From assembly GCF_021155765.1 (NCBI RefSeq), contig NC_060115.1, positions 12,070,493 through 12,134,492 of the forward strand: 64,000 nucleotides of DNA, read 5' to 3'. Origin of the DNA: Diprion similis (Eukaryota; Arthropoda; Insecta; Hymenoptera; Diprionidae). Shown here one piece after another: positions 1-64,000 of this stretch. Below the pieces are notes generated by a model. The model was not told the DNA's origin and did no database searches. It saw only the letters and a program-made list of their open reading frames with translations. A program made the translations under genes and the position numbers. The stretch's first letter is position 1. Each line of letters begins with the position of its first letter.

Positions 1-3000
1 ATTTCCGTTGGCAAAAATTAGTGGTAAGTTGCACAGAGTTTAGACTGACAATAAGAAGAGTCAGTGAACCGTTTATAGAAGGCTAATCTAGCCATTGTTG
101 CACGAAGTATAGAAAAGCCACGCAACGTGCCCCAAGGATGCGTTGTCGGTTTAGAACTCTTCGCTCGGTTTGAAGAACACGACGACAAGAATCAGAGACG
201 GTGAAAAAATGGGGGAAAAAATAGGGAATTTACTCCTGGCGTTGAGATGCCGTCGAGGGAAAGCGTTCTTGTTCGCTTCAACTCGGGAACTATCTGAACC
301 CTGAAAAAACCGCAAGCCAACATTTCTAGTTTGTTGATTCGAGCGTAGTCAGCCGTGTCGTCATTTGGCGACTAATACCCGCAAGGAAAGTTTCTCGGAT
401 GAAATATTGTTGCTGATTAATATAACCAGTGCATATTCCTATTTTTTTGCAGAGGCACGTAGAGGTATTCAACCCTTTAAAAAATGCCATTCTTCTTTTT
501 AATCAGTTTTGAAGTCCTACTTTCATTCCTGGATGGAAAGAGACTGCAATCGTAATTTCTCACAATTACCTTAACGCGCATCAAAAATATTCCCAGCATA
601 GATAAACGCTTTGAATTATAAGGAAGTTTAAAACTTGATTAGCAAAATGAAGAACTGAACAAGTAGAAAGATTCAAGCTGCATGATCGGCAATATTCGCA
701 ACTATTGTTACGGTTCAACGGTAATACTGCGGCCGAATAGGTTCTAGAATACGTTGGTCGGACAGAGTATGATTACCGTGCATAAATAATATCCCACCTT
801 GAAGATCGGCATGTAAGATATTTAGCCATACTCTACGTTATCTTTTTTGACTAGAAAGAGTGATTTGCGTTGGTAGTTTAAACTCTCTGAGTTACATTCC
901 TACTCGAAACTAGTGGCAGTGTAAAGCAGCTTTAATGTGGGGAGGTTTATCTTTTCCGAAGCGTCTCAAAAATATGTAAAGTTTCGTACCAACAGTGCAA
1001 TTATCCGTACCTCTCAGAGATCGCAACTCTTCAAATAATTGTTGGAACTCTCCATGTACTACAGCTACTTTGTTCTACCACTGGGAAATTATGTACTGAT
1101 TGCATTATTATATGCTCTGCAGGAGAGAGGAAATTGTTTATAACCAATTCATTCGCCCAAACTTTACCTGAACAAGAAATCTTCTATTGCAAGATACGCG
1201 CAGTACAAACGTAAATTGTTGGGTGTAAAATGTACGAGTGTTGTGTTGGGAGAGTGGCGACCACATTTGTCCAAGACTCGCTATGTGAGGATAAATAATG
1301 GTTTTCTATTGTTTTGTAACGAGGAGTAGGTTATAGTGATACTTGAAGAGCTTGTAGGCCGATTGTGAGAAGTCAGCTCGAATTGTCCTAAGATCTGTTG
1401 CAACGTGAGGATTGCGGTGAACTTTTGATTATTTTCAATTAAGCAACCGCCCTTTTTCCACTCCTGTATCATCCTCGACACGTTGCCAATCCTCACGTTT
1501 CTCACCCCGTGGAAAAGATATCCTTTCCCTTGTTTAATAAAACTACATCGACATCCGCGTAGATAACTTGTAACGAGGCGTAGGACTGGATAAGGAAGAA
1601 AAAAAGCACACGTGACTCATGCGATCTGCCCCTTTATTGATTCGGAAACGCCACCAAAACGGCGAGCAGATGGCGCCACTGTCGACACCCGTAATGGTCA
1701 ACCACCCCACTTTTAGACACTGGGTATGAATGTTTCGAATATAACACGCAGCAAGACCCCGCGCGAGGAAATAATTTCTCTTGCTATTCCTCGCTAAAGC
1801 TCATGTCGTAAAAATTAATTAATCCATAACGCGGTTCACGCGCATTACAGTTATGGTTACTAGGTTATGTATGTGCGTAGTAGGTAAGACAGCGGAATCC
1901 CTTTCTCCGGAGCACGTATCACAACATCAAGCTATATACATACTTGTGTATAGATGTACTTGAACAATTTTCATCGTCATAAAGTTGTAAAGTTTCTTTT
2001 CTCCCTGTCGTTGGCTGCTTAGTTGTTTTGATGTTTTTTTCTACCATGTATTATCTTACATTCCATTCCACAGTTATTACACAGAACTAAAAGTGCGAGT
2101 AATCAGAGCTGAAAGTAAGTACGGAAAACTGATGTGCGGAACTATCTCACCGGCATTTTACAGCAGCAAACATTCAGAGAGGTCTTATCGCGCTGCGACA
2201 ATAAATCGATTGGAACCGGTCTCGGACCGCTAGGATACAGCCATTCGGAACTTGCCTATTAAGAGCGTATAATTCGTGTTCTGCTGATAAATAATCTCCG
2301 ATCGTCTTTAGCCTCTCTGATTAACTATTACGTCTACCATCGCGGCATCTACGCCAGGAAAAGAAAACGATAACGATCATCCATCTCCACCCACCAAAGA
2401 TACGCAACAGAGTTAAACGGTATCATCCTTTTCCAATTTTAGATCTATCTATTTACGCGCATTACATGGCGAGCGTGCAATTGAAAGTTCAGATGATAAT
2501 CGCCGATATGCGTATGGTGATCAACGATAAGAAGGGAAGAAATTAGTCAGATTGTTCGTGATTTATCTTTTGCACTCAAGTTTCATAAGTGATATTGCCC
2601 TGGCTACATCTGACAGATAGCGGTAAATTAGTCAATCCTTTGATTAGAATTCGCGAGCCGGATTTTATTCTACTATATGGAACTATATACGTATAATATA
2701 TCACAGTGTGGGTTTCCACATGGTGTATTGACCCTGCAAGAAAAATCTCGAGTTGAGATCGGTCGGAAGTATTCCACTTGTCAGAAATTACGTAGAATTA
2801 AAGCGGCATTTTATACAAACACACTTTCTTTTTGTGAACGCAGGATACGTTTCTCGGTTAATTTTACAAGAGGAACTTCAACGTGCATTTTGTATAATCA
2901 AAAGTAAATGACACGCGATTTGAAAAAAAATTATATACATGTTATCTGGTCATTCTTTGAAATTTATCTGCAATCATATTGGAAGCGAATTGTACGGAAT

Positions 3001-5230
3001 ACTTAATCATAATCCCAAGAAAAAGTTACAGCTGACTTTACACCGTATATTTTTTTTTTTTTTTTTTACAAGAATACGAAATTTCACAACCTCGAAAAAT
3101 TTCCAAAAAAGAGTGTTTGTTCGTAACGTAATTGTTCAAACGCAATTATTACGGAAACGTGAAAATTCACTTATGTAATTGAACTCGAATACTCGTCTTC
3201 TAAATTCCCGGCAATGTCTTTCATATAGTTACTCGGAAATTTCTCAGCTCTTCCTAGTTGAACAATGTTCCAAAGAAAAAAGCACTTGGATTAAATGAAT
3301 GAGCAACTAGACGACATATCTGAATAATTATGAGAAACTTTTGCGCAATAGCATGATATGACGATGCCCAGTGATTTCGTTGCCACACTTCATAATTTCT
3401 TTATAACTCTATAGGTATGCAATATTTTCTACGGAAGTCGCGAACTGTATATATGCCACATATAAAAGTATTATATAATATGTGAAACAACTCATACACC
3501 TATACAAGTGGATATAAGTTTTTCACAAATTTTCAGCCAAGTTATTACACCCGCGATGCCAAACAGGAAATGAGCTGGGTTTGTAAGGTCGAATTCTGCG
3601 GCAGATATCGACCATCGACACCCTGTGCATGCAATGATGATAATGCTCCCACCCATCGTGATGCAGAGCCATGGGAGGCACCCTCGCATTTTCATGCCAG
3701 CGAAATGCGTCATGCGGAAAATTCGGGTTCGCAAGCCTGTTACATGCACGTCCGTACACACTGTGTCATTATCATGTGTATCGACTGCTCCAAACACCAT
3801 ACGCTTCCATGACATCCTCCTTCCAACGAGTAAGTCCGTCTTCCACCGTCATGTGTACAACACGTAAAAAATTTTTGTACATAACGTGTCTATGTGTACC
3901 ACTAATAAACGGGGCATTGTCGATACGGGCCGTTGCTCCAACCATATTGTGAACGAACGAATAAGAAATTACACAATGTTGGTCGTCACCTGCGCCTTTC
4001 GACCGGACCACCTGTTTCGCCCAAAACTATAATTCTGGCAATGGCAATGAGGGAGTCTGAAACGAAGCCGTATTTACTCTTTCGATTAAAACCATTTGAT
4101 TGTTGGTGAGAGTTGTTAATTCGATAAATTGGCCCCAACTGGTGCCATTCCAATCCTTTTGCAGTAAAGATCGTTATGCATATATTCTCTCAAATTCAGT
4201 TTTTCAGACAATAAATAACAGAGTAACAACAATCAGCAAAGTTTCTCAGTTTTTGGAAGACATATCGTCCGCAGATTCAACGTGTTTGAATCATTTAGCT
4301 GCGATATGATTGCGTATAATTGGTACAAGGTTGATGTGAATCCGAATGTTATGGTATAATGTGTGTTTACAAAAATTTTGTAACAGGCTTTTAAAAAGGC
4401 AAAAATTTCATTTTTGATAGTATGCAATTACTGTAACTAAAATTGCAAAATCCTAATTGCCAGCGAATTGTTTTTCAAAATCTACGTTTCTTTTCTGCAG
4501 TAACAGGCTCTAGAAACAAGGATAGACCAAGAATGGATTCGTAAACTTACGATAGTTTGTACCGATTTATTTTCTTCGAAAACGCTGATTCTTATAATTT
4601 TCTGTAGAACTATCGTTCGTTAGCCGCTGGTGTATAAGATAAGCTAAAACAAATTTCCTCTTTGTGAATAATTCACTCGTTCTGTTTATATTCTAATAAA
4701 TCTATTTCTTCGTAAAATTACTGCAACGCAAATGCGTATGTAATTTCCTCATTCCACAAAGTGAATTCATGTACTAGTTACCTCAACGATGGTAATTGCT
4801 GACCGATTATATCGTTCGGCACGTGTATTTAGACACCGTTGTGCATGCGGTATATTATAGGTTCACAAGCCAAAGTACGGAAACTAAACATGCTTTTATT
4901 AACCATCGAGACAAGCTTCAACACCAGCGGTAAAGCTCAGTCTATGAAACAAAAACGAAAGAAGCTAGCAAAGGTCGACTTGTAGAAAATTTTAACGATC
5001 AAATTTTTGCCGCATGGTTATAATATGAGACTAGCAAGACGTGCATAGTACTTCAGAGTAAAGAAATAAACGAGCGATTGTTTCAGGTGCGGATGATAAG
5101 CTAGCCGAGTACATCGTCTGATATTTTATCCATCTTTGCTGCAGTGCACGGGTCTGCAAATTTCATATTCAACATTTGTTTTTTCTTACTCGCTATACGT
5201 TTACACAATAAGAGTTATAATTGCTGGAAC
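1..5230. other. intergenic, no supportable gene
   Basis: I see no conserved protein, RNA gene or coherent exon series here. The open frames are short and do not look like known families. A slightly GC-richer patch at about 3490-4010 is open in several frames on both strands at once, which points to base composition, not coding. A T-run lies at about 3050-3067. Confidence 0.6.
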
Positions 5231-5233
5231 GAG

Positions 5234-5273
5234 AGCAACAGCAACAACAGCAGCAGCAGCAGCAGCTGCAGCC
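5234..5273. repeat. CAG/CAA trinucleotide microsatellite
   Basis: A short run of CAA and CAG triplets ends in CTGCAGCC. It is not inside any frame that I can connect to a gene, so I treat it as a simple repeat and not a polyglutamine tract. Confidence 0.8.
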
Positions 5274-5743
5274 ACGAAATAACTTGCTTTTGCAGTCTCG
5301 AAGCTGAATTATAATCTTGGGATTATAATGACTAATTGGGTGTAAGTATTATTAGCAATATTACAACTTTGCCGACATTGCCTGCGGTAGTGGTGCACAT
5401 CGACATCCAGACAAATGCACTTCTGCTTTGTGTTTGGTATGCATATACGATTTATACGTATGCAGGTAAATGTTCGCCAACCTCTATAGATTAAATTAGC
5501 ACGCGTAATATATCCACCCAAGGTAAGACAGTGCGCAGGATCGTTGGCACCGGCACATTGCCTCTGGAAGATCAACGCACCTCAGATATATGTATACATG
5601 TCATAGACACACCGGGTATCCCGAACGGCTGCGAAAAATTTTGCCCAAGTTTCACTGATTCGACCCTAAATCCATGCATACATTCACCGATACGTACGAT
5701 TTTTGTACGGAGCGAATAGATCTATAAAATTAAGAAAAAAAAA

Positions 5744-5792
5744 ATATATATATATATATATATGTTTGCGCGTGTGTGTGTATATATATATA
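5744..5792. repeat. (TA)n(GT)n(TA)n compound microsatellite
   Basis: A run of TA dinucleotides is followed by GT and again TA dinucleotides, with A-rich and T-rich flanks. Confidence 0.9.
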
Positions 5793-6199
5793 ATTTTTTT
5801 TTTACCCTTACTTCAATAATATGAAATTTTTATACCGTGAAGAGAAAATTTCTAAGCGCTTCAAGTAGCGATGAACTCAGTATAATTACCAAACGGAGTT
5901 CAAATTTCAAATGAAAAATTCGAAAATGATGATTTTCTAGAGTAGAATTAAAAGCGTTGTAAACAATTCGGACGAATGAAAATGCTATCGACGTATAATC
6001 ATACCGATGTGCGAAGGCTGTAGACATGTTACTATCCATGGGGTGGTTCCATATATCGTGATCTTCCTGCTTCACGGGGTGCACACTTTTTCCCTCTCTC
6101 CTTATGTTCCAGTTTTGTTAAAAACACCGGTCTTAAGTTAAAAATTAAGAAAAAACTGTATTCCCAACTTGGATATAATACAATTGTAATCACTCGACA

Positions 6200-6640
6200 A
6201 AGTCCGATACGAAATAAAATTCGCGCGCTGCACCGCGCCTCGTTTGAAAAGTAGTTTTTGATTTGGAAGGCGTGGAACCGCCGGGTCAAGAGTCGAGTAT
6301 TTGCAGAGGCGGCGGACCGTCGGCGGCTATCGTCCACCTGAAATCGTCAACCTGAACAGACTGAAGTCCCGAAACAACCCGTCGCTCGTCAGTGTGGCTG
6401 CGGCGCCGCGGCGCAGTGGTGGACGACGATGATCCGGAGGGGAGTCGAAGCGACTTGCTTGACTGCCGAGCCAACCAAGCCCAGCCGCCTCCTGACTACC
6501 TGGACTCCGCCGCCTCTTCCTTACCGACGGAGCGACCGGAACCCGAGGTCTACACTCGACGAGATATCCTCCCCCCCCCCCCGCTGCCGCCCGGGCATTT
6601 CGCGATCATATTCCTCTCCGTTTCTAACTAATACGAAGTA
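6200..6640. promoter_or_regulatory. GC/CpG-rich island, possible promoter or 5' exon
   Basis: Base composition rises sharply here compared with the AT-rich surroundings, with many CG dinucleotides (for example around 6290-6430) and a C-run at about 6570-6580. Frames are open in more than one phase, as expected from composition alone. I cannot attach it to a neighbouring gene: the next recognised gene (M6) is about 7 kb away and points towards this spot. It could be an untranslated first exon or promoter of a gene whose coding part I do not recognise. Confidence 0.25.
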
Positions 6641-6699
6641 CCGATTGCCCATTAATCAACCCAAGTTCAGGTGCTGTCTGCGTTTCTGTAGAATGATGT

Positions 6700-7940
6700 T
6701 CGTCGAGTTGTAATATAGCTGAGATAGAAGACTTGAAGATATGCGCATGTAGGACGATTGTTTGGCATAATACATTCCAGATTCGCTTTTTTATCGCATT
6801 TTTTTTATTTTTTTTATTTTGCAATTACTAGACAATCTCTTTAAATGCATCGTATAAGCAAACGAGAACCAGTTAGATGTCGTTTTTCATATTGAAACAA
6901 CGGGTTATATATCGATGTTGTGTACAGTTCACCCGTCGAAACGTGTCGTTATATAAAAGAAATTTGAAAGAGAAATAGAAATGTGATCCAAAATTTTACC
7001 AAACTCTACTTTTTTCTGTATTCGTTTATCCAAGTACATATAACTATGGTATATGTACGTAGTGTAACAGATATTCTATCCAGTTTCTGATTTTCAATGT
7101 TCACTAAACTGGTGACCTCTGCAGACGAACAATTATGTTCAAATTTAATACCATTGAAATGGTTATACTGATCGTTCTATAGCAGTTTCATCAAATTTCA
7201 AGCGACTAGAGTATCGGGAATCGTCGGTTCTTCGGCGAGACTTCCGGTTCGTTGACCTCGTTAAAATTTCTGTCTGGGAGGCCTGGAGCTCCATGAAACA
7301 TGAATGAACTGGAATTTGGATTTGATGTTGCCAAAATTATTCTTAATTGTAACTCGAACAAAACGAACGTACAGCACAAATGTACACTCGGTCTTCTTAA
7401 ATTATCCGTCCTTGCAATATTGCTTGTATCGCGAAACACAAAGCTTAACGACGAGTGCAACGTATGGGCTACGAACCTATACCTATATGCACATTATGCA
7501 CCTTGGCAACTATGCGCGGACAAACTTATTTTTTAGGCTGTACAGTGAACGCCCGCCTGCAATATCGACCCCGACCACAGCACCTACCTGCATCGACTCC
7601 CACTGTCTGTACTGTAGAGTGCACTCACACATGCATACGTACACTTGGCTATAGGCGATGGAGTGCAGGGCTCGAGGTATGTGCGATGGCACGATGGCCT
7701 CGCCGCTGCAGCCCGCGGAGGTCTGAACAGCTCTAAATAGGGTAAATGAAAATTATATAGTGGATTTACGCTGTGCATGCATAGTGCATAGGTATACGTT
7801 TGCCGGTGTGTATGCAGCCAGATTATACCTACGTCTGTCACGATCATTCAAACCATTTCACAGCGCATGCATGGGCGTCTCACACTTTGCGATATATGCA
7901 ATTCCATCCGCAATTGCCACATACTTGTACGGTGGCGAAG
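6700..7940. other. intergenic, no supportable gene
   Basis: The sequence is AT-rich until about 7200 and then mixed. Overlapping short open frames occur at 7200-7850 on both strands, with no recognisable product. Confidence 0.5.
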
Positions 7941-7950
7941 TAAGTGGTTC

Positions 7951-8230
7951 AGGGGGTGCCCTGGTCGATTGTGACGCTGATGCATGTATCTCCAAATATC
8001 GAAGTCCGCATATCTCAAACGCAAAAATGGTTTTGACAGCCCCATACTGCACACGCAATTCTGAAAGAAAACATTCCAATGCATTTTCGTTTGACACAGA
8101 AATAAAGAAGTGGCATTAATTCTACGAATTTACTATTACGATTTTGTAGAATCCATTTCTTTATACCTGGACTTCGGTATTTGGAGATACTTACGTCAAT
8201 ATCGATACGTCATCCACCAGAGCACCCCCT
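7951..8230. mobile_element. fold-back (inverted-repeat) element
   Basis: The left arm (about 7951-8008) and right arm (about 8169-8230) are imperfect reverse complements. Both contain the block GGACTTCG.TATTTGGAGATAC in one orientation and a GGGGGTGC/GCACCCCC end. A smaller inner inverted pair, built on TAAAGAAGTGG and CCATTTCTTTA, lies at about 8101-8168. No coding capacity is seen. The structure fits a non-autonomous fold-back or MITE-like element. No target-site duplication was identified, so the exact borders are uncertain. Confidence 0.5.
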
Positions 8231-8239
8231 TAATAGCTA

Positions 8240-11200
8240 CACTTGAGTGCAGTTTCGCTTGTATAATGTAATCTTGGGACGGCAGTGCGTGGGCTTGTTT
8301 GACCCTGAAGTGAAAAGCAAATTCACGATTTCACAACGCAGATTTCGGGTCAAAACGCATTTGGATTTTTTCGAGAATTATCATATGTATAAAGCTGAAA
8401 TAGTTGAAAATTTAAGGCGTGGATGAAGAAGAGAAGAAAATTGAATCTTGCCCTTTTTCCAGATTATGTTGATATTTAACAAATTTTTTGATTTTTCCGA
8501 TCTCTTAAGAGAGAAACCAAGTCGACAAGTTAACTGGGTACAAAAACGCATTGCAACATTCTGATCCCTACCGCAATGAATTCGCCGTTGAAATTCCCCT
8601 GCCTTTGATCATTTCGATTATTGAAAACATTTGCATAAAAAAATTGTTCAACAGTTCTCGTCCTTCTGCAAGTGAAATTTCAATTTTACTACCAGAGCAC
8701 TCGCCTGCAACGTAATTATCGATTAACTGCAAACCATTATTCTCGAGAAATACGGTACGCTGCATATACTTTTGGGCTAGCGTTGCACCGCGGGGTGATT
8801 TACACCCCCTTGCGACAGGGTGGTACCTGGTACAGTCATCGACGAATGGGGCGTGCACTCGTATATATCCGTATGCGGGAGTCACCCGAGACAAGGGTAA
8901 AATATCATATTGTGCTTGTAACATAGCATCGTCGAAACAAGAAGTATCTTCTGCGCAATACGTTCTTGCTGCCCAGCCCTTGCGCAATACTGCAGTTTCC
9001 GTGTGCGCGATAGCTTCAGATGAACTTTGACCCAACAACAGCCTCGAAAATTTTCTTATTTGAAAAGAACCGGGTCAACTGGGAGATGGGCAAGATTAAA
9101 TTGCCATGAAAATATCTTACCAGCCAGATCTTAGGGGCTTTTACTGTTGAAAATCGATGCTTTTTGGTATACTATTACGACATGGTTGGAGCGCGTTGAG
9201 TGTTTATCAATTTACTTCATTCGGAAGCTACGGTGATTTGCCTAAGTAATAAGAATGCAAAGAATGTACTGATATTGCGAAGGAGAACCTTGATATCGTT
9301 TTTTCAATCCAAACCGCTTCAATACGATGAAAAATTAAGAAAACCAGATAGAAAGGATTTCGGAAAAATTAGCTCAAGCGATGCAAAAGCAATTATTTTC
9401 AATATTCGCTACAATTTGAAGTGTCTGAATGATAGAATTGATAAATTTATTTTTGTTTACCGGGTATAAAGATAACTCTAACCCATTTCTGATCACTTGC
9501 ATAACTTGAATGAAAACACATTTATGATTCATTCTATATAATACAAGTATACCTATAGATTTGTATAGCTTATTCTTTGAAATGCAAAGAATATATCTAC
9601 TTGTCTTATCAATTCTGGTATATACAAGAAGAAGAATTCTTTTTTGAATTTATATCTTCTAGGATACACGTGTATGCGAAATAACGTTTAATAAACAGAG
9701 AATAATTCTTATTCAAATTGATGTACATACTTATTATTCCTCATTAAAAGTTATAAATGGTGGTGAAATAACCAATGCAATACTCAGTATATGTTCCATA
9801 ATAATATTCTTGACAATATGATGTGCGAGAATGATATTCGACGAGATATTAAAGTGTAGGAACATTTGGTACGCCAACAGGAACTGTCCAACTGTTATCT
9901 TGCGAATTTTTGAAAACTTACCTACATTTCTGCACATATTCTTCTGATATTCTGCACTTCATTCCATGTTGCAATAATAATACATTAGTGGAGAAAAATA
10001 TTTTTATTTTGGTACACAAGGATCAAGAAATTGAATATTTGTTTGCTCGGAGAAAAGAACATAGTTTAAACTGATTTGCAGCATAAACAAAAAAAAAACT
10101 GAAAAAGGAGAAAAAATTTAATTTTGCTCGATGAATTAATTTCTTTTAATACAGAATTTAGAAACTGGTGATTTTATTGGTGCGTTAGTTTTCATTTATT
10201 TCAAATCTCTGTACGATCGTACACTCGAAAATGTTCATCTTGAAATACAATAAACAATAGTTACACACAGTTCTTTCTAGTACAAAGCATTTTTTTCATA
10301 GGATACACGACAAAATTATCCCTACCGGATCGTTGCCATAATTTTGTTTCGTGTGCATTAGCGTTCGATAATTGGTTAGTACTGCAATTGATCGTAGAGT
10401 CAAAATGGAATTGAAAATGCAGCATTCACGGCCATTTTAATTGGGTACCATAGTTTCAAGTTGCCTGGCAACCACGGGGGTCGAAAAAATTTCTTTTGTA
10501 TATTTTTCCCAGCAAGTATTTCCATGTAATAAATAATTGATTTAATAAATCTACGAAAGGTTTTGAAAATACACTTTGCTTTTAATTCACTTCTCATGAA
10601 ATAGGTGTGACAAACAAATTACTTAAAATAGAAAAAAAAGAGAATGTACGTCTTGATGATATAATGTCAGAGGATCTAGGAATACTTTTTTAATTTTTTT
10701 ATAAAATCTTTATATAAAAGGTCGTGTTCCATCGTTTCTCAAGATCTCGTGACAGAGTGTATCGTAAATCGCGATAGGGGAACAGCTCTTGAATACCATA
10801 TATCCACTCCTACTTGAAAGAAGTGTAGGTATTTTAATCTCCTTGAGAACTTGTTAAGATGCAGGTTTAAGTGCCTATTCCCGACAACGACTAGGCTCGA
10901 ATCTGTAAGATCGTCATCGACGTGGAAGCTAAACCCTTTCACCTGTAGTATGACTTCCTCTTGGTTTTCTCAGACTCGATCTTCAAAAAGAAGCTTTCGT
11001 GATAAGACTTGACTATCTCACATGCAAATTGCAGTGAATGTGGTAAAATAATGAATCCATCTGAGGAAATGAATTTTCTTATAAGCTTTTCGCTAAGTTT
11101 TGAAGTGAGAATTAATACTTTTCACTTTTATTTATACGAAAATACATGTATTTTATGTAAAATTTCATACGGTATGAAAGGCGATCATCCATTGGTTATT

Positions 11201-13170
11201 TTTCCAAAATTCCAATCATGAATGGATCTCTATGTGTTTACACAATGGTTATACCAGAAACATAATATATTTAATTTGAACCCATTTATTATTAGTACAA
11301 ATGAAGAAACTTTATTGTGACGTTCTTCTCGACGTTGATATCTTTCGAGAAATGTATGAATTGAAACTCTTCAGATGCGATAAAAGCGTCTATACTTGTG
11401 ACAGGGATATACCGGGTGTCCCATTTCAATCTTACACCTGATTTATCTCGGAAAATGTGAATCCGATTGAGTATTGAGTATAATGAAACTTTTAGGGTTC
11501 GAAGGGGACGCCCGAAAAAAAAAATTATTTTGGTTCAAAATAACAAAAGCTCGCTTTGAGATGTCCAACACGTTTTTTTTTAAATGGAAATATGACTTTT
11601 TTCACCAAAAAATTTGTCGAATTGTAACAAACAACTTTTGAAAAAAATTTCCATTCAAGTTCACAATTTTTAAGTGAGAACAATTTTTGGTGCGTGTGTG
11701 CATGCGGATACTCGCAAGGATTGCGACCTTGCGGCTCGTCAAGAAAATCCACAGCACAGCGGCTTGCGATGCTTCTCTGACGAGCTTTGTTATTCGAGCC
11801 GCAACGTGATGTGGGAAATGGTGCAATTTGGAAATGTTAAAAAATAGAGAAAATACGTTTTCAAGGCTTGAAAAAAATTCATCAACTGTCTTCTTCAAAC
11901 TTCTCGGACTTTGAAAAATTTCCGAAAAGATTTTGCAAGTGGCGTAATTCATAAGGAATGCTCGGATAGAATTTTCGACGAAATGCTCACCTAGGTTTTT
12001 GGTTCTTTATAATAGGAGATGTTATTGTAGACATACGTAGCAATCCATGCTATTCCAACTTTAAACAGATTTTTTTATTGTGCTTACTATCGCGAGCGCT
12101 TTAATCGACTTAGAATCATAGACTTTATATCGTTGTGCTGTTTAATTTATTCATTTATAAATGAAACAATGTACTGTTAATCAAACTCGGCATTGATGAT
12201 CAAAAGATTGGAATTTAACCGTCACTGTTTTATTTAATTTTTATTCGTCATTCGTATAAAATATGTGGTGTATATACTTAAACATATATATCACTTATAA
12301 AAAATCTCGGAGCAATGATTACCTCGCAATACACTCATCAATGTTTCGACATATGTTTATAATACTTATTCGCCTAATACGTTAAAGTTTAATATTGATG
12401 TGTAACATTTTGGAATGTCATTTACATATAACTAATTGGTCGAACACATATATTAGCACTGGTACAGTACTTGGTACTGCGCACAATACTCGATATTGAT
12501 ATTAGGATTAAATAAGTTTGCCTTGACATCTTGCTCTTAGTCAATATGTCTGACTACGGATAGATACATAATACAAAAATAGTAATAACAATCTTATGTT
12601 ATCATTATAAACAATGGTGACTGATCTTTACCGTGTATACATACGCAAATACGTTAATATAGTATAATGAATATTTGATTAGACAAGACAAAACGTAATG
12701 AGATTTGTGTTTAACCACCAATGGTTAGTGCAATGTGCAGCATGCAATGCTACACCGCTTGAACAACCCATCGTCAGTCCTTTATAATAACCACATAAAC
12801 TATAAGATACACCAATAATTAATCTGCTAAGATATGTTTTAAACCCTAAAAACTGCCGCAAGATTTAGCAACCCGCATTGTGAGTTTTCTCCACTTTTAT
12901 AACATAGAAAACTAATAATATTAGATTACATTATATTTTCTTTACAAGAAATAATGGACGGCATAGTACCATTTTCCCGCGAGATCTGTGACCAGTGAAT
13001 CGATGGGAGTGTCAGTGAGCAAGAACTGTTAATATTAATCGTAAACCTAAGCACAGGAAACAATGTTGAAGGCGCTCGGACGGACATGTTGAAGAAATGA
13101 TGAAAGTTGTGAATTCGCACTTTAGACGCGAAGCTTATAACGGATGACTGGCATAGATCCCGCGGGCCGT
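8240..13170. other. intergenic plus likely M6 3' untranslated region
   Basis: No conserved gene is visible. The part nearest 13170 probably contains the 3' untranslated region of the minus-strand M6 gene, but I cannot place its poly(A) site. A 156-codon minus-strand frame at 8568-9038 is the longest open stretch and resembles nothing I know. At about 11410 a sequence beginning ACCGGGTGTCCC looks like the end of a repeat family; its other end was not found. Confidence 0.45.
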
Positions 13171-13173
13171 ATC

Positions 13174-16086
13174 CTAGTATCTATTTTTTGCATGAGCTGA
13201 CCCAAGGGGTGGCTGCGGTGAATCTATGTCCGGATCTTGCAGGTATTGGAGCTCCTGCAATTCTTGGAATTTTTCGTGATCTCGGATGTGTGCGTAGTTC
13301 GCCGAAAGGCACATCAAATAATGAATCAAACTGAGAACAACGAGGAGAGAAGCGACTGTTGCCAGAATAAACATTACTTCCGCCTTTTCCACGTAATCCT
13401 TGCAAAATAGTTTTACTTCTTGTGAACCGCACACCTTCATATCTTCCACTCGTGTATTATTCGGGAATAGAAAATCTGCGGGAATAGAGTTGGTTATTAT
13501 TTGAATTTAAATATCCGACGTAATTCGGAGTTTTGTTTAATGAAGAAAATATTTTTGAGCTGGTTATCTGATGAGCTACTCTAAGAACGAAATTGAAGAC
13601 TTACCGAACTGTGTGAAATCTATACATTGATCAAGCGATTGAACTCTGGGGTGGCTGCACATCCCCCAAAATATACTGAAGATCAAAGTTGTTATCACGA
13701 GAAAGGCGAATATAAGCAGCCAGCCAAGTTGTAGAATGTAAGTGATCGTCATAAACTGAAAAGTAATCAACACGTGTTTTAGCCAAATGTACAGATATAA
13801 TTTTAAAAGTAATGTACAGACGAGGCTTTCGGTTGTGCTGATAATGTGAAGAGGGAAATTGAGAAAATAGAAAAAAATTAATCATTCAACGTCGTATTCA
13901 AAGTTCTTCCACATTTTCAAACAGGCAGCTGGTAATTTGAGAATTTTTCGTATTATCGTGAGAAAGACACCCAAACAAGTTTATCTTTTGTTTAATTTTG
14001 CACTTAAATTGAACAACTGTTCATGAAAATTAGAGAAAAAACAGAATACTAAAAATTCGATCGAAGATCAGTCTTTCACATTCCAGTTTCCAGCTGGTAA
14101 ATATTAGCTTTTGCAGGAAATAACTGGAATTATTTACAGAAATGATGTCATCAAACCGAAAATGAATTTAGTAACTCAAACTTACAACTGCACAAGAAAT
14201 CCTTCCACCGACTCTAGATCTCCAAGCTCGATATACTCTGTGCCTTGTTGCACCGGTTGCTAGGCATCCGACGCATAGTATCATGAATCCAAGAGCTGCC
14301 ATGCTCGCTCCTACTATGGCAAAAATGAGCTGCACTGCTTCAAGCCAAGTAAGTCGCTGGTGAAACACCTGCATAATTGAATGATGAGAATATTAGTTAC
14401 ACATGATTTATTCAAACTGTAAGTTGATAGTGAGGGAAAAAAAAAATTTACCTGGTCTAACATCAAGGAGGCAAGTGTGGCGCCGCGGTACATAGTACCA
14501 CAAAATATTCCCACTCCAAGACAACACATGATCGTTGCTATCAGAGTGGCGTACGGCACTCTGGCCATTATGTCGTTGCACATGTTTCCTGTGAAAGAAT
14601 ACAAAGAAATTTACGTGCATTTTTAGTTTTTACTGAACCAATTTTTAAACAAATAGCCTCATGAGAATTTGGATTAGCTGCAAAGCAGTTAGATTTGAAA
14701 ATTAGCTGCGTGATGAATGTATTGCTAATGGTCACGCAGAATTTAAAACGTCGAAAGGGTTGAGTCCTTATGCACTCAAGTGCAAACCCATGAATACATT
14801 GAACAACATATTTTGCTAATAGATTACTTTTACTCCGCCTTGAAATCCCCTAAATGTCATTATTTAGGCTGCCTTTTATTTTTGTATTTTGGTATTGGAT
14901 AGATTTGGATCATCTATTATTTTGATTGAGCAATAATCAGAGACATTTTGTTGTACACATAATTCAAAATAATACCATCTTGACTCTAGGAATCGACACT
15001 ATATGTACAAAACAAATAACTTACACAGGGCTTACGCGCACCCTAGCACTTCAAATCAACGTTGCTAACGGACTGTTTATCGTAGAAAGGTTTTTTTGTC
15101 ATTCGAGTGGTGAAAGACTGAAGAATGGAATAGTATGTGCAAAAAAACCTAATATGAATTTTTCGCTGTGAAAAATTTGACTGAACAAAATAAGAAAAAT
15201 GATTTTAGCATTTCTCTTAAATTATGTGGGATTAGGCGTACCCGTGTGTAGGGTTCTAGAATTGAAGAAAAAAGATACGACACGCAGAAGCATTTTGAAT
15301 AGCGAAAAAACAATGACTACTTTATTGACAAGATACATACTCCCGTCACTATATCTGTTATATTTAATCTTGAACGCCGAACAAATTAGTTCTAGCAAAA
15401 TGCATTTCGGACGAGTGAATCTTGCCATGGAAAGAATGAAATCTTCTTATCTATCCTAAACGTTGTTTGAAAATTTGACTACGAAAAATTATTTTCATCT
15501 GTCAAATGACTAAATAAAACGTGAACAGTATGATTTTATTGATTTTGGAAGGGTAGGTTGTAACTTACTCGTTTCATCGTTGATCTCATAGCGATCATGA
15601 ATGTTATGGTCAGAATACCTGTCCAGACTAATTGCACTATTAAATCTTTTTTTATTCAGGGGCACCGCAACAGAGGCTTCTTCGGTTCCTCTATTGCGTC
15701 TCCACTGCTGAGCCATAGCTCAATATTCTTCAACACTTACGAACCAAATTTCACAAAGAGAGCAGACCAGCATTTACTTTAATCGACACAAGCGATTATC
15801 TGATGACTAATCAAACTACATAGCAACGTAGATTCTAGATTAGATTGTAGAGAAGAATTTATACGTCGATATAATATGGTAGGGGAATTGAACTAAGCGG
15901 CAAATGATGAATTAAATGGATCCTTTGCTGTGAAGAGTACTTCATACTCGAAATAATGGTTTTATGGTCATCCTTTGAAGCGTGAAGTGAGAACAAAATA
16001 TGGCAGTAGCCACACCCCCCTTTCAAGACGCAACGTTATCAGAGCCAAGAGGATTGAGATTCGATTAGAAAATAAAACTTACCCAT
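13174..16086 (-). CDS. M6: M6 proteolipid protein (PLP/DM20 family), 5 coding exons
   Basis: The gene encodes a four-pass membrane protein of the myelin PLP/DM20/M6 family, which acts in the plasma membrane of neural and epithelial cells. The exons read on the minus strand are 16086-16083 (ATG plus one base), 14588-14452, 14368-14186, 13755-13605 and 13475-13174. They sum to 777 nt, or 258 residues, a normal length for M6. All junctions are GT/AG and the phases agree. Family signatures include MARVPYATLIAT, GVGIFCGTMYRGAT, the cytoplasmic loop GCLATGATRHRVYRAWRSRV, QSLDQCIDFTQF, and the final segment KAEVMFILATVASLLVVLSL followed by CLSANYAHIRDHEKFQELQE. The paired extracellular cysteines are present. 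The start follows from the donor at 16082, because ATG G joins the next exon in frame. An alternative first coding exon is listed separately. Confidence 0.95.
15569..15716 (-). CDS. M6: alternative 5' coding exon of M6 (long N-terminal isoform)
   Basis: A 49-codon open stretch begins at ATG 15716, with an in-frame TGA two codons upstream. It ends at a consensus donor (GA|GTAAGT, exon end 15569) that leaves one base over. The short M6 start exon also leaves one base, so both splice into 14588 in the same frame. The long isoform would be about 306 residues. The peptide is hydrophilic and arginine-rich near its start (QQWRRNRG), with serine and acidic residues later, as expected for a cytoplasmic tail ahead of the first membrane segment. 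Phase and donor are seen in the sequence; use as an M6 isoform is inference. Confidence 0.6.
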
Positions 16087-16089
16087 ATT

Positions 16090-18540
16090 CGTGTCGAGAG
16101 ATTCAAACTCTTTGTGCGAGAGGTTTCGCTTGGAAGGAGTAGACTGCCAATTAACCAAATTGAATGAACGAATAATGAACGTGGGTCGACATTCGATGTA
16201 CAGGTATAATGACACGTCACAAGCTCCTCCTCTTAATCACGCTTTTCTTGGAACGTAAACGGCACGATTTGCTCTCAGTCGTTGATGAAGAAGTGATCCT
16301 ACTCTAAGTACATTGAATTGAACCGTTGCGAACCATGAAATTTGAGGAAATATGGCAGAGAGGGTTAGCTACGAGCGTCGTTCGACGCCATTTTTAAATA
16401 ACGCTTTGCTCAGAATTTGTTGAATTCCTCGACGATTCGCAAAGGAATGTTTATGTATTCCTTCTTGACCGACTGAAATTACGCCTGTCACACCTTTTTT
16501 AATTACTCATCAAGGATAGTGTGAAATGGGTTTTCCCACTAGAACCACGTCGTTTATTCAAATGAGAAATACAGAATGGAGAAATTTTCATTGTAATCCG
16601 TGGCCAAAGATTATGAAAGATTACCAACGACAGTCAGCTCGGGCGACCCACGCAGAGCTTCTTAACAGACGGGAACGTCGGTAAAAAAATTTCCTATCTG
16701 TACCGATACTTACGTCTCAGCCGATAACTAAAGTGGCGCACTCCCTGCATTGTAAGTTATCGATGTGCAGCTTACCATCAGAGTATTTTACACGCTCTTA
16801 CCATAGTTCTTGGAGTCGTATAGATGCATACAGTTCCCATCACAGTGTGTATAACTTTTGCATCGTACATTATACTTAGTACCGATTTGATACCATTCGT
16901 TGACCGAAGATTGTTTATTTTTTTAATTCTTTGATCGATAATGAAGGTTGAGCGATATGAAAATGAGCCTCTAATAGCTCTTTAACACTTACTAATTGCC
17001 CAATGAAGTTTACGAGATAAGTGATAAAAACGAAATTGCCCTCTTTCAGAGTCCAATGACAGAAAATCAAAAATTTCATTTTGACTGAACGAAAAAGATA
17101 TGAAAGGCTCCAAATTGCTTGACTCTTTTCATCGCTCATTGCTTTATATTTTTCAAAAAAATCTGCAGAATCAAAATTGACATTTGTCCTTAGGCTAAAT
17201 GGCACGAAATTGAATTTTTGGTTCGTCTAAACAAAGTAAATCTCAATTACTCCACATTTCTCCTAATTTCTCCTAATTGCTGCATTATTTTTATCCACTA
17301 CTTCCTAATTGTTTTCGAGAAAATTAGGAGAAACCAGACAGACCCGTTTCCAGAGTCAAGTGGTGCGAAATAGATGTGTCATTTTGACTATACGAATGGT
17401 AGTTTTAAAAATCGAATACTTGCTTCCAATTGCTCTCCAATCTCTCGTAATTGCTCTGATAATATTTTCATCCCCCCCCCCCCCCCCCCTGTCCGCCACC
17501 TTAGTTTTCTGGAAAACTCAAAAAAACATGAGAGGGATTTTTGAAGTTAGTTCGAGTGGTATCAGAAACGGGAGATGGTTGCAACAAACGGATAATTGCT
17601 CCTTTGTTGCCATTTAGTGCTCTCTCGTGTTTTTTTTAACAAACACAAGAGAAAACTCTTATCCGTGAAAATAGGAAATGAGTATTGATTCTTATACCGT
17701 TGTCTGGGTAAATTTAAATGCGTGGTTGCTTGTACCAGACGAATAGGTAAGAATGAGTTATGAATTTTCTACGTTTCACACAGTCTGTTTGTTTTCAAAA
17801 TCAACAAAGCAGAAAGGCCTTTCACGATTTTTACAGGTTTTCTCAACACCCCACAACTGACATCGTATTCCTTTGGCAAACGCAACCATGGATTTCAATT
17901 GAGTAGGACAGACTAATAAGAAACAATACTTGTTTTCTACTTTTACAGATTAGAGTTGTTCTCAGAGATCCCATGTATGTATTGCATATTTCCTTTCACT
18001 TTTTTGTCTTCAAGAATTTCTCCCACATCTCGTCCCACATCTTGCATCTTTTTTTATTTTTCTAAAACTAACATTCGGGTCTACTTTTGAATTGTGAAAT
18101 TTTATCTCCGAACTTCAAGTCGTAACTAATTTTATGTAGAATAATAACGTTCCAAAGTTGGTTGGGGTCCGAGTGACCCCGTATAAGTAATGTAAAAGTT
18201 TCCATAGTTGTAACTGACAGGGTCAGCGGAAGCTAAAGCGTAAGAGGGGGTCCATGGCTGCAGGCCCTGGGGGGGGGGGCGAATAATATTCTTAGGGATA
18301 TTGTTTTTTCATCATCATTATCATTATGGTGATCGTCATCGTCATTGTTATCATCATCAAATGCCACATACCGAGAGTTAAGACGTTAAACATCAATTTG
18401 TAACATATTCTATCATATATTCCCATTATGCGGGAAAAATGAGATCTGCGGGAAAAAAGTTAAGCGGGAAAAATATATGCCACTTTTGTCCCGCTTTTCA
18501 GGTCAAAAAATTTAACTTTATGGTTGAGTCGGGAATAAAA
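16090..18540. other. M6 upstream region and intergenic DNA
   Basis: The first few hundred bases above 16086 should hold the M6 5' untranslated region and promoter, but no clear TATA box or initiator is visible. Further up the DNA is AT-rich. It has CTAATTGCT-like short repeats at about 17250-17460, an 18-C run at 17472-17489 and a G-run at about 18271-18280. No gene is seen. Confidence 0.5.
18309..18360. repeat. (ATC)n-type degenerate microsatellite
   Basis: Imperfect tandem ATC/GTC triplets run across about 50 bases. Confidence 0.8.
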
Positions 18541-18545
18541 GCAGT

Positions 18546-20540
18546 TTGCATGAGAAAAGATGCAGTTCAAAATCTGCAGAAGTCATGAACGACCAGTCCT
18601 ACCTATTGATCAACGTTGGTGTTGTGGCCCGTGTGGCCGCACAGCTTGACTGGGCCGGCGTGCAGCAGCTGACTTGCGAAGCTCTTCGGCAGCATTTCTG
18701 CCAGCAATGGAGCGGTGTACGATGCGGTAAGGCGAGCGAAATTTCGGAGATCGGTAAGCCCGGATGCATTTGTCCGAGCTGCTTTGTTTTACAGTAATTT
18801 AAAACCAACATTGACTCCCAAAAACCAATACTTCGACATCGCAACCTTCTATCCTCTCACACCGTTATCATTATTTACATTTCTACTACCCAAGATTACC
18901 GTCATCAGGTTTCATCCTATGCTTCCCATGTGGATACGGATTCTTTTAAATGTCGGAGATGTGGGACGGTCCTCTTTATTTTCACTAAGTTTACAGAGGG
19001 CTCCGCCAGGTGCCATGAGGTGATGCAGTCCCTCAAACGCGTAGTGGAGAATATAAATTTTGTATTTTAATTATCAACAACAAAATATACATCATATTAA
19101 CCTGCATGCCGCATAGTTTTATTTTACTCCCAAATATATAACAATTCCGTTATATTGTTTTAAGCCTTTGCAATACTTTTGCATTGCAATATTTTCATCC
19201 GTATACCAACCATCACATTTTATGCTCCAGCTGAGTCTAATCAAAATTCACGCATTCAACTTATTATACATTCCATCAAAGAGCTGTATTATCATAAGTC
19301 GGCGAAACCACGTCGAGGTCATTACACTCCATACTCAACATAATAGCTGCAGTTGCATTTCTCGGCACCTGGAAGGGGGGAGTACAACCGACCAAAGATC
19401 AGCCTGTACAGCATTTTCTCATTACTGTCACAGTATCCGCTTCGGAATAGGCTATTACAAAGTTGCTGCCGCGGTCTCTCATTGGTATTCTCAATTTGAG
19501 GCAAGTACAGGTTTATAATCGGTCGTCTACGTGCATTCAACCGTCACTAAGATATTCGCATGACCCCGTTGACCGCTTTACATGCAAAAGTACTATATTC
19601 TTTCCCAAACAATGTTCTGATAACCGCCTGTGCACCCCGCCACCATTTCCGAGGCGTATAATAACCTCGCCAGAAAACCATCCAATATCACAATCATTCC
19701 GCAAGCTGAACACCGAAGACCTACGCCACCTTTGGGAAAAAAATGGCTGAACTGCAAGATTTGGTAAATATATCACAACGAGGCATTGCTTACGAAAATC
19801 TATACATCTTTACCGATGCATTGGAGTTTTATCATTTACAGACGAACACACTCATCGATCAACCTTCCACGTCGATCACGCCCACCAACTCATTTTTCGG
19901 AGACTTCAGTCAGAGCCAACTGCTGCCTCAATGGGATGTCTTACAAGAAAGTGATCAGAAGACCGGCGTATACATCCCTGAATCAAACTACTGACCGACA
20001 CGCACTCCTGCTCTCTCAACAATGATACCGGCAACGCAGAGGTAAGGGTCCAAATCAAAATTTACAACACCAAACATATTTTGCGGACTGATAAAACTGA
20101 CTGGTGGCGAACTGCTCTATCCAACATGGAGTTCACAATGAACAGAACCTCGCCCGAATATCAGCTCTCAGGCGACCTGACCGCACAAGTCATATGGCGA
20201 ATTCGGAGACTTCCCGGCACCAAACCTGAACGTAAACGTGTACGCATCAGCACACCCCGAACAAGTTGTCCATCGGCCTCGTAGCCGGCAGTTACCAAGC
20301 AAACTCTCTTCATCCGTTACGTCAGCACGCCAATCTCTACTGTACACGCAACCACATTTCGACCGAGTTGCTCGTTTTCAGGATTGTAATCGCTTGTGGG
20401 AATAGGACTGCATCAGAGGTAAAAATTTGTTGGACTGTCGGGGTGGCGGAGTCCGTTGCCGAGCGACATGCCATTCATCTAAATAGCGATGATAGGGAGA
20501 GATTAGTGTATAAATTACGATGGAATTAGACTGTACCGGG
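18546..20540 (+). pseudogene. degraded coding-like block of unknown origin
   Basis: Base composition and codon texture change here: the tract is GC-richer and has serial open frames on the plus strand that shift phase, at 18546-18797, 19743-19994, 20081-20284 and 20266-20529. The frame at 19743 begins MAELQDLVNIS and ends near GVYIPESNY. The frame at 20081 has a tryptophan-containing segment (TDKTDWWRTALSNMEF). I recognise none of them. No plausible intron boundaries link the frames, so a decayed insertion (transposon or viral) is more likely than a spliced host gene. This is inference with low certainty. Confidence 0.25.
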
Positions 20541-20775
20541 TAAGGGGGAGGTTGGTACGCGCCAGCGACGCTAGCAACATCGCACTGAATAAATAAATTG
20601 CTTTACTTACCACGAAATTGCCATTTTTACTATTGCGATGCCATTAAACTCTACTTTATACCATTGTGGGATGATAATTCGCGAATTTACCTTCACTTTT
20701 CGGGTTAGGTTGATAACGCGGTGATCCAGAAACCTCGGTCAAAAAAATTTACCCCCACCACGAAAAAATTATCGG

Positions 20776-20796
20776 GTTAGATTAGGTTAGGTTAGC
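20776..20796 (+). repeat. short telomere-like (TTAGG) tract
   Basis: The sequence contains TTAGATTAGGTTAGGTTAG, which is about three units of the insect telomere repeat TTAGG with imperfect copies. It is internal and very short, so it may be chance or an interstitial remnant. Confidence 0.4.
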
Positions 20797-21319
20797 ACAC
20801 ACATACACACTTCACACTCACTTTGGTGGTCCAGAAGCAACATTGTATTCCTACTAACATTTTTGACTTCTTTTGACGGTTTTCGAATTTTCTACGCCCC
20901 ATTTTACGAATAATTCAATCGGATTGTATATTATGTGTAGGAATCACTAGTTATGGATGAAAATATGAGTATAATCAATATGAAATTACACAGATGGCCA
21001 AGCTAGATTCTTATACCTTAAAGATTTCGTAATATGACGAGGATTTTCAAAACTTTTTGCAATCCTTCAATTCTATTTCCGATTTCACAATTGTACTCGT
21101 TTTTTTTAGGTATCCACTATTGTAGAGCACTGAAAGTAGTTTTTGCTTTAACCCTTCGCACGCACTACAATGGGAATTTGTGTCACCCGGATATGCAATT
21201 TAAATGAATTGAAAAACCGATGTAGATGCGAGGGGTTGAACATCGTGTCTCGTCGAACAAACCGCAAGATAAATTAAACATTCGACAAGTCTTGCATCGT
21301 CTGTGAAATCAGTTTCCAA

Positions 21320-23724
21320 TTAGGATGTATTCAGTCTTGGAGACTTTTCTGGAAATAGGGAAAAAAATAATGAATTAAAAAAATTTCTCAATATGGTCAT
21401 ATGATTAACGAATTCTTGTAGCAATCAAACCTGCAGTTCGGTAAACAAATTTTTCCAAATTTCAGATGCGAACGAGTTAGATAAAATTGATTTAAACAGA
21501 AAATTAACTATTTTAAAAAATTGAAAACTCAGATTCTTTTGAAATGGGATCAGCCACTCTTTTTTTTATCGATTCCTACAATCCGGTTTTATTTTTTATT
21601 TGATGATCCTCAATAATTTAAATGTCAAAAGAAATATGTAATAATAATACCTTTTATATAATTATCCAGCAATTCTTGATCTCGCTGCAAATAATCTTTG
21701 ACGTCTTGTACCATAACTGGTGTGATTTTATCAGCTTGCACAAGATATTCCATAAGACTAGTGAGGGTAAATAGGCTCCTCATTTGTATACCGTTTTCTT
21801 CAAGATTCTTCCGCCCTCCTTGTTCTCTGTCCAAAATTACAAACGCTTCCTGTACCTTCAATCCCTCGTTTATCAAATCCTTAGCAGTCCTCAAAACACT
21901 ACTTCCGGTCGCCACCACATCTTCAATGATAGTGCAAGTATCACCTGTGTTGAACTGGCCTTCGATTAACTTCTTCGTTCCGTAGGTCTTGGCCTCTTTT
22001 CGTTTCATCAACATTGGGACGTCTGCTTCGACGGATATCAGTGTCGCGATTGGTAATGCTGTATACGGGACGCCACAGATTTTGGAAATACCCTTACTGT
22101 TTATTGCAGCAAATTTCCACAAAATACTAGACACAGACTTCTGTAAGGTTTACATATGGGTTAACAAAAATGTTTTTATACCTGCATTTGAATTTTATCC
22201 TAATTTCAAACGCTCAGGAAATGTTAATACCACTCACGTAATGATTGCTATAATTCATTTCATAATATTTTATGCGAAACCTGTTTGATATCATGCAACT
22301 TTGCCTAGCACAACACTTGAACTAAAAATATCACATTGCCTTTTTTCCACCAGAAACTTTATATATTTCACGTTAAAAAAGATTGATGACTTTTTTCAGA
22401 CCTTTCTTTCAAACTGATTTTCAACTACGGTTTTCGTGTATAAAAAGTGATTAAAATCAGTAAAAAAAAATTTTTTTATGCAATTCGAGAGTATATTTCT
22501 TAAGCCTAACAAAGCCTATATCAATATTAACAGTTAAAACTTATTAAAAAAATTCTTGAAAACACCTTTTTTTACTCGTAGACTAGACCCCTTAAGTGTA
22601 CACGTATACGTACCGTGTAAGTTAATTCTAACATAAGCCCGTGTACAAATTTCATGAGTGAACGGTAAAATTGAAGATAGTACAAGCAGAATCATATCGC
22701 AAACCTCGCATTACATCAAATTTTGGAGCTAATTGCCAAACAGGGGAGTCATGTACCTCACTTTTCACTCAAATAATACAAATATGAATTATAAATTTGG
22801 TATAAATAATATTTCACTAATTAACAATGAAATCAGAAAGAAATGATATGTTTGTTTGATACGTTACTGATATAATAATTGAATGAGAACTGCAGCAGCA
22901 ATGTCGCTACTTTTTCGGTCTGACTAACATCGGATCATTTTTTCTCTACGCAGATACTTTTGTGTGTTCTCCGGACTGCTTCTCTTCCCGAAAGTGTATA
23001 TTTAAATAGTTTTTCTTGTATTCTGTTTTTACATTGATATATACATATCTGCAATATGATAAAACATGAAATGTGAAGAACAAAGTAAATTTCAAATCTG
23101 GCGCGACGTTAAGCACAGGCCTTATATTAGACAAAGCGACGTTGCCAATGCCTACGCGTTTACGACTAGCCTGGCATTCTGTCTAAGTATTACTTTTGCC
23201 TCGATTTATCATTAAATAGTTCTCCAGAAGTTTCGGTTATTTTTTTGTAGCCTGCACATAGAAACCCAATACTTCAAAGTGCAGACTATAACCCGTTTAT
23301 TGCGCAACTGCTAAGTCGTTGACGTCACAATCACTGGATTAAAATTTTGCGAGTGACTAATGTGTTATGAAGTCTGGTTTCCTTATTTTTCTAGAGCGAT
23401 TATTTCTCTTACGTGTCCGATTAATGACTCTGAAATTTTGTATACATAACCTAGAATACTTTTTCATCGAGTTATCAAAGAATCAGACATTCTCTCAGTT
23501 AGTTGGCCAGCGGAAAAACCACCTTAAGTGTAGGGACGTTTCTAAAAGTTGAATAACGCGAAAACCTTTGCAATACTTACCAACAAATGCGGATGTGATA
23601 TAATCACGCGCAGATCGAACCATATCGGTGTCAGAATACCAGCTGCGTGTGTTTCGAAGCTGCCAAATCTTAACGCGTCAATTTCAAATAATTGTACCGC
23701 GATTTTTCTGAGCTCTTCATCCAT
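21320..23724 (-). CDS. UMPS: orotate phosphoribosyltransferase, UMP-synthase-like but without decarboxylase half
   Basis: The product should transfer orotate onto PRPP to make OMP in pyrimidine synthesis, in the cytosol. Minus-strand exons are 23724-23581 (48 codons), 22140-21651 and a likely last exon 21348-21320 that ends in a stop codon. They total 663 nt, or 220 residues, with consistent phases. Recognised OPRT features are CGVPYTALPIAT (about 70-81), the catalytic loop RKEAKTYGTK (about 95-104), the PRPP motif TIIEDVVATGSSV (about 118-130) and LDREQGG. Animal UMPS is normally about 480 residues with a C-terminal OMP decarboxylase; none was found on either strand of the window. Residues 24-29 read ETHAAG where the family usually has a lysine-containing KSG loop. 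The first two exons are firm. The terminal exon rests on a good acceptor (CTATTTCCAG) and phase only. Confidence 0.8.
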
Positions 23725-23734
23725 CCTGAATTAT

Positions 23735-24640
23735 AAAATGAATAATTTGTATAGAAAGTACAATATTTAAGATGAGAAAAATATATGAAATATTTCTCTT
23801 TCGCGGACACTTCACAGATTCTTCACACGATATTATGGGGCCCTTTACAGTAACTGACACAGTTATTCACGTCAATCATGGGGTACAGTCATTCACAAAG
23901 CTACGTTCTCGTCCCACTGTTCGTATAATGCGTGAGAATTTACTATACTTTCTCTTTTATCTCAGGCGCGTGTGTATAGTTCCAATGTTTACACTTGGTG
24001 CGTTCAGATAAGATTTTCTAAAACTCAGATACAAAGTATTCGGATGGTAACAGTTATTTCTTTGTTACCATCAGTACATGCAAAACAATTGACGAAATGC
24101 AAGAAGCAGTTATACTCTTGTAGCCTGCATCCATGATTACCAAATTGTATTACGCCGATGATACTTTTGCACGTGATAAACTCACGTTACGCTTGTAATG
24201 CCGGAGTAAATGGGTCCAGTAACAAATTGTGGAGCCACATTAATAGTCGCGGCGTATCAAAAATGTACAAAGTCCAATATGGTTTGAACGCTTCACTGGC
24301 CATGCGGGCTTATAGATTATGCGGAAACGCCCGGATTTAATGTGTTAAGATTTTTGTATATTCAATCAAATCAATGCCGATTAAATAGTGATATGTTAGG
24401 CCTGAAATGATAATGATTTAAGACTGCATGATAGAATATGCATAACATTCAGGACGCCTTGAAAAATAAGGATGAAAGTTTGTGGGATGGTAACTCAGCA
24501 CGTTTGTCAGAACAAAAATTAGATACATCGAAAAACTGCCATTTTTTTACTCCGCTGAGACTATAAAAAAGGTCGGTTTTCGCGAAACTTCCGAAAAACC
24601 AGATTCGACTGTTAAACTCATTTTGAGCACGTCGATGTTG
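23735..24640. other. intergenic, upstream of OPRT gene
   Basis: No gene is recognised. The OPRT promoter must lie in the first part, but I see no distinctive core element. Confidence 0.45.
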
Positions 24641-24642
24641 AA

Positions 24643-24823
24643 TACGGTGGTCCTTATTTTAGGTGGTTACAAATTTTTTCCAGACCCTCTCCCAAATACA
24701 ATAAAATATATTGTTGCGATAAAAATCTGAAGAAATTAGGGATTTGTTTTCAAGTTTTTTAAAGTTGATTTAGGGAGTGGCCCCGAAAAAAAATCGTCAA
24801 CATCCTGAGTAAAGACCACCATA
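24643..24823. mobile_element. 181-bp MITE with long terminal inverted repeats and 8-9 bp target duplication
   Basis: The ends TACGGTGGTC and GACCACCATA are reverse complements with one mismatch, and weaker inverted similarity continues inward for about 50 bases (a GGGGCCACTCCC-like block against CCAGACCCTCTCCC). Both sides are flanked by the direct repeat ATGTTGAA(T), at 24635-24643 and 24824-24832. A duplication of 8-9 bp fits the hAT (8) or Mutator-like (9) superfamilies. There is no coding capacity. Confidence 0.75.
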
Positions 24824-24839
24824 ATGTTGAATGAAGGAA

Positions 24840-26540
24840 ATCGCAAAAATTTTTGTGCAATAGAACTAGAAAAATAGAATTTTTTTTCTTTCTCTTAGCT
24901 CTTAGTGTTTAGAAGTTTTCACTAATTGATTCCACGTCATTTTTTCACAACCATTTTTCTAGGTGTGTCACTCAAAAAATTACATTTCCATAAGAATTTT
25001 GTTTGAAATAAAATTTCACTATCGATATAATTTTTTTACATCCTCCATTTACAAGAAAATTTAATAGCTGAAATTCAAGTATTATAGAAAATTAAAATAT
25101 CGTCGCATTAATACTTCGTTGAAAGTGAATTTGGACTCAAGATAACTCACAGCTGCAGAAAAGTTTATCCGTGATAATTCGATCAGCACCGAGTTCTAGT
25201 AATTAAAGAATGTGTGAAATTCTTCATATTCATATTCTGAAAAAATTTGATTATTTCAGTACCAGAATGTTATTGCTCTTGAAATTTAGCTGTGATATAA
25301 ATTAGTTTCGGCAATGTAAAGTCCGTGTAGATGTACCGGTTGTAGTCCCCTTAGTACCAATTGTGACCAAAAATGGTACACGGGTACTTCGCCTTATGTA
25401 AAGACGGATTTTCAAAGAATAAAATGTATCAAGTATTAAAAATTTCGATCTGAAACTTGCTTAGTGTCTCATTGTATTCACAAATCGAGTAGTTAAAGTG
25501 ATTACGAGTCAAATTAGACATAGAATTTGATCAAGATGGCCACAAATGGCACAGTTGCTACACAACGTTCATCTGTTCTAGTGGATTGAAACTGGACAAA
25601 ACGGTCACTTAAATATTGATCCCCGCTTTTACATCATTGCCGAAACTGGACGTTTGTTTTTATGCGAATTTATAGTAAGTAAAATATTCAACGAGGGATG
25701 TGATGTATGCACAGCTGATTCACCTGAACTTACACTGAGTGTAGAAAGAATTTGTAATATTTATAGAATAATAACAGAACGATCAAATATGTGTATACGT
25801 ACATGATGTATAGATATGTCGACCAGTATTATAGTCAAGCATGTCGAGGACAGGTTTGATGGCTCTCAGAACCAAACACAATTTGTTTGAACAAATGTGA
25901 CCTGCTATTCTATCATTCTAAATCTTACGTTCAATTTCTAGAATCAGATCGCAGCTCGCGTTTCGCCTAGGCCTAAGGGTAACATTATTCTAATTTTATT
26001 GATACATAAATATTTCCTGTTTTTGTATTTTGACATTTGACACGATCGGTAAAAACTGATTAGGTATAGCAGCATTCTCTTAAGAAACGAGTAATTCCTA
26101 TCCTTTGCTGCAACTGTCTTTTAATAAATTATGCGACAATTTGAATTTATAATGTTATGTCAATTTAGAAAGAAGATAATCGCAGTGCATCTAATTAACC
26201 TCAAGCTCACCTAGTGCTTCTGTGCTCTTAGTATTTAACGTTTTTCTAGTTTTGTAAATAGCCTAAAGAAGAACGGCTGCACGAAAAAATGCTTGTTTCT
26301 ACAATGATTTCGATTTACTACATAGACTACTAGTAGAACACGAACCACCGAAATATCTAGTTGCGTTTGCAAGAAAATCTATTTACATTAGACTTGGTGA
26401 AAATTACCAGACGTCTAGTAAAACATACTAAACCAACAGTCAAAGTTCAGTTGCAAGGAGCATCGTTATGTGTTTCACTGGACACCCAGTAATATGAACG
26501 AAGACTTTTGCACTGCACCTTCAATTCAGTCTTTTTTTTT
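24840..26540. other. intergenic, no supportable gene
   Basis: The sequence is AT-rich with stop codons in all frames. Nothing is recognised. Confidence 0.6.
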
Positions 26541-26565
26541 CACTTTTTGACGCCTATTTTCGATC

Positions 26566-27036
26566 CGTAAAGTCTTACTTTATATGGCGATTTTCGAAAC
26601 TGCCTTGTAAAGTCTGTATACGGCAGTTTCGATACGCAGTTCGAAGTGCGCATTGAAACTGACGTATAATAGCTATTTATGTGGCATGCTCGTAAACCGC
26701 CTGCTTTTTTGGCAAGGATAAAGATTTCAGGACGAGCTGAAGGTGAGCCGGAAGCGAGCCGGAAGCGAGTACCGAAATTATCCGAGCCAAAAAACGGTTT
26801 ACGGGCATGCCACATACAACATTTTTTACGGTATGGGCATTGAAAAGCAAAACGAAGAGTGAGGTTATGTCGCGATCTGTTCGACGAAGCTATTTTATTC
26901 GGCAGTTTGGGACGCGCACTTCGAACTGCGCATCGAAACTGCGGAATAAAGACTTTATTCCGCAAGTTTGTTCGCTGCCGTATAAAGCGTCACTTTACGG
27001 AACGAAAACTGCTACAAAAAGTGGACTTTTAAAAAA
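26566..27036. mobile_element. compound fold-back element, copy 1
   Basis: Two adjacent inverted-repeat units are present. Unit A, about 26679-26816, is bounded by TGTGGCATGC(C/T)CGTAAACCG and its reverse complement, with a GAGCCGGAAGCGAGCCGGAA core. Unit B starts at about 26823 with TTTTTTACGG.ATGGGCATTG and carries the palindrome GCGGAATAAAG-A-CTTTATTCCGC at 26941-26963; its far end appears truncated near 27036. A further reverse-complement fragment of unit B lies at about 26566-26670. A second copy, in the opposite orientation, is at 43056-43426. No transposase is encoded. Confidence 0.7.
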
Positions 27037-27198
27037 AAACGATACTTTATACGGCAGTTCTAACTTTTGCTAGGCGGGCCGACACTTGGATCTCAAGTGG
27101 CATCAAAGTGAATTTCCATCCTTTGCCGGAAAAATACATTATGGGGCTCGGCCGTAAACTGATCTTGGCTCGAATAATAATTTCTGTACTCGGTTCCA

Positions 27199-27802
27199 TC
27201 AAGACCTTTGGTGATATTGTGCGACAACATCATGAGGTGCACTCAAGTTAGCGATTTTAGATGTTACAACGTAACCCATCATGGATTCCAATTCTTCGCC
27301 AAGTTCTCCACCGTCAACATCACTGTTTCCATCTTCCTTTTTTAGGAAATTTTCCAGAGACATTGATTTATTAAAAATTTGGGATCTGTATAATCCTATA
27401 AAGTTGTGTGAGTTTTGCATGATACTAAAAGGTTTGGCAAATGTCTGTGGTCATCGCGAAACGTTCTCGTAAAGTTTATACCGCTATGTCGGGTAATTTG
27501 TTGAAAAATTCAATTTCCAACCCTTCCATTGGATCGTTTGATCGTTCATCGCATTGAGATTCATAATCGAAAAGTCGTGTCTTGTCCGTGGGGTACGTGA
27601 TTCGGGTAAAGTTTGCGGAATGTTCAACTGTTCGGTCTTTAGCAACGGCTAGGCATTTTTCAAAACCGGATTCTCGAAAGGCTTGTAATTGAAAGAGAGC
27701 AACATCGATCAAGTTCATCGCGATACGTAAATCAACTTTGCGATATTGTAGGGCCTTACTGATTTTGTTAATCACTTGAGGTATGTCATTCCATACTATC
27801 AA
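27199..27802 (-). pseudogene. transposon-derived protein fragment (possibly hAT/ZMYM-like)
   Basis: Two minus-strand frames lie end to end, separated by a frame break near 27430-27475. The upstream one (27802-27476) has the pattern NKISKALQYRKVDLRIAMNL followed by a leucine/glutamine-rich helix, which recalls the helical C-terminal part of hAT-related transposase proteins. The downstream one (27420-27199) is acidic. A decayed version of the downstream part recurs on the plus strand at about 38690-38915, which supports a dispersed repeat and not a host gene. The family assignment is from memory of pattern only. Confidence 0.4.
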
Positions 27803-27809
27803 TCAAATG

Positions 27810-30470
27810 AGAACGGACAGCTTTTTCATAAATGATTCTTCATTTTTGCTTTATGGCAATTTGCAACAAATATTGTGTATTCTGTAATTTTCAGACCCCC
27901 TCAGCCATATGGCCCTGTGCCATGGAGTGTCCGATATGTATGTTGCAGTGAGTGTACACGCATGCATATATCGGAGCATCAAGAACCGAAGACTGTCATA
28001 CGTACAACAGCCAACGCTACGAATTGGCGATTTAAAAAATTAAAAAACGAGGACAAAACGCGTATTCGTTTTTCGTATAGAAATAAGTGCCAGTGTCATC
28101 CCCTGCCAATGTTTCGTACAGCGTTTCGTAGTATCAAGGGCCTCAGGAATTTCCTTCTAATCAGGTTATTGCCAAAATGGTCTGTACAGATTCGAATGTG
28201 ATGATAATCATTGTTTTGTCCGACAAATCTCACCATTTATCACGATTGTAATCAAAAGTTGATATAGTGCGCACATATATATATGTATACCATAAGACGT
28301 AATTGGATGCGTGCGGCGAAAAATGAACCTTAACTTCGAGATTAAATATATAATTACGAACTAGGTACATGGTTGATTTTCATCCTTTTATAGTCTTCAA
28401 CGGTGAATTAGAGGTTCAGATGGGTAAGGAATATTACTTTGTATTGTTTGTTAGTCTAATTTTTGGAAGTCTTAATTTCTAAATCAACTTCTATAAAATT
28501 CTTAAAAATTGCACGTGTATAATTCACCTCTTTTATCTGTCTTCGATGTCCAGCTACCATGTATACTCTTTTTCTATACACAATTGCTGTCATAGCGATT
28601 AACGCTATATTCACAGAATCAGTCACCCTGATAGAAGTCCTTCTGCAAATGCATCGTAACGTTAGCGACCACTTATAATTTCAAGATTTTTCAGTATACT
28701 TTGATCTATGAAGCATAGTTTCTCTACCAGATAAAATACTCAGCCAAAACTAGCTTGCATGGAAATTTTTGGACTCTTGGATTAATTACACTCAAGTCTA
28801 GGGAATAGGATATCGAATCTGTGAATGCAATTGAAACGCGTTATCAAGGTTAGTTTCAATACTAAAAAAATGCTTTTTTACTTAAGTGGAGGAATTCTAC
28901 TACAAGTACTGTTACTTGTATCTCCCATAGAAATAAGTAAGTCTGCGTCGTGTTCGTTTCAGTCGTTCGTATGAGAACAATTGATTTATTAAGAGACAGG
29001 GAAGTGTTTCGAGCAAAGCAACATATAACTCCGAGCGAGCAAATTCAACAGTATTGATTCAAGTAGAAATTTATAAATTCCATAAAAAAACTTTTTTTAT
29101 ACAATATAAATCCATAGTCCAGTCACAGCGTCAACGAAAATTTTTGGACGTTGCTTCAATTCGTCTAATACAATGAGTGGAAATGATGTTCACGTGTAAA
29201 TGTGTTTCATAGTCATGACTAAGTCAAAATACAAAAATTAGCCATAAATGATAAATTAGTTGAAATCAGTTTCATCAACTGCGGACCTTTCGATAAGGCT
29301 GGACGCATAGCCAGTAGTCTTGCGAAGCCCTAGTTTATACTTACGTGATCGATTACACTTGGTTTGACAATCTGTAACGCCTTCGAACAAACTGGGTGCC
29401 CATGAAATTATGTTAAATAACCATGATTTTGTTCGAGAATAATTCTCCGCATTTTGAAGTTATCAATGTCTACAAACAAGTAGTGAAATTCGCAAAAGAG
29501 CAGCGCTGGTGTAAAAATCTTGGGCCAAGTATATTGAAGTGGAAACTACAAATGAAAATTCACTTTAGAACTGAGAAGCCACCAAAATAACAATCTACGT
29601 TGAATTAGGTACCAGCAACAATACACTTCCTACGATAAAACAACGAAATTAAAATCCTTACTGCCAAGTTAGTGACTTCTTTGCAAAAATAAAAAATCAA
29701 TACTCAAAATGTCGAATTGGGGACTAAGTAAAGAATTCCGGGTTAGTTGTACTTAGCGGCCGTTTTTGGAAGAAAAACTAAAAAATTTGAACATTATCAT
29801 TTCTTGTACGCACAATGCCGTGACTATATTTAACGATACAGCATCTTTGTGCCACTATATGTAGACTACCTCTTAACAAGGCAATAAATTTACCGCATTA
29901 CAGCTTATCAGTTCAACCGAGGCTACATCTGAGAAAGACATACGCAATTTTAGAGGTGATTTTTTAGCTGGATCTTAGTTATTATAATATAGCATTCTTA
30001 GAAATTGCGCTATAGAAAGGATTTGTGTGGATTGATTATGGTACATGAAAGAGATAATCCACGAACCAGGTGGAAAACTCGCAGAAATGGCAATATATAA
30101 GTCCCTGCATCAAATAGATTTTCTCATAGATCCGATGGTAGCAAACTTCTATATTTGCCAAAGGCGCTTTTATTCGTCTTGAGCATACCGATTGACTTGC
30201 ACCGTGCTTCATTCTTTACTTTCTAAAAAGGTTCGCCAAGTACACATAAATGCGAATTCTTCGTTTCGTCCCTAATTCTGCATTTTTAGTGTTGATTTTT
30301 TATTTCTGCAAAGAAGTTATGTACTCGGCAGTGAGGAATTTGATTTCAATATTTTTTTTTTTGCAGGAAGTGTATTGTTGCTGGTACTTATTTGAATGTC
30401 CATTGTCATTTCGGCGGTTTTTAAGTTGCAAAGTAAAGTTTTGTCGGTAGTTTTCACTTTCGTATTTTTG
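27810..30470. other. intergenic, no supportable gene
   Basis: The sequence is AT-rich. A 108-codon plus-strand frame at 27875-28201 is not recognised and has no supporting context. Nothing else is seen. Confidence 0.6.
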
Positions 30471-31651
30471 ACGCAAAATTTTTGCATTAGAGGTGCTGAC
30501 GGCGGATTCAAAATACGCTGAGCATTCTCTCCATCCAATCCTCTTTTGAGGGAATGTTCACGTTTAGCTTTAACGCCAACTAGGCGTAAAGTTCAACTTT
30601 TCACCCGCGAAACATGAACGTTTTCTCGTACTTTACGCTTATTGTAACGAAAATAGCTATATCCAATGTACGGAATAGCCAATGTTGTCAAACCTTTAAT
30701 GCGTGTTGTCACTTTGGAACGGCCATCAGCTGTTACCGTCGAGTATACTCTAGAATACCTTCTTATTGCCGTACAGAGTATTTCTCGTCCCACTCGTCCG
30801 GCAGGGCTTAGCTGAGCTAATTGCTTTTATCTCGTGCAAAATCACGTAGCACACACATTAATAGTGAATTCTTCGTCATCTTCCTTCGAGTCACGAGAAG
30901 CCTCAACACCTCTGAGTCCAGGTACATTTTGTTATAATTTATTATTTTATTTTTGTTGTTGGTTGTTCTGTTCATTACTTTTTTGTTTTTGTTTGTTTGT
31001 ATTCTTTATTTATCAGGCGAGTGGGTTTTCAAGTTCACCTTCATTTGTACCGTCAATTAGCTGTTCAATCACTCAGCATAGAGTTTTGCAACAAACAACG
31101 AACTCTCATGTAGATTTCCTATCTTTTAATTGATTTTATTTATTTCCTCTCCTGCCTCGTCCATCTTTGGAAAATTGTAAACACTACACCAGAGTATGCT
31201 TGGGAACTTAGACTTTCGAAATGTGTGGAGCATGCGTAAAGTGCCCCGTTCCTGAACAGTGCCATAAGACGACGCTGGCGCGTGCGCTCAGTTGAAACCC
31301 TCAATTTTACACACTACGACTTTCTCTGGCGGATGATCACTATGGAAAAACTTGATTTCACGCACCGTGTCATTGAGCGTAAGTTGCCCAACCCCAATTT
31401 CATGCGGTGTCGGTGGCACCTTCGGTGATTCACAAACAAAACTTTCCTTCGAAGGTGTTGTAAAAAGTAGGGAGTTTCGTGCCTACGGATAGGCGATATA
31501 TAATTCGAACAATTGCGGCACTCGCCCCCGACGGTTCGTATTAAAAACTGCACACTCAGTTCGTGTTAAGAACTTCACTCTCGTCGGAAATCGCCCCTTT
31601 TTCGTGCTTGTAACAACTGTATTACAAAAATTATCACATTTGACAAACGTA

Positions 31652-31657
31652 TTTATT
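31652..31657 (-). promoter_or_regulatory. candidate poly(A) signal AATAAA of left secreted-protein gene
   Basis: The hexamer AATAAA lies 156 nt after the stop codon, at exactly the same distance as in the right-arm copy. Confidence 0.55.
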
Positions 31658-31812
31658 TATAAACACATTAAATAAAATTACATAATCGAATGCACTACAG
31701 CGTCGCATAATTAAATATAGTGCGAAAACAAATTTTCACAAAATTTGAACATGAGGTTGGATAAATATTATTTTCGGAGGAACATGTAAGTGATATCCAT
31801 TCGTAAGAGCAC

Positions 31813-32612
31813 CTAATCATTTTCATTCCAGTTCTGTGAATTCGTCGAGTTTACGCTTTGCGCCACATTAGCAGCGTTTGCACGTGATGCATCGGTATTT
31901 GATGCAGCGACGTTATTACCATGGGATTGGTTATCTTCAATCGCTATTCCAGATTCGAGAGTGTTGATATCGATTTCGACTGATTCATCCCGTACAGTAA
32001 TCTTTATGGAATTCTTCCTCTGGACCCCGGCGGCCTCGGTTAAAGAATTATCCCCAGTTTCAGCTCTAGCTGCTCCTGTACTATAATCCGCCTGGTAACG
32101 ACATTATTATTAGTTAATATCTAATTGTGCTTCAAGATCATTCACTTATAATACCTACGTAACCATCATCGACTGTGATGAAGGAGATATGAGATAATGA
32201 ATCACCCCTTTGGGACGAGGGCTTGAAGTGTCGCGGTTATTAATAAGCCAATTGTTTTATTTCGGTTATCATGTTATTCTTCATGTATTGACACTACTCA
32301 ACTACGTTGAAACATTTCAAAATTCATTACTTTCATACAAGAACATTGCCGGAGCATTAGTAAACGTTTCGTTGACGCCACGGTACAGAAGGCACCACTT
32401 CGAAATAAAAAAACGCGTTTGATAAGTTTCAAGTATCTTGAAATTAGACGAGCGATGATCAATCGGTCAGAAGTCGAATTGAGTGCAATGCTTACCGCTC
32501 CAACGGTTGATGCTGCTTGTTTCACATCCACAGAATTCTGTGCACGATAAGCCATAGAGACTTGCGCCAGGACGACGACCGCCACGGTCAAGAAGAGAAG
32601 TTGACTTGCCAT
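31813..32612 (-). CDS. secreted protein of unknown family, left palindrome copy
   Basis: The gene has two exons on the minus strand, 32612-32496 (39 codons) and 32091-31813 (93 codons with stop), joined in phase 0 by GT/AG. The product is 131 residues. The first 20 or so residues, MASQLLFLTVAVVVLAQVSM, are a clear signal peptide. The mature part is hydrophilic and rich in Asn, Ser, Ala and Val, has no cysteine, and ends SQNWNEND. Candidate N-glycosylation sites are DNSL and NSTN. The start is set at 32612, not at the upstream in-frame ATG 32690, because the TATA-like element CATAAAAG (32660-32653) lies between them. I do not recognise the family. The diverged twin is at 34420-35214. Confidence 0.75.
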
Positions 32613-32652
32613 GTCGACTGGATGTCTATGCTGTTTTTGAATACGCAGTCGA

Positions 32653-32660
32653 CTTTTATG
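32653..32660 (-). promoter_or_regulatory. degenerate TATA box (CATAAAAG) of left copy
   Basis: It sits 41-48 bases before the start codon, at the position where the right copy has a perfect TATAAAAG. One T-to-C difference separates them. Confidence 0.55.
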
Positions 32661-33360
32661 CTCATCGAAATTTGCCGCCGACATTGACATAGTTGTGAAT
32701 TTTTAATAAAATTGGTACACGGGTGAGACGACCTCAATAGTTCACAGTTGTCCAAACGTTCGTACTAGCGTTGCAGAAATATCGTGCAGACGAAAACGGA
32801 TCGGTATTCACCGAGACCTCGGTTTTTCCAATATTTCGCATAAGTGTTGACACACTTTGAAAAACAAGACCAATTATCCAAGGTCGAGATAATAGTACCT
32901 CAATAAAGTAGGCATCAAGTGTAAACCGAAGAAAAAGCCACCTTCGTTACAAGCGTTACACGCGGAAAAAAGTCCTGATTGAAAACACCATACAAATCTG
33001 GTACCGAGATTCTAGACGTGTCAACCTGAAAATACAGTTGTTCTGACTTGAATAGTTTAGTTACTTCAGCCAGTGCGTTTGGTTACTGCGTCTAGGACGA
33101 ATTACTAGGCAACCGGTTACAACCGCCTCCTTTGCAAATTGCGCCCCCACCCACCCCTCCACCAATAGCCGGCGTCGTATCTTCCGGAAACCTTCTCCTT
33201 TTCTTTTCCGGTTCACTGTATCTCCGGGTATATTACGTTGATAAACTCGAAGTTTTTGGTTTTTTATTTTACCGGAATTGCATTTTGATATCGGTACATC
33301 CGACTCTATGTATATGCAGGTAATATCAGATTACATATACACGGCCGTATCAGGGAATGA

Positions 33361-33667
33361 AATCGAAACACTTATATATAGCCATAGACAGTTTGATCTG
33401 TCCATGTATTGTTTGATATATCCGTATATAATTGATCTACCTGGATAAGGTATCCAGTACATGGACAGATCACACCTGACAGGCCACATCAGACTCATTT
33501 TCATATCATGCCTAATATGGACGATTCATACATAGCCATATCGAGGCGTATCAGAAAGTTTTTTCAACAGATGTACGGTCATATTCACTCGTGTATGATT
33601 TGTTACGACCATATAACAGCATATAATGATAATCCTGAGATATAACTGTAAATGTTTCTAACTCTGA
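33361..33667. other. palindrome spacer with nested hairpins
   Basis: About 300 bases separate the two arms. They contain an inverted pair GATCTGTCCATGTA (33395-33408) and TACATGGACAGATC (33458-33471). Inside its loop is a perfect hairpin CTGGATA-AGG-TATCCAG (33441-33457). No coding frame is seen. Confidence 0.8.
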
Positions 33668-34371
33668 ATTTCATTCCCTAATACGGCCGTGTATATGTAA
33701 CCTGATATTACCTGCATATATAGTCCGATATACCGATATCAAAATGTAATTCCGGTAAAATAAGAAACCAAAAACTTCGAGTTTATCAACGTGATATACC
33801 CGGAGATACAGCGAACCGGAAAAGAAAAGGAGAACGTTTCCGGAAGATGCAACTACTGCTGGGGCGTAGGGGGAGGGGGGGGGGGGGGCGCAATTTGCAA
33901 AGGAGGCGGTTGTTAGCGGTTGCCTGGTAATTCGTCCTAGACGCAGTAACCAAACGCACTGGCTGAAGTAACTAAACTATTCAAGTCAGAACAACTGTAT
34001 TTTCAGGTCAACACATCTAGAATCTCGGTACCAGATTTGTATGGTGTTTTCAATTAGGCCTTTTTTCCGCGTGTAACGCTTTTAACGAAGGTGGCTTTCT
34101 CTTCGGTTTACACTTGATGCCTACTTTATTGAGGTAATATTATCTCGACCTTGGATAATTGGTCTTGTTTTTCAAAGTGTGTCAACACTTATGCGAAATA
34201 TTAGAGAAACCAAGGTCTCGGTGAATACCGATCCGTTTTCGTCTTCGGGATATTTCTGCAACGCTAGTACGAACGTTTGGACAACTGTGAACTATTGAGG
34301 TCGTCTCACCCGTGTAACAATTTTATTAAAAATTCACAACTATGTCAATATCGGCGGCAAATTTCGATGAG

Positions 34372-34379
34372 TATAAAAG
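34372..34379 (+). promoter_or_regulatory. TATA box (TATAAAAG) of right secreted-protein gene
   Basis: A consensus TATA box lies 41-48 bases before ATG 34420. This implies a transcription start near 34400 and a 5' leader of about 20 bases. It argues that the in-frame ATG at 34342 is not translated. Confidence 0.75.
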
Positions 34380-34419
34380 TCGACTGCGTATTCAAAAACA
34401 GCATAGACATCCAGTCGAC

Positions 34420-35214
34420 ATGGCAAGTCAACTTCTCTTCTTGACCGTGGCGGTCGTCGTCCTGGCGCAAGTCTCTATGGCTTATCGTGCACAGAATTCT
34501 GTGGATGTGAAACAAGCAGCATCAACCGTTGGAGCGGTAAGCATTGCACTCAATTCGACTTCTGACCGATTGATCATCGCTCGTCTAATTTCAAGATACT
34601 TGAAACTATCAAACACGTTTTTTCATTTCGAAGTGGTGCCTTCTGTACCGTGGCGTCAACGAAACGTTTACTAATGCTCCGGCAATGTTCTTGTACGAAA
34701 GTAATGAATTTTGAAATGTTACAACGTAGTTGAGTAGTGTCAATACATGAAGAATAACATGATAACCGAAATAAAACAATTGGCTTATTAATAACCGCGA
34801 CACTTCAAGCCCTCGTCCCAAAGGGGTGATTCATTATCTCATATCTCCTTCATCACAGTCGATGATGGTTACGTAGGTATTATAAGTGAATGATCTTGAC
34901 AATTAGATATTAACTAATAATAATTTCGTTACCAGGTGGATTATAGTACAGAAGCAGTTAAAGCTGAAACCGGAAATAATTCTTTAACCGAGGCCGCCGG
35001 GGTCCAGAGGAAGAATTCCATAAAGATTACTGTACGGCATGAATCAGTCGAAATCGATATCAACACTCTCGAATCTGGAATAGCGATTGAAGATAACCAA
35101 TCCCATGGTAATAACGTCGCTGCATCAGATGCCGGTGGATCAGGTATAAACGCCGCTCATGTGGCGCAAAGCGTAAACTCGACGAATTCACAGAACTGGA
35201 ATGAAAATGATTAG
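34420..35214 (+). CDS. secreted protein of unknown family, right palindrome copy
   Basis: The gene has two exons, 34420-34536 and 34936-35214, joined in phase 0 by GT/AG. The product is 131 residues. The signal peptide is identical to the left copy (about residues 1-20). In the mature part a central block (VQRKNSIKITV, then ESVEIDINTLESGIAIEDNQ) is identical in both copies, apart from one His/Asp change between those two motifs. The segment just after the intron and the segment near residues 103-113 differ by replacements such as GGSGIN against DASRAN. There are no cysteines; NNSL and NSTN are possible glycosylation sites. A candidate poly(A) signal follows at 35370. Function is unknown; a short, intact, TATA-driven gene for a secreted product suggests tissue-specific high output, which is inference. 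Confidence 0.8.
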
Positions 35215-35369
35215 GCGCTCTTATGAATGGATATCACTCATATATTCCTCCGAAAATAATATTTATGCAACCTCATGTTCAACTTTTGTGAAAATTCGTT
35301 TTTACACTATATTTAATTATGCGACGCTGTAGTGCATTCAAATATGTAATTTTATTTATTGTGTTTATA

Positions 35370-35375
35370 AATAAA
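35370..35375 (+). promoter_or_regulatory. candidate poly(A) signal AATAAA of right secreted-protein gene
   Basis: AATAAA lies 156 nt after the stop codon, matching the spacing in the left copy. Confidence 0.55.
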
Positions 35376-36026
35376 TACGTTTGTCAAATGTGGTAGTTTT
35401 TGTAATACAGTTGTTACAAGCACAAAAAATGGGTGATTTCTGACGAGTGTGAAGTTTTTAACACGAACCGTCGGGGGCGAGTGCCGCAATCGTTCGAATT
35501 ATATATCGCCCATCCGTAGGCACGAAACTACCTACTTTTTACAACACCTTCGAAGGAAAGTTTTTTTTGAGAAGCACCGAAGGTGCCACCGACATCGCAT
35601 GAAATTGGGGTTGGCCAACTTACGCTCAATGACACGGTGCTTGAAATTAAGTTTTTCCATAGTGATCATCCGCCAGAGAAAGTCGTAGTGTGTAAAATTG
35701 AGGATTTCAGCTGAGCGCACGCACCAGCGTCGTCTCATCGCACTGTTCAGGAATAAGGCACTTTACGCATGCTCCACATGTTTCAAAAATCTAAGTTCCC
35801 AAGCATATGTTGGATACAGCTATTCTCGTCACAATAAGCGTGAAGTACGAGAAAACGTTCATATTTTGCGGGTGGAAAGTTGAGTTTTCCGCCTAGTTGG
35901 CGTTAACGCTAAACATGAAGATTCTCTCAAAATAGGATTAGATAGAGAGAATGCTCGGCGTATTTTGAAACCACCGTCAACACCTCAAAATTTATATTTC
36001 ATACATAAACTATTTTTTGAAATAAA

Positions 36027-36092
36027 GTTTTAATAGTTCATTTATAAAACTTTGATTTTCTAAATCAAAAAAAAAAATCATGTTTTCAAAAC
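36027..36092 (+). pseudogene. numt tRNA-Thr with altered anticodon
   Basis: The 66-base cloverleaf-like segment begins GTTTTAA and ends TTCAAAAC, with an anticodon stem TTGAT/ATCAA. The loop reads TTTCTAA, giving TCT where mitochondrial tRNA-Thr has TGT. This is one change and fits decay of a nuclear copy. Confidence 0.65.
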
Positions 36093-36149
36093 TATTTCGA
36101 TAAATTTACTTCCATTAAATTTTTCTAAATTAATTATAATAAAATTTCT

Positions 36150-36642
36150 GAACCTTATTAATAATAATTAATACAATAATAATATATATACCAAACCACC
36201 ATTTTTAATAGGACTAATTTTATTAATTCAAACACTGATAACTTCTATAACATCAGGAATAATAAGATTCAGATTTTGAAATTCTTATATACTTTTTTGA
36301 AATTTTCTTAGGGAGATTACTAATCATCTTTATTTATGCATCAAGATTAATTTTTAATGTAAAATTTTTATGTAATAAATGAATACTATAAAATATTTGA
36401 ATTATTTTCTTAATTATCATTTTAATTAAATTCAATAAATTGAATTTTATTCTAGAAGATTCAATAAAAATATCAGAAATTGAAATAAATAAAAATTTTC
36501 CAATAAAATTATCTCTCAACAAATTATTTAACAAACCAACTTTTATTATTTCATTTATAATAATAAATTTACGTTTTGTCACATTAATTATCGTAGTCAA
36601 AATTTCTAATATCAACATAGGATCTTTCCGAAAAATATTTTA
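36150..36642 (+). pseudogene. ND6: numt ND6 fragment
   Basis: In the mitochondrial code the frame gives ND6-like text (FLIGLILLIQTLITSITSG near the start, then FRGLLIIFIYAS-type residues after a shift). It has nuclear stop codons at TGA and runs into CytB with the short overlap usual for insects. Confidence 0.7.
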
Positions 36643-36645
36643 AGA

Positions 36646-37174
36646 AAACCTAATCGATTTAAATTCATATTATTAAAAATATTTAATAACATACTAATTG
36701 ATTTACCTACTCCTTCAAATATTTCATCTATATGAAACTTTGGATCTTTATTAGGTTTACGCTCAATTACTCAACTGATTACAGGAATTTTTTTAGCTAT
36801 ACACTATACACCTAATATTAACCTAGCTTTTGATAGAATTATTCATATTTATCTTATTCTTAATAATGGATGAATAATTAAAAATTTGCATGCCAATGGG
36901 ATATTAATATTCTTTATTTGTTTATACATCCATATCGGACGAGGGATTTGTTACGGATCATTCAATATAAAATAGACTTGAAGTGCAGGAGTTTTTGTTA
37001 TTTTATTAACAATAGCTACTGCATTTTTGGGTTATTTTCTTCCTTGAGGACAAATATCATTTTGAGGGGCTACTGTAATCACAAAAAGGTCAAATTTTAA
37101 CATTTATATTCTTTTGTAATTTTTTTTTGTTATATCCTTTATTTACTAAATTATGAAATAAAACTTTATATTAA
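36646..37174 (+). pseudogene. CYTB: numt cytochrome b with internal deletion
   Basis: Residues resembling the CytB N-terminus ([66 protein letters not shown]) run to about 37085. The sequence then jumps at about 37090-37140 to the extreme C-terminus (TKLWNKTLY and stop, ending 37174). TGA codons stand for tryptophan. The normally conserved segment after the second haem ligand region is altered (HIYLILNNG), consistent with relaxed constraint. Confidence 0.85.
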
Positions 37175-37184
37175 ATAAATAATT

Positions 37185-37252
37185 AAATCAATGAACTTGA
37201 ATAAGTTCATGTCTTGAAAACATAATATAGAAGTTTAATCTTTTATTGATTT
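37185..37252 (+). pseudogene. numt tRNA-Ser(UCN)
   Basis: A 68-base segment with acceptor arms AAATCAAT/ATTGATTT and anticodon loop CTTGAAA (TGA). It sits between the CytB end and ND1, as in insect mitochondria. Confidence 0.75.
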
Positions 37253-37269
37253 TAACTTAATAATCAATA

Positions 37270-37830
37270 TTTCTTATAATAAAATACAACAAAAAATAAA
37301 TTTCAAACTTACAAATAAAATTAAATAATTCAAACTAATAGGTAAAAATTTTTTTTCAAGCTGTTATTATTAACTTATCATACCGTAAACGAGGTAAAGT
37401 AAAGTACCTCGAATTAAAATAAATATAAAACAAATAAAAATTATTATTAAATAAAAAATAAAATCTCTTAAATCACACCCTAAAAATATTAAAACAAATA
37501 ATATTCTTACAAACAAAATTCTTGAATGTTCAGATAAAAAAAATTATAGAAAAACCAACTCCTTTATATTCAATATTAAAACCAGATTCTAATTCAGATT
37601 CTCCCTCTAAAAAATCAAAAGGCTTACGATTAGTCTCTGCTAAACATAAAATAAACCAAATGAAATTTAAAGAAAAAGTCAAAAAAATAAATCTAATAAA
37701 ATTTTAATATAAATAAAATAAAATTATTGAATAACCCTCAATTAAAAAGAAAAAGATATTAATAATAAAACTAATCTAACTTCGTAAGAAATAGTTTGAG
37801 CAGCTTTTCGTAGCATATCTCTCTTTAATC
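37270..37830 (-). pseudogene. ND1: numt ND1 fragment
   Basis: The minus strand encodes ND1 landmarks [34 protein letters not shown], and further on a disrupted version of the usual PRFRYDKLM motif (PRLRYDKL). Stops and frame shifts interrupt it. Confidence 0.8.
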
Positions 37831-37849
37831 GAAGAATTTAATTTGTATT

Positions 37850-38680
37850 TAAAAACTTCTATTCTATGTTACCAAAAAACTAATGCTTTTTTCCTTTAAA
37901 ATCGACGAACAAACTTTAAGAAGCCGCCATTTTGGTAATTTTCGAAAAAACAAAAAAAAGCTTCGATTCATGACTACATTAACCATTGAACTAATGATTT
38001 ATTCTCATCTGATTGATTCCAGGTAAGCCAGGCGAGTGTAATCGCTGTCACCGCAAACGATATTTAAAAATTGATTTTTTTTTTTCAATATTTGTAGAAA
38101 TATACTTGAAACATTAAAGGATAATTGTACATAATTGGTTTTATAATATTAATTCAATTACAATGAAAAAAAAAAGCATTGAAAACACTCAGTTTTTCGC
38201 GGCTCTGACTGCTCCTAATCCCTTATGGCAGCTTTCACTCTGTCTAATCTTCTTTGGGTTTCCCAAACATAAACCTACTATAACGAAACAGTATATTGTG
38301 TGTCAAGGGCGTAAAGCGGGCTTTTTTAAACCGAATGTGGAGATGGCAGTACGAGCCGAAGACGAGTACTGCAACCACACGAGATTAAAAAGCTTGCTTA
38401 GCCCTTAGTGCACATCATATTTTTTTGTAACGTATCTATGGATTTTTTTTTCTTTACAATTTCAAACACGTTGTAAGTACACAAATATATTTCATCTCTA
38501 TTATTAACAATTTTCTTGAAAACAAAAAAATCCCAAATAAATTTAAAACGCTCGCCACTCGAGTAGCGGGTGGCACGTGGCTTAGCGGACGTTTTTGATT
38601 TTTTTTTCCCCCGTCGGTATGAAAACAGTTACTTTAGTCCCGCGGAATGGGTAAAAAAAAAACGCAAAAATCGTGCAGAC
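37850..38680. other. intergenic, no supportable gene
   Basis: An 81-codon plus-strand frame at 38163-38408 is not recognised. The region 38440-38660 has several A- and T-runs. Confidence 0.5.
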
Positions 38681-38689
38681 TTGCAAAAA

Positions 38690-38915
38690 GAACGTTTCGT
38701 GATGACTACAGATATTTGCCAAACCTTTTAGTATCATGCAAAACTCTCACGACTTTGTAGGATTATATAGATCCCAAATTTTCAATAAATCAATGTCTCT
38801 GGATAATTTCCTAAAAAGACAAGATGGAAACGGTGATAACATCTAAAATGGCTAACTCGAGTGCACTCATGATGTTGTCGCACATTGTTGCCAAAGGTCT
38901 TGATGTAACATATCC
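38690..38915 (+). pseudogene. second copy of transposon-like fragment
   Basis: About 200 bases match the reverse complement of 27199-27470. The shared landmarks include CCAAACCTTTTAGTATCATG, TTTATAGGATTATA-type sequence, and the GAAACGGTGATAA / GTGCACTC region. Stop codons interrupt the frame. Confidence 0.6.
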
Positions 38916-38919
38916 AAAC

Positions 38920-41430
38920 TTTATCGTGGCTTCACGGATTTATTCAACATTACCCGTAACTTCCACGTCAGGAGGAAGGACATCCTCAAAGCTGAAGTAT
39001 ATAAAATCTTATTTGTAATCCACTATGTCCCAAGATCAGCTGAATGGCTTGGCTGCAATGTCAATTGAACATGAAATTGGCAGCAAGTTAGATTTTTCAG
39101 GTATTATTTCAACTTTTGCAAACAAAAAATCTCGCAGAGTTGTAGTTTGAGATTTGAGTGGTCCGAAAATATCTGCTAGGGGCCCGATTTTCAGTTTCAG
39201 GGCCCATTGAATCAGTTTTTGGTTGCGAAACACAAAAACAGGGTAAAAAGGTTGAATGGTTTATGGTTCAAATTTGCATTCGATTTTACTTATACTATTT
39301 TGAAAATTCTCACTAACATCCGTTGTCTCGCAGGTTTAAAAAATTTACCGTCGATCGTAAGGTGTTTGGATACATAATTATGTTAATATACGTTTGTGCA
39401 TGAATCACCGAACATTTGACTTTTATCAAAAGTACAGAAAAGTTGAAATATTTCAAAACAGTTTCAGACATGCGTTACGTAATAACAGAAAAAAATTTAA
39501 AGACATTTTTAAATATAATTGTTAAATTCATTTATTTGTCATTTGTATAATCATATATACATACGATTTCGACCTCATTTATCATATATTTCAAATAGAC
39601 TATCTTACAATTATATATCGAATATCTCACGAAAATAAATAATAGTCGAAAAATAAAAATCACAGACGAAGTTACAGAATGTCGGAAATATCTATTCGTG
39701 TAAAAGAAGTTTGGCGCGAGAAGAAGTAAATTTGGACATATTGTTCTAGTTTTGTTTGCTTACTACTTTTGCTTTTCCCATCTTGACACCAGCTCTCTTT
39801 TTTTTTCCTTTTATCCTAAGTATGGACAGATTTTCGTATACCGATATTAATTAGAACTATATACGTAGCTTTCCTTGATAATTGAGACTCGACTTCGTTT
39901 TTATTTACCCATCCCCGCGCTTAACCTTTTTATTTACTCGATCATTCATTCTTTTCTCTTTCTCTTTTATTTCCTATTGTCAGATATTCGAATCTGACTC
40001 TTCTATTCCGACAGTTTCTAAACTCTTGACATATCGCAGTGTAGGCGAAGAGCTTAAATTATATTAAATTTCCCGTGTAATTTTTTCCACAGGTACATGT
40101 CCAGTATGAATGAAACACAGCCTGCATGTTCAAAATATCATGTTTTGATTTACTTTTCCTCAATTTTTGCCATGTTCTCTTTTTTTCTCTGACTTTCAAG
40201 TGGTTCTTTATACAACCCGGGAATAACACTATACATCAGTAATAATTGGGTCTTTGCATGATGAAAGATTCTAAATTTTTTGAATACGTATAAAGCAAAG
40301 AAACCTGAAATAAATAGAACATACATTTTCTCCATTGTTAAAAACGGCAATGACGAATATGCAATTGAATGGTACTGATCTTGTAGTTCATGTACACCTT
40401 AGCGCATGCATAACGTCGTACTGTCGCATTTTTTAATCTGCGGTGTGTTTGCTTCATTTTTGATTCAATTGAAAAACGAAAAAATCCGACCGACGTCATT
40501 TTTACTTTTCTGATTTATGTATGTTGTATATATATATATATATATATATAGTATATTATGCATCTAAATATTTCTCATGCAAAAACCAACTTGTCAATTT
40601 TCATTCTCATTCCAATAAAGGAAATCCTTTTCCGGACTACAATATTGAAATAACATAATTATACATATAGGTATATATAATGTATAATGTATACAATATA
40701 TTACTTTGGCAATACGCATTTTGGTATAGCAGCGATTGTCGAACGTGACAAAATTCATTAAATATATATTTATACACACATAACAGTAATAATAATATTA
40801 TTATCATCAACTGTGAACACTGTTGCTCATTTGTCGATTATTTATTTATTTATTTTTTTTTTCGTTTTTTTTTTCTTTCTTTCTTTTCTTCAAATATTTG
40901 TATACGATTTTTAACGATAATATTATTCCTTTCTATCTTTGTGCTCGGTAAATACTTTCTTATGGTCATCAATGGTCTGCTTCGAAGCGTCGATGGCACA
41001 TACAACAGCTTCATAATTTTGAATATATGCATATATATAGGTATTCGAATATGTATAATAAACATATTCCATCCAATCAAAAATGATACTAGATTTGCAA
41101 GCATGAAACTATTAACCATATAGTGTATATAATGCGAAATCCACTATAAAACCTAAACTCAAAAATATGAAAATACGCTAATAATTATGTTTAAAAAAAT
41201 AAAATAAAAACAATTATGTACATAGGTATTAGGTATATCAAAAGTCTCAAAAATTTGTAAAATGTTACTTATCATACGTAAAGCATTTCGGTTAGGCCGA
41301 GCAGAAAATGAGGTAAAATGAATCATAAAATAAATATTGTACAATAAACTGCGTTATTGCACGTATCGTGATACTGCACTCGTATGATGGCGGAATTATA
41401 CGACATCAGAACAATATCGGCTTACATGCG
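38920..41430. other. intergenic and 3' flank of the transporter gene
   Basis: The DNA is AT-rich with a TA microsatellite at 40527-40550 and T-rich tracts at about 40845-40890. The upper end should hold the 3' untranslated region of the minus-strand transporter. No other gene is seen. Confidence 0.55.
40527..40550. repeat. (TA)n microsatellite
   Basis: Twelve uninterrupted TA units. Confidence 0.9.
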
Positions 41431-41436
41431 AGATTA

Positions 41437-44400
41437 TTATAAGACACCAGTTACCGGTTCCGTGGTGTTTAGAATGTCCGTCGAATTGTGACAGTAAGCA
41501 AGTGTTTTCCCGTGGAAACAGGAATCGGTCGAACCCGAGGTGAAGATGAGCAGCAGGAGTCCGGAAACGGCTGCGAATACTCCAGAAAGCATCAATCCCA
41601 AGGCGGGAAGCTTCTTCGCCGAAAACAGCGAGCCCTCTTCGAGTCTGAGGTAGCAAAGTGCGGGCAAAATGTAGGCCAGTGGTACTGCGGCCAGAATCCC
41701 ATTGAGTTCGAGGACGACCCCGAGGCAGTCGGTTGACATTGAAATTAGGTATGTCACCCCTACGATGCTCAGAGTTATTATCAAGTACTTCCGGTCGGAG
41801 CCGGAAATGTAGGCATCGTGATTCTCCGTTTCGTCCGTACCCTTTATCGCGGTCATTAGAACCTGTTGAAACGAAATACACGTGACGAATTAGCGTCTGT
41901 CTCTGCTTAAAGTTTATGCATAGAAGAGTGAAATCATTTTCTATGTAATACAAATGTTGTTGAATGTTTTTAATGCAAACTCGATTAATTTTTATCGAAT
42001 TTCTTCATATATTTGTTAACGAGAATTATACGCTCCAAGGAAAGTTTCATGTGATGAAGTTTCTGAAATGTTTGGAAAGTATAATATTTCAGCATTGTTA
42101 TAACACCTGGTGGTTCTACTGAGAAAATCACATCATGGTGCCATGGTTTCGTTGAAAAAAATCAATATCAGGAAGGAAATTTGGACGTATAACAAATATC
42201 TTAACTCTGTCGCATGATTTAACGTGATCAGTTCATAATACAATTCAATTTTAACCTTATTTCGTTACGAATATTTTGTAAATAAGGCTATACTATGTAC
42301 TTGAGTAAATTACCATGATCGCAGATTTCGGATTGTTCTTTAAACAGAACAATAAGATGGAATTTCCTTTTACCAATCAACAATTGAGATATTGTAGAAT
42401 GGCACTTGTTATACGTGTTAATTAGAATCTGCAGGCAGTGACCTTTTTCACCACTTTACCGACCGTGCGAGCTAGTTTTAATTTTCTCTAGGAACTGTCA
42501 TTCTATCAAGTGTAAATTACTGAATGCTGTATAGGACTCGTATTCAACCACCCGAATATGGCGTGATGGGAATTTTATATTTTCGTTCCAGCATTCCATG
42601 ATTTACACCCGATAGAATGACAGTTGCTAGAGAAACCAATCGTAATTTGAAATGAAAACTAGCTACCACAGTCGGTAAAGTAGCGAAAAGGGTAGATTCT
42701 AATTAACACATATATTTGAGAATGACCAAAAATAATCGATTATTTTTTCTCCATAATCAAGTATAATCGATTAGTTTTCAAAGTCGATTAACCAACCGAA
42801 TCGATTATTTTTCCTCGCAATAGGTTTTTGTTTTTTACTCCCATATACGAGTACAGTATTCGCAAGTGTATAGAAAATGCTGCTAATTTTCTATTCACCA
42901 CAAAGAATTGTTCAGTAAACTGAAGTTTGATAGCAATCGCAACGGTTTGATATTTTCATACTTGAAATAAATGCACATTCGGTAGAACAGATTGTAAAAT
43001 CGGTCCAACTACCTGAACAAATGTTAATGAAATAAATAATACTTATAATTTATTTTTTACGGCATGGGCATTGAAAAGTCCACTTTTTGTGGCGATTTTC
43101 GTTCCGTAAAGTGACGCTTTATACGGCCACGAACAAACTTGCGGAATAAAGTCTTTATTCCGCAGTTTTGATGCGCAGTTCGAAGTGCGCATCCCAAACT
43201 GCCGAATAAAGTAGCTTCGTTGAACAGATCGCGACACAACCTCACTCTTCGTTTTGCTTTTCAATGCCCATACCGTAAAAAATATTGTATGTGGCATGCC
43301 CGTAAACCGTTTTTGGCTCGGATAATTTCAGTACTCGGTTCCGGCTCGCTTCCGGCTCGCCTTCAGCTCGTCGTGAAATCTTTATCCTTGCCAAAAAAAC
43401 AGGCGGTTTACGGGCATGCCACATAAATAGCTATATGCGCATATTCTACATTACATCGACATGCGTACCTCTCTAGTAACGAAACACTCGATAGGATAAG
43501 TGAGAAGTATCGTCCCACTGAACATGACCCTTGAGAGATTCATAAGATCGTCGTCCCAGCAGTAGTTCTCCATCAGATCGCCCTGGACATCGGCGGTGAA
43601 AGTGGCGTATCCAGCAATACCGAACGCAGCTGCAACGATGAACGACGTAAGAAGGGACCAGTGAGTGACAACGTCCCACTTTTCCTGTGTCACTCTTTCG
43701 ATTGACCCGTAAATAAGGAAAGTGTTGTGATGGCACATGAATGCAAAAGCCATTATTCCCACCGCTGGAACGATTCCTGGAAGGTTGGCGAATCTCCAGC
43801 TGTCTTCGTGACTTGGCCTAATGATTGATAAATAGAATCTATAGATTGTACAATATGCATAATTTTTTTATTAAATACAGGAACAACAGTACAAATTCTT
43901 CGATGGCTAGCGTTCAGTATTATATGTATAATTATATCAGGTTCACAGTAAAAAATCCATGCAGGAAAAAATTTCTATCTATTCTCCGAAGTTTTGAGAC
44001 CCAAACAGATATTCAAGAACAACTACTTTTAAGTTGCAAATTAACCGTTCATCTTATACGTTTTGTGTTCTTGCAAATAAATTCGGAGTAGGTGTTGATT
44101 TCTTAGGTCAAATGTAGAAAGATTTCGATTGAAATATTATCTTTTTGACGTTAAGAAAAAATCCAAAATGCTCGGCAACAACAAGAAATAAAAATGTATC
44201 GAAGTTTCGGAAATCTTTGGTACAGTCCGTTCGACAATGTTGTTGTGAAACCTCAACGTCTTTTCTCGAATAATCTGGATGAATATGGATGGTTACTTTT
44301 TATGTGTCGCGATGCACGGTCCGTCGAGATTTATCTTTAATCGCAGTGAACTCTCAGCTTCCACTCTGACGTAATGAAGTTTCAATCGCGGTGTTCCCCC

Positions 44401-47400
44401 TATTTTTCCATGCACATGAATCATTGAATGAAAAAAAAACTCGAACACCACTTTTTCTACCAGAATTTCAGCGCGCTTTTAAAACAAATATATTTTATGG
44501 ATTAGACGAGGTGCTTTATTCAATTTTTTTCACATAAAGGGACCATATATAATAGATTAAGATGAAAGTTATCTTAAATAAAGGAGCGACAATCAAGACA
44601 ATCGGTAATGAAAATGTGAAAAGTTTAATGATATCCAGACCAACATTCGAATGCCAAACCCGCTTACTACGAGGTAGATTATTACCCAACAATCATTTTA
44701 ATCACATTGAATTTAATATATACAAACACTGGAAAGAGATAACCTTTCACCGATTGAACGTGCAAGCAGTTAATTTCGCGGCGATGAACATAATATGTCT
44801 TATTCCAATGACTACCCCTGTACCACTAAAATTATTTTGATGATGCTGTGCGCTCCATTCTCCTATAATCTGGTGATAAGTATACCTACTGCAGCAGACG
44901 AAAACAACAAAGTATTTTTCATTCCTTTGCTTGACCATGCAGTTCAGATATAACGTCAAATCATTGGTCAGCTCACGAACGTAACCCGATATCAAAAACC
45001 GTAAAGGTGAAGTTTCTTAAGGAAGAGTTTTAAGAAATTCGATCGTTTTCCACGTGACTTAGCTAGCGTAGGGTAAAGGGCCAGCTGTCGCCACGGATCA
45101 AGACAAAAGGAATTGTGAGCAGCCCAAGTTTCTTTGTGTATTTAATAAACCGTATTTAATAAACAATTTTCACATCCTTAGACGCATGGTTCACCCTAAG
45201 AAGTACGATGATTATGACTGTCAGACATTATTCAGCCTATAAGAGACAATACATGCTACACGTGTTGCAACATTTCTGATACGATGTTCGAGCAGCTGGA
45301 AATTCTTTTAACATAACTGTCTTAGTTCCAATAACTAAAGTTTAATTGAAATAAATCTACTATATACAGTAATTGATAATGGATCTGTAGCATGCATTCT
45401 ATAATACGGAATTTAAGAATAAGTACTTACACTACTGACGCCAAGGTACCCATCCTAATGAAAATCGTAATCAGAATGAACCCCACGCAGACGAGAGATA
45501 GGAAAGAGATTTTCGCCAGTCTTGCTATGTTTCTGTAAAGACACAACGGTATCGTGATGCACAAGGTGGCTAGCAGGATGACGACCTGTCTTTTGGCGAA
45601 GATGTTCGTCTCATCGATGCCGGTTACCCTTATCAATACTTTGGTTACCGTATCTCCAACCACCACGTTGTAGGAGACCATTGCTGAAAAAGGAATGTGA
45701 CAGTTTCGTTTAAATATCAAGATATTGTACAGCTGGATGAAAGATTGATTCCAAACTCAAGCGATTGAGATGAATTGAAGGCATTTTTACGAAAAACAAT
45801 TAAAAGTAGTTCACAATTCAGATAAAGTTGCGCTCAAGTACGTTTCGGGACTTGTTCACTTGGTACGTTAACTCACCTATAAATGGGTACATGAACTGCA
45901 AGGCGGTGAGGATGTAAAAGCCAGGTCGTCCGAAACTGGCTCTCATTAGTCCTTGATAACTCATTTCCCCGCAGATATGACCGCTCCGAACCATAAGAAT
46001 AAGGGAATAGTCGGTTAAAACTGCTACAAGGACTAGCAGCCCAAGTCCCATACCAAATCCAGCCTGATGTAAGGCGTAGGGTATACCTAAAATTAATTTT
46101 CACAATTAACAAGGTAACTCAAAACCCACAGTGGCTAACGGTAGTTCGAGGTCACTATACACTAGAACTCGTTTTCCATAGCATCAAAGTAGATTTAAAA
46201 ATGTGCTCACGAGTTTGGAACATTCGTTTGTGAGTAGCTTTTCCATTTCGAATATATTGTACAACTAAATTGAAGGTAATACTGAAATTCGAAAATTGCT
46301 TGCCCTTTGCTTAATTACCCATCAAGACTGAACACGTTAAAGCTGTTAGTGCAGTGAGTGTTAGCTCCAAAATTGTACTCGTTGTTTGATGAAGGCTTAT
46401 TTTTGATACAGCGAAATACTTTTAAGGTTTTAAATTTCAGCTATTCCTAAAGTGAGGAACATTTTTCTCTTTTCGATCGATGTGGTGGACAGCTGTTATG
46501 ATCTCAGTTAGTCATTAAAGGAATTGCGATTATGAATATTCGTAACTTTTACGATACGGAAGTTATCTCACATTTCTACTATGATTATGTAGACATAATC
46601 TGTTTGTTGCACGTATACATAGCGGATAATCGTCAAAGATAACGATGTATTCACGCGTGATAATCTATATCAACCGTTCATATGTTTACACGCGAAAATG
46701 GTTGCAATTACAAGGAAAACTTTTTCAATGAAAATATCAGGTACACATTAAAATTTTTTACCTTAATTCAACTCTTAATTCAAATCTAATTTCTGTTTAA
46801 GATTTCTTTTTATAGTCCTTGAGTGTTTTAGGTTGCTTGATATTAGGTTATAGGTGCGTAAATTTTCAGCAGTATTTATTACAACGTATATTCTCAAACC
46901 TGAAAATTATTTAGTTAAAATTTTCTTCACAATTATGCAAAGAAAGTTTTTTAACCATAAACCCGTCATTTAATTTGTAATAATGTGGATTTGAGATGAA
47001 CTAACCACTCATTTTCGAAAAGATATTGTAATCAAAGGACGCAAAATGTGTTCAGTACACATCTGTATTGCACACAAAATATCATACTCGTACAAGACTT
47101 GTAAAACCAGTTGCACTCGTATAACTGGATCATTCCAGACAGTGCAGATCATACATCTTACCCCGATCAGCGTTTGTGACATTATTTTTTGTTGAATAAT
47201 AATCCCTTTGGCATCATGAATTCATAAAATATGACAAACGCTTTGTTTCTCGAGTACGAGAAAGTAATGAAATAATTATAATAATTATTATAGCATACCG
47301 ATAACGCCGCTACCGATGATCGAATTGATGAAATTGAAACTAGCCAATGGAAGGCTGGTGAATTTTTCTGCATCTTCTTCGTCAGTCTGTAAAAGAACAA

Positions 47401-48710
47401 AGAATAATTGTAAGATATATACGTATATATCGGAAAATATCAGCGTGAGAAGAGTAGAAATATATGATTCAGATGTACCGTCGCCTAGAATGCGAGCGCG
47501 ATAAGGAAAGAAGAGTGTGAGAAAATATGGATAAGAACCTATTACAATAGAGGCAAATTGTTAATTGGCAATCACCAGCGATTACACTCATGCAGATGCA
47601 AATTGATGCAGTCTCATCTCGTCTCCAGCTGATCTGTCTGCTTCGAGTTGAGAGTATGTAAAACCGATAGTATGTATAATCGAAATCACTGACCCAAGCC
47701 TATCTACATGGATATGGGTATAACATATGTATATAGATATATATATATATGTCCAAGATTATTCACCTGTGCACACTCGATAGTCTGGTCTATAGCTATG
47801 TAAATTACATATTTGTATGTACGGACCGAAGTTGTAGAGCAGATGGAAAATATCGAGGACAACTTGATCAGAGAAGTTCAATGAACATTATAATGACTCC
47901 AGTAAAGATATGAATCATGGAAATTTATACACACACAAGAGCGTGGTTGAACTGCTGCACGGAAAATTACTTATCTATTTCTTGAATATATAAAATCCCG
48001 GATGTTTCCATGCCTGAGAAGAAGAAGAAAAAACAGCTGATGACTTCTAATCGCGAAACTCGTTCGTATAAAATTGCTATGAATTTGCAGTGACTTCTTC
48101 TTGACTACTATTAGAAGAAACGGTGGTATAGCCGCGATCATAAGACCAGCGAACATAAAAGTGCGAATAAAAATTTCATATAAAGAAAAATAAAAAATGC
48201 TCTTTATTTGTCTGTATTGACTGTACTCGACTAAACTCACAACGATTATAACGACCGCTATAGTATACAGCTGATGTATCAAAGTAAACTTAGGATAGCG
48301 GTAATAGTTTGAAGACGTGTGTCATTTGTTATAAGAATAAAAAATAAGTAGAATATAAGAATTACTCTCTAATGTCAGATAAGGCTTAATACGAGCCTTT
48401 CAATAATTAGAGGGTACATTCAAGGGTGAAAAAACCGTTATTACACAAGAAATCCATTCATAAAAATAAAAAACTGTTAGTCACTGACAATGAGTCATAC
48501 GGAATACTCTATGTAATCTATATATATTATGGACCAGTGTTTTTCAATCTTCTTGAATTCACGACCCCTTTGCGAGCAAAAGAACTGGCGCCCTTCCAGG
48601 TGCATAATAAAATTGTCAGTGATTTCAAAATCGACTTCTTTAATTAAATTTTTCTGTTGAGACTATACCTAAGAACTGCAACCCTTGCTTTTTACTTTTA
48701 TCTGGCTTAC

Positions 48711-48745
<35 letters not shown>

Positions 48746-51700
48746 ACCCGATTTGGCGCCTCCTCTGGGGGTCACGACCCAGAGTTTGGAAAACACTGTC
48801 TTAAACATACGGTACTTCGGCATTACAAAACGCGTAGACTTATTGTAAGCATGATTTTTGCATACACTGATATTGATCAAATAGCAACGAAGCGAGTATC
48901 GTGGAGAATATACAGCATAACTATATTTTATACATTGATAAAAGTAATGTTAAGCGAGCAAATCATATAATAAACTTATATGCGGCATAACGACAGAGGT
49001 AAATCCTTAGCCTGAGTCTTGGCCTTACCCTGACCAGCTGCTTCATGTCGTCGTAGGTATCGTCCGATCCAAGACTGCCACCCTGTCGAATCGAATGATC
49101 AATGTATGATCCATCGCGCAATGAGACTATTTTCCCAAAATTACATGCATCATTAATCGTACATCACAATTATTCACCATAGTTTCGAATATAGTACGAA
49201 AATTTGCCGTCAACGCCCAGATGATGTAAGTATCTTTCATTTTAGTCGCTTGAGATGAATTGCCAATCAATCAGTAAAATTGGACGTGTAAAATTGTAAT
49301 TAAAATTAAATGGTACTCGATTGACCCTTTGCAACGCCTATATTCGTCAACCAAATTAAGTTTTTATGTCAAATATAGCCTCCAATTATTACATTTTATC
49401 ATTAAAATAGTAGTTTATAGCTATATAGTAGACCTACTAATTATATTATTTTGAATCTAGGTTCCTATTAGAGCTAATTTATTATGACTATTGCCTTGAC
49501 TTTGACGGTATCCAACTGTGAGATATGAGATTCTGCAAAATGTGAGATAAACATAATTATATCGTCAAAGACTATTCAACTGCCCTTATCAAACTGTGCC
49601 ATCAAGAAATACTGTCAAGTCAATCCAGTCTCTACTTCGAAGATATTCTCTCTTCCAGCAGTGCATACGCCCTCTTGAATCATCATAAAACGTGCTTGGT
49701 AAAAGCAAACTTTTTCGTTTAGTGGATAAGTATTACATAGAATATAATGTCTGAAATGATCGCATGTAGTACGTTTTTCCAATTCTGGAATGTTGACAGT
49801 TGTAAGCATTTTTTTTTCTAGAAATGAGGTCAGATGAAATATTGCACCCAGTATGTACGTGCAGCGCGTTGCGATAACTTGGTGGTAATAGTGACGGAAA
49901 TGTAGGAGATGAAATTACTTTTGCAAGCCAAGGTTAAACATCACGACTGAAACTGCGACTCTTGTAACCCTTATGAAGTTAAACAGCGTTTTTATAAAAT
50001 CTCAAATAATACCAAAGAACCCCACTGTGCTTTAAAGTGCATTCGTATGACGAATGATTGACTTCGGAAAGCAAGATTACGTTCAATCTTGTCACTACGT
50101 ATGCATATGCATATTGGTGCTTATATGAAAGTTTGAATTGCTTGCACCAATCTGAGGAAATTTCCACTGACTAATATGTGTATACACTGCATGCTCTGAA
50201 TTCACTGCCCAATAACAAAGACAGGTCCGACATTTCATTTATCAACTGTTACTGGAATTGTATATTATTCACTCACTAGAACTGCGAAGATGGTGCAGCT
50301 TCGTCAAAACCAAGTGATTTGATCATCGCGTCGGCACGACCGATTAACTTCGATAAAGTCATATTCGACATTTAACTGTAATTTTGCATGGAGAGATCAT
50401 TTACAGAATAGTAACATTCGATATTTAGATGATCATTTTTTCAATGTTACACGCGCCAATAATTCATCTATGCTTATTAGGGTGCTTCAAAAAAAAATGT
50501 TTATTTTTCTTCAACTCTTACCCTCTCAAATGTTTCTATTTGATGTAAAAATATATACAATATACATTATGCATATAGAGATAACCGCGGCGTTTTAAAA
50601 AAATTTACAGAGACAATTTTCGCGTGTCTCGAGTATAATCAAAACTCATCAGCATGGCATATCAGCTTGCACCATAAAATATTTATTCGTCTACGTATGA
50701 CGATGAGTTTGCGTTCGCTATGCATGGTGTCACATGTGGAAGTGAAACACGATGCTGGGTTGTATAAGGTTTACAGACTCGTAAACCACTTAGTACGATA
50801 ATAATTAATGGTATATTCTGCGCTAGTTTAATCGGAATAGCAATTATACTTCGCTTGCAACCTACATTTAAGTGTGAAATTAGCTTGTGGTCGGAAGTGG
50901 TAACACAACCAAAGAGAATCCAATATAAGTCTAATGCTTGATGTTACATATATTACATTACATAACATGTGCTAAACTGCTTGTGGTCTTAATTCATGGA
51001 AAATAGAATTGAAACTAGAAGAAGGAAAAAGTTGAGAACATTTTCACGGAGTAAACGGAATAGAAGTAGGTCAAGATAAGCGAGCATCAGGCAATTCAAA
51101 TCAAAATCTTTTTTTAAATATTATGTAGGTGTAAGTACCTACGCCGCGTATTCCTTTCCAGGCTCGAAAATTATGTGCATAAGTGCGAGGTTAAGATTCG
51201 TTCCGCATAAATAAAAAAACATATTGATTTCCAAATTGAACCCAGGCATCTCGAAATGAAGCGGAAATGAATCTCGCAGGCGCTATTTCAATTTCTGTGC
51301 TCAAGCATTCCTGGAATTTAATAAAGAGCCCTCCTCTGAGCAGGAACGGGGAATCAAAATTTCTTATCCACAGAATAATGTGGCGTTGAAATATGAATGG
51401 AAGCACACTGCATTGTAATTGTTTCATCATTAAAACAATTTCCTAAATACAGTATTTATATAAAAAAATTATCAAAGATTGTTTTCATCGAAGAGATATT
51501 AAGTGGAATCGCCGTTTCTAAGGCAATGAATTTTAAACTCTGTCAACTGGCAAGTTTAGCAGCTTTTCCGATTTTAACACAATTACAATTCATGGTCGGG
51601 GTTTTATACGTTGAAGTATCACCGTGACATTCGCTTACATAAAGAGCTGCATTAAACACATGTCGGTGTAACGTAGTTTAGACACATCATACCAAGGCGG

Positions 51701-52103
51701 CGTAAAATCCGCATTTAGAAGATGGTTAAAACTGTGACTGAACGTTGACGAGACGTATTGACGACCCTATAGAAGCGCGAAAAACTTCACCACTAATAGA
51801 ATTGCTTATATTACACAGACTACGTCTCCATCGCACCCTAAATCTAGTGTCCAGACATCCTGAGGCAACAACAGTACTGGTGCATTATTGTGTGAGACTG
51901 TTTTCTTTTGTAGATTGTGTAATCCTATTTTAGATCAAGATTTAAGCGTACGATGATGACGTAGTGATAGATGCTGATATATATGATAATCGTATAAATA
52001 TAAGATTGTCAGTAAATATGTTTTTACTTACATCTTCGAAATTCTTTCTTGCGTCTAAGATATAGCTCTTTTCGTTAACGCGATCCGGACTAACGAGCGC
52101 CAT
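41437..52103 (-). CDS. SLC38A11: SLC38A11-like sodium-coupled neutral amino acid transporter, 7 coding exons
   Basis: This is a multi-pass plasma-membrane transporter of the SLC38/AAAP family. Minus-strand exons are 52103-52032, 49082-49029, 47386-47299, 46086-45877, 45683-45431, 43817-43469 and 41862-41437. They total 1452 nt, or 483 residues, and every junction is GT/AG with matching phases. Landmarks are the first membrane helix NFINSIIGSGVIGIPYAL (about 60-77), PFIAMVSYNVVVGDT, IMAFAFMCHHNTFLIYGSIE, GDLMENYCWDDDLMN and ILLTYPIECFVTREV (ending near 343). These closely follow vertebrate SLC38A11. The first 50 or so residues are a hydrophilic cytosolic tail with acidic stretches. The substrate (neutral amino acids with sodium) is inferred from the family. 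The introns carry three mobile elements. Confidence 0.93.
42412..42712. mobile_element. fold-back element with about 125-bp arms, in transporter intron
   Basis: The left arm (about 42412-42535) and right arm (about 42592-42712) are imperfect reverse complements. The outer ends are TA(C/T)GTGTTAATTAGAATCT, with further matches at ACTTTACCGAC and AACTGTCATTCTATC. The loop is about 55 bases. No coding frame is present. A TA target duplication is possible because both ends carry TA. Confidence 0.75.
42730..42815. repeat. cluster of ATCGATTA motifs
   Basis: Four copies of (A/G)TCGATTA occur within about 85 bases. Two extend into a longer direct repeat (AATCGATTATTTTTTCTCC and AATCGATTATTTTTCCTCG), and one forms the palindrome AATAATCGATTATT. 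It lies just outside the fold-back element. Confidence 0.6.
43056..43426. mobile_element. compound fold-back element, copy 2 (inverse orientation)
   Basis: Unit B (43056-43283) is complete here. It is bounded by TTTTTTACGGCATGGGCATT and its near-perfect reverse complement, with the palindrome GCGGAATAAAG-T-CTTTATTCCGC at 43141-43163. Unit A (43288-43426) is bounded by TATGTGGCATGCCCGTAAAC and its reverse complement. The whole cassette matches 26679-27036 read backwards. It sits in the transporter intron between 41862 and 43469, ending about 40 bases short of the exon. Confidence 0.75.
48535..48798. mobile_element. 264-bp hAT-like MITE with poly-C run
   Basis: The ends are CAGTGTTTTTCAA and, reversed, CAGTGTTTTCCAA. 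Next to them are CACGACCCC and CGTGACCCC blocks. This is the terminal pattern of hAT-type non-autonomous elements found in many animals. No clean 8-bp target duplication is visible. A 31-C run lies at 48712-48742. It lies in the transporter intron between 47387 and 49028. Confidence 0.6.
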
Positions 52104-53901
52104 AGTTGTAACAAAATTATATGTTTAAGGAAAATATTTAACAAATGAGAACTATTATCGGTGAGTTTCGATGTGGGTAAATTTTGACAGGTCTAGGCGC
52201 CGCGCGGGCCTAAAAGGAAGTGTGCGTTTGACTCGAATAATAGAAGTTTATTGATTGTGCGGCGCAACTCTGTAACACGTTATATGTCTACGTTGGAACA
52301 AGCAAGCTAGTGCGCAATGTCGTTCACCGCGCCTCGCAAACGACACGACCGACGTCGAGCTTCGCGGCTCTGACGAGGCTAGGCTCGAGAACCCGCGATC
52401 CTCTGTCCGTCGATCGGAGCGATCGATCTCCGTCGGTTCGTTGCTCGACGAGATCTAAATCTTATATCCAACTATCCAACCACCGGCGTCGGCCGTGGTT
52501 GGAGAGATTCAAATTCAAATTGATCTGCGGAGGGGATAAAGCCTTTTATTATTATTATTTCAAGCCTCACAACCAATCGGAAATATCAATATTCAGCGGG
52601 TATAACATTCGTAATACATTTTTGAGTGACGGCAATTGGGAAGTGCGGGAAATTAATCGTTTCTTGAAAACTGTACATCATCACATTCCACCCTGAGATA
52701 ATATTTTCTTCGACTAAGTGAATCCGGGGGTAATTCTCTGGCTCTGCACTTATCGAACCGTTTGAAAGGATCTCAATGGAAATTGAGTCGGCATAACAGG
52801 AAACTGCAATTTCCCCGTGGCACTTTGATTTACCGCGCCCTTACCCGCAGATCAAAGTCCATAAGGTTAGCAGTCAACGCTTAAGATATTGAATTGTTAG
52901 GGACAGATTCATCTTTATTCCTCAACAGAACAAGCTACTGTTGGAAGTATCATTGGTGTACTTCCTGAGTGGGTCACATCACAAAACCTCGAAATTGAAG
53001 TTCGCCTATTGGCGGGTGATCGACGCTCATTTCTTACGCACATTCGAAACGACTGATTCTATGTATATCAGTACTCGAAGCAGCTTGATTGCAAGAAACC
53101 AGAGACGGAACAAAATACAGTAAGGGACGGTAAGACGATAAGCTGCGATTTTGCCGTTTTATAATCGCAAGAAATCACAGTGCATAAGCACTGCAAGCCC
53201 CATAAGTGAGTCAACAATAAGTTGAGTGAAAATTCTCAGTCAACGCTGCCATTTCCTCTGCGCCCTTCATTCCCTTTAATTACTTTTAATCGAATACACA
53301 TGGCTCATTCTTTTTAGCAATTTTCAGTCAACACTTAAGATTACATTTCACGCCCCAGTGACGGAAGTTCACATTTCAACCAGCATTTTATTTAAGAAAA
53401 TATAGCCGTGGTCAATATATTCTGCCGTTTCAGCGGGCCAAGTGGATTGAGTGTTTGCCGGTAATTTATGTAATTTATAGATTTTGTCGATAAGCAGAGA
53501 CTTTGCTGTGGTATCCGGTCGATAATAGTAGATTCAATGTTTCCTTCTAACGCACAAAATAGGAAAGGACAGAACATTCGGTCGGTATGTCAATCAGTCG
53601 TGCTGGAACTACAGACCGCCAACTGATCTAATGTAATTTTTGTCGCACATTAATCTCGTAAGTGTTGACTCTCTTTAAAAAAATATATTCGCTCAGTGGA
53701 CGGTGCATTTGAGTCAACGTTGAATGAAATACTTTTATCATCTGAACATCCGCGGTGAACCGTCATGTTCTGACGAACTTCGAAGAATCCAACAAACTGT
53801 GCAGGGAACTGAAGTATCGACTGACCAGTAAAATGTGTAGAGGCACCTCTCTGTGGTAATCGTTTACCCAATGGCTGTTCGTCGCATGACGATGTTTAAA
53901 C
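52104..53901. promoter_or_regulatory. divergent intergenic region between transporter and DPY19L genes
   Basis: The transporter starts at 52103 going left and DPY19L at 53902 going right. About 52185-52470 is GC- and CpG-rich, consistent with the transporter promoter and 5' untranslated exon. The rest is AT-rich. No TATA box stands out at the expected position for either gene. Confidence 0.45.
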
Positions 53902-56900
53902 ATGGCGACGCGGAATGACAGAAAACGAAAAAGTAATGAAAAAACTACAAAACATTTGTCTAGCTTTTACGGAAAGACGTGGATAATAATCTTAGGTAAG
54001 ACCATTGCATATGCAAAGTGATAGATCACTTTGGGGCCGTGAAGATCGGTAGTTAACCTTTTCGGATTGATTACTACAGCCAACTACAGTCAGATTGATG
54101 CACTACTTTCAATTGTTTAACAGCTATTTTCCTCGCGCCTCTCCACCACATTCATGTATCAACACTATTTGAAAATGATCGACACTTCTCTCACTTGTCT
54201 GAGGTGGAAAGAGAGATGTCCTTCAGAACGGAAATGGTAATCAATTATCAACACTCATGTACACAGGCAAACAAAAGTTTGATAACTTGCCACTATTTTC
54301 TAGAATTTCTAGATGACTATGTATGGCATTGGCAGACTTACCAAAAATAGCACTAAATTATAGACATTCATTTTTTTTCCTTTTCAAAGAATTCTCATGT
54401 AACTCTCAAAGAAATGCTGTCAAGTAATCAAGCTTCAAATTTACGCATGTGAGAATAATAGGGCCGCAATATTTTTACTCTCTTATTTGTTTCAGGGGAT
54501 GTACTATTCTTACTACAAAACTATTGTCGAGTCTGAAACATTCTCTGAAGGATTACACAAGATTAGGCACGACAATTTGACCGAGTATCCAAACACTATC
54601 AATGCTATTAAAAAGTATAATTTGTTTCCAGAGGTATTCTTTTAGCTCTTAGCTCTTTTGTATTAATTGATTCAACTCGGCTAATTTTTTTTATTACTTA
54701 CACTGATTTCTGTTCTTTCAATTTCTAGGTTGCTATTGGTCTACTGTACCACAATTTCAAATGGCTAGGTTTGATCCCAGCACGATTATGCTGGCAGGTA
54801 TGTAAATCATACTTTTATCCTGTAACAATTCCGCTCCAAAAATGTGTTCAAATATCTCTGAAATTTTATACCCAAGTAAAACTTCCTTACAATGTTCTGA
54901 TTTATTTCGACGATTGCCAATTCGCAGACTTTCAGGATAGGTTTTTAGAAAATGAGCAGGTTGAAAACGTATTCAGAAAAAAAAACAAGAAAACAAAAAA
55001 ACTACAGGGGTTATCAAAGAAATATTAATTTTCAACTTTCTCCATTCGTTTCAATATTTCTGAATTGAAGTTCCATAGAAGTTCTTAATTCACAAGCTTT
55101 TTCAGACTCTAATCTCAAATATATCACAATATCTTTAACTCTTGTTTATTTCAGATTGAACGTGGAGAAGGTTTGTCTCCTGTGACAAGTTGTGAAGGCT
55201 TAGGGGAGCCAATCTATTTTTACTTGGAAGTTGTTTGGTATTGTGCCTCTGCCACAGTGGCAGTACTCTTTCTGTATGCCGTCAACCTAAGTGATTCCAT
55301 CTATGGTGGTCTGATAGCAGTCGCTTTGTTCTTCTACAATCATAACGACTGTACCAGAGTTCAATGGACGCCACCATTACGTGAGAATTTTGCCTACCCT
55401 ATATTACTGTGTCAGATGTTTAACGTAACAGCTATACTAAGAAAGTATGCGAAGAACCGAAAAATCGTCTGGAACGATATTCATCAAGATACACCAAGCA
55501 GGGTAAATTGATTTTCACGTTACCTACTCTTACTGAGTCCATTACAGCCGATATATTTCATACTTTCTTATACCAATTCTAATACCAAATTACATGCTCT
55601 GCTATTCCAAAGTATATCTATTTTTCAGGACATGGTTATGTGTACCCTACTGAGTTTGCTGTGCTGGCAATTTTCGCAATTCGTATTTGCCACTCAGCTA
55701 TTTGCGCTGTTGATATTAAAGTGGTTGAAAATAATTCCCAACGAACTGTACCTGAAACTATGTCTTATACACGCTGTGCCAGTAACAATGTTTATTTTCT
55801 GGACACAGAGCAATTTGCTTCTTTGTTCTTTGTACACTTGCATGTTGATTGCAAGCACTATTTGCTCTGTTTTGAGCACCAAGCTACCACGTACTATAGC
55901 GCTGCCTATCGACGTCGCGAGCACTATATTTGGGATGCAATTTCTGAAATTTTTTTTGCTAAACTCAGATGACGATGGACATATTTTTGATATTTTACTA
56001 TCAAAGTTTACTAATTATAAAACGTTTCACACAATGTTGTATACTTGTTCTAGTGAATTTGACTTTTTAGGATATGACACCTATGAAGCCATAGTAAAAA
56101 CATTTCTTTTACCAACAGTCATAATGTCGGGTATTTTAGTTTTGTACTATTGGTACAGATGTTTCAATACAGACGGTTTTCCCAATTGTATCGAAATGGA
56201 CGTCGCCTATAATGTTCTGCAAACAGGAGCATTTATAATTATGGCAATTCTTATAATGCGGTTGAAACTTTTCATGACACCACATCTCTGTATCATGGCC
56301 AGTATAGTAACAAGCAAACGATACTTGGAAAAAGTTGAAATTCGGAACCCAAATATTCGTGCCTCTTTATTGGTTCTACTATTTGCCTGTATGTCGTATA
56401 CTGGAGTCCAGCGTCTTTACGAAGAACATGGATTCGTTGGTATGAAGATTTTTAAATTCCATTATTTACCTGAAAGAACAGTCATTTTCTTTACGGGATT
56501 CTTCATTCCTTTGTGAAGATCCAGTCTGGTTACTTCAGTGTATTTCGGATCCATCATAATAATTTCTGGCAATGACTTGGCTACTTTATCTTTAAAATGG
56601 ATACATTTTGAATTCTATGTTACAGGGGAATACAGTAATATTGAACAAGAACAACTACTAGACTGGATACAGAAGAATACACCAAGCAACGCTGTATTTG
56701 CTGGTAAAATGTCGTTAATGGCAAATATTATGCTGTCTACCAGAAGGCCTATTGTTAATAATCCCTATTACGAAGATAAAGAGATGAGGTCCGTAGAGCC
56801 ATCAGAATAACACAATGAATAACTGAATAATAGCAATACTATAACTCATTTGTTACTGGTTCACTTGTGTCCTCTGCTTTCAGAGATCGTACCTTGAAGG

Positions 56901-57391
56901 TATATGAGATATTCAGTAGAAAAGATGTGTCGACGGTTTATGAAACCTTGATGGAAATGAAGGTTGACTACGTTGTTATGGAAGAAACTTACTGTTACGA
57001 TGCTGGTAATCCGTGAGTATAATTTTATTTCAATTACTGAGCTTTCAATATGCTTATAGTATTTATCATTATTACCAATCATAGTCATTCCTTACTTTCT
57101 TGAGCTAAATATTACTTTATAGTTTATTCATAACTCAGCCTGTTAAAGACATTGTAACATTTTTACTCAAAATCATCATTCTATAGAAAGCTGGGATGCA
57201 AAATCACGGATCTATGGGACATGGTGGACAAACGTAATCAAAGGAGACCGTCGGTGTGCCCGATTTTGTGTCGAGGAAACTCATACCCATTTCGAAGAGT
57301 ATTTGTAAATGGTCGTTACGTTGTATTGCGTTTAGAACGATCCATGTCTGTGGAATTGAAACCAAAAATCACGGAGTATTATCAATTTTGA
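53902..57391 (+). CDS. DPY19L: DPY19-family protein C-mannosyltransferase, 9 coding exons
   Basis: This is an ER membrane glycosyltransferase that attaches mannose to tryptophan in WxxW motifs of secreted and membrane proteins. The exons are 53902-53995, 54124-54236, 54496-54633, 54729-54797, 55155-55502, 55629-56439, 56626-56788, 56884-57012 and 57187-57391. They total 2070 nt, or 689 residues, normal for the family, and all junctions are GT/AG with agreeing phases. Landmarks are the lumenal loop [20 protein letters not shown] (about 46-65), [39 protein letters not shown]-type [17 protein letters not shown], the DPY19-like middle membrane region ([10 protein letters not shown]), and the lumenal C-terminal part [23 protein letters not shown] and CYDAGNPKLGC. 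The sixth exon must stop at 56439 although its frame stays open to 56516; only the splice restores [15 protein letters not shown]. Confidence 0.95.
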
Positions 57392-57951
57392 ATTTGTAGA
57401 TTGAGATAGAAAGATATTCTGTATGGCTATGAAAGCAGAGAATTTAAAAACTCTGATGTGATCGGCAAATCTTATGAATTGAAAAAAATAGGGAAATGTT
57501 GAAATTTGTTCTGTGGTAAAGTTATTTATAGCAAAATGTACGTGAAAGTACCGTAATAGCTCAGCCACATGGGATTCTCAGTTCCCACCAAAGTTAGTGC
57601 TTAGTTGACGATGTTGCTTTTTGTAATAGTTAATAATATCTTCAACGCGTTTGAAAAATTCAAACTTGACAATTTTCAACACCTTTTGCGATGAACATTT
57701 ATTATGAGTTTATGTAGAGAAACCATTGAGTTTTGACTGGGAATTCTAAAGAAGTCAGGAAACTTCTAATCTCATTCTTTATCGCCACTCTCTTTTTGAA
57801 AAACCGTGCAGCTGAGTCATTTTTGAATAACGTGACCCTAGGGTGTGGACCATGTTTGGTAAAATTATATTAGAAACGTTTGATTGTAATTAAAGAAAAT
57901 GTGTCAATGAATGAGAAATACAGAGTGATTGTCATTTGAATCAAGAATTAT

Positions 57952-57957
57952 AATAAA
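57952..57957 (+). promoter_or_regulatory. candidate poly(A) signal AATAAA of DPY19L
   Basis: An AATAAA hexamer lies about 560 bases after the stop codon. It is chosen only as a plausible position in AT-rich DNA where such hexamers are common. Confidence 0.25.
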
Positions 57958-57959
57958 TT

Positions 57960-60050
57960 TATGAAAGTATTCAATCATGAGAGTCAAATATCATTAGGAA
58001 TGATTGTTGAATTTTATTTATGTGATAAAACATATTAATTATAGAGTTAATATATGCAACTCTAGAGCTCGAGTGGAAGGGGCTACGACCTGGGGTTTTC
58101 AAAATAAATTCTCTCGTCGGTTACTTTTTGTCTGGCCTTTTCAATAATCTTTTTAACAAAAAATTCAGGAGATATGAGACGCAGCTCTTCATACTTATTT
58201 TCTATATTATAATGAAAATTTCATCTAGTTTGGCGTTCATAATGTGTATTTCAGAGATAAAAAATTTCTGAAGACGAAGCAATTACTCAGATTCCTTGTG
58301 ACAACGAGTTTAACTTCGACAGTATCTAATGAAAAATAGTTTCAGGCCACCCAGTTCCTCATAAATGACTGTGAAAGTTAAGGTATAAGTATTTCGTCAA
58401 TTCGTGGAGGTATAATAGTATTATATAGCATGGTTGTTCTTCCTACCGAAGAGTTCTTCGGATACAAATACATCTTCCATAGGCTAGAAACAAGATATGC
58501 CAAATGTTAGATAAAGTAATCCTGCCGAGAGCGTATTACAAGTCTTAATATAAGGTAACTGGCAACAAATTGCGTGGAGAATATTTATTAGCATACGATC
58601 AATTTTATGAGATATTTGGTCAATAACTCACAACGAAAGTATTTTTATTTTTTTTTTAATTAAATGTACTATAGGTCGAACTGTATAAAATGGAAATCGG
58701 TAGAGGAGAAACAAAACGAAAAATTTAATCATTCAAGGATTGTAATAATCGTGTTATAATTATACTGGACTACTGAACTATCGGTGAACGCTTAATAATT
58801 AGTGTTAATATTAATAAATATTTTTATTCAAACGAGTTACGTCCTTTGCAAGATGCACCTACTTCTGGTAATTTAATTTTAGTTTTATCTATGTTCACCT
58901 ACCAAGCCATGCAACTGCTGTGTTAAAAGGCTGCCGCCCTATATTACCTACTCGTATGAGGGTCAACAACCTATATCATGTACATCAAAGAAGAAAGAAG
59001 AAAGCTAATACATTTTGGTAGTGTCTGGTCGATTAACTCTTCCAACAAAAACTTTTCCGCTCTCTCTCTCTCTCCTTGTCTTTCTGTGTGTGTGTGTGTT
59101 TGTCATCAAAAATCATGTCTTAATTTTTCCCATCATTCTTTAAGAAAATTTTGCACAATTTGATATGGCTTTACCAGTGTACCCAATATGTTGAGTCGAG
59201 AAGTTTAAATGGAAATTTGATCTTTCAGTTGCTTCATAATTCGAGAAATGTCAGCACAGTTAAAAGTTTAAAGTAATAACCAGACGGTCATAGCAATGCG
59301 TTTGAAGACCGGCATGAATAAATCTATTTGTACTTTTAGGGACTTCCGATTAACCCTTTAACTCCACACCTGAGAAATCATAGTGGTGAGATTTCGCACC
59401 AGCAACAAGTAAAATTTTCATGAATTTGGCGAGATTTGCGTTACATAACCGAGGTGTGGGATTTGCAGAAGAATCGTTTATTTTCAATCGAGTTCAATTC
59501 GTTTAAATTATGTTTAATTCTGCCTAATTTAAAGTCTAAGAATCCGAATTCAGTAAATAGTTTTAGTTTGTTACTGGAAAGTCGAAATTTCTAGGACCAC
59601 TTTCTCTACTAATATTTATGAGTTTAGAAGAGTAATAACAAATTTCAAGCTTTTCAATGGTCATACCCACGATGAATATATCTAATTGTATTCATAATTA
59701 AAAAGTTCACATTTCTTTAGAGCGATGAAAAAAGTCGTGAATTTTTAAAAATTATTCTGAAGTTGTTTTTTAGGAAGCTGCTCAGAGAATTTTATCCATC
59801 TATATTTGTATTAAGAATACGATTAACGTTTCTAATTCCCATACAATCTCCATTGAGATCAATGTTCCGTTCTTTTATATCACAATACCGCATCACAGTT
59901 AATTACGGAGTCAAGCTGATACCTAGATGATATTTCACCGTCTAAACCTATAACATTGCCCATATTAATTTCGCATTATTTACGCAATCCGACAAGCTGT
60001 AAAATAATTTCATCCAATAACGACGTCTCATTGTTGAACGACTGAAATGT
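57960..60050. other. intergenic, no supportable gene
   Basis: AT-rich DNA with CT and GT microsatellites at 59061-59099. No recognisable gene. Confidence 0.6.
59061..59099. repeat. (TC)n and (TG)n microsatellites
   Basis: TC dinucleotides at 59061-59075 and TG dinucleotides at 59085-59099. Confidence 0.85.
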
Positions 60051-60099
60051 CGGATGGAAAAAGAAAAAAAGAAAAAAAATAGAAGAGATAAAATCATCA

Positions 60100-60560
60100 C
60101 GAATGAATGTCAAGAGGATAATAACGAGAAGCTCGGCCGAAGCCGTACCTGCCCATGCATTTGCTGCTGCTCTGGGGCATCAAGAACCGGTCGGGAACCC
60201 GAAGAGCTGCGACTCGCAGAGGGGGAATTAGGCAGCGAATTGGAAGGAGTTGAGAGAGGCCAAGAAGTTGAGAATCACGTTCGCTTTGTTACACGGCACG
60301 CTGTGCTGCTGACCCAAATGATTGTTGCGAGTCCCAGTCCCAGCAGTAGTGCTGCTAGGTGTAGTGCTGCTAGGTATATAGGTATACCAAGAGTAAGCCC
60401 CAGGGCTTCTAAGGGGGGCGGCTTGCGGGCAGCAGCGACAGCGACACGCCAGTAAGAGGAACCGAGTGGCCACTGCTTCTCTGCCCCCGAGAGTTGCGGA
60501 GGTGTCTGCATGCAGCTGCAGCGCGCGGTGTTTGTCACGTGTATAAACCCACGACAGGCT
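60100..60560. promoter_or_regulatory. GC-rich island, possible promoter or untranslated exon
   Basis: A marked rise in GC and CpG content, with overlapping open frames on both strands. This is typical of a composition island and not of one coding frame. It may mark the 5' end of a gene whose coding exons are outside the window. The polarity cannot be judged. Confidence 0.3.
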
Positions 60561-60569
60561 GCAGATTGT

Positions 60570-63480
60570 TTAAATTTTGTATTTACTCTCCCCTCAGAGG
60601 GGTGGAAAATGTGATGGGCGTGCTGTTATACTGTATTCGTTGAACTTAATCATCCTTCTGTCCTTTGGCTTCCTGATCATCTCCCCCGTCACTGTATCAT
60701 ATCGACAAATTTCTTTTCGTTGATTTTTTTTATTTTTTTTTTATTATTCGTGACAAGTCGCTCCTGTATTCCCATATTACTATTCCTGATGAGTGAGAAC
60801 ATAATTTACGCGCGTAAAAAAGAGGACCAGTATTGTGGAACTTGTAAATACCTGACAGTGTTGAGGTCTGAATCTGGATCACAGTGCGAGCTTCAGTTTG
60901 AGCTAAAAGCGTTTGAGCGACTTGGGCTCTTGCGCTGTATCGAAGACGTCCCGAAATAATCCGGTGCAGCAAGCAGCGGCTTTGTACATCCGGCATACAA
61001 TTTCAGCCTCACGTTATCTATTGTCTATTAATAATCCTTTCTGAAGTATCGGACAACTGTTGGATAGAATAAGCAAACGCCGACAAAAAAATGAGGCTGC
61101 ACGTGGCGCAGGATCCAGCTGCAGGTGCCCCGGAAGATGGTCAAAACTGATTAAAGGATTACACACACGGTGAACCACGCGATGAATTTTATACATATAT
61201 GCAGTGAAAAAGTATAGTGAGATAAGTGGAAACGTGGTATATCTTACCAACAATATCCGTCGACAAAATATCTGAGTAAAGAAACGGATAGAGAGAAAGA
61301 GAGAGAGAGAGATATACACACACACGTGTAAGAAGAGAATTCTGCAAGGGAAACTTGGAGACATTTTTATCCAGGCGATGCGGTTGGCGGTGCGGACGAC
61401 TTTCGAAGCCAGCAAGAAAGCCGGTCGTCTTCGTTAAACGCTACCATTTCCAGTAAGTGATGCGGTACCTACATATTCATATACAAGAACTTACATGCAG
61501 TTTCAGAATCGTGAAAGGCGTGCCAGGCTGACGTTACGCCTTCAAAACGTATGATAATCTTTATCGTTATGTTATTTTGGACGCGCTAGATAGGAAAAAA
61601 AATCGTGACACGAAAATCTGCTTAATAGTCGCGATCCTGGATGCGGTTTCACCGATAAACTTAACCGTTACGAAACGTAAATGAGTTCCTCGGTTTCGTT
61701 GCGTACAGATCGTTGCGTTACCCATTTTCAATTTTTTCGATTCAGCTTAACATCTCGGTTCCCACGCCATGTTCTTACTAGTATATAAATGTCCTACTAA
61801 AAACAAACCCGCAATGTCTGCGCACTTTCTTGTTCCCTTGTTTCTCTCAGTTTCCGGTGTGAACAGTAAACTTGCAACAACACTCCAACGAGCTTGTCCA
61901 TCGTTCCGTCCACCATGTTTTAGCAAATCAACATTCTTCTTCTTTTTCAGTGTCCTGAATTTAGGTGTGATGAAACTGTCGCATGTTCGCTAATTCGCCC
62001 TCCTCCCCAGTGATCGCAGGAATGACCTTATGTCGCAATTAATGCAATTAGCACGGCTTAATGCCTCGAGCTTGGGCTGTCAACTGGTAACCCACGTTCC
62101 CTGTGGTACTTGATATACACATTAAATGACCGCCAACCGCATGCGTGGGTCACTGCATTTATTGCTCACTATTATACATGTGAAATTTTTGCGGACACGG
62201 TTGACAAGGTCGTGAGAATTTTACCAAACGGTTCTAAGAGTTCCGCTTTTTTTTCAGCACGTTCATTCCAAACTTCCACTTTTAGCTTCTGACATGCTTC
62301 TCTTATAACAATTTCTTCAAAGCTTCGTGTAAACGGCGATTTTCAGTAGCTTGTAAATAAATTCAGATGAAAAAATTTCTAATCGTTCTCCAAATTATTT
62401 TTCAATTGCCAGTGAAGCATCACGCCTTCTATGGCTTTATATTATTATCAATGTCGTTCCGATTTTCAACTGTTCCCAGCTTTTAAGAGAGAAAGTGAAT
62501 TATTAGATCCTCGTTCCAATTTCGTACGCACATATCGAGAATGAGTACATACGTGCATGCGCTCTAGTCGCCTGCGACCTTTGCCGCCATTTATTAAGCA
62601 CATAGCATGATTCTGTTAGAGCTACAGAAAGCATAGTACACACACCTTACAAATTTTCTGCCTTACATACCCATGCTGGGTTGAAAAAGAGAAATTCCGC
62701 AGTTGCGCATGTTTTCACCGAGCAATCTCTTCTCCAGCATCTGAAATGAGCGTCAAAATACTAAAAATATAAATAAATGAGCAGTAAAATTGATCTATTG
62801 CATGCTTCTTCGTCCTGCTTTGCTTAAATCCCAGCATACCTCGCTTCGAGGTCTCGGATAAAGATTATAATAACTGTATACGTACATAACATCTGCTGGT
62901 CATTTCAAATTTATCGTTGGACACGCGAAACCTGAAAAAATATTCTCGACGTGTCATGGATCCAAGTTGATATAAAGAAGTTCTAGAAATACGCTTACCA
63001 AAGTTATTTTGATTGAAATAATTATACCTATAAGGCTGCACACCTTCGAATTTCTAGCCAATTACCGTCCTCTTTCCCTATCGTGACCTGTACGATCCGA
63101 AGGTATCTTCGTGCTCATAACAATGCAGATACTGGATGAATAAGAAAAATAATACGGTTTTTTGCAGTCTGTGGATAACATAAAGCGAATATTATGTAGG
63201 TATTGTTAGATCCTATTATGCTGAACCCAGAGCAACCGTGAAATATAACGCTACGCTATACTATAATTCTCGTCTTGAACGCTTGCCTGCGTCCTGTTTT
63301 CACGACCTTGGACCCACGGTATAAAGCCTCCACATTCCAACCGAGACAAACGACACACCCGCACTACGATCTCACGATCCTTAGATCCTCTCGATGCGTG
63401 CAATGCTGTATGCTCGGTGTTGCATGACCACCAATCGAACTGGGTACTAAGTATGACTTCGGTTATCATGAATATGCATG
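60570..63480. other. intergenic, no supportable gene
   Basis: Mixed AT-rich DNA. A GA/CA microsatellite lies at about 61289-61326. A consensus-like donor (CCA|GTAAGTG at about 61450) could belong to an untranslated exon, but nothing else supports one. Confidence 0.5.
61289..61326. repeat. (GA)n(CA)n microsatellite
   Basis: GA-rich dinucleotides are followed by a short CA run. Confidence 0.8.
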
Positions 63481-63497
63481 GATACGAAGCCGCGTAG

Positions 63498-63526
63498 TAT
63501 AAAAGCCTAGAGTTTCGACGTCATTG
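63498..63526 (+). promoter_or_regulatory. candidate TATA/initiator core promoter
   Basis: TATAAAAG at 63498-63505 is followed about 23 bases later by TCATTG (63521-63526), which resembles the arthropod initiator. The spacing is right for a core promoter. Confidence 0.45.
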
Positions 63527-63578
63527 AGAAGGGGTAGCATTTGACATACCTGCAGGAGGATGTAGGAATTCGTGGACC

Positions 63579-63797
63579 ATGACTTACAGCTTTTCAGAAA
63601 TCATGCAGAACCCGCAGCTAAGGAACACGAGCACCGAGTTAGGGTTCCTGAGAACCACTGATGGTACCATTCCGAAAAAAAATCTTCTATTTGGACAAAT
63701 CTCGTTTCATCTTCCTTCTGTAGTGCTGCTCGAAATCGGGCTTAATTTTGGGCTAGAGGAATTTTATCGTCGAAGAATTCTCTTTTCTCAATGCTAA
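63579..63797 (+). CDS. possible first coding exon of an unrecognised gene
   Basis: A 72-codon open frame begins at the first ATG after the candidate promoter (MTYSFSEIMQNPQLRNTSTE) and ends with a stop at 63797. I do not recognise it. The early part is hydrophilic, and the later part may be read-through into an intron, since a weak donor-like GTACC lies at about 63663. The evidence is the promoter position only; a chance frame is possible. Confidence 0.25.
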   Translation: MTYSFSEIMQNPQLRNTSTELGFLRTTDGTIPKKNLLFGQISFHLPSVVLLEIGLNFGLEEFYRRRILFSQC

Positions 63798-64000
63798 ATA
63801 AGTTAAGTCGGTAGAATATAACATATAACCATATGTAGTATAGTGTATGTGCAGTTAAACCTTCAGTCTTAAGTCGCTTGGTCTGCAGCTCTTCGTTTTA
63901 ACGTCTAAAAGACGTCGCGGCGTAGTTGTGCGTCACTCCACCGTCTCTTGATACGTATGTCGAGTGTGCACCAATATGCATGCACACTTATACCCATACT

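Follow-up and report, generated by a model that had tools for sequence, protein, structure and literature searches.

A palindromic gene pair of Diprion similis lying between a mobile element and a nuclear copy of mitochondrial DNA

Results

The window analysed here, a stretch of 64,000 nucleotides of Diprion similis (contig NC_060115.1, positions 12,070,493 to 12,134,492; positions below are those of the window), contains a palindrome in which each arm carries a two-exon gene model. The left arm consists of an outermost segment (30487-30666) and a main segment (31195-33363), both taken as plus orientation, which are separated by a 528-bp insertion (30667-31194) found in this arm only; its site is uninterrupted in the right arm, and parts of it match dispersed copies on contigs C7, C9, C1 and C8. 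The right arm (33668-35989, minus orientation) pairs with the main segment over 33668-35807 and with the outermost segment over 35810-35989, where 22 of 180 sites differ. The homologous arm length is 2,349 bp on the left and about 2,322 bp on the right, the arms differ overall at 127 of 2,315 aligned sites (about 5%), and the loop between them is a 304-bp spacer (33364-33667) partly similar to dispersed repeats. Because of the length and identity of the arms a chance origin is ruled out and the palindrome is confirmed as real; the description in a first-pass annotation, of arms of more than 2.3 kb facing each other across about 0.3 kb, agrees well with those that we find, each close to 2.33 kb long (30487-33363 and 33668-35989).

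The left gene is predicted on the minus strand, with the coding part of exon 1 at 32496-32612, a phase-0 intron at 32092-32495 and exon 2 including the stop codon at 31813-32091; the right gene is predicted on the plus strand, with the corresponding parts at 34420-34536, 34537-34935 and 34936-35214. The coding part of exon 1, which encodes the signal peptide, is identical in the two (0/117 differences), whereas 5 of 399 aligned sites differ in the intron and 17 of 279 in exon 2. Both predicted proteins have 131 amino acids, 118 of which are identical. As gene models, then, the two complete two-exon genes and the identical signal peptide annotated previously hold good, with both frames and all splice sites intact. 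The same spacing of promoter, splice and poly(A) elements had also been claimed, and of this the splice and poly(A) parts stand: the splice sites are identical, and a poly(A)-like AATAAA lies 155 nt past the stop codon in each gene (31652-31657, minus strand; 35370-35375, plus strand). The promoter part does not, as the right TATA-like box TATAAAAG (34372-34379, plus strand) has as its left counterpart CATAAAAG (32653-32660, minus strand), in which the first base is changed.

The 131-residue protein has no match over the cut-off in Pfam, NCBIfam or the PDB sequences, in keeping with its earlier description as lacking a recognised domain; two Pfam rows at E=0.1 fell far short of the cut-off. 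Against these collections it is an orphan of no recognised family. It is probably secreted, judging from a signal-peptide-like N terminus recognised by eye, and one might guess at a lineage-restricted secretion of a gland or of the reproductive tract. A search of the genome with the exons gave four matches, all inside the window, and hence no third copy of the gene. No RNA family reached its gathering score. Neither a viral nor a bacterial origin of the gene was upheld: the 7 pattern stretches in viral contigs and the 129 in prokaryote contigs included no confirmed case. Structure prediction was run on exon 2 alone (92 residues, its first codon taken as M) with two sequences and paired residues 24-33 with 36-45 in a beta hairpin, the remainder being of low confidence (mean pLDDT 50.0, pTM 0.23); the model is too weak for a fold search.

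Divergence between the arms is far from even. The outer and innermost segments are 7-12% apart (43 of 593 sites in 31195-31812, 22 of 247 in 33113-33363), whereas exon 1, the intron and the promoter-proximal sequence differ by about 1%. The tract at 32092-32707, with its partner at about 34325-34935, contains 7 differences in 611 aligned sites. The longest identical run between the arms spans 242 sites (permutation P=0.0001), and the 600-site window poorest in differences holds six, a number as low being reached in none of 20,000 permutations. The intron differs less than exon 2 (5/399 versus 17/279, Fisher P=6e-4) and less than the flanks (65/840, P=5e-7). Exon 2, which as a whole diverges at about the flanking rate, is itself uneven: its conserved blocks show no silent changes where 3.2-4.0 are expected (P=0.016-0.036), and two short patches exceed the divergence of the flanks (9/31 and 7/40 sites), the former with a permutation P of 0.022 and with 8 of its 9 changes non-silent according to the codon list.

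The two outer ends of the palindrome adjoin quite different sequences, a mobile element on the left and a mitochondrial insert on the right, neither of which figured in the earlier annotation. The element is a dispersed one (29400-30508, outer limits approximate) with inverted repeats at 29499-29771 and 30221-30497 that are 74% alike, and the left arm reaches into its inner end. It is whole beside the left arm, whereas the right arm stops 11-22 bp inside it and retains its terminal motif GAGGTG. The search for the element gave 73 match rows, which were reduced to 54 candidates of which 40 were scored, and 11 of 12 fetched regions entered the alignment, one (L045) being excluded as its match was confined to the arm.

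The right arm leads directly into a 1.8-kb nuclear copy of mitochondrial DNA (35986-37801). Its segments 35986-37085 and 37084-37801 are 84% and 86% identical to the mitochondrial contig (C45), on which COX1 (PF00115) is present, and the genes in the match are ones that we take to be ND6, CYTB and ND1. The mitochondrial match starts at 35986 and the right arm ends at 35989, so that the two overlap by 4 bp with no gap, and the AAAAT at the join is present in the mitochondrial contig as well. The reading frames of the insert are decayed, with stop codons in the translated matches. No chromosomal copy of this part of the mitochondrial DNA is longer: the 11 further rows on chromosomes measure 52-236 bp. 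A tRNA scan of the mitochondrial contig with bacterial-code settings found none, a result that says little given those settings.

Discussion

The intron being more alike than exon 2, we infer that arm-to-arm gene conversion homogenised the central tract. The suggestion of gene conversion made in the first-pass annotation is thus supported, whereas the very recent origin offered beside it is not, because the ends of the arms are 7-12% apart. As in other palindromic gene pairs, two intact copies are linked in inverted orientation and share a tract more alike than its neighbours, a likeness that coding constraint does not explain. Constraint instead of conversion could nonetheless be responsible for part of the central identity, and conversion alone leaves the two over-diverged patches of exon 2 unexplained.

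How did the pair come about? We somewhat favour a single event, in which a break would have been followed by fold-back copying up to a hairpin-forming element and by sealing with mitochondrial DNA, with conversion acting later. The ancestor would have been an ordinary single gene for a secreted protein with short exons, neighboured by a mobile element whose inverted repeats are long. Processing of a double-strand break on the promoter side of the gene would have left a single strand able to fold back, and synthesis would then have produced the inverted copy of the gene, with the 304-bp loop remaining as the spacer. Copying may have halted 11-22 bp inside the element, which through its inverted repeats is able to fold into a hairpin, and a mitochondrial fragment may have linked the new end to the chromosome, with AAAAT common at the join. 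Thereafter the ends of the arms would have drifted to 7-12%, while repeated conversion maintained an identity of about 99% in exon 1, the intron and the promoter-proximal part and left exon 2 as a mosaic. The single-copy spacer and the microhomology at the outer junction (the 4-bp overlap and AAAAT) are features expected of fold-back.

A less probable course, though one to be taken seriously, is that the palindrome was originally longer and that its right arm broke at a later time, losing the outer part and with it the mobile element, after which mitochondrial DNA was used as the patch; this would make two unrelated events. Inverted transposon fragments that are 91% alike do lie roughly symmetrically outside the arms (27193-27467 and 38689-38909), about 3.0 kb and 2.7 kb beyond the arm ends, and may be what is left of more extensive arms. 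They belong to a dispersed family, however, and the right one continues past the point at which the left diverges. Moreover, a sensitive comparison of the flanks gave no further homology except dispersed repeats, and the truncation would by coincidence have to fall 11-22 bp from the inner edge of the element. A single fold-back event remains our preferred reading.

But does the presence of two intact genes require selection? The first-pass annotation had offered selection for dosage as one option; in a wider form of this reading, selection for dosage or for diversification keeps both copies and the palindrome is maintained for that, which we regard as unlikely. The intact frames and splice sites of both predicted genes and the unusually diverged patches of exon 2 speak for it. 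However, dN is 0.069 and dS 0.049 in exon 2, and their ratio of 1.39 does not differ from 1 (Fisher P=0.77). The frame stays open in 53% of simulations with 17 random exon-2 substitutions, the five non-coding gaps predict about 1.1 per 396 coding bases so that their complete lack there is unremarkable, and the TATA box of the left gene is altered. Selection for keeping both genes is therefore not shown, and selection as a necessary inference from two intact genes is dropped as unsupported by dN/dS and the frame simulations; the two-copy state is explicable without special selection.

Two further readings have very little in their favour. That the whole 5.5-kb unit is a gene-carrying mobile element with long inverted repeats, as the long inverted arms and the resemblance of 31197-31526 (about 70%) to a dispersed repeat might suggest, is rejected: elsewhere in the genome the exons have no match, and for the outermost arm end no further strong copy was recovered, only a 64-base match on contig C4. 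An assembly artefact, arising from a head-to-head join of two haplotypes or from a chimeric fold-back read, is equally improbable because the arms are about 5% apart, with differences unevenly spread, carry different insertions (the left one private) and lie deep inside a large contig (12.1 Mb into 16.1 Mb), and their differing outer flanks continue into conserved genes on either side, the locus lying between an OPRT-like and an SLC38-like gene. The repeat TTAGG, a mark of arthropod telomeres, was matched 10,300 times in forward and 6,745 times in reverse orientation, the reversed control not once, and telomere repeats stand at least at the end of contig C1.

The mirror-image gene pair would be the outcome of a known kind of event, of which the scar is unusually readable here. 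In a report on human fold-back inverted duplications (PMC3907307), which are modelled with a disomic spacer, one patient carries a 70-bp mitochondrial insertion at a junction; a single-copy spacer is common to those cases and to ours. The human duplications described there are large and end in a telomere or a translocation, whereas the present one has 2.3-kb arms and is interstitial and old, and the mitochondrial piece lies at the spacer junction in the former but in the latter measures 1.8 kb and lies at the outer end (PMC3907307). Our search of the open-licence literature found no insect case in which a palindrome with genes terminates at inserted mitochondrial DNA, though one may exist elsewhere.

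Conversion, too, has its parallels. The Drosophila pairs Hsp70Aa/Ab, Hsp70Ba/Bb and Amy-p/Amy-d are palindromic and undergo ectopic gene conversion, and as described (PMC3924832) they are likewise linked mirror copies in which the gene is homogenised while other parts drift; they are, however, conserved families under purifying selection, whereas the protein here belongs to no recognised family. In Amy it is the coding sequence that is homogenised and the flanks that are independent (PMC3924832). In contrast, the intron, exon 1 and the promoter-proximal sequence are most homogenised here, and much of exon 2 escaped. The human Y palindrome P6 likewise shows arm-to-arm conversion in an inverted repeat, yet Y palindrome arms are reported to be more than 99.9% alike throughout (PMC3723533), whereas here about 99% is reached only in the 0.6-kb centre.

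In its fullest form our proposal is tentative: one germline repair event, by fold-back, a stop at the element and a 1.8-kb mitochondrial seal, may have made the divergent gene pair, and conversion between the arms may then have locked the signal peptide together with the intron and the promoter, leaving parts of the mature protein to diversify. Should the single-event model be true, fold-back repair in the insect germline can yield a fixed, transcribable gene pair, with a hairpin-forming element as its stopping point and mitochondrial DNA as its seal, and the locus would be a natural case in which conversion protects a gene over only some of its length.

Results

Palindrome structure and gene models

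The window occupies 12.07-12.13 Mb of C11, a 16.1-Mb contig in a genome of 269 Mb and 60 contigs, whose chromosome-grade assembly is shown by TTAGG repeats, a sign of an insect or other arthropod, at the start of contig C1. The first-pass annotation had described arms of more than 2.3 kb facing each other across a spacer of about 0.3 kb, and we indeed find a palindrome at 30487-35989 with a spacer of 304 bp. Its main paired segments are 31195-33363 and 33668-35807, the outermost ones 30487-30666 and 35810-35989. The left arm is interrupted by 528 bp (30667-31194), parts of which match sites on C7, C9, C1 and C8, and the right arm runs uninterrupted across the corresponding site; on the simplest reading this stretch would be a later insertion into the left arm.

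Each arm carries a complete two-exon gene model for 131 residues, as had been noted, with exons at 34420-34536 and 34936-35214 (+) on the right and at 32496-32612 and 31813-32091 (-) on the left, both oriented away from the spacer. The proteins are identical at 118 of 131 residues. Exon 1 differs at 0 of 117 sites, which bears out the identical signal peptide claimed earlier, and the N terminus of both proteins, judged by eye, looks like such a peptide. The remaining 109 residues (pI 4.5-4.7) contain no cysteine or proline and abundant Ala, Asn and Ser. Consistent with the reported lack of a recognised domain, no relative was found among curated families, solved structures, and viral and prokaryote sequences, and a whole-genome search for a third gene copy at E values up to 10 gave just these four exons. 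The shared poly(A) spacing also holds, AATAAA lying 155 nt past the stop in both genes, but the promoter is not the same, as TATAAAAG on the right corresponds to CATAAAAG on the left. Both copies have an in-frame upstream ATG (34342, +; 32690, -) that would add 26 residues if transcription started before the TATA-like box.

Divergence between the arms

Within 31195-33363 the arms differ at 105 of 2,135 aligned sites and in the outermost segment at 22 of 180. The differences are unevenly spread, numbering 43/593 in 31195-31812, 7/611 in 32092-32707, 16/405 in 32708-33112 and 22/247 in 33113-33363. The longest identical run is 242 sites (permutation P=0.0001) and the 600-site window with the fewest differences has 6 (0/20,000 permutations), both tests presupposing an even mutation rate. 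Because the intron (5/399) has diverged less than exon 2 downstream of it (17/279), the stretch 32092-32707 bears the mark of a conversion tract and was probably homogenised by conversion between the arms, an option already raised in the first-pass annotation. Exon 2 is itself a mosaic with 7/40, 1/152, 9/31 and 0/56 differences from start to end. Since silent changes too are absent from its two conserved blocks (0 against 3.2-4.0 expected, P=0.016-0.036), these look like the result of conversion more than of protein constraint. The diverged patches exceed flank divergence (P=0.022 for 9 in 31) and may reflect diversifying selection, or older sequence missed by conversion.

In exon 2, dN (0.069) and dS (0.049) do not differ significantly (P=0.77), the non-silent rate of 0.066 is not significantly different from the flank rate of 65/840 (P=0.66), and the frame stays open in 53% of simulated random-substitution runs. 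Intact frames thus support selection only weakly, and the proposed dosage selection is not needed to explain the two copies. Nor is the duplication very recent, as had been offered instead: the arm ends differ by 7-12%, too much for a very recent event at ordinary insect mutation rates.

The two ends and their surroundings

The left arm end adjoins a mobile element with inverted repeats at 29499-29771 and 30221-30497 (about 275 bp, 74% alike), one of a multi-copy family (73 match rows; 40 of 54 candidates scored). Likeness to other copies stops at about 30497 to 30508, which places 11-22 bp of the element's end inside the arm, and its conserved terminal motif GAGGTG (compared in 11 of 12 fetched regions) is also present in the right arm. 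Together these features argue that the element was there before the duplication and that the copy ends just inside it.

On the right, two stretches follow, 35986-37085 and 37084-37801, that match the mitochondrial contig C45 at 84.0% and 85.5% identity; where they join (37084-37085), the mitochondrial order skips about 600 bp. Arm and first match overlap by 4 bp and have AAAAT in common where they meet. When 2.5 kb of C45 served as query, the search gave 16 rows (18 candidates, all scored), namely C45 itself, two on the mitochondrial-like C32, two for the palindrome locus and 11 other chromosomal rows of 52-236 bp each. C32 (11.8 kb, about 85% identical to C45 over 10 kb) is either a large nuclear copy or a relative's DNA; C45 is 25.3 kb, large for an insect, and both of its ends hold repeats, more than 73% alike, that span several kb.

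Conserved neighbours are a myelin proteolipid family gene (13174-14610), a phosphoribosyltransferase-like frame below the Pfam cut-off (21625-22149), amino-acid transporter exons (41437-43867) and Dpy19 (55512-56516). A further inverted pair of 365 bp, 26669-27033 and 43071-43434, is separated by 16 kb and 94.8% alike; since pieces beside it match in both orientations, it has the look of a dispersed palindromic repeat.

Discussion

Since the element is whole on the left, the left arm appears to be the original, from which the right arm was copied. PMC3907307 describes a fold-back model that predicts a single-copy spacer and permits foreign inserts, and one patient's junction with a 70-bp mitochondrial insert. 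Here a break followed by fold-back copying would yield the inverted right arm across the spacer, the end being sealed with mitochondrial DNA; we add that the inverted-repeat element may have halted synthesis. Contact of arm and mitochondrial DNA by coincidence is unlikely: even if 1,000 mitochondrial insertions were scattered at random over the genome, we calculate that one would end no more than 5 bp from either arm end about 2 in 10,000 times. Less probably, mitochondrial DNA truncated the right arm later, separately from the duplication; this reading draws on inverted transposon fragments (27193-27467 and 38689-38909; 91% mutually alike, and 82-85% alike to three further family copies, on C1 and C6) that lie outside the arms at roughly symmetric distances.

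The gene pair would work like the Drosophila Hsp70 and Amy palindromes, described in PMC3924832 as undergoing ectopic conversion. Palindromic gene pairs with ectopic conversion are already known, and the junction of this one is informative.
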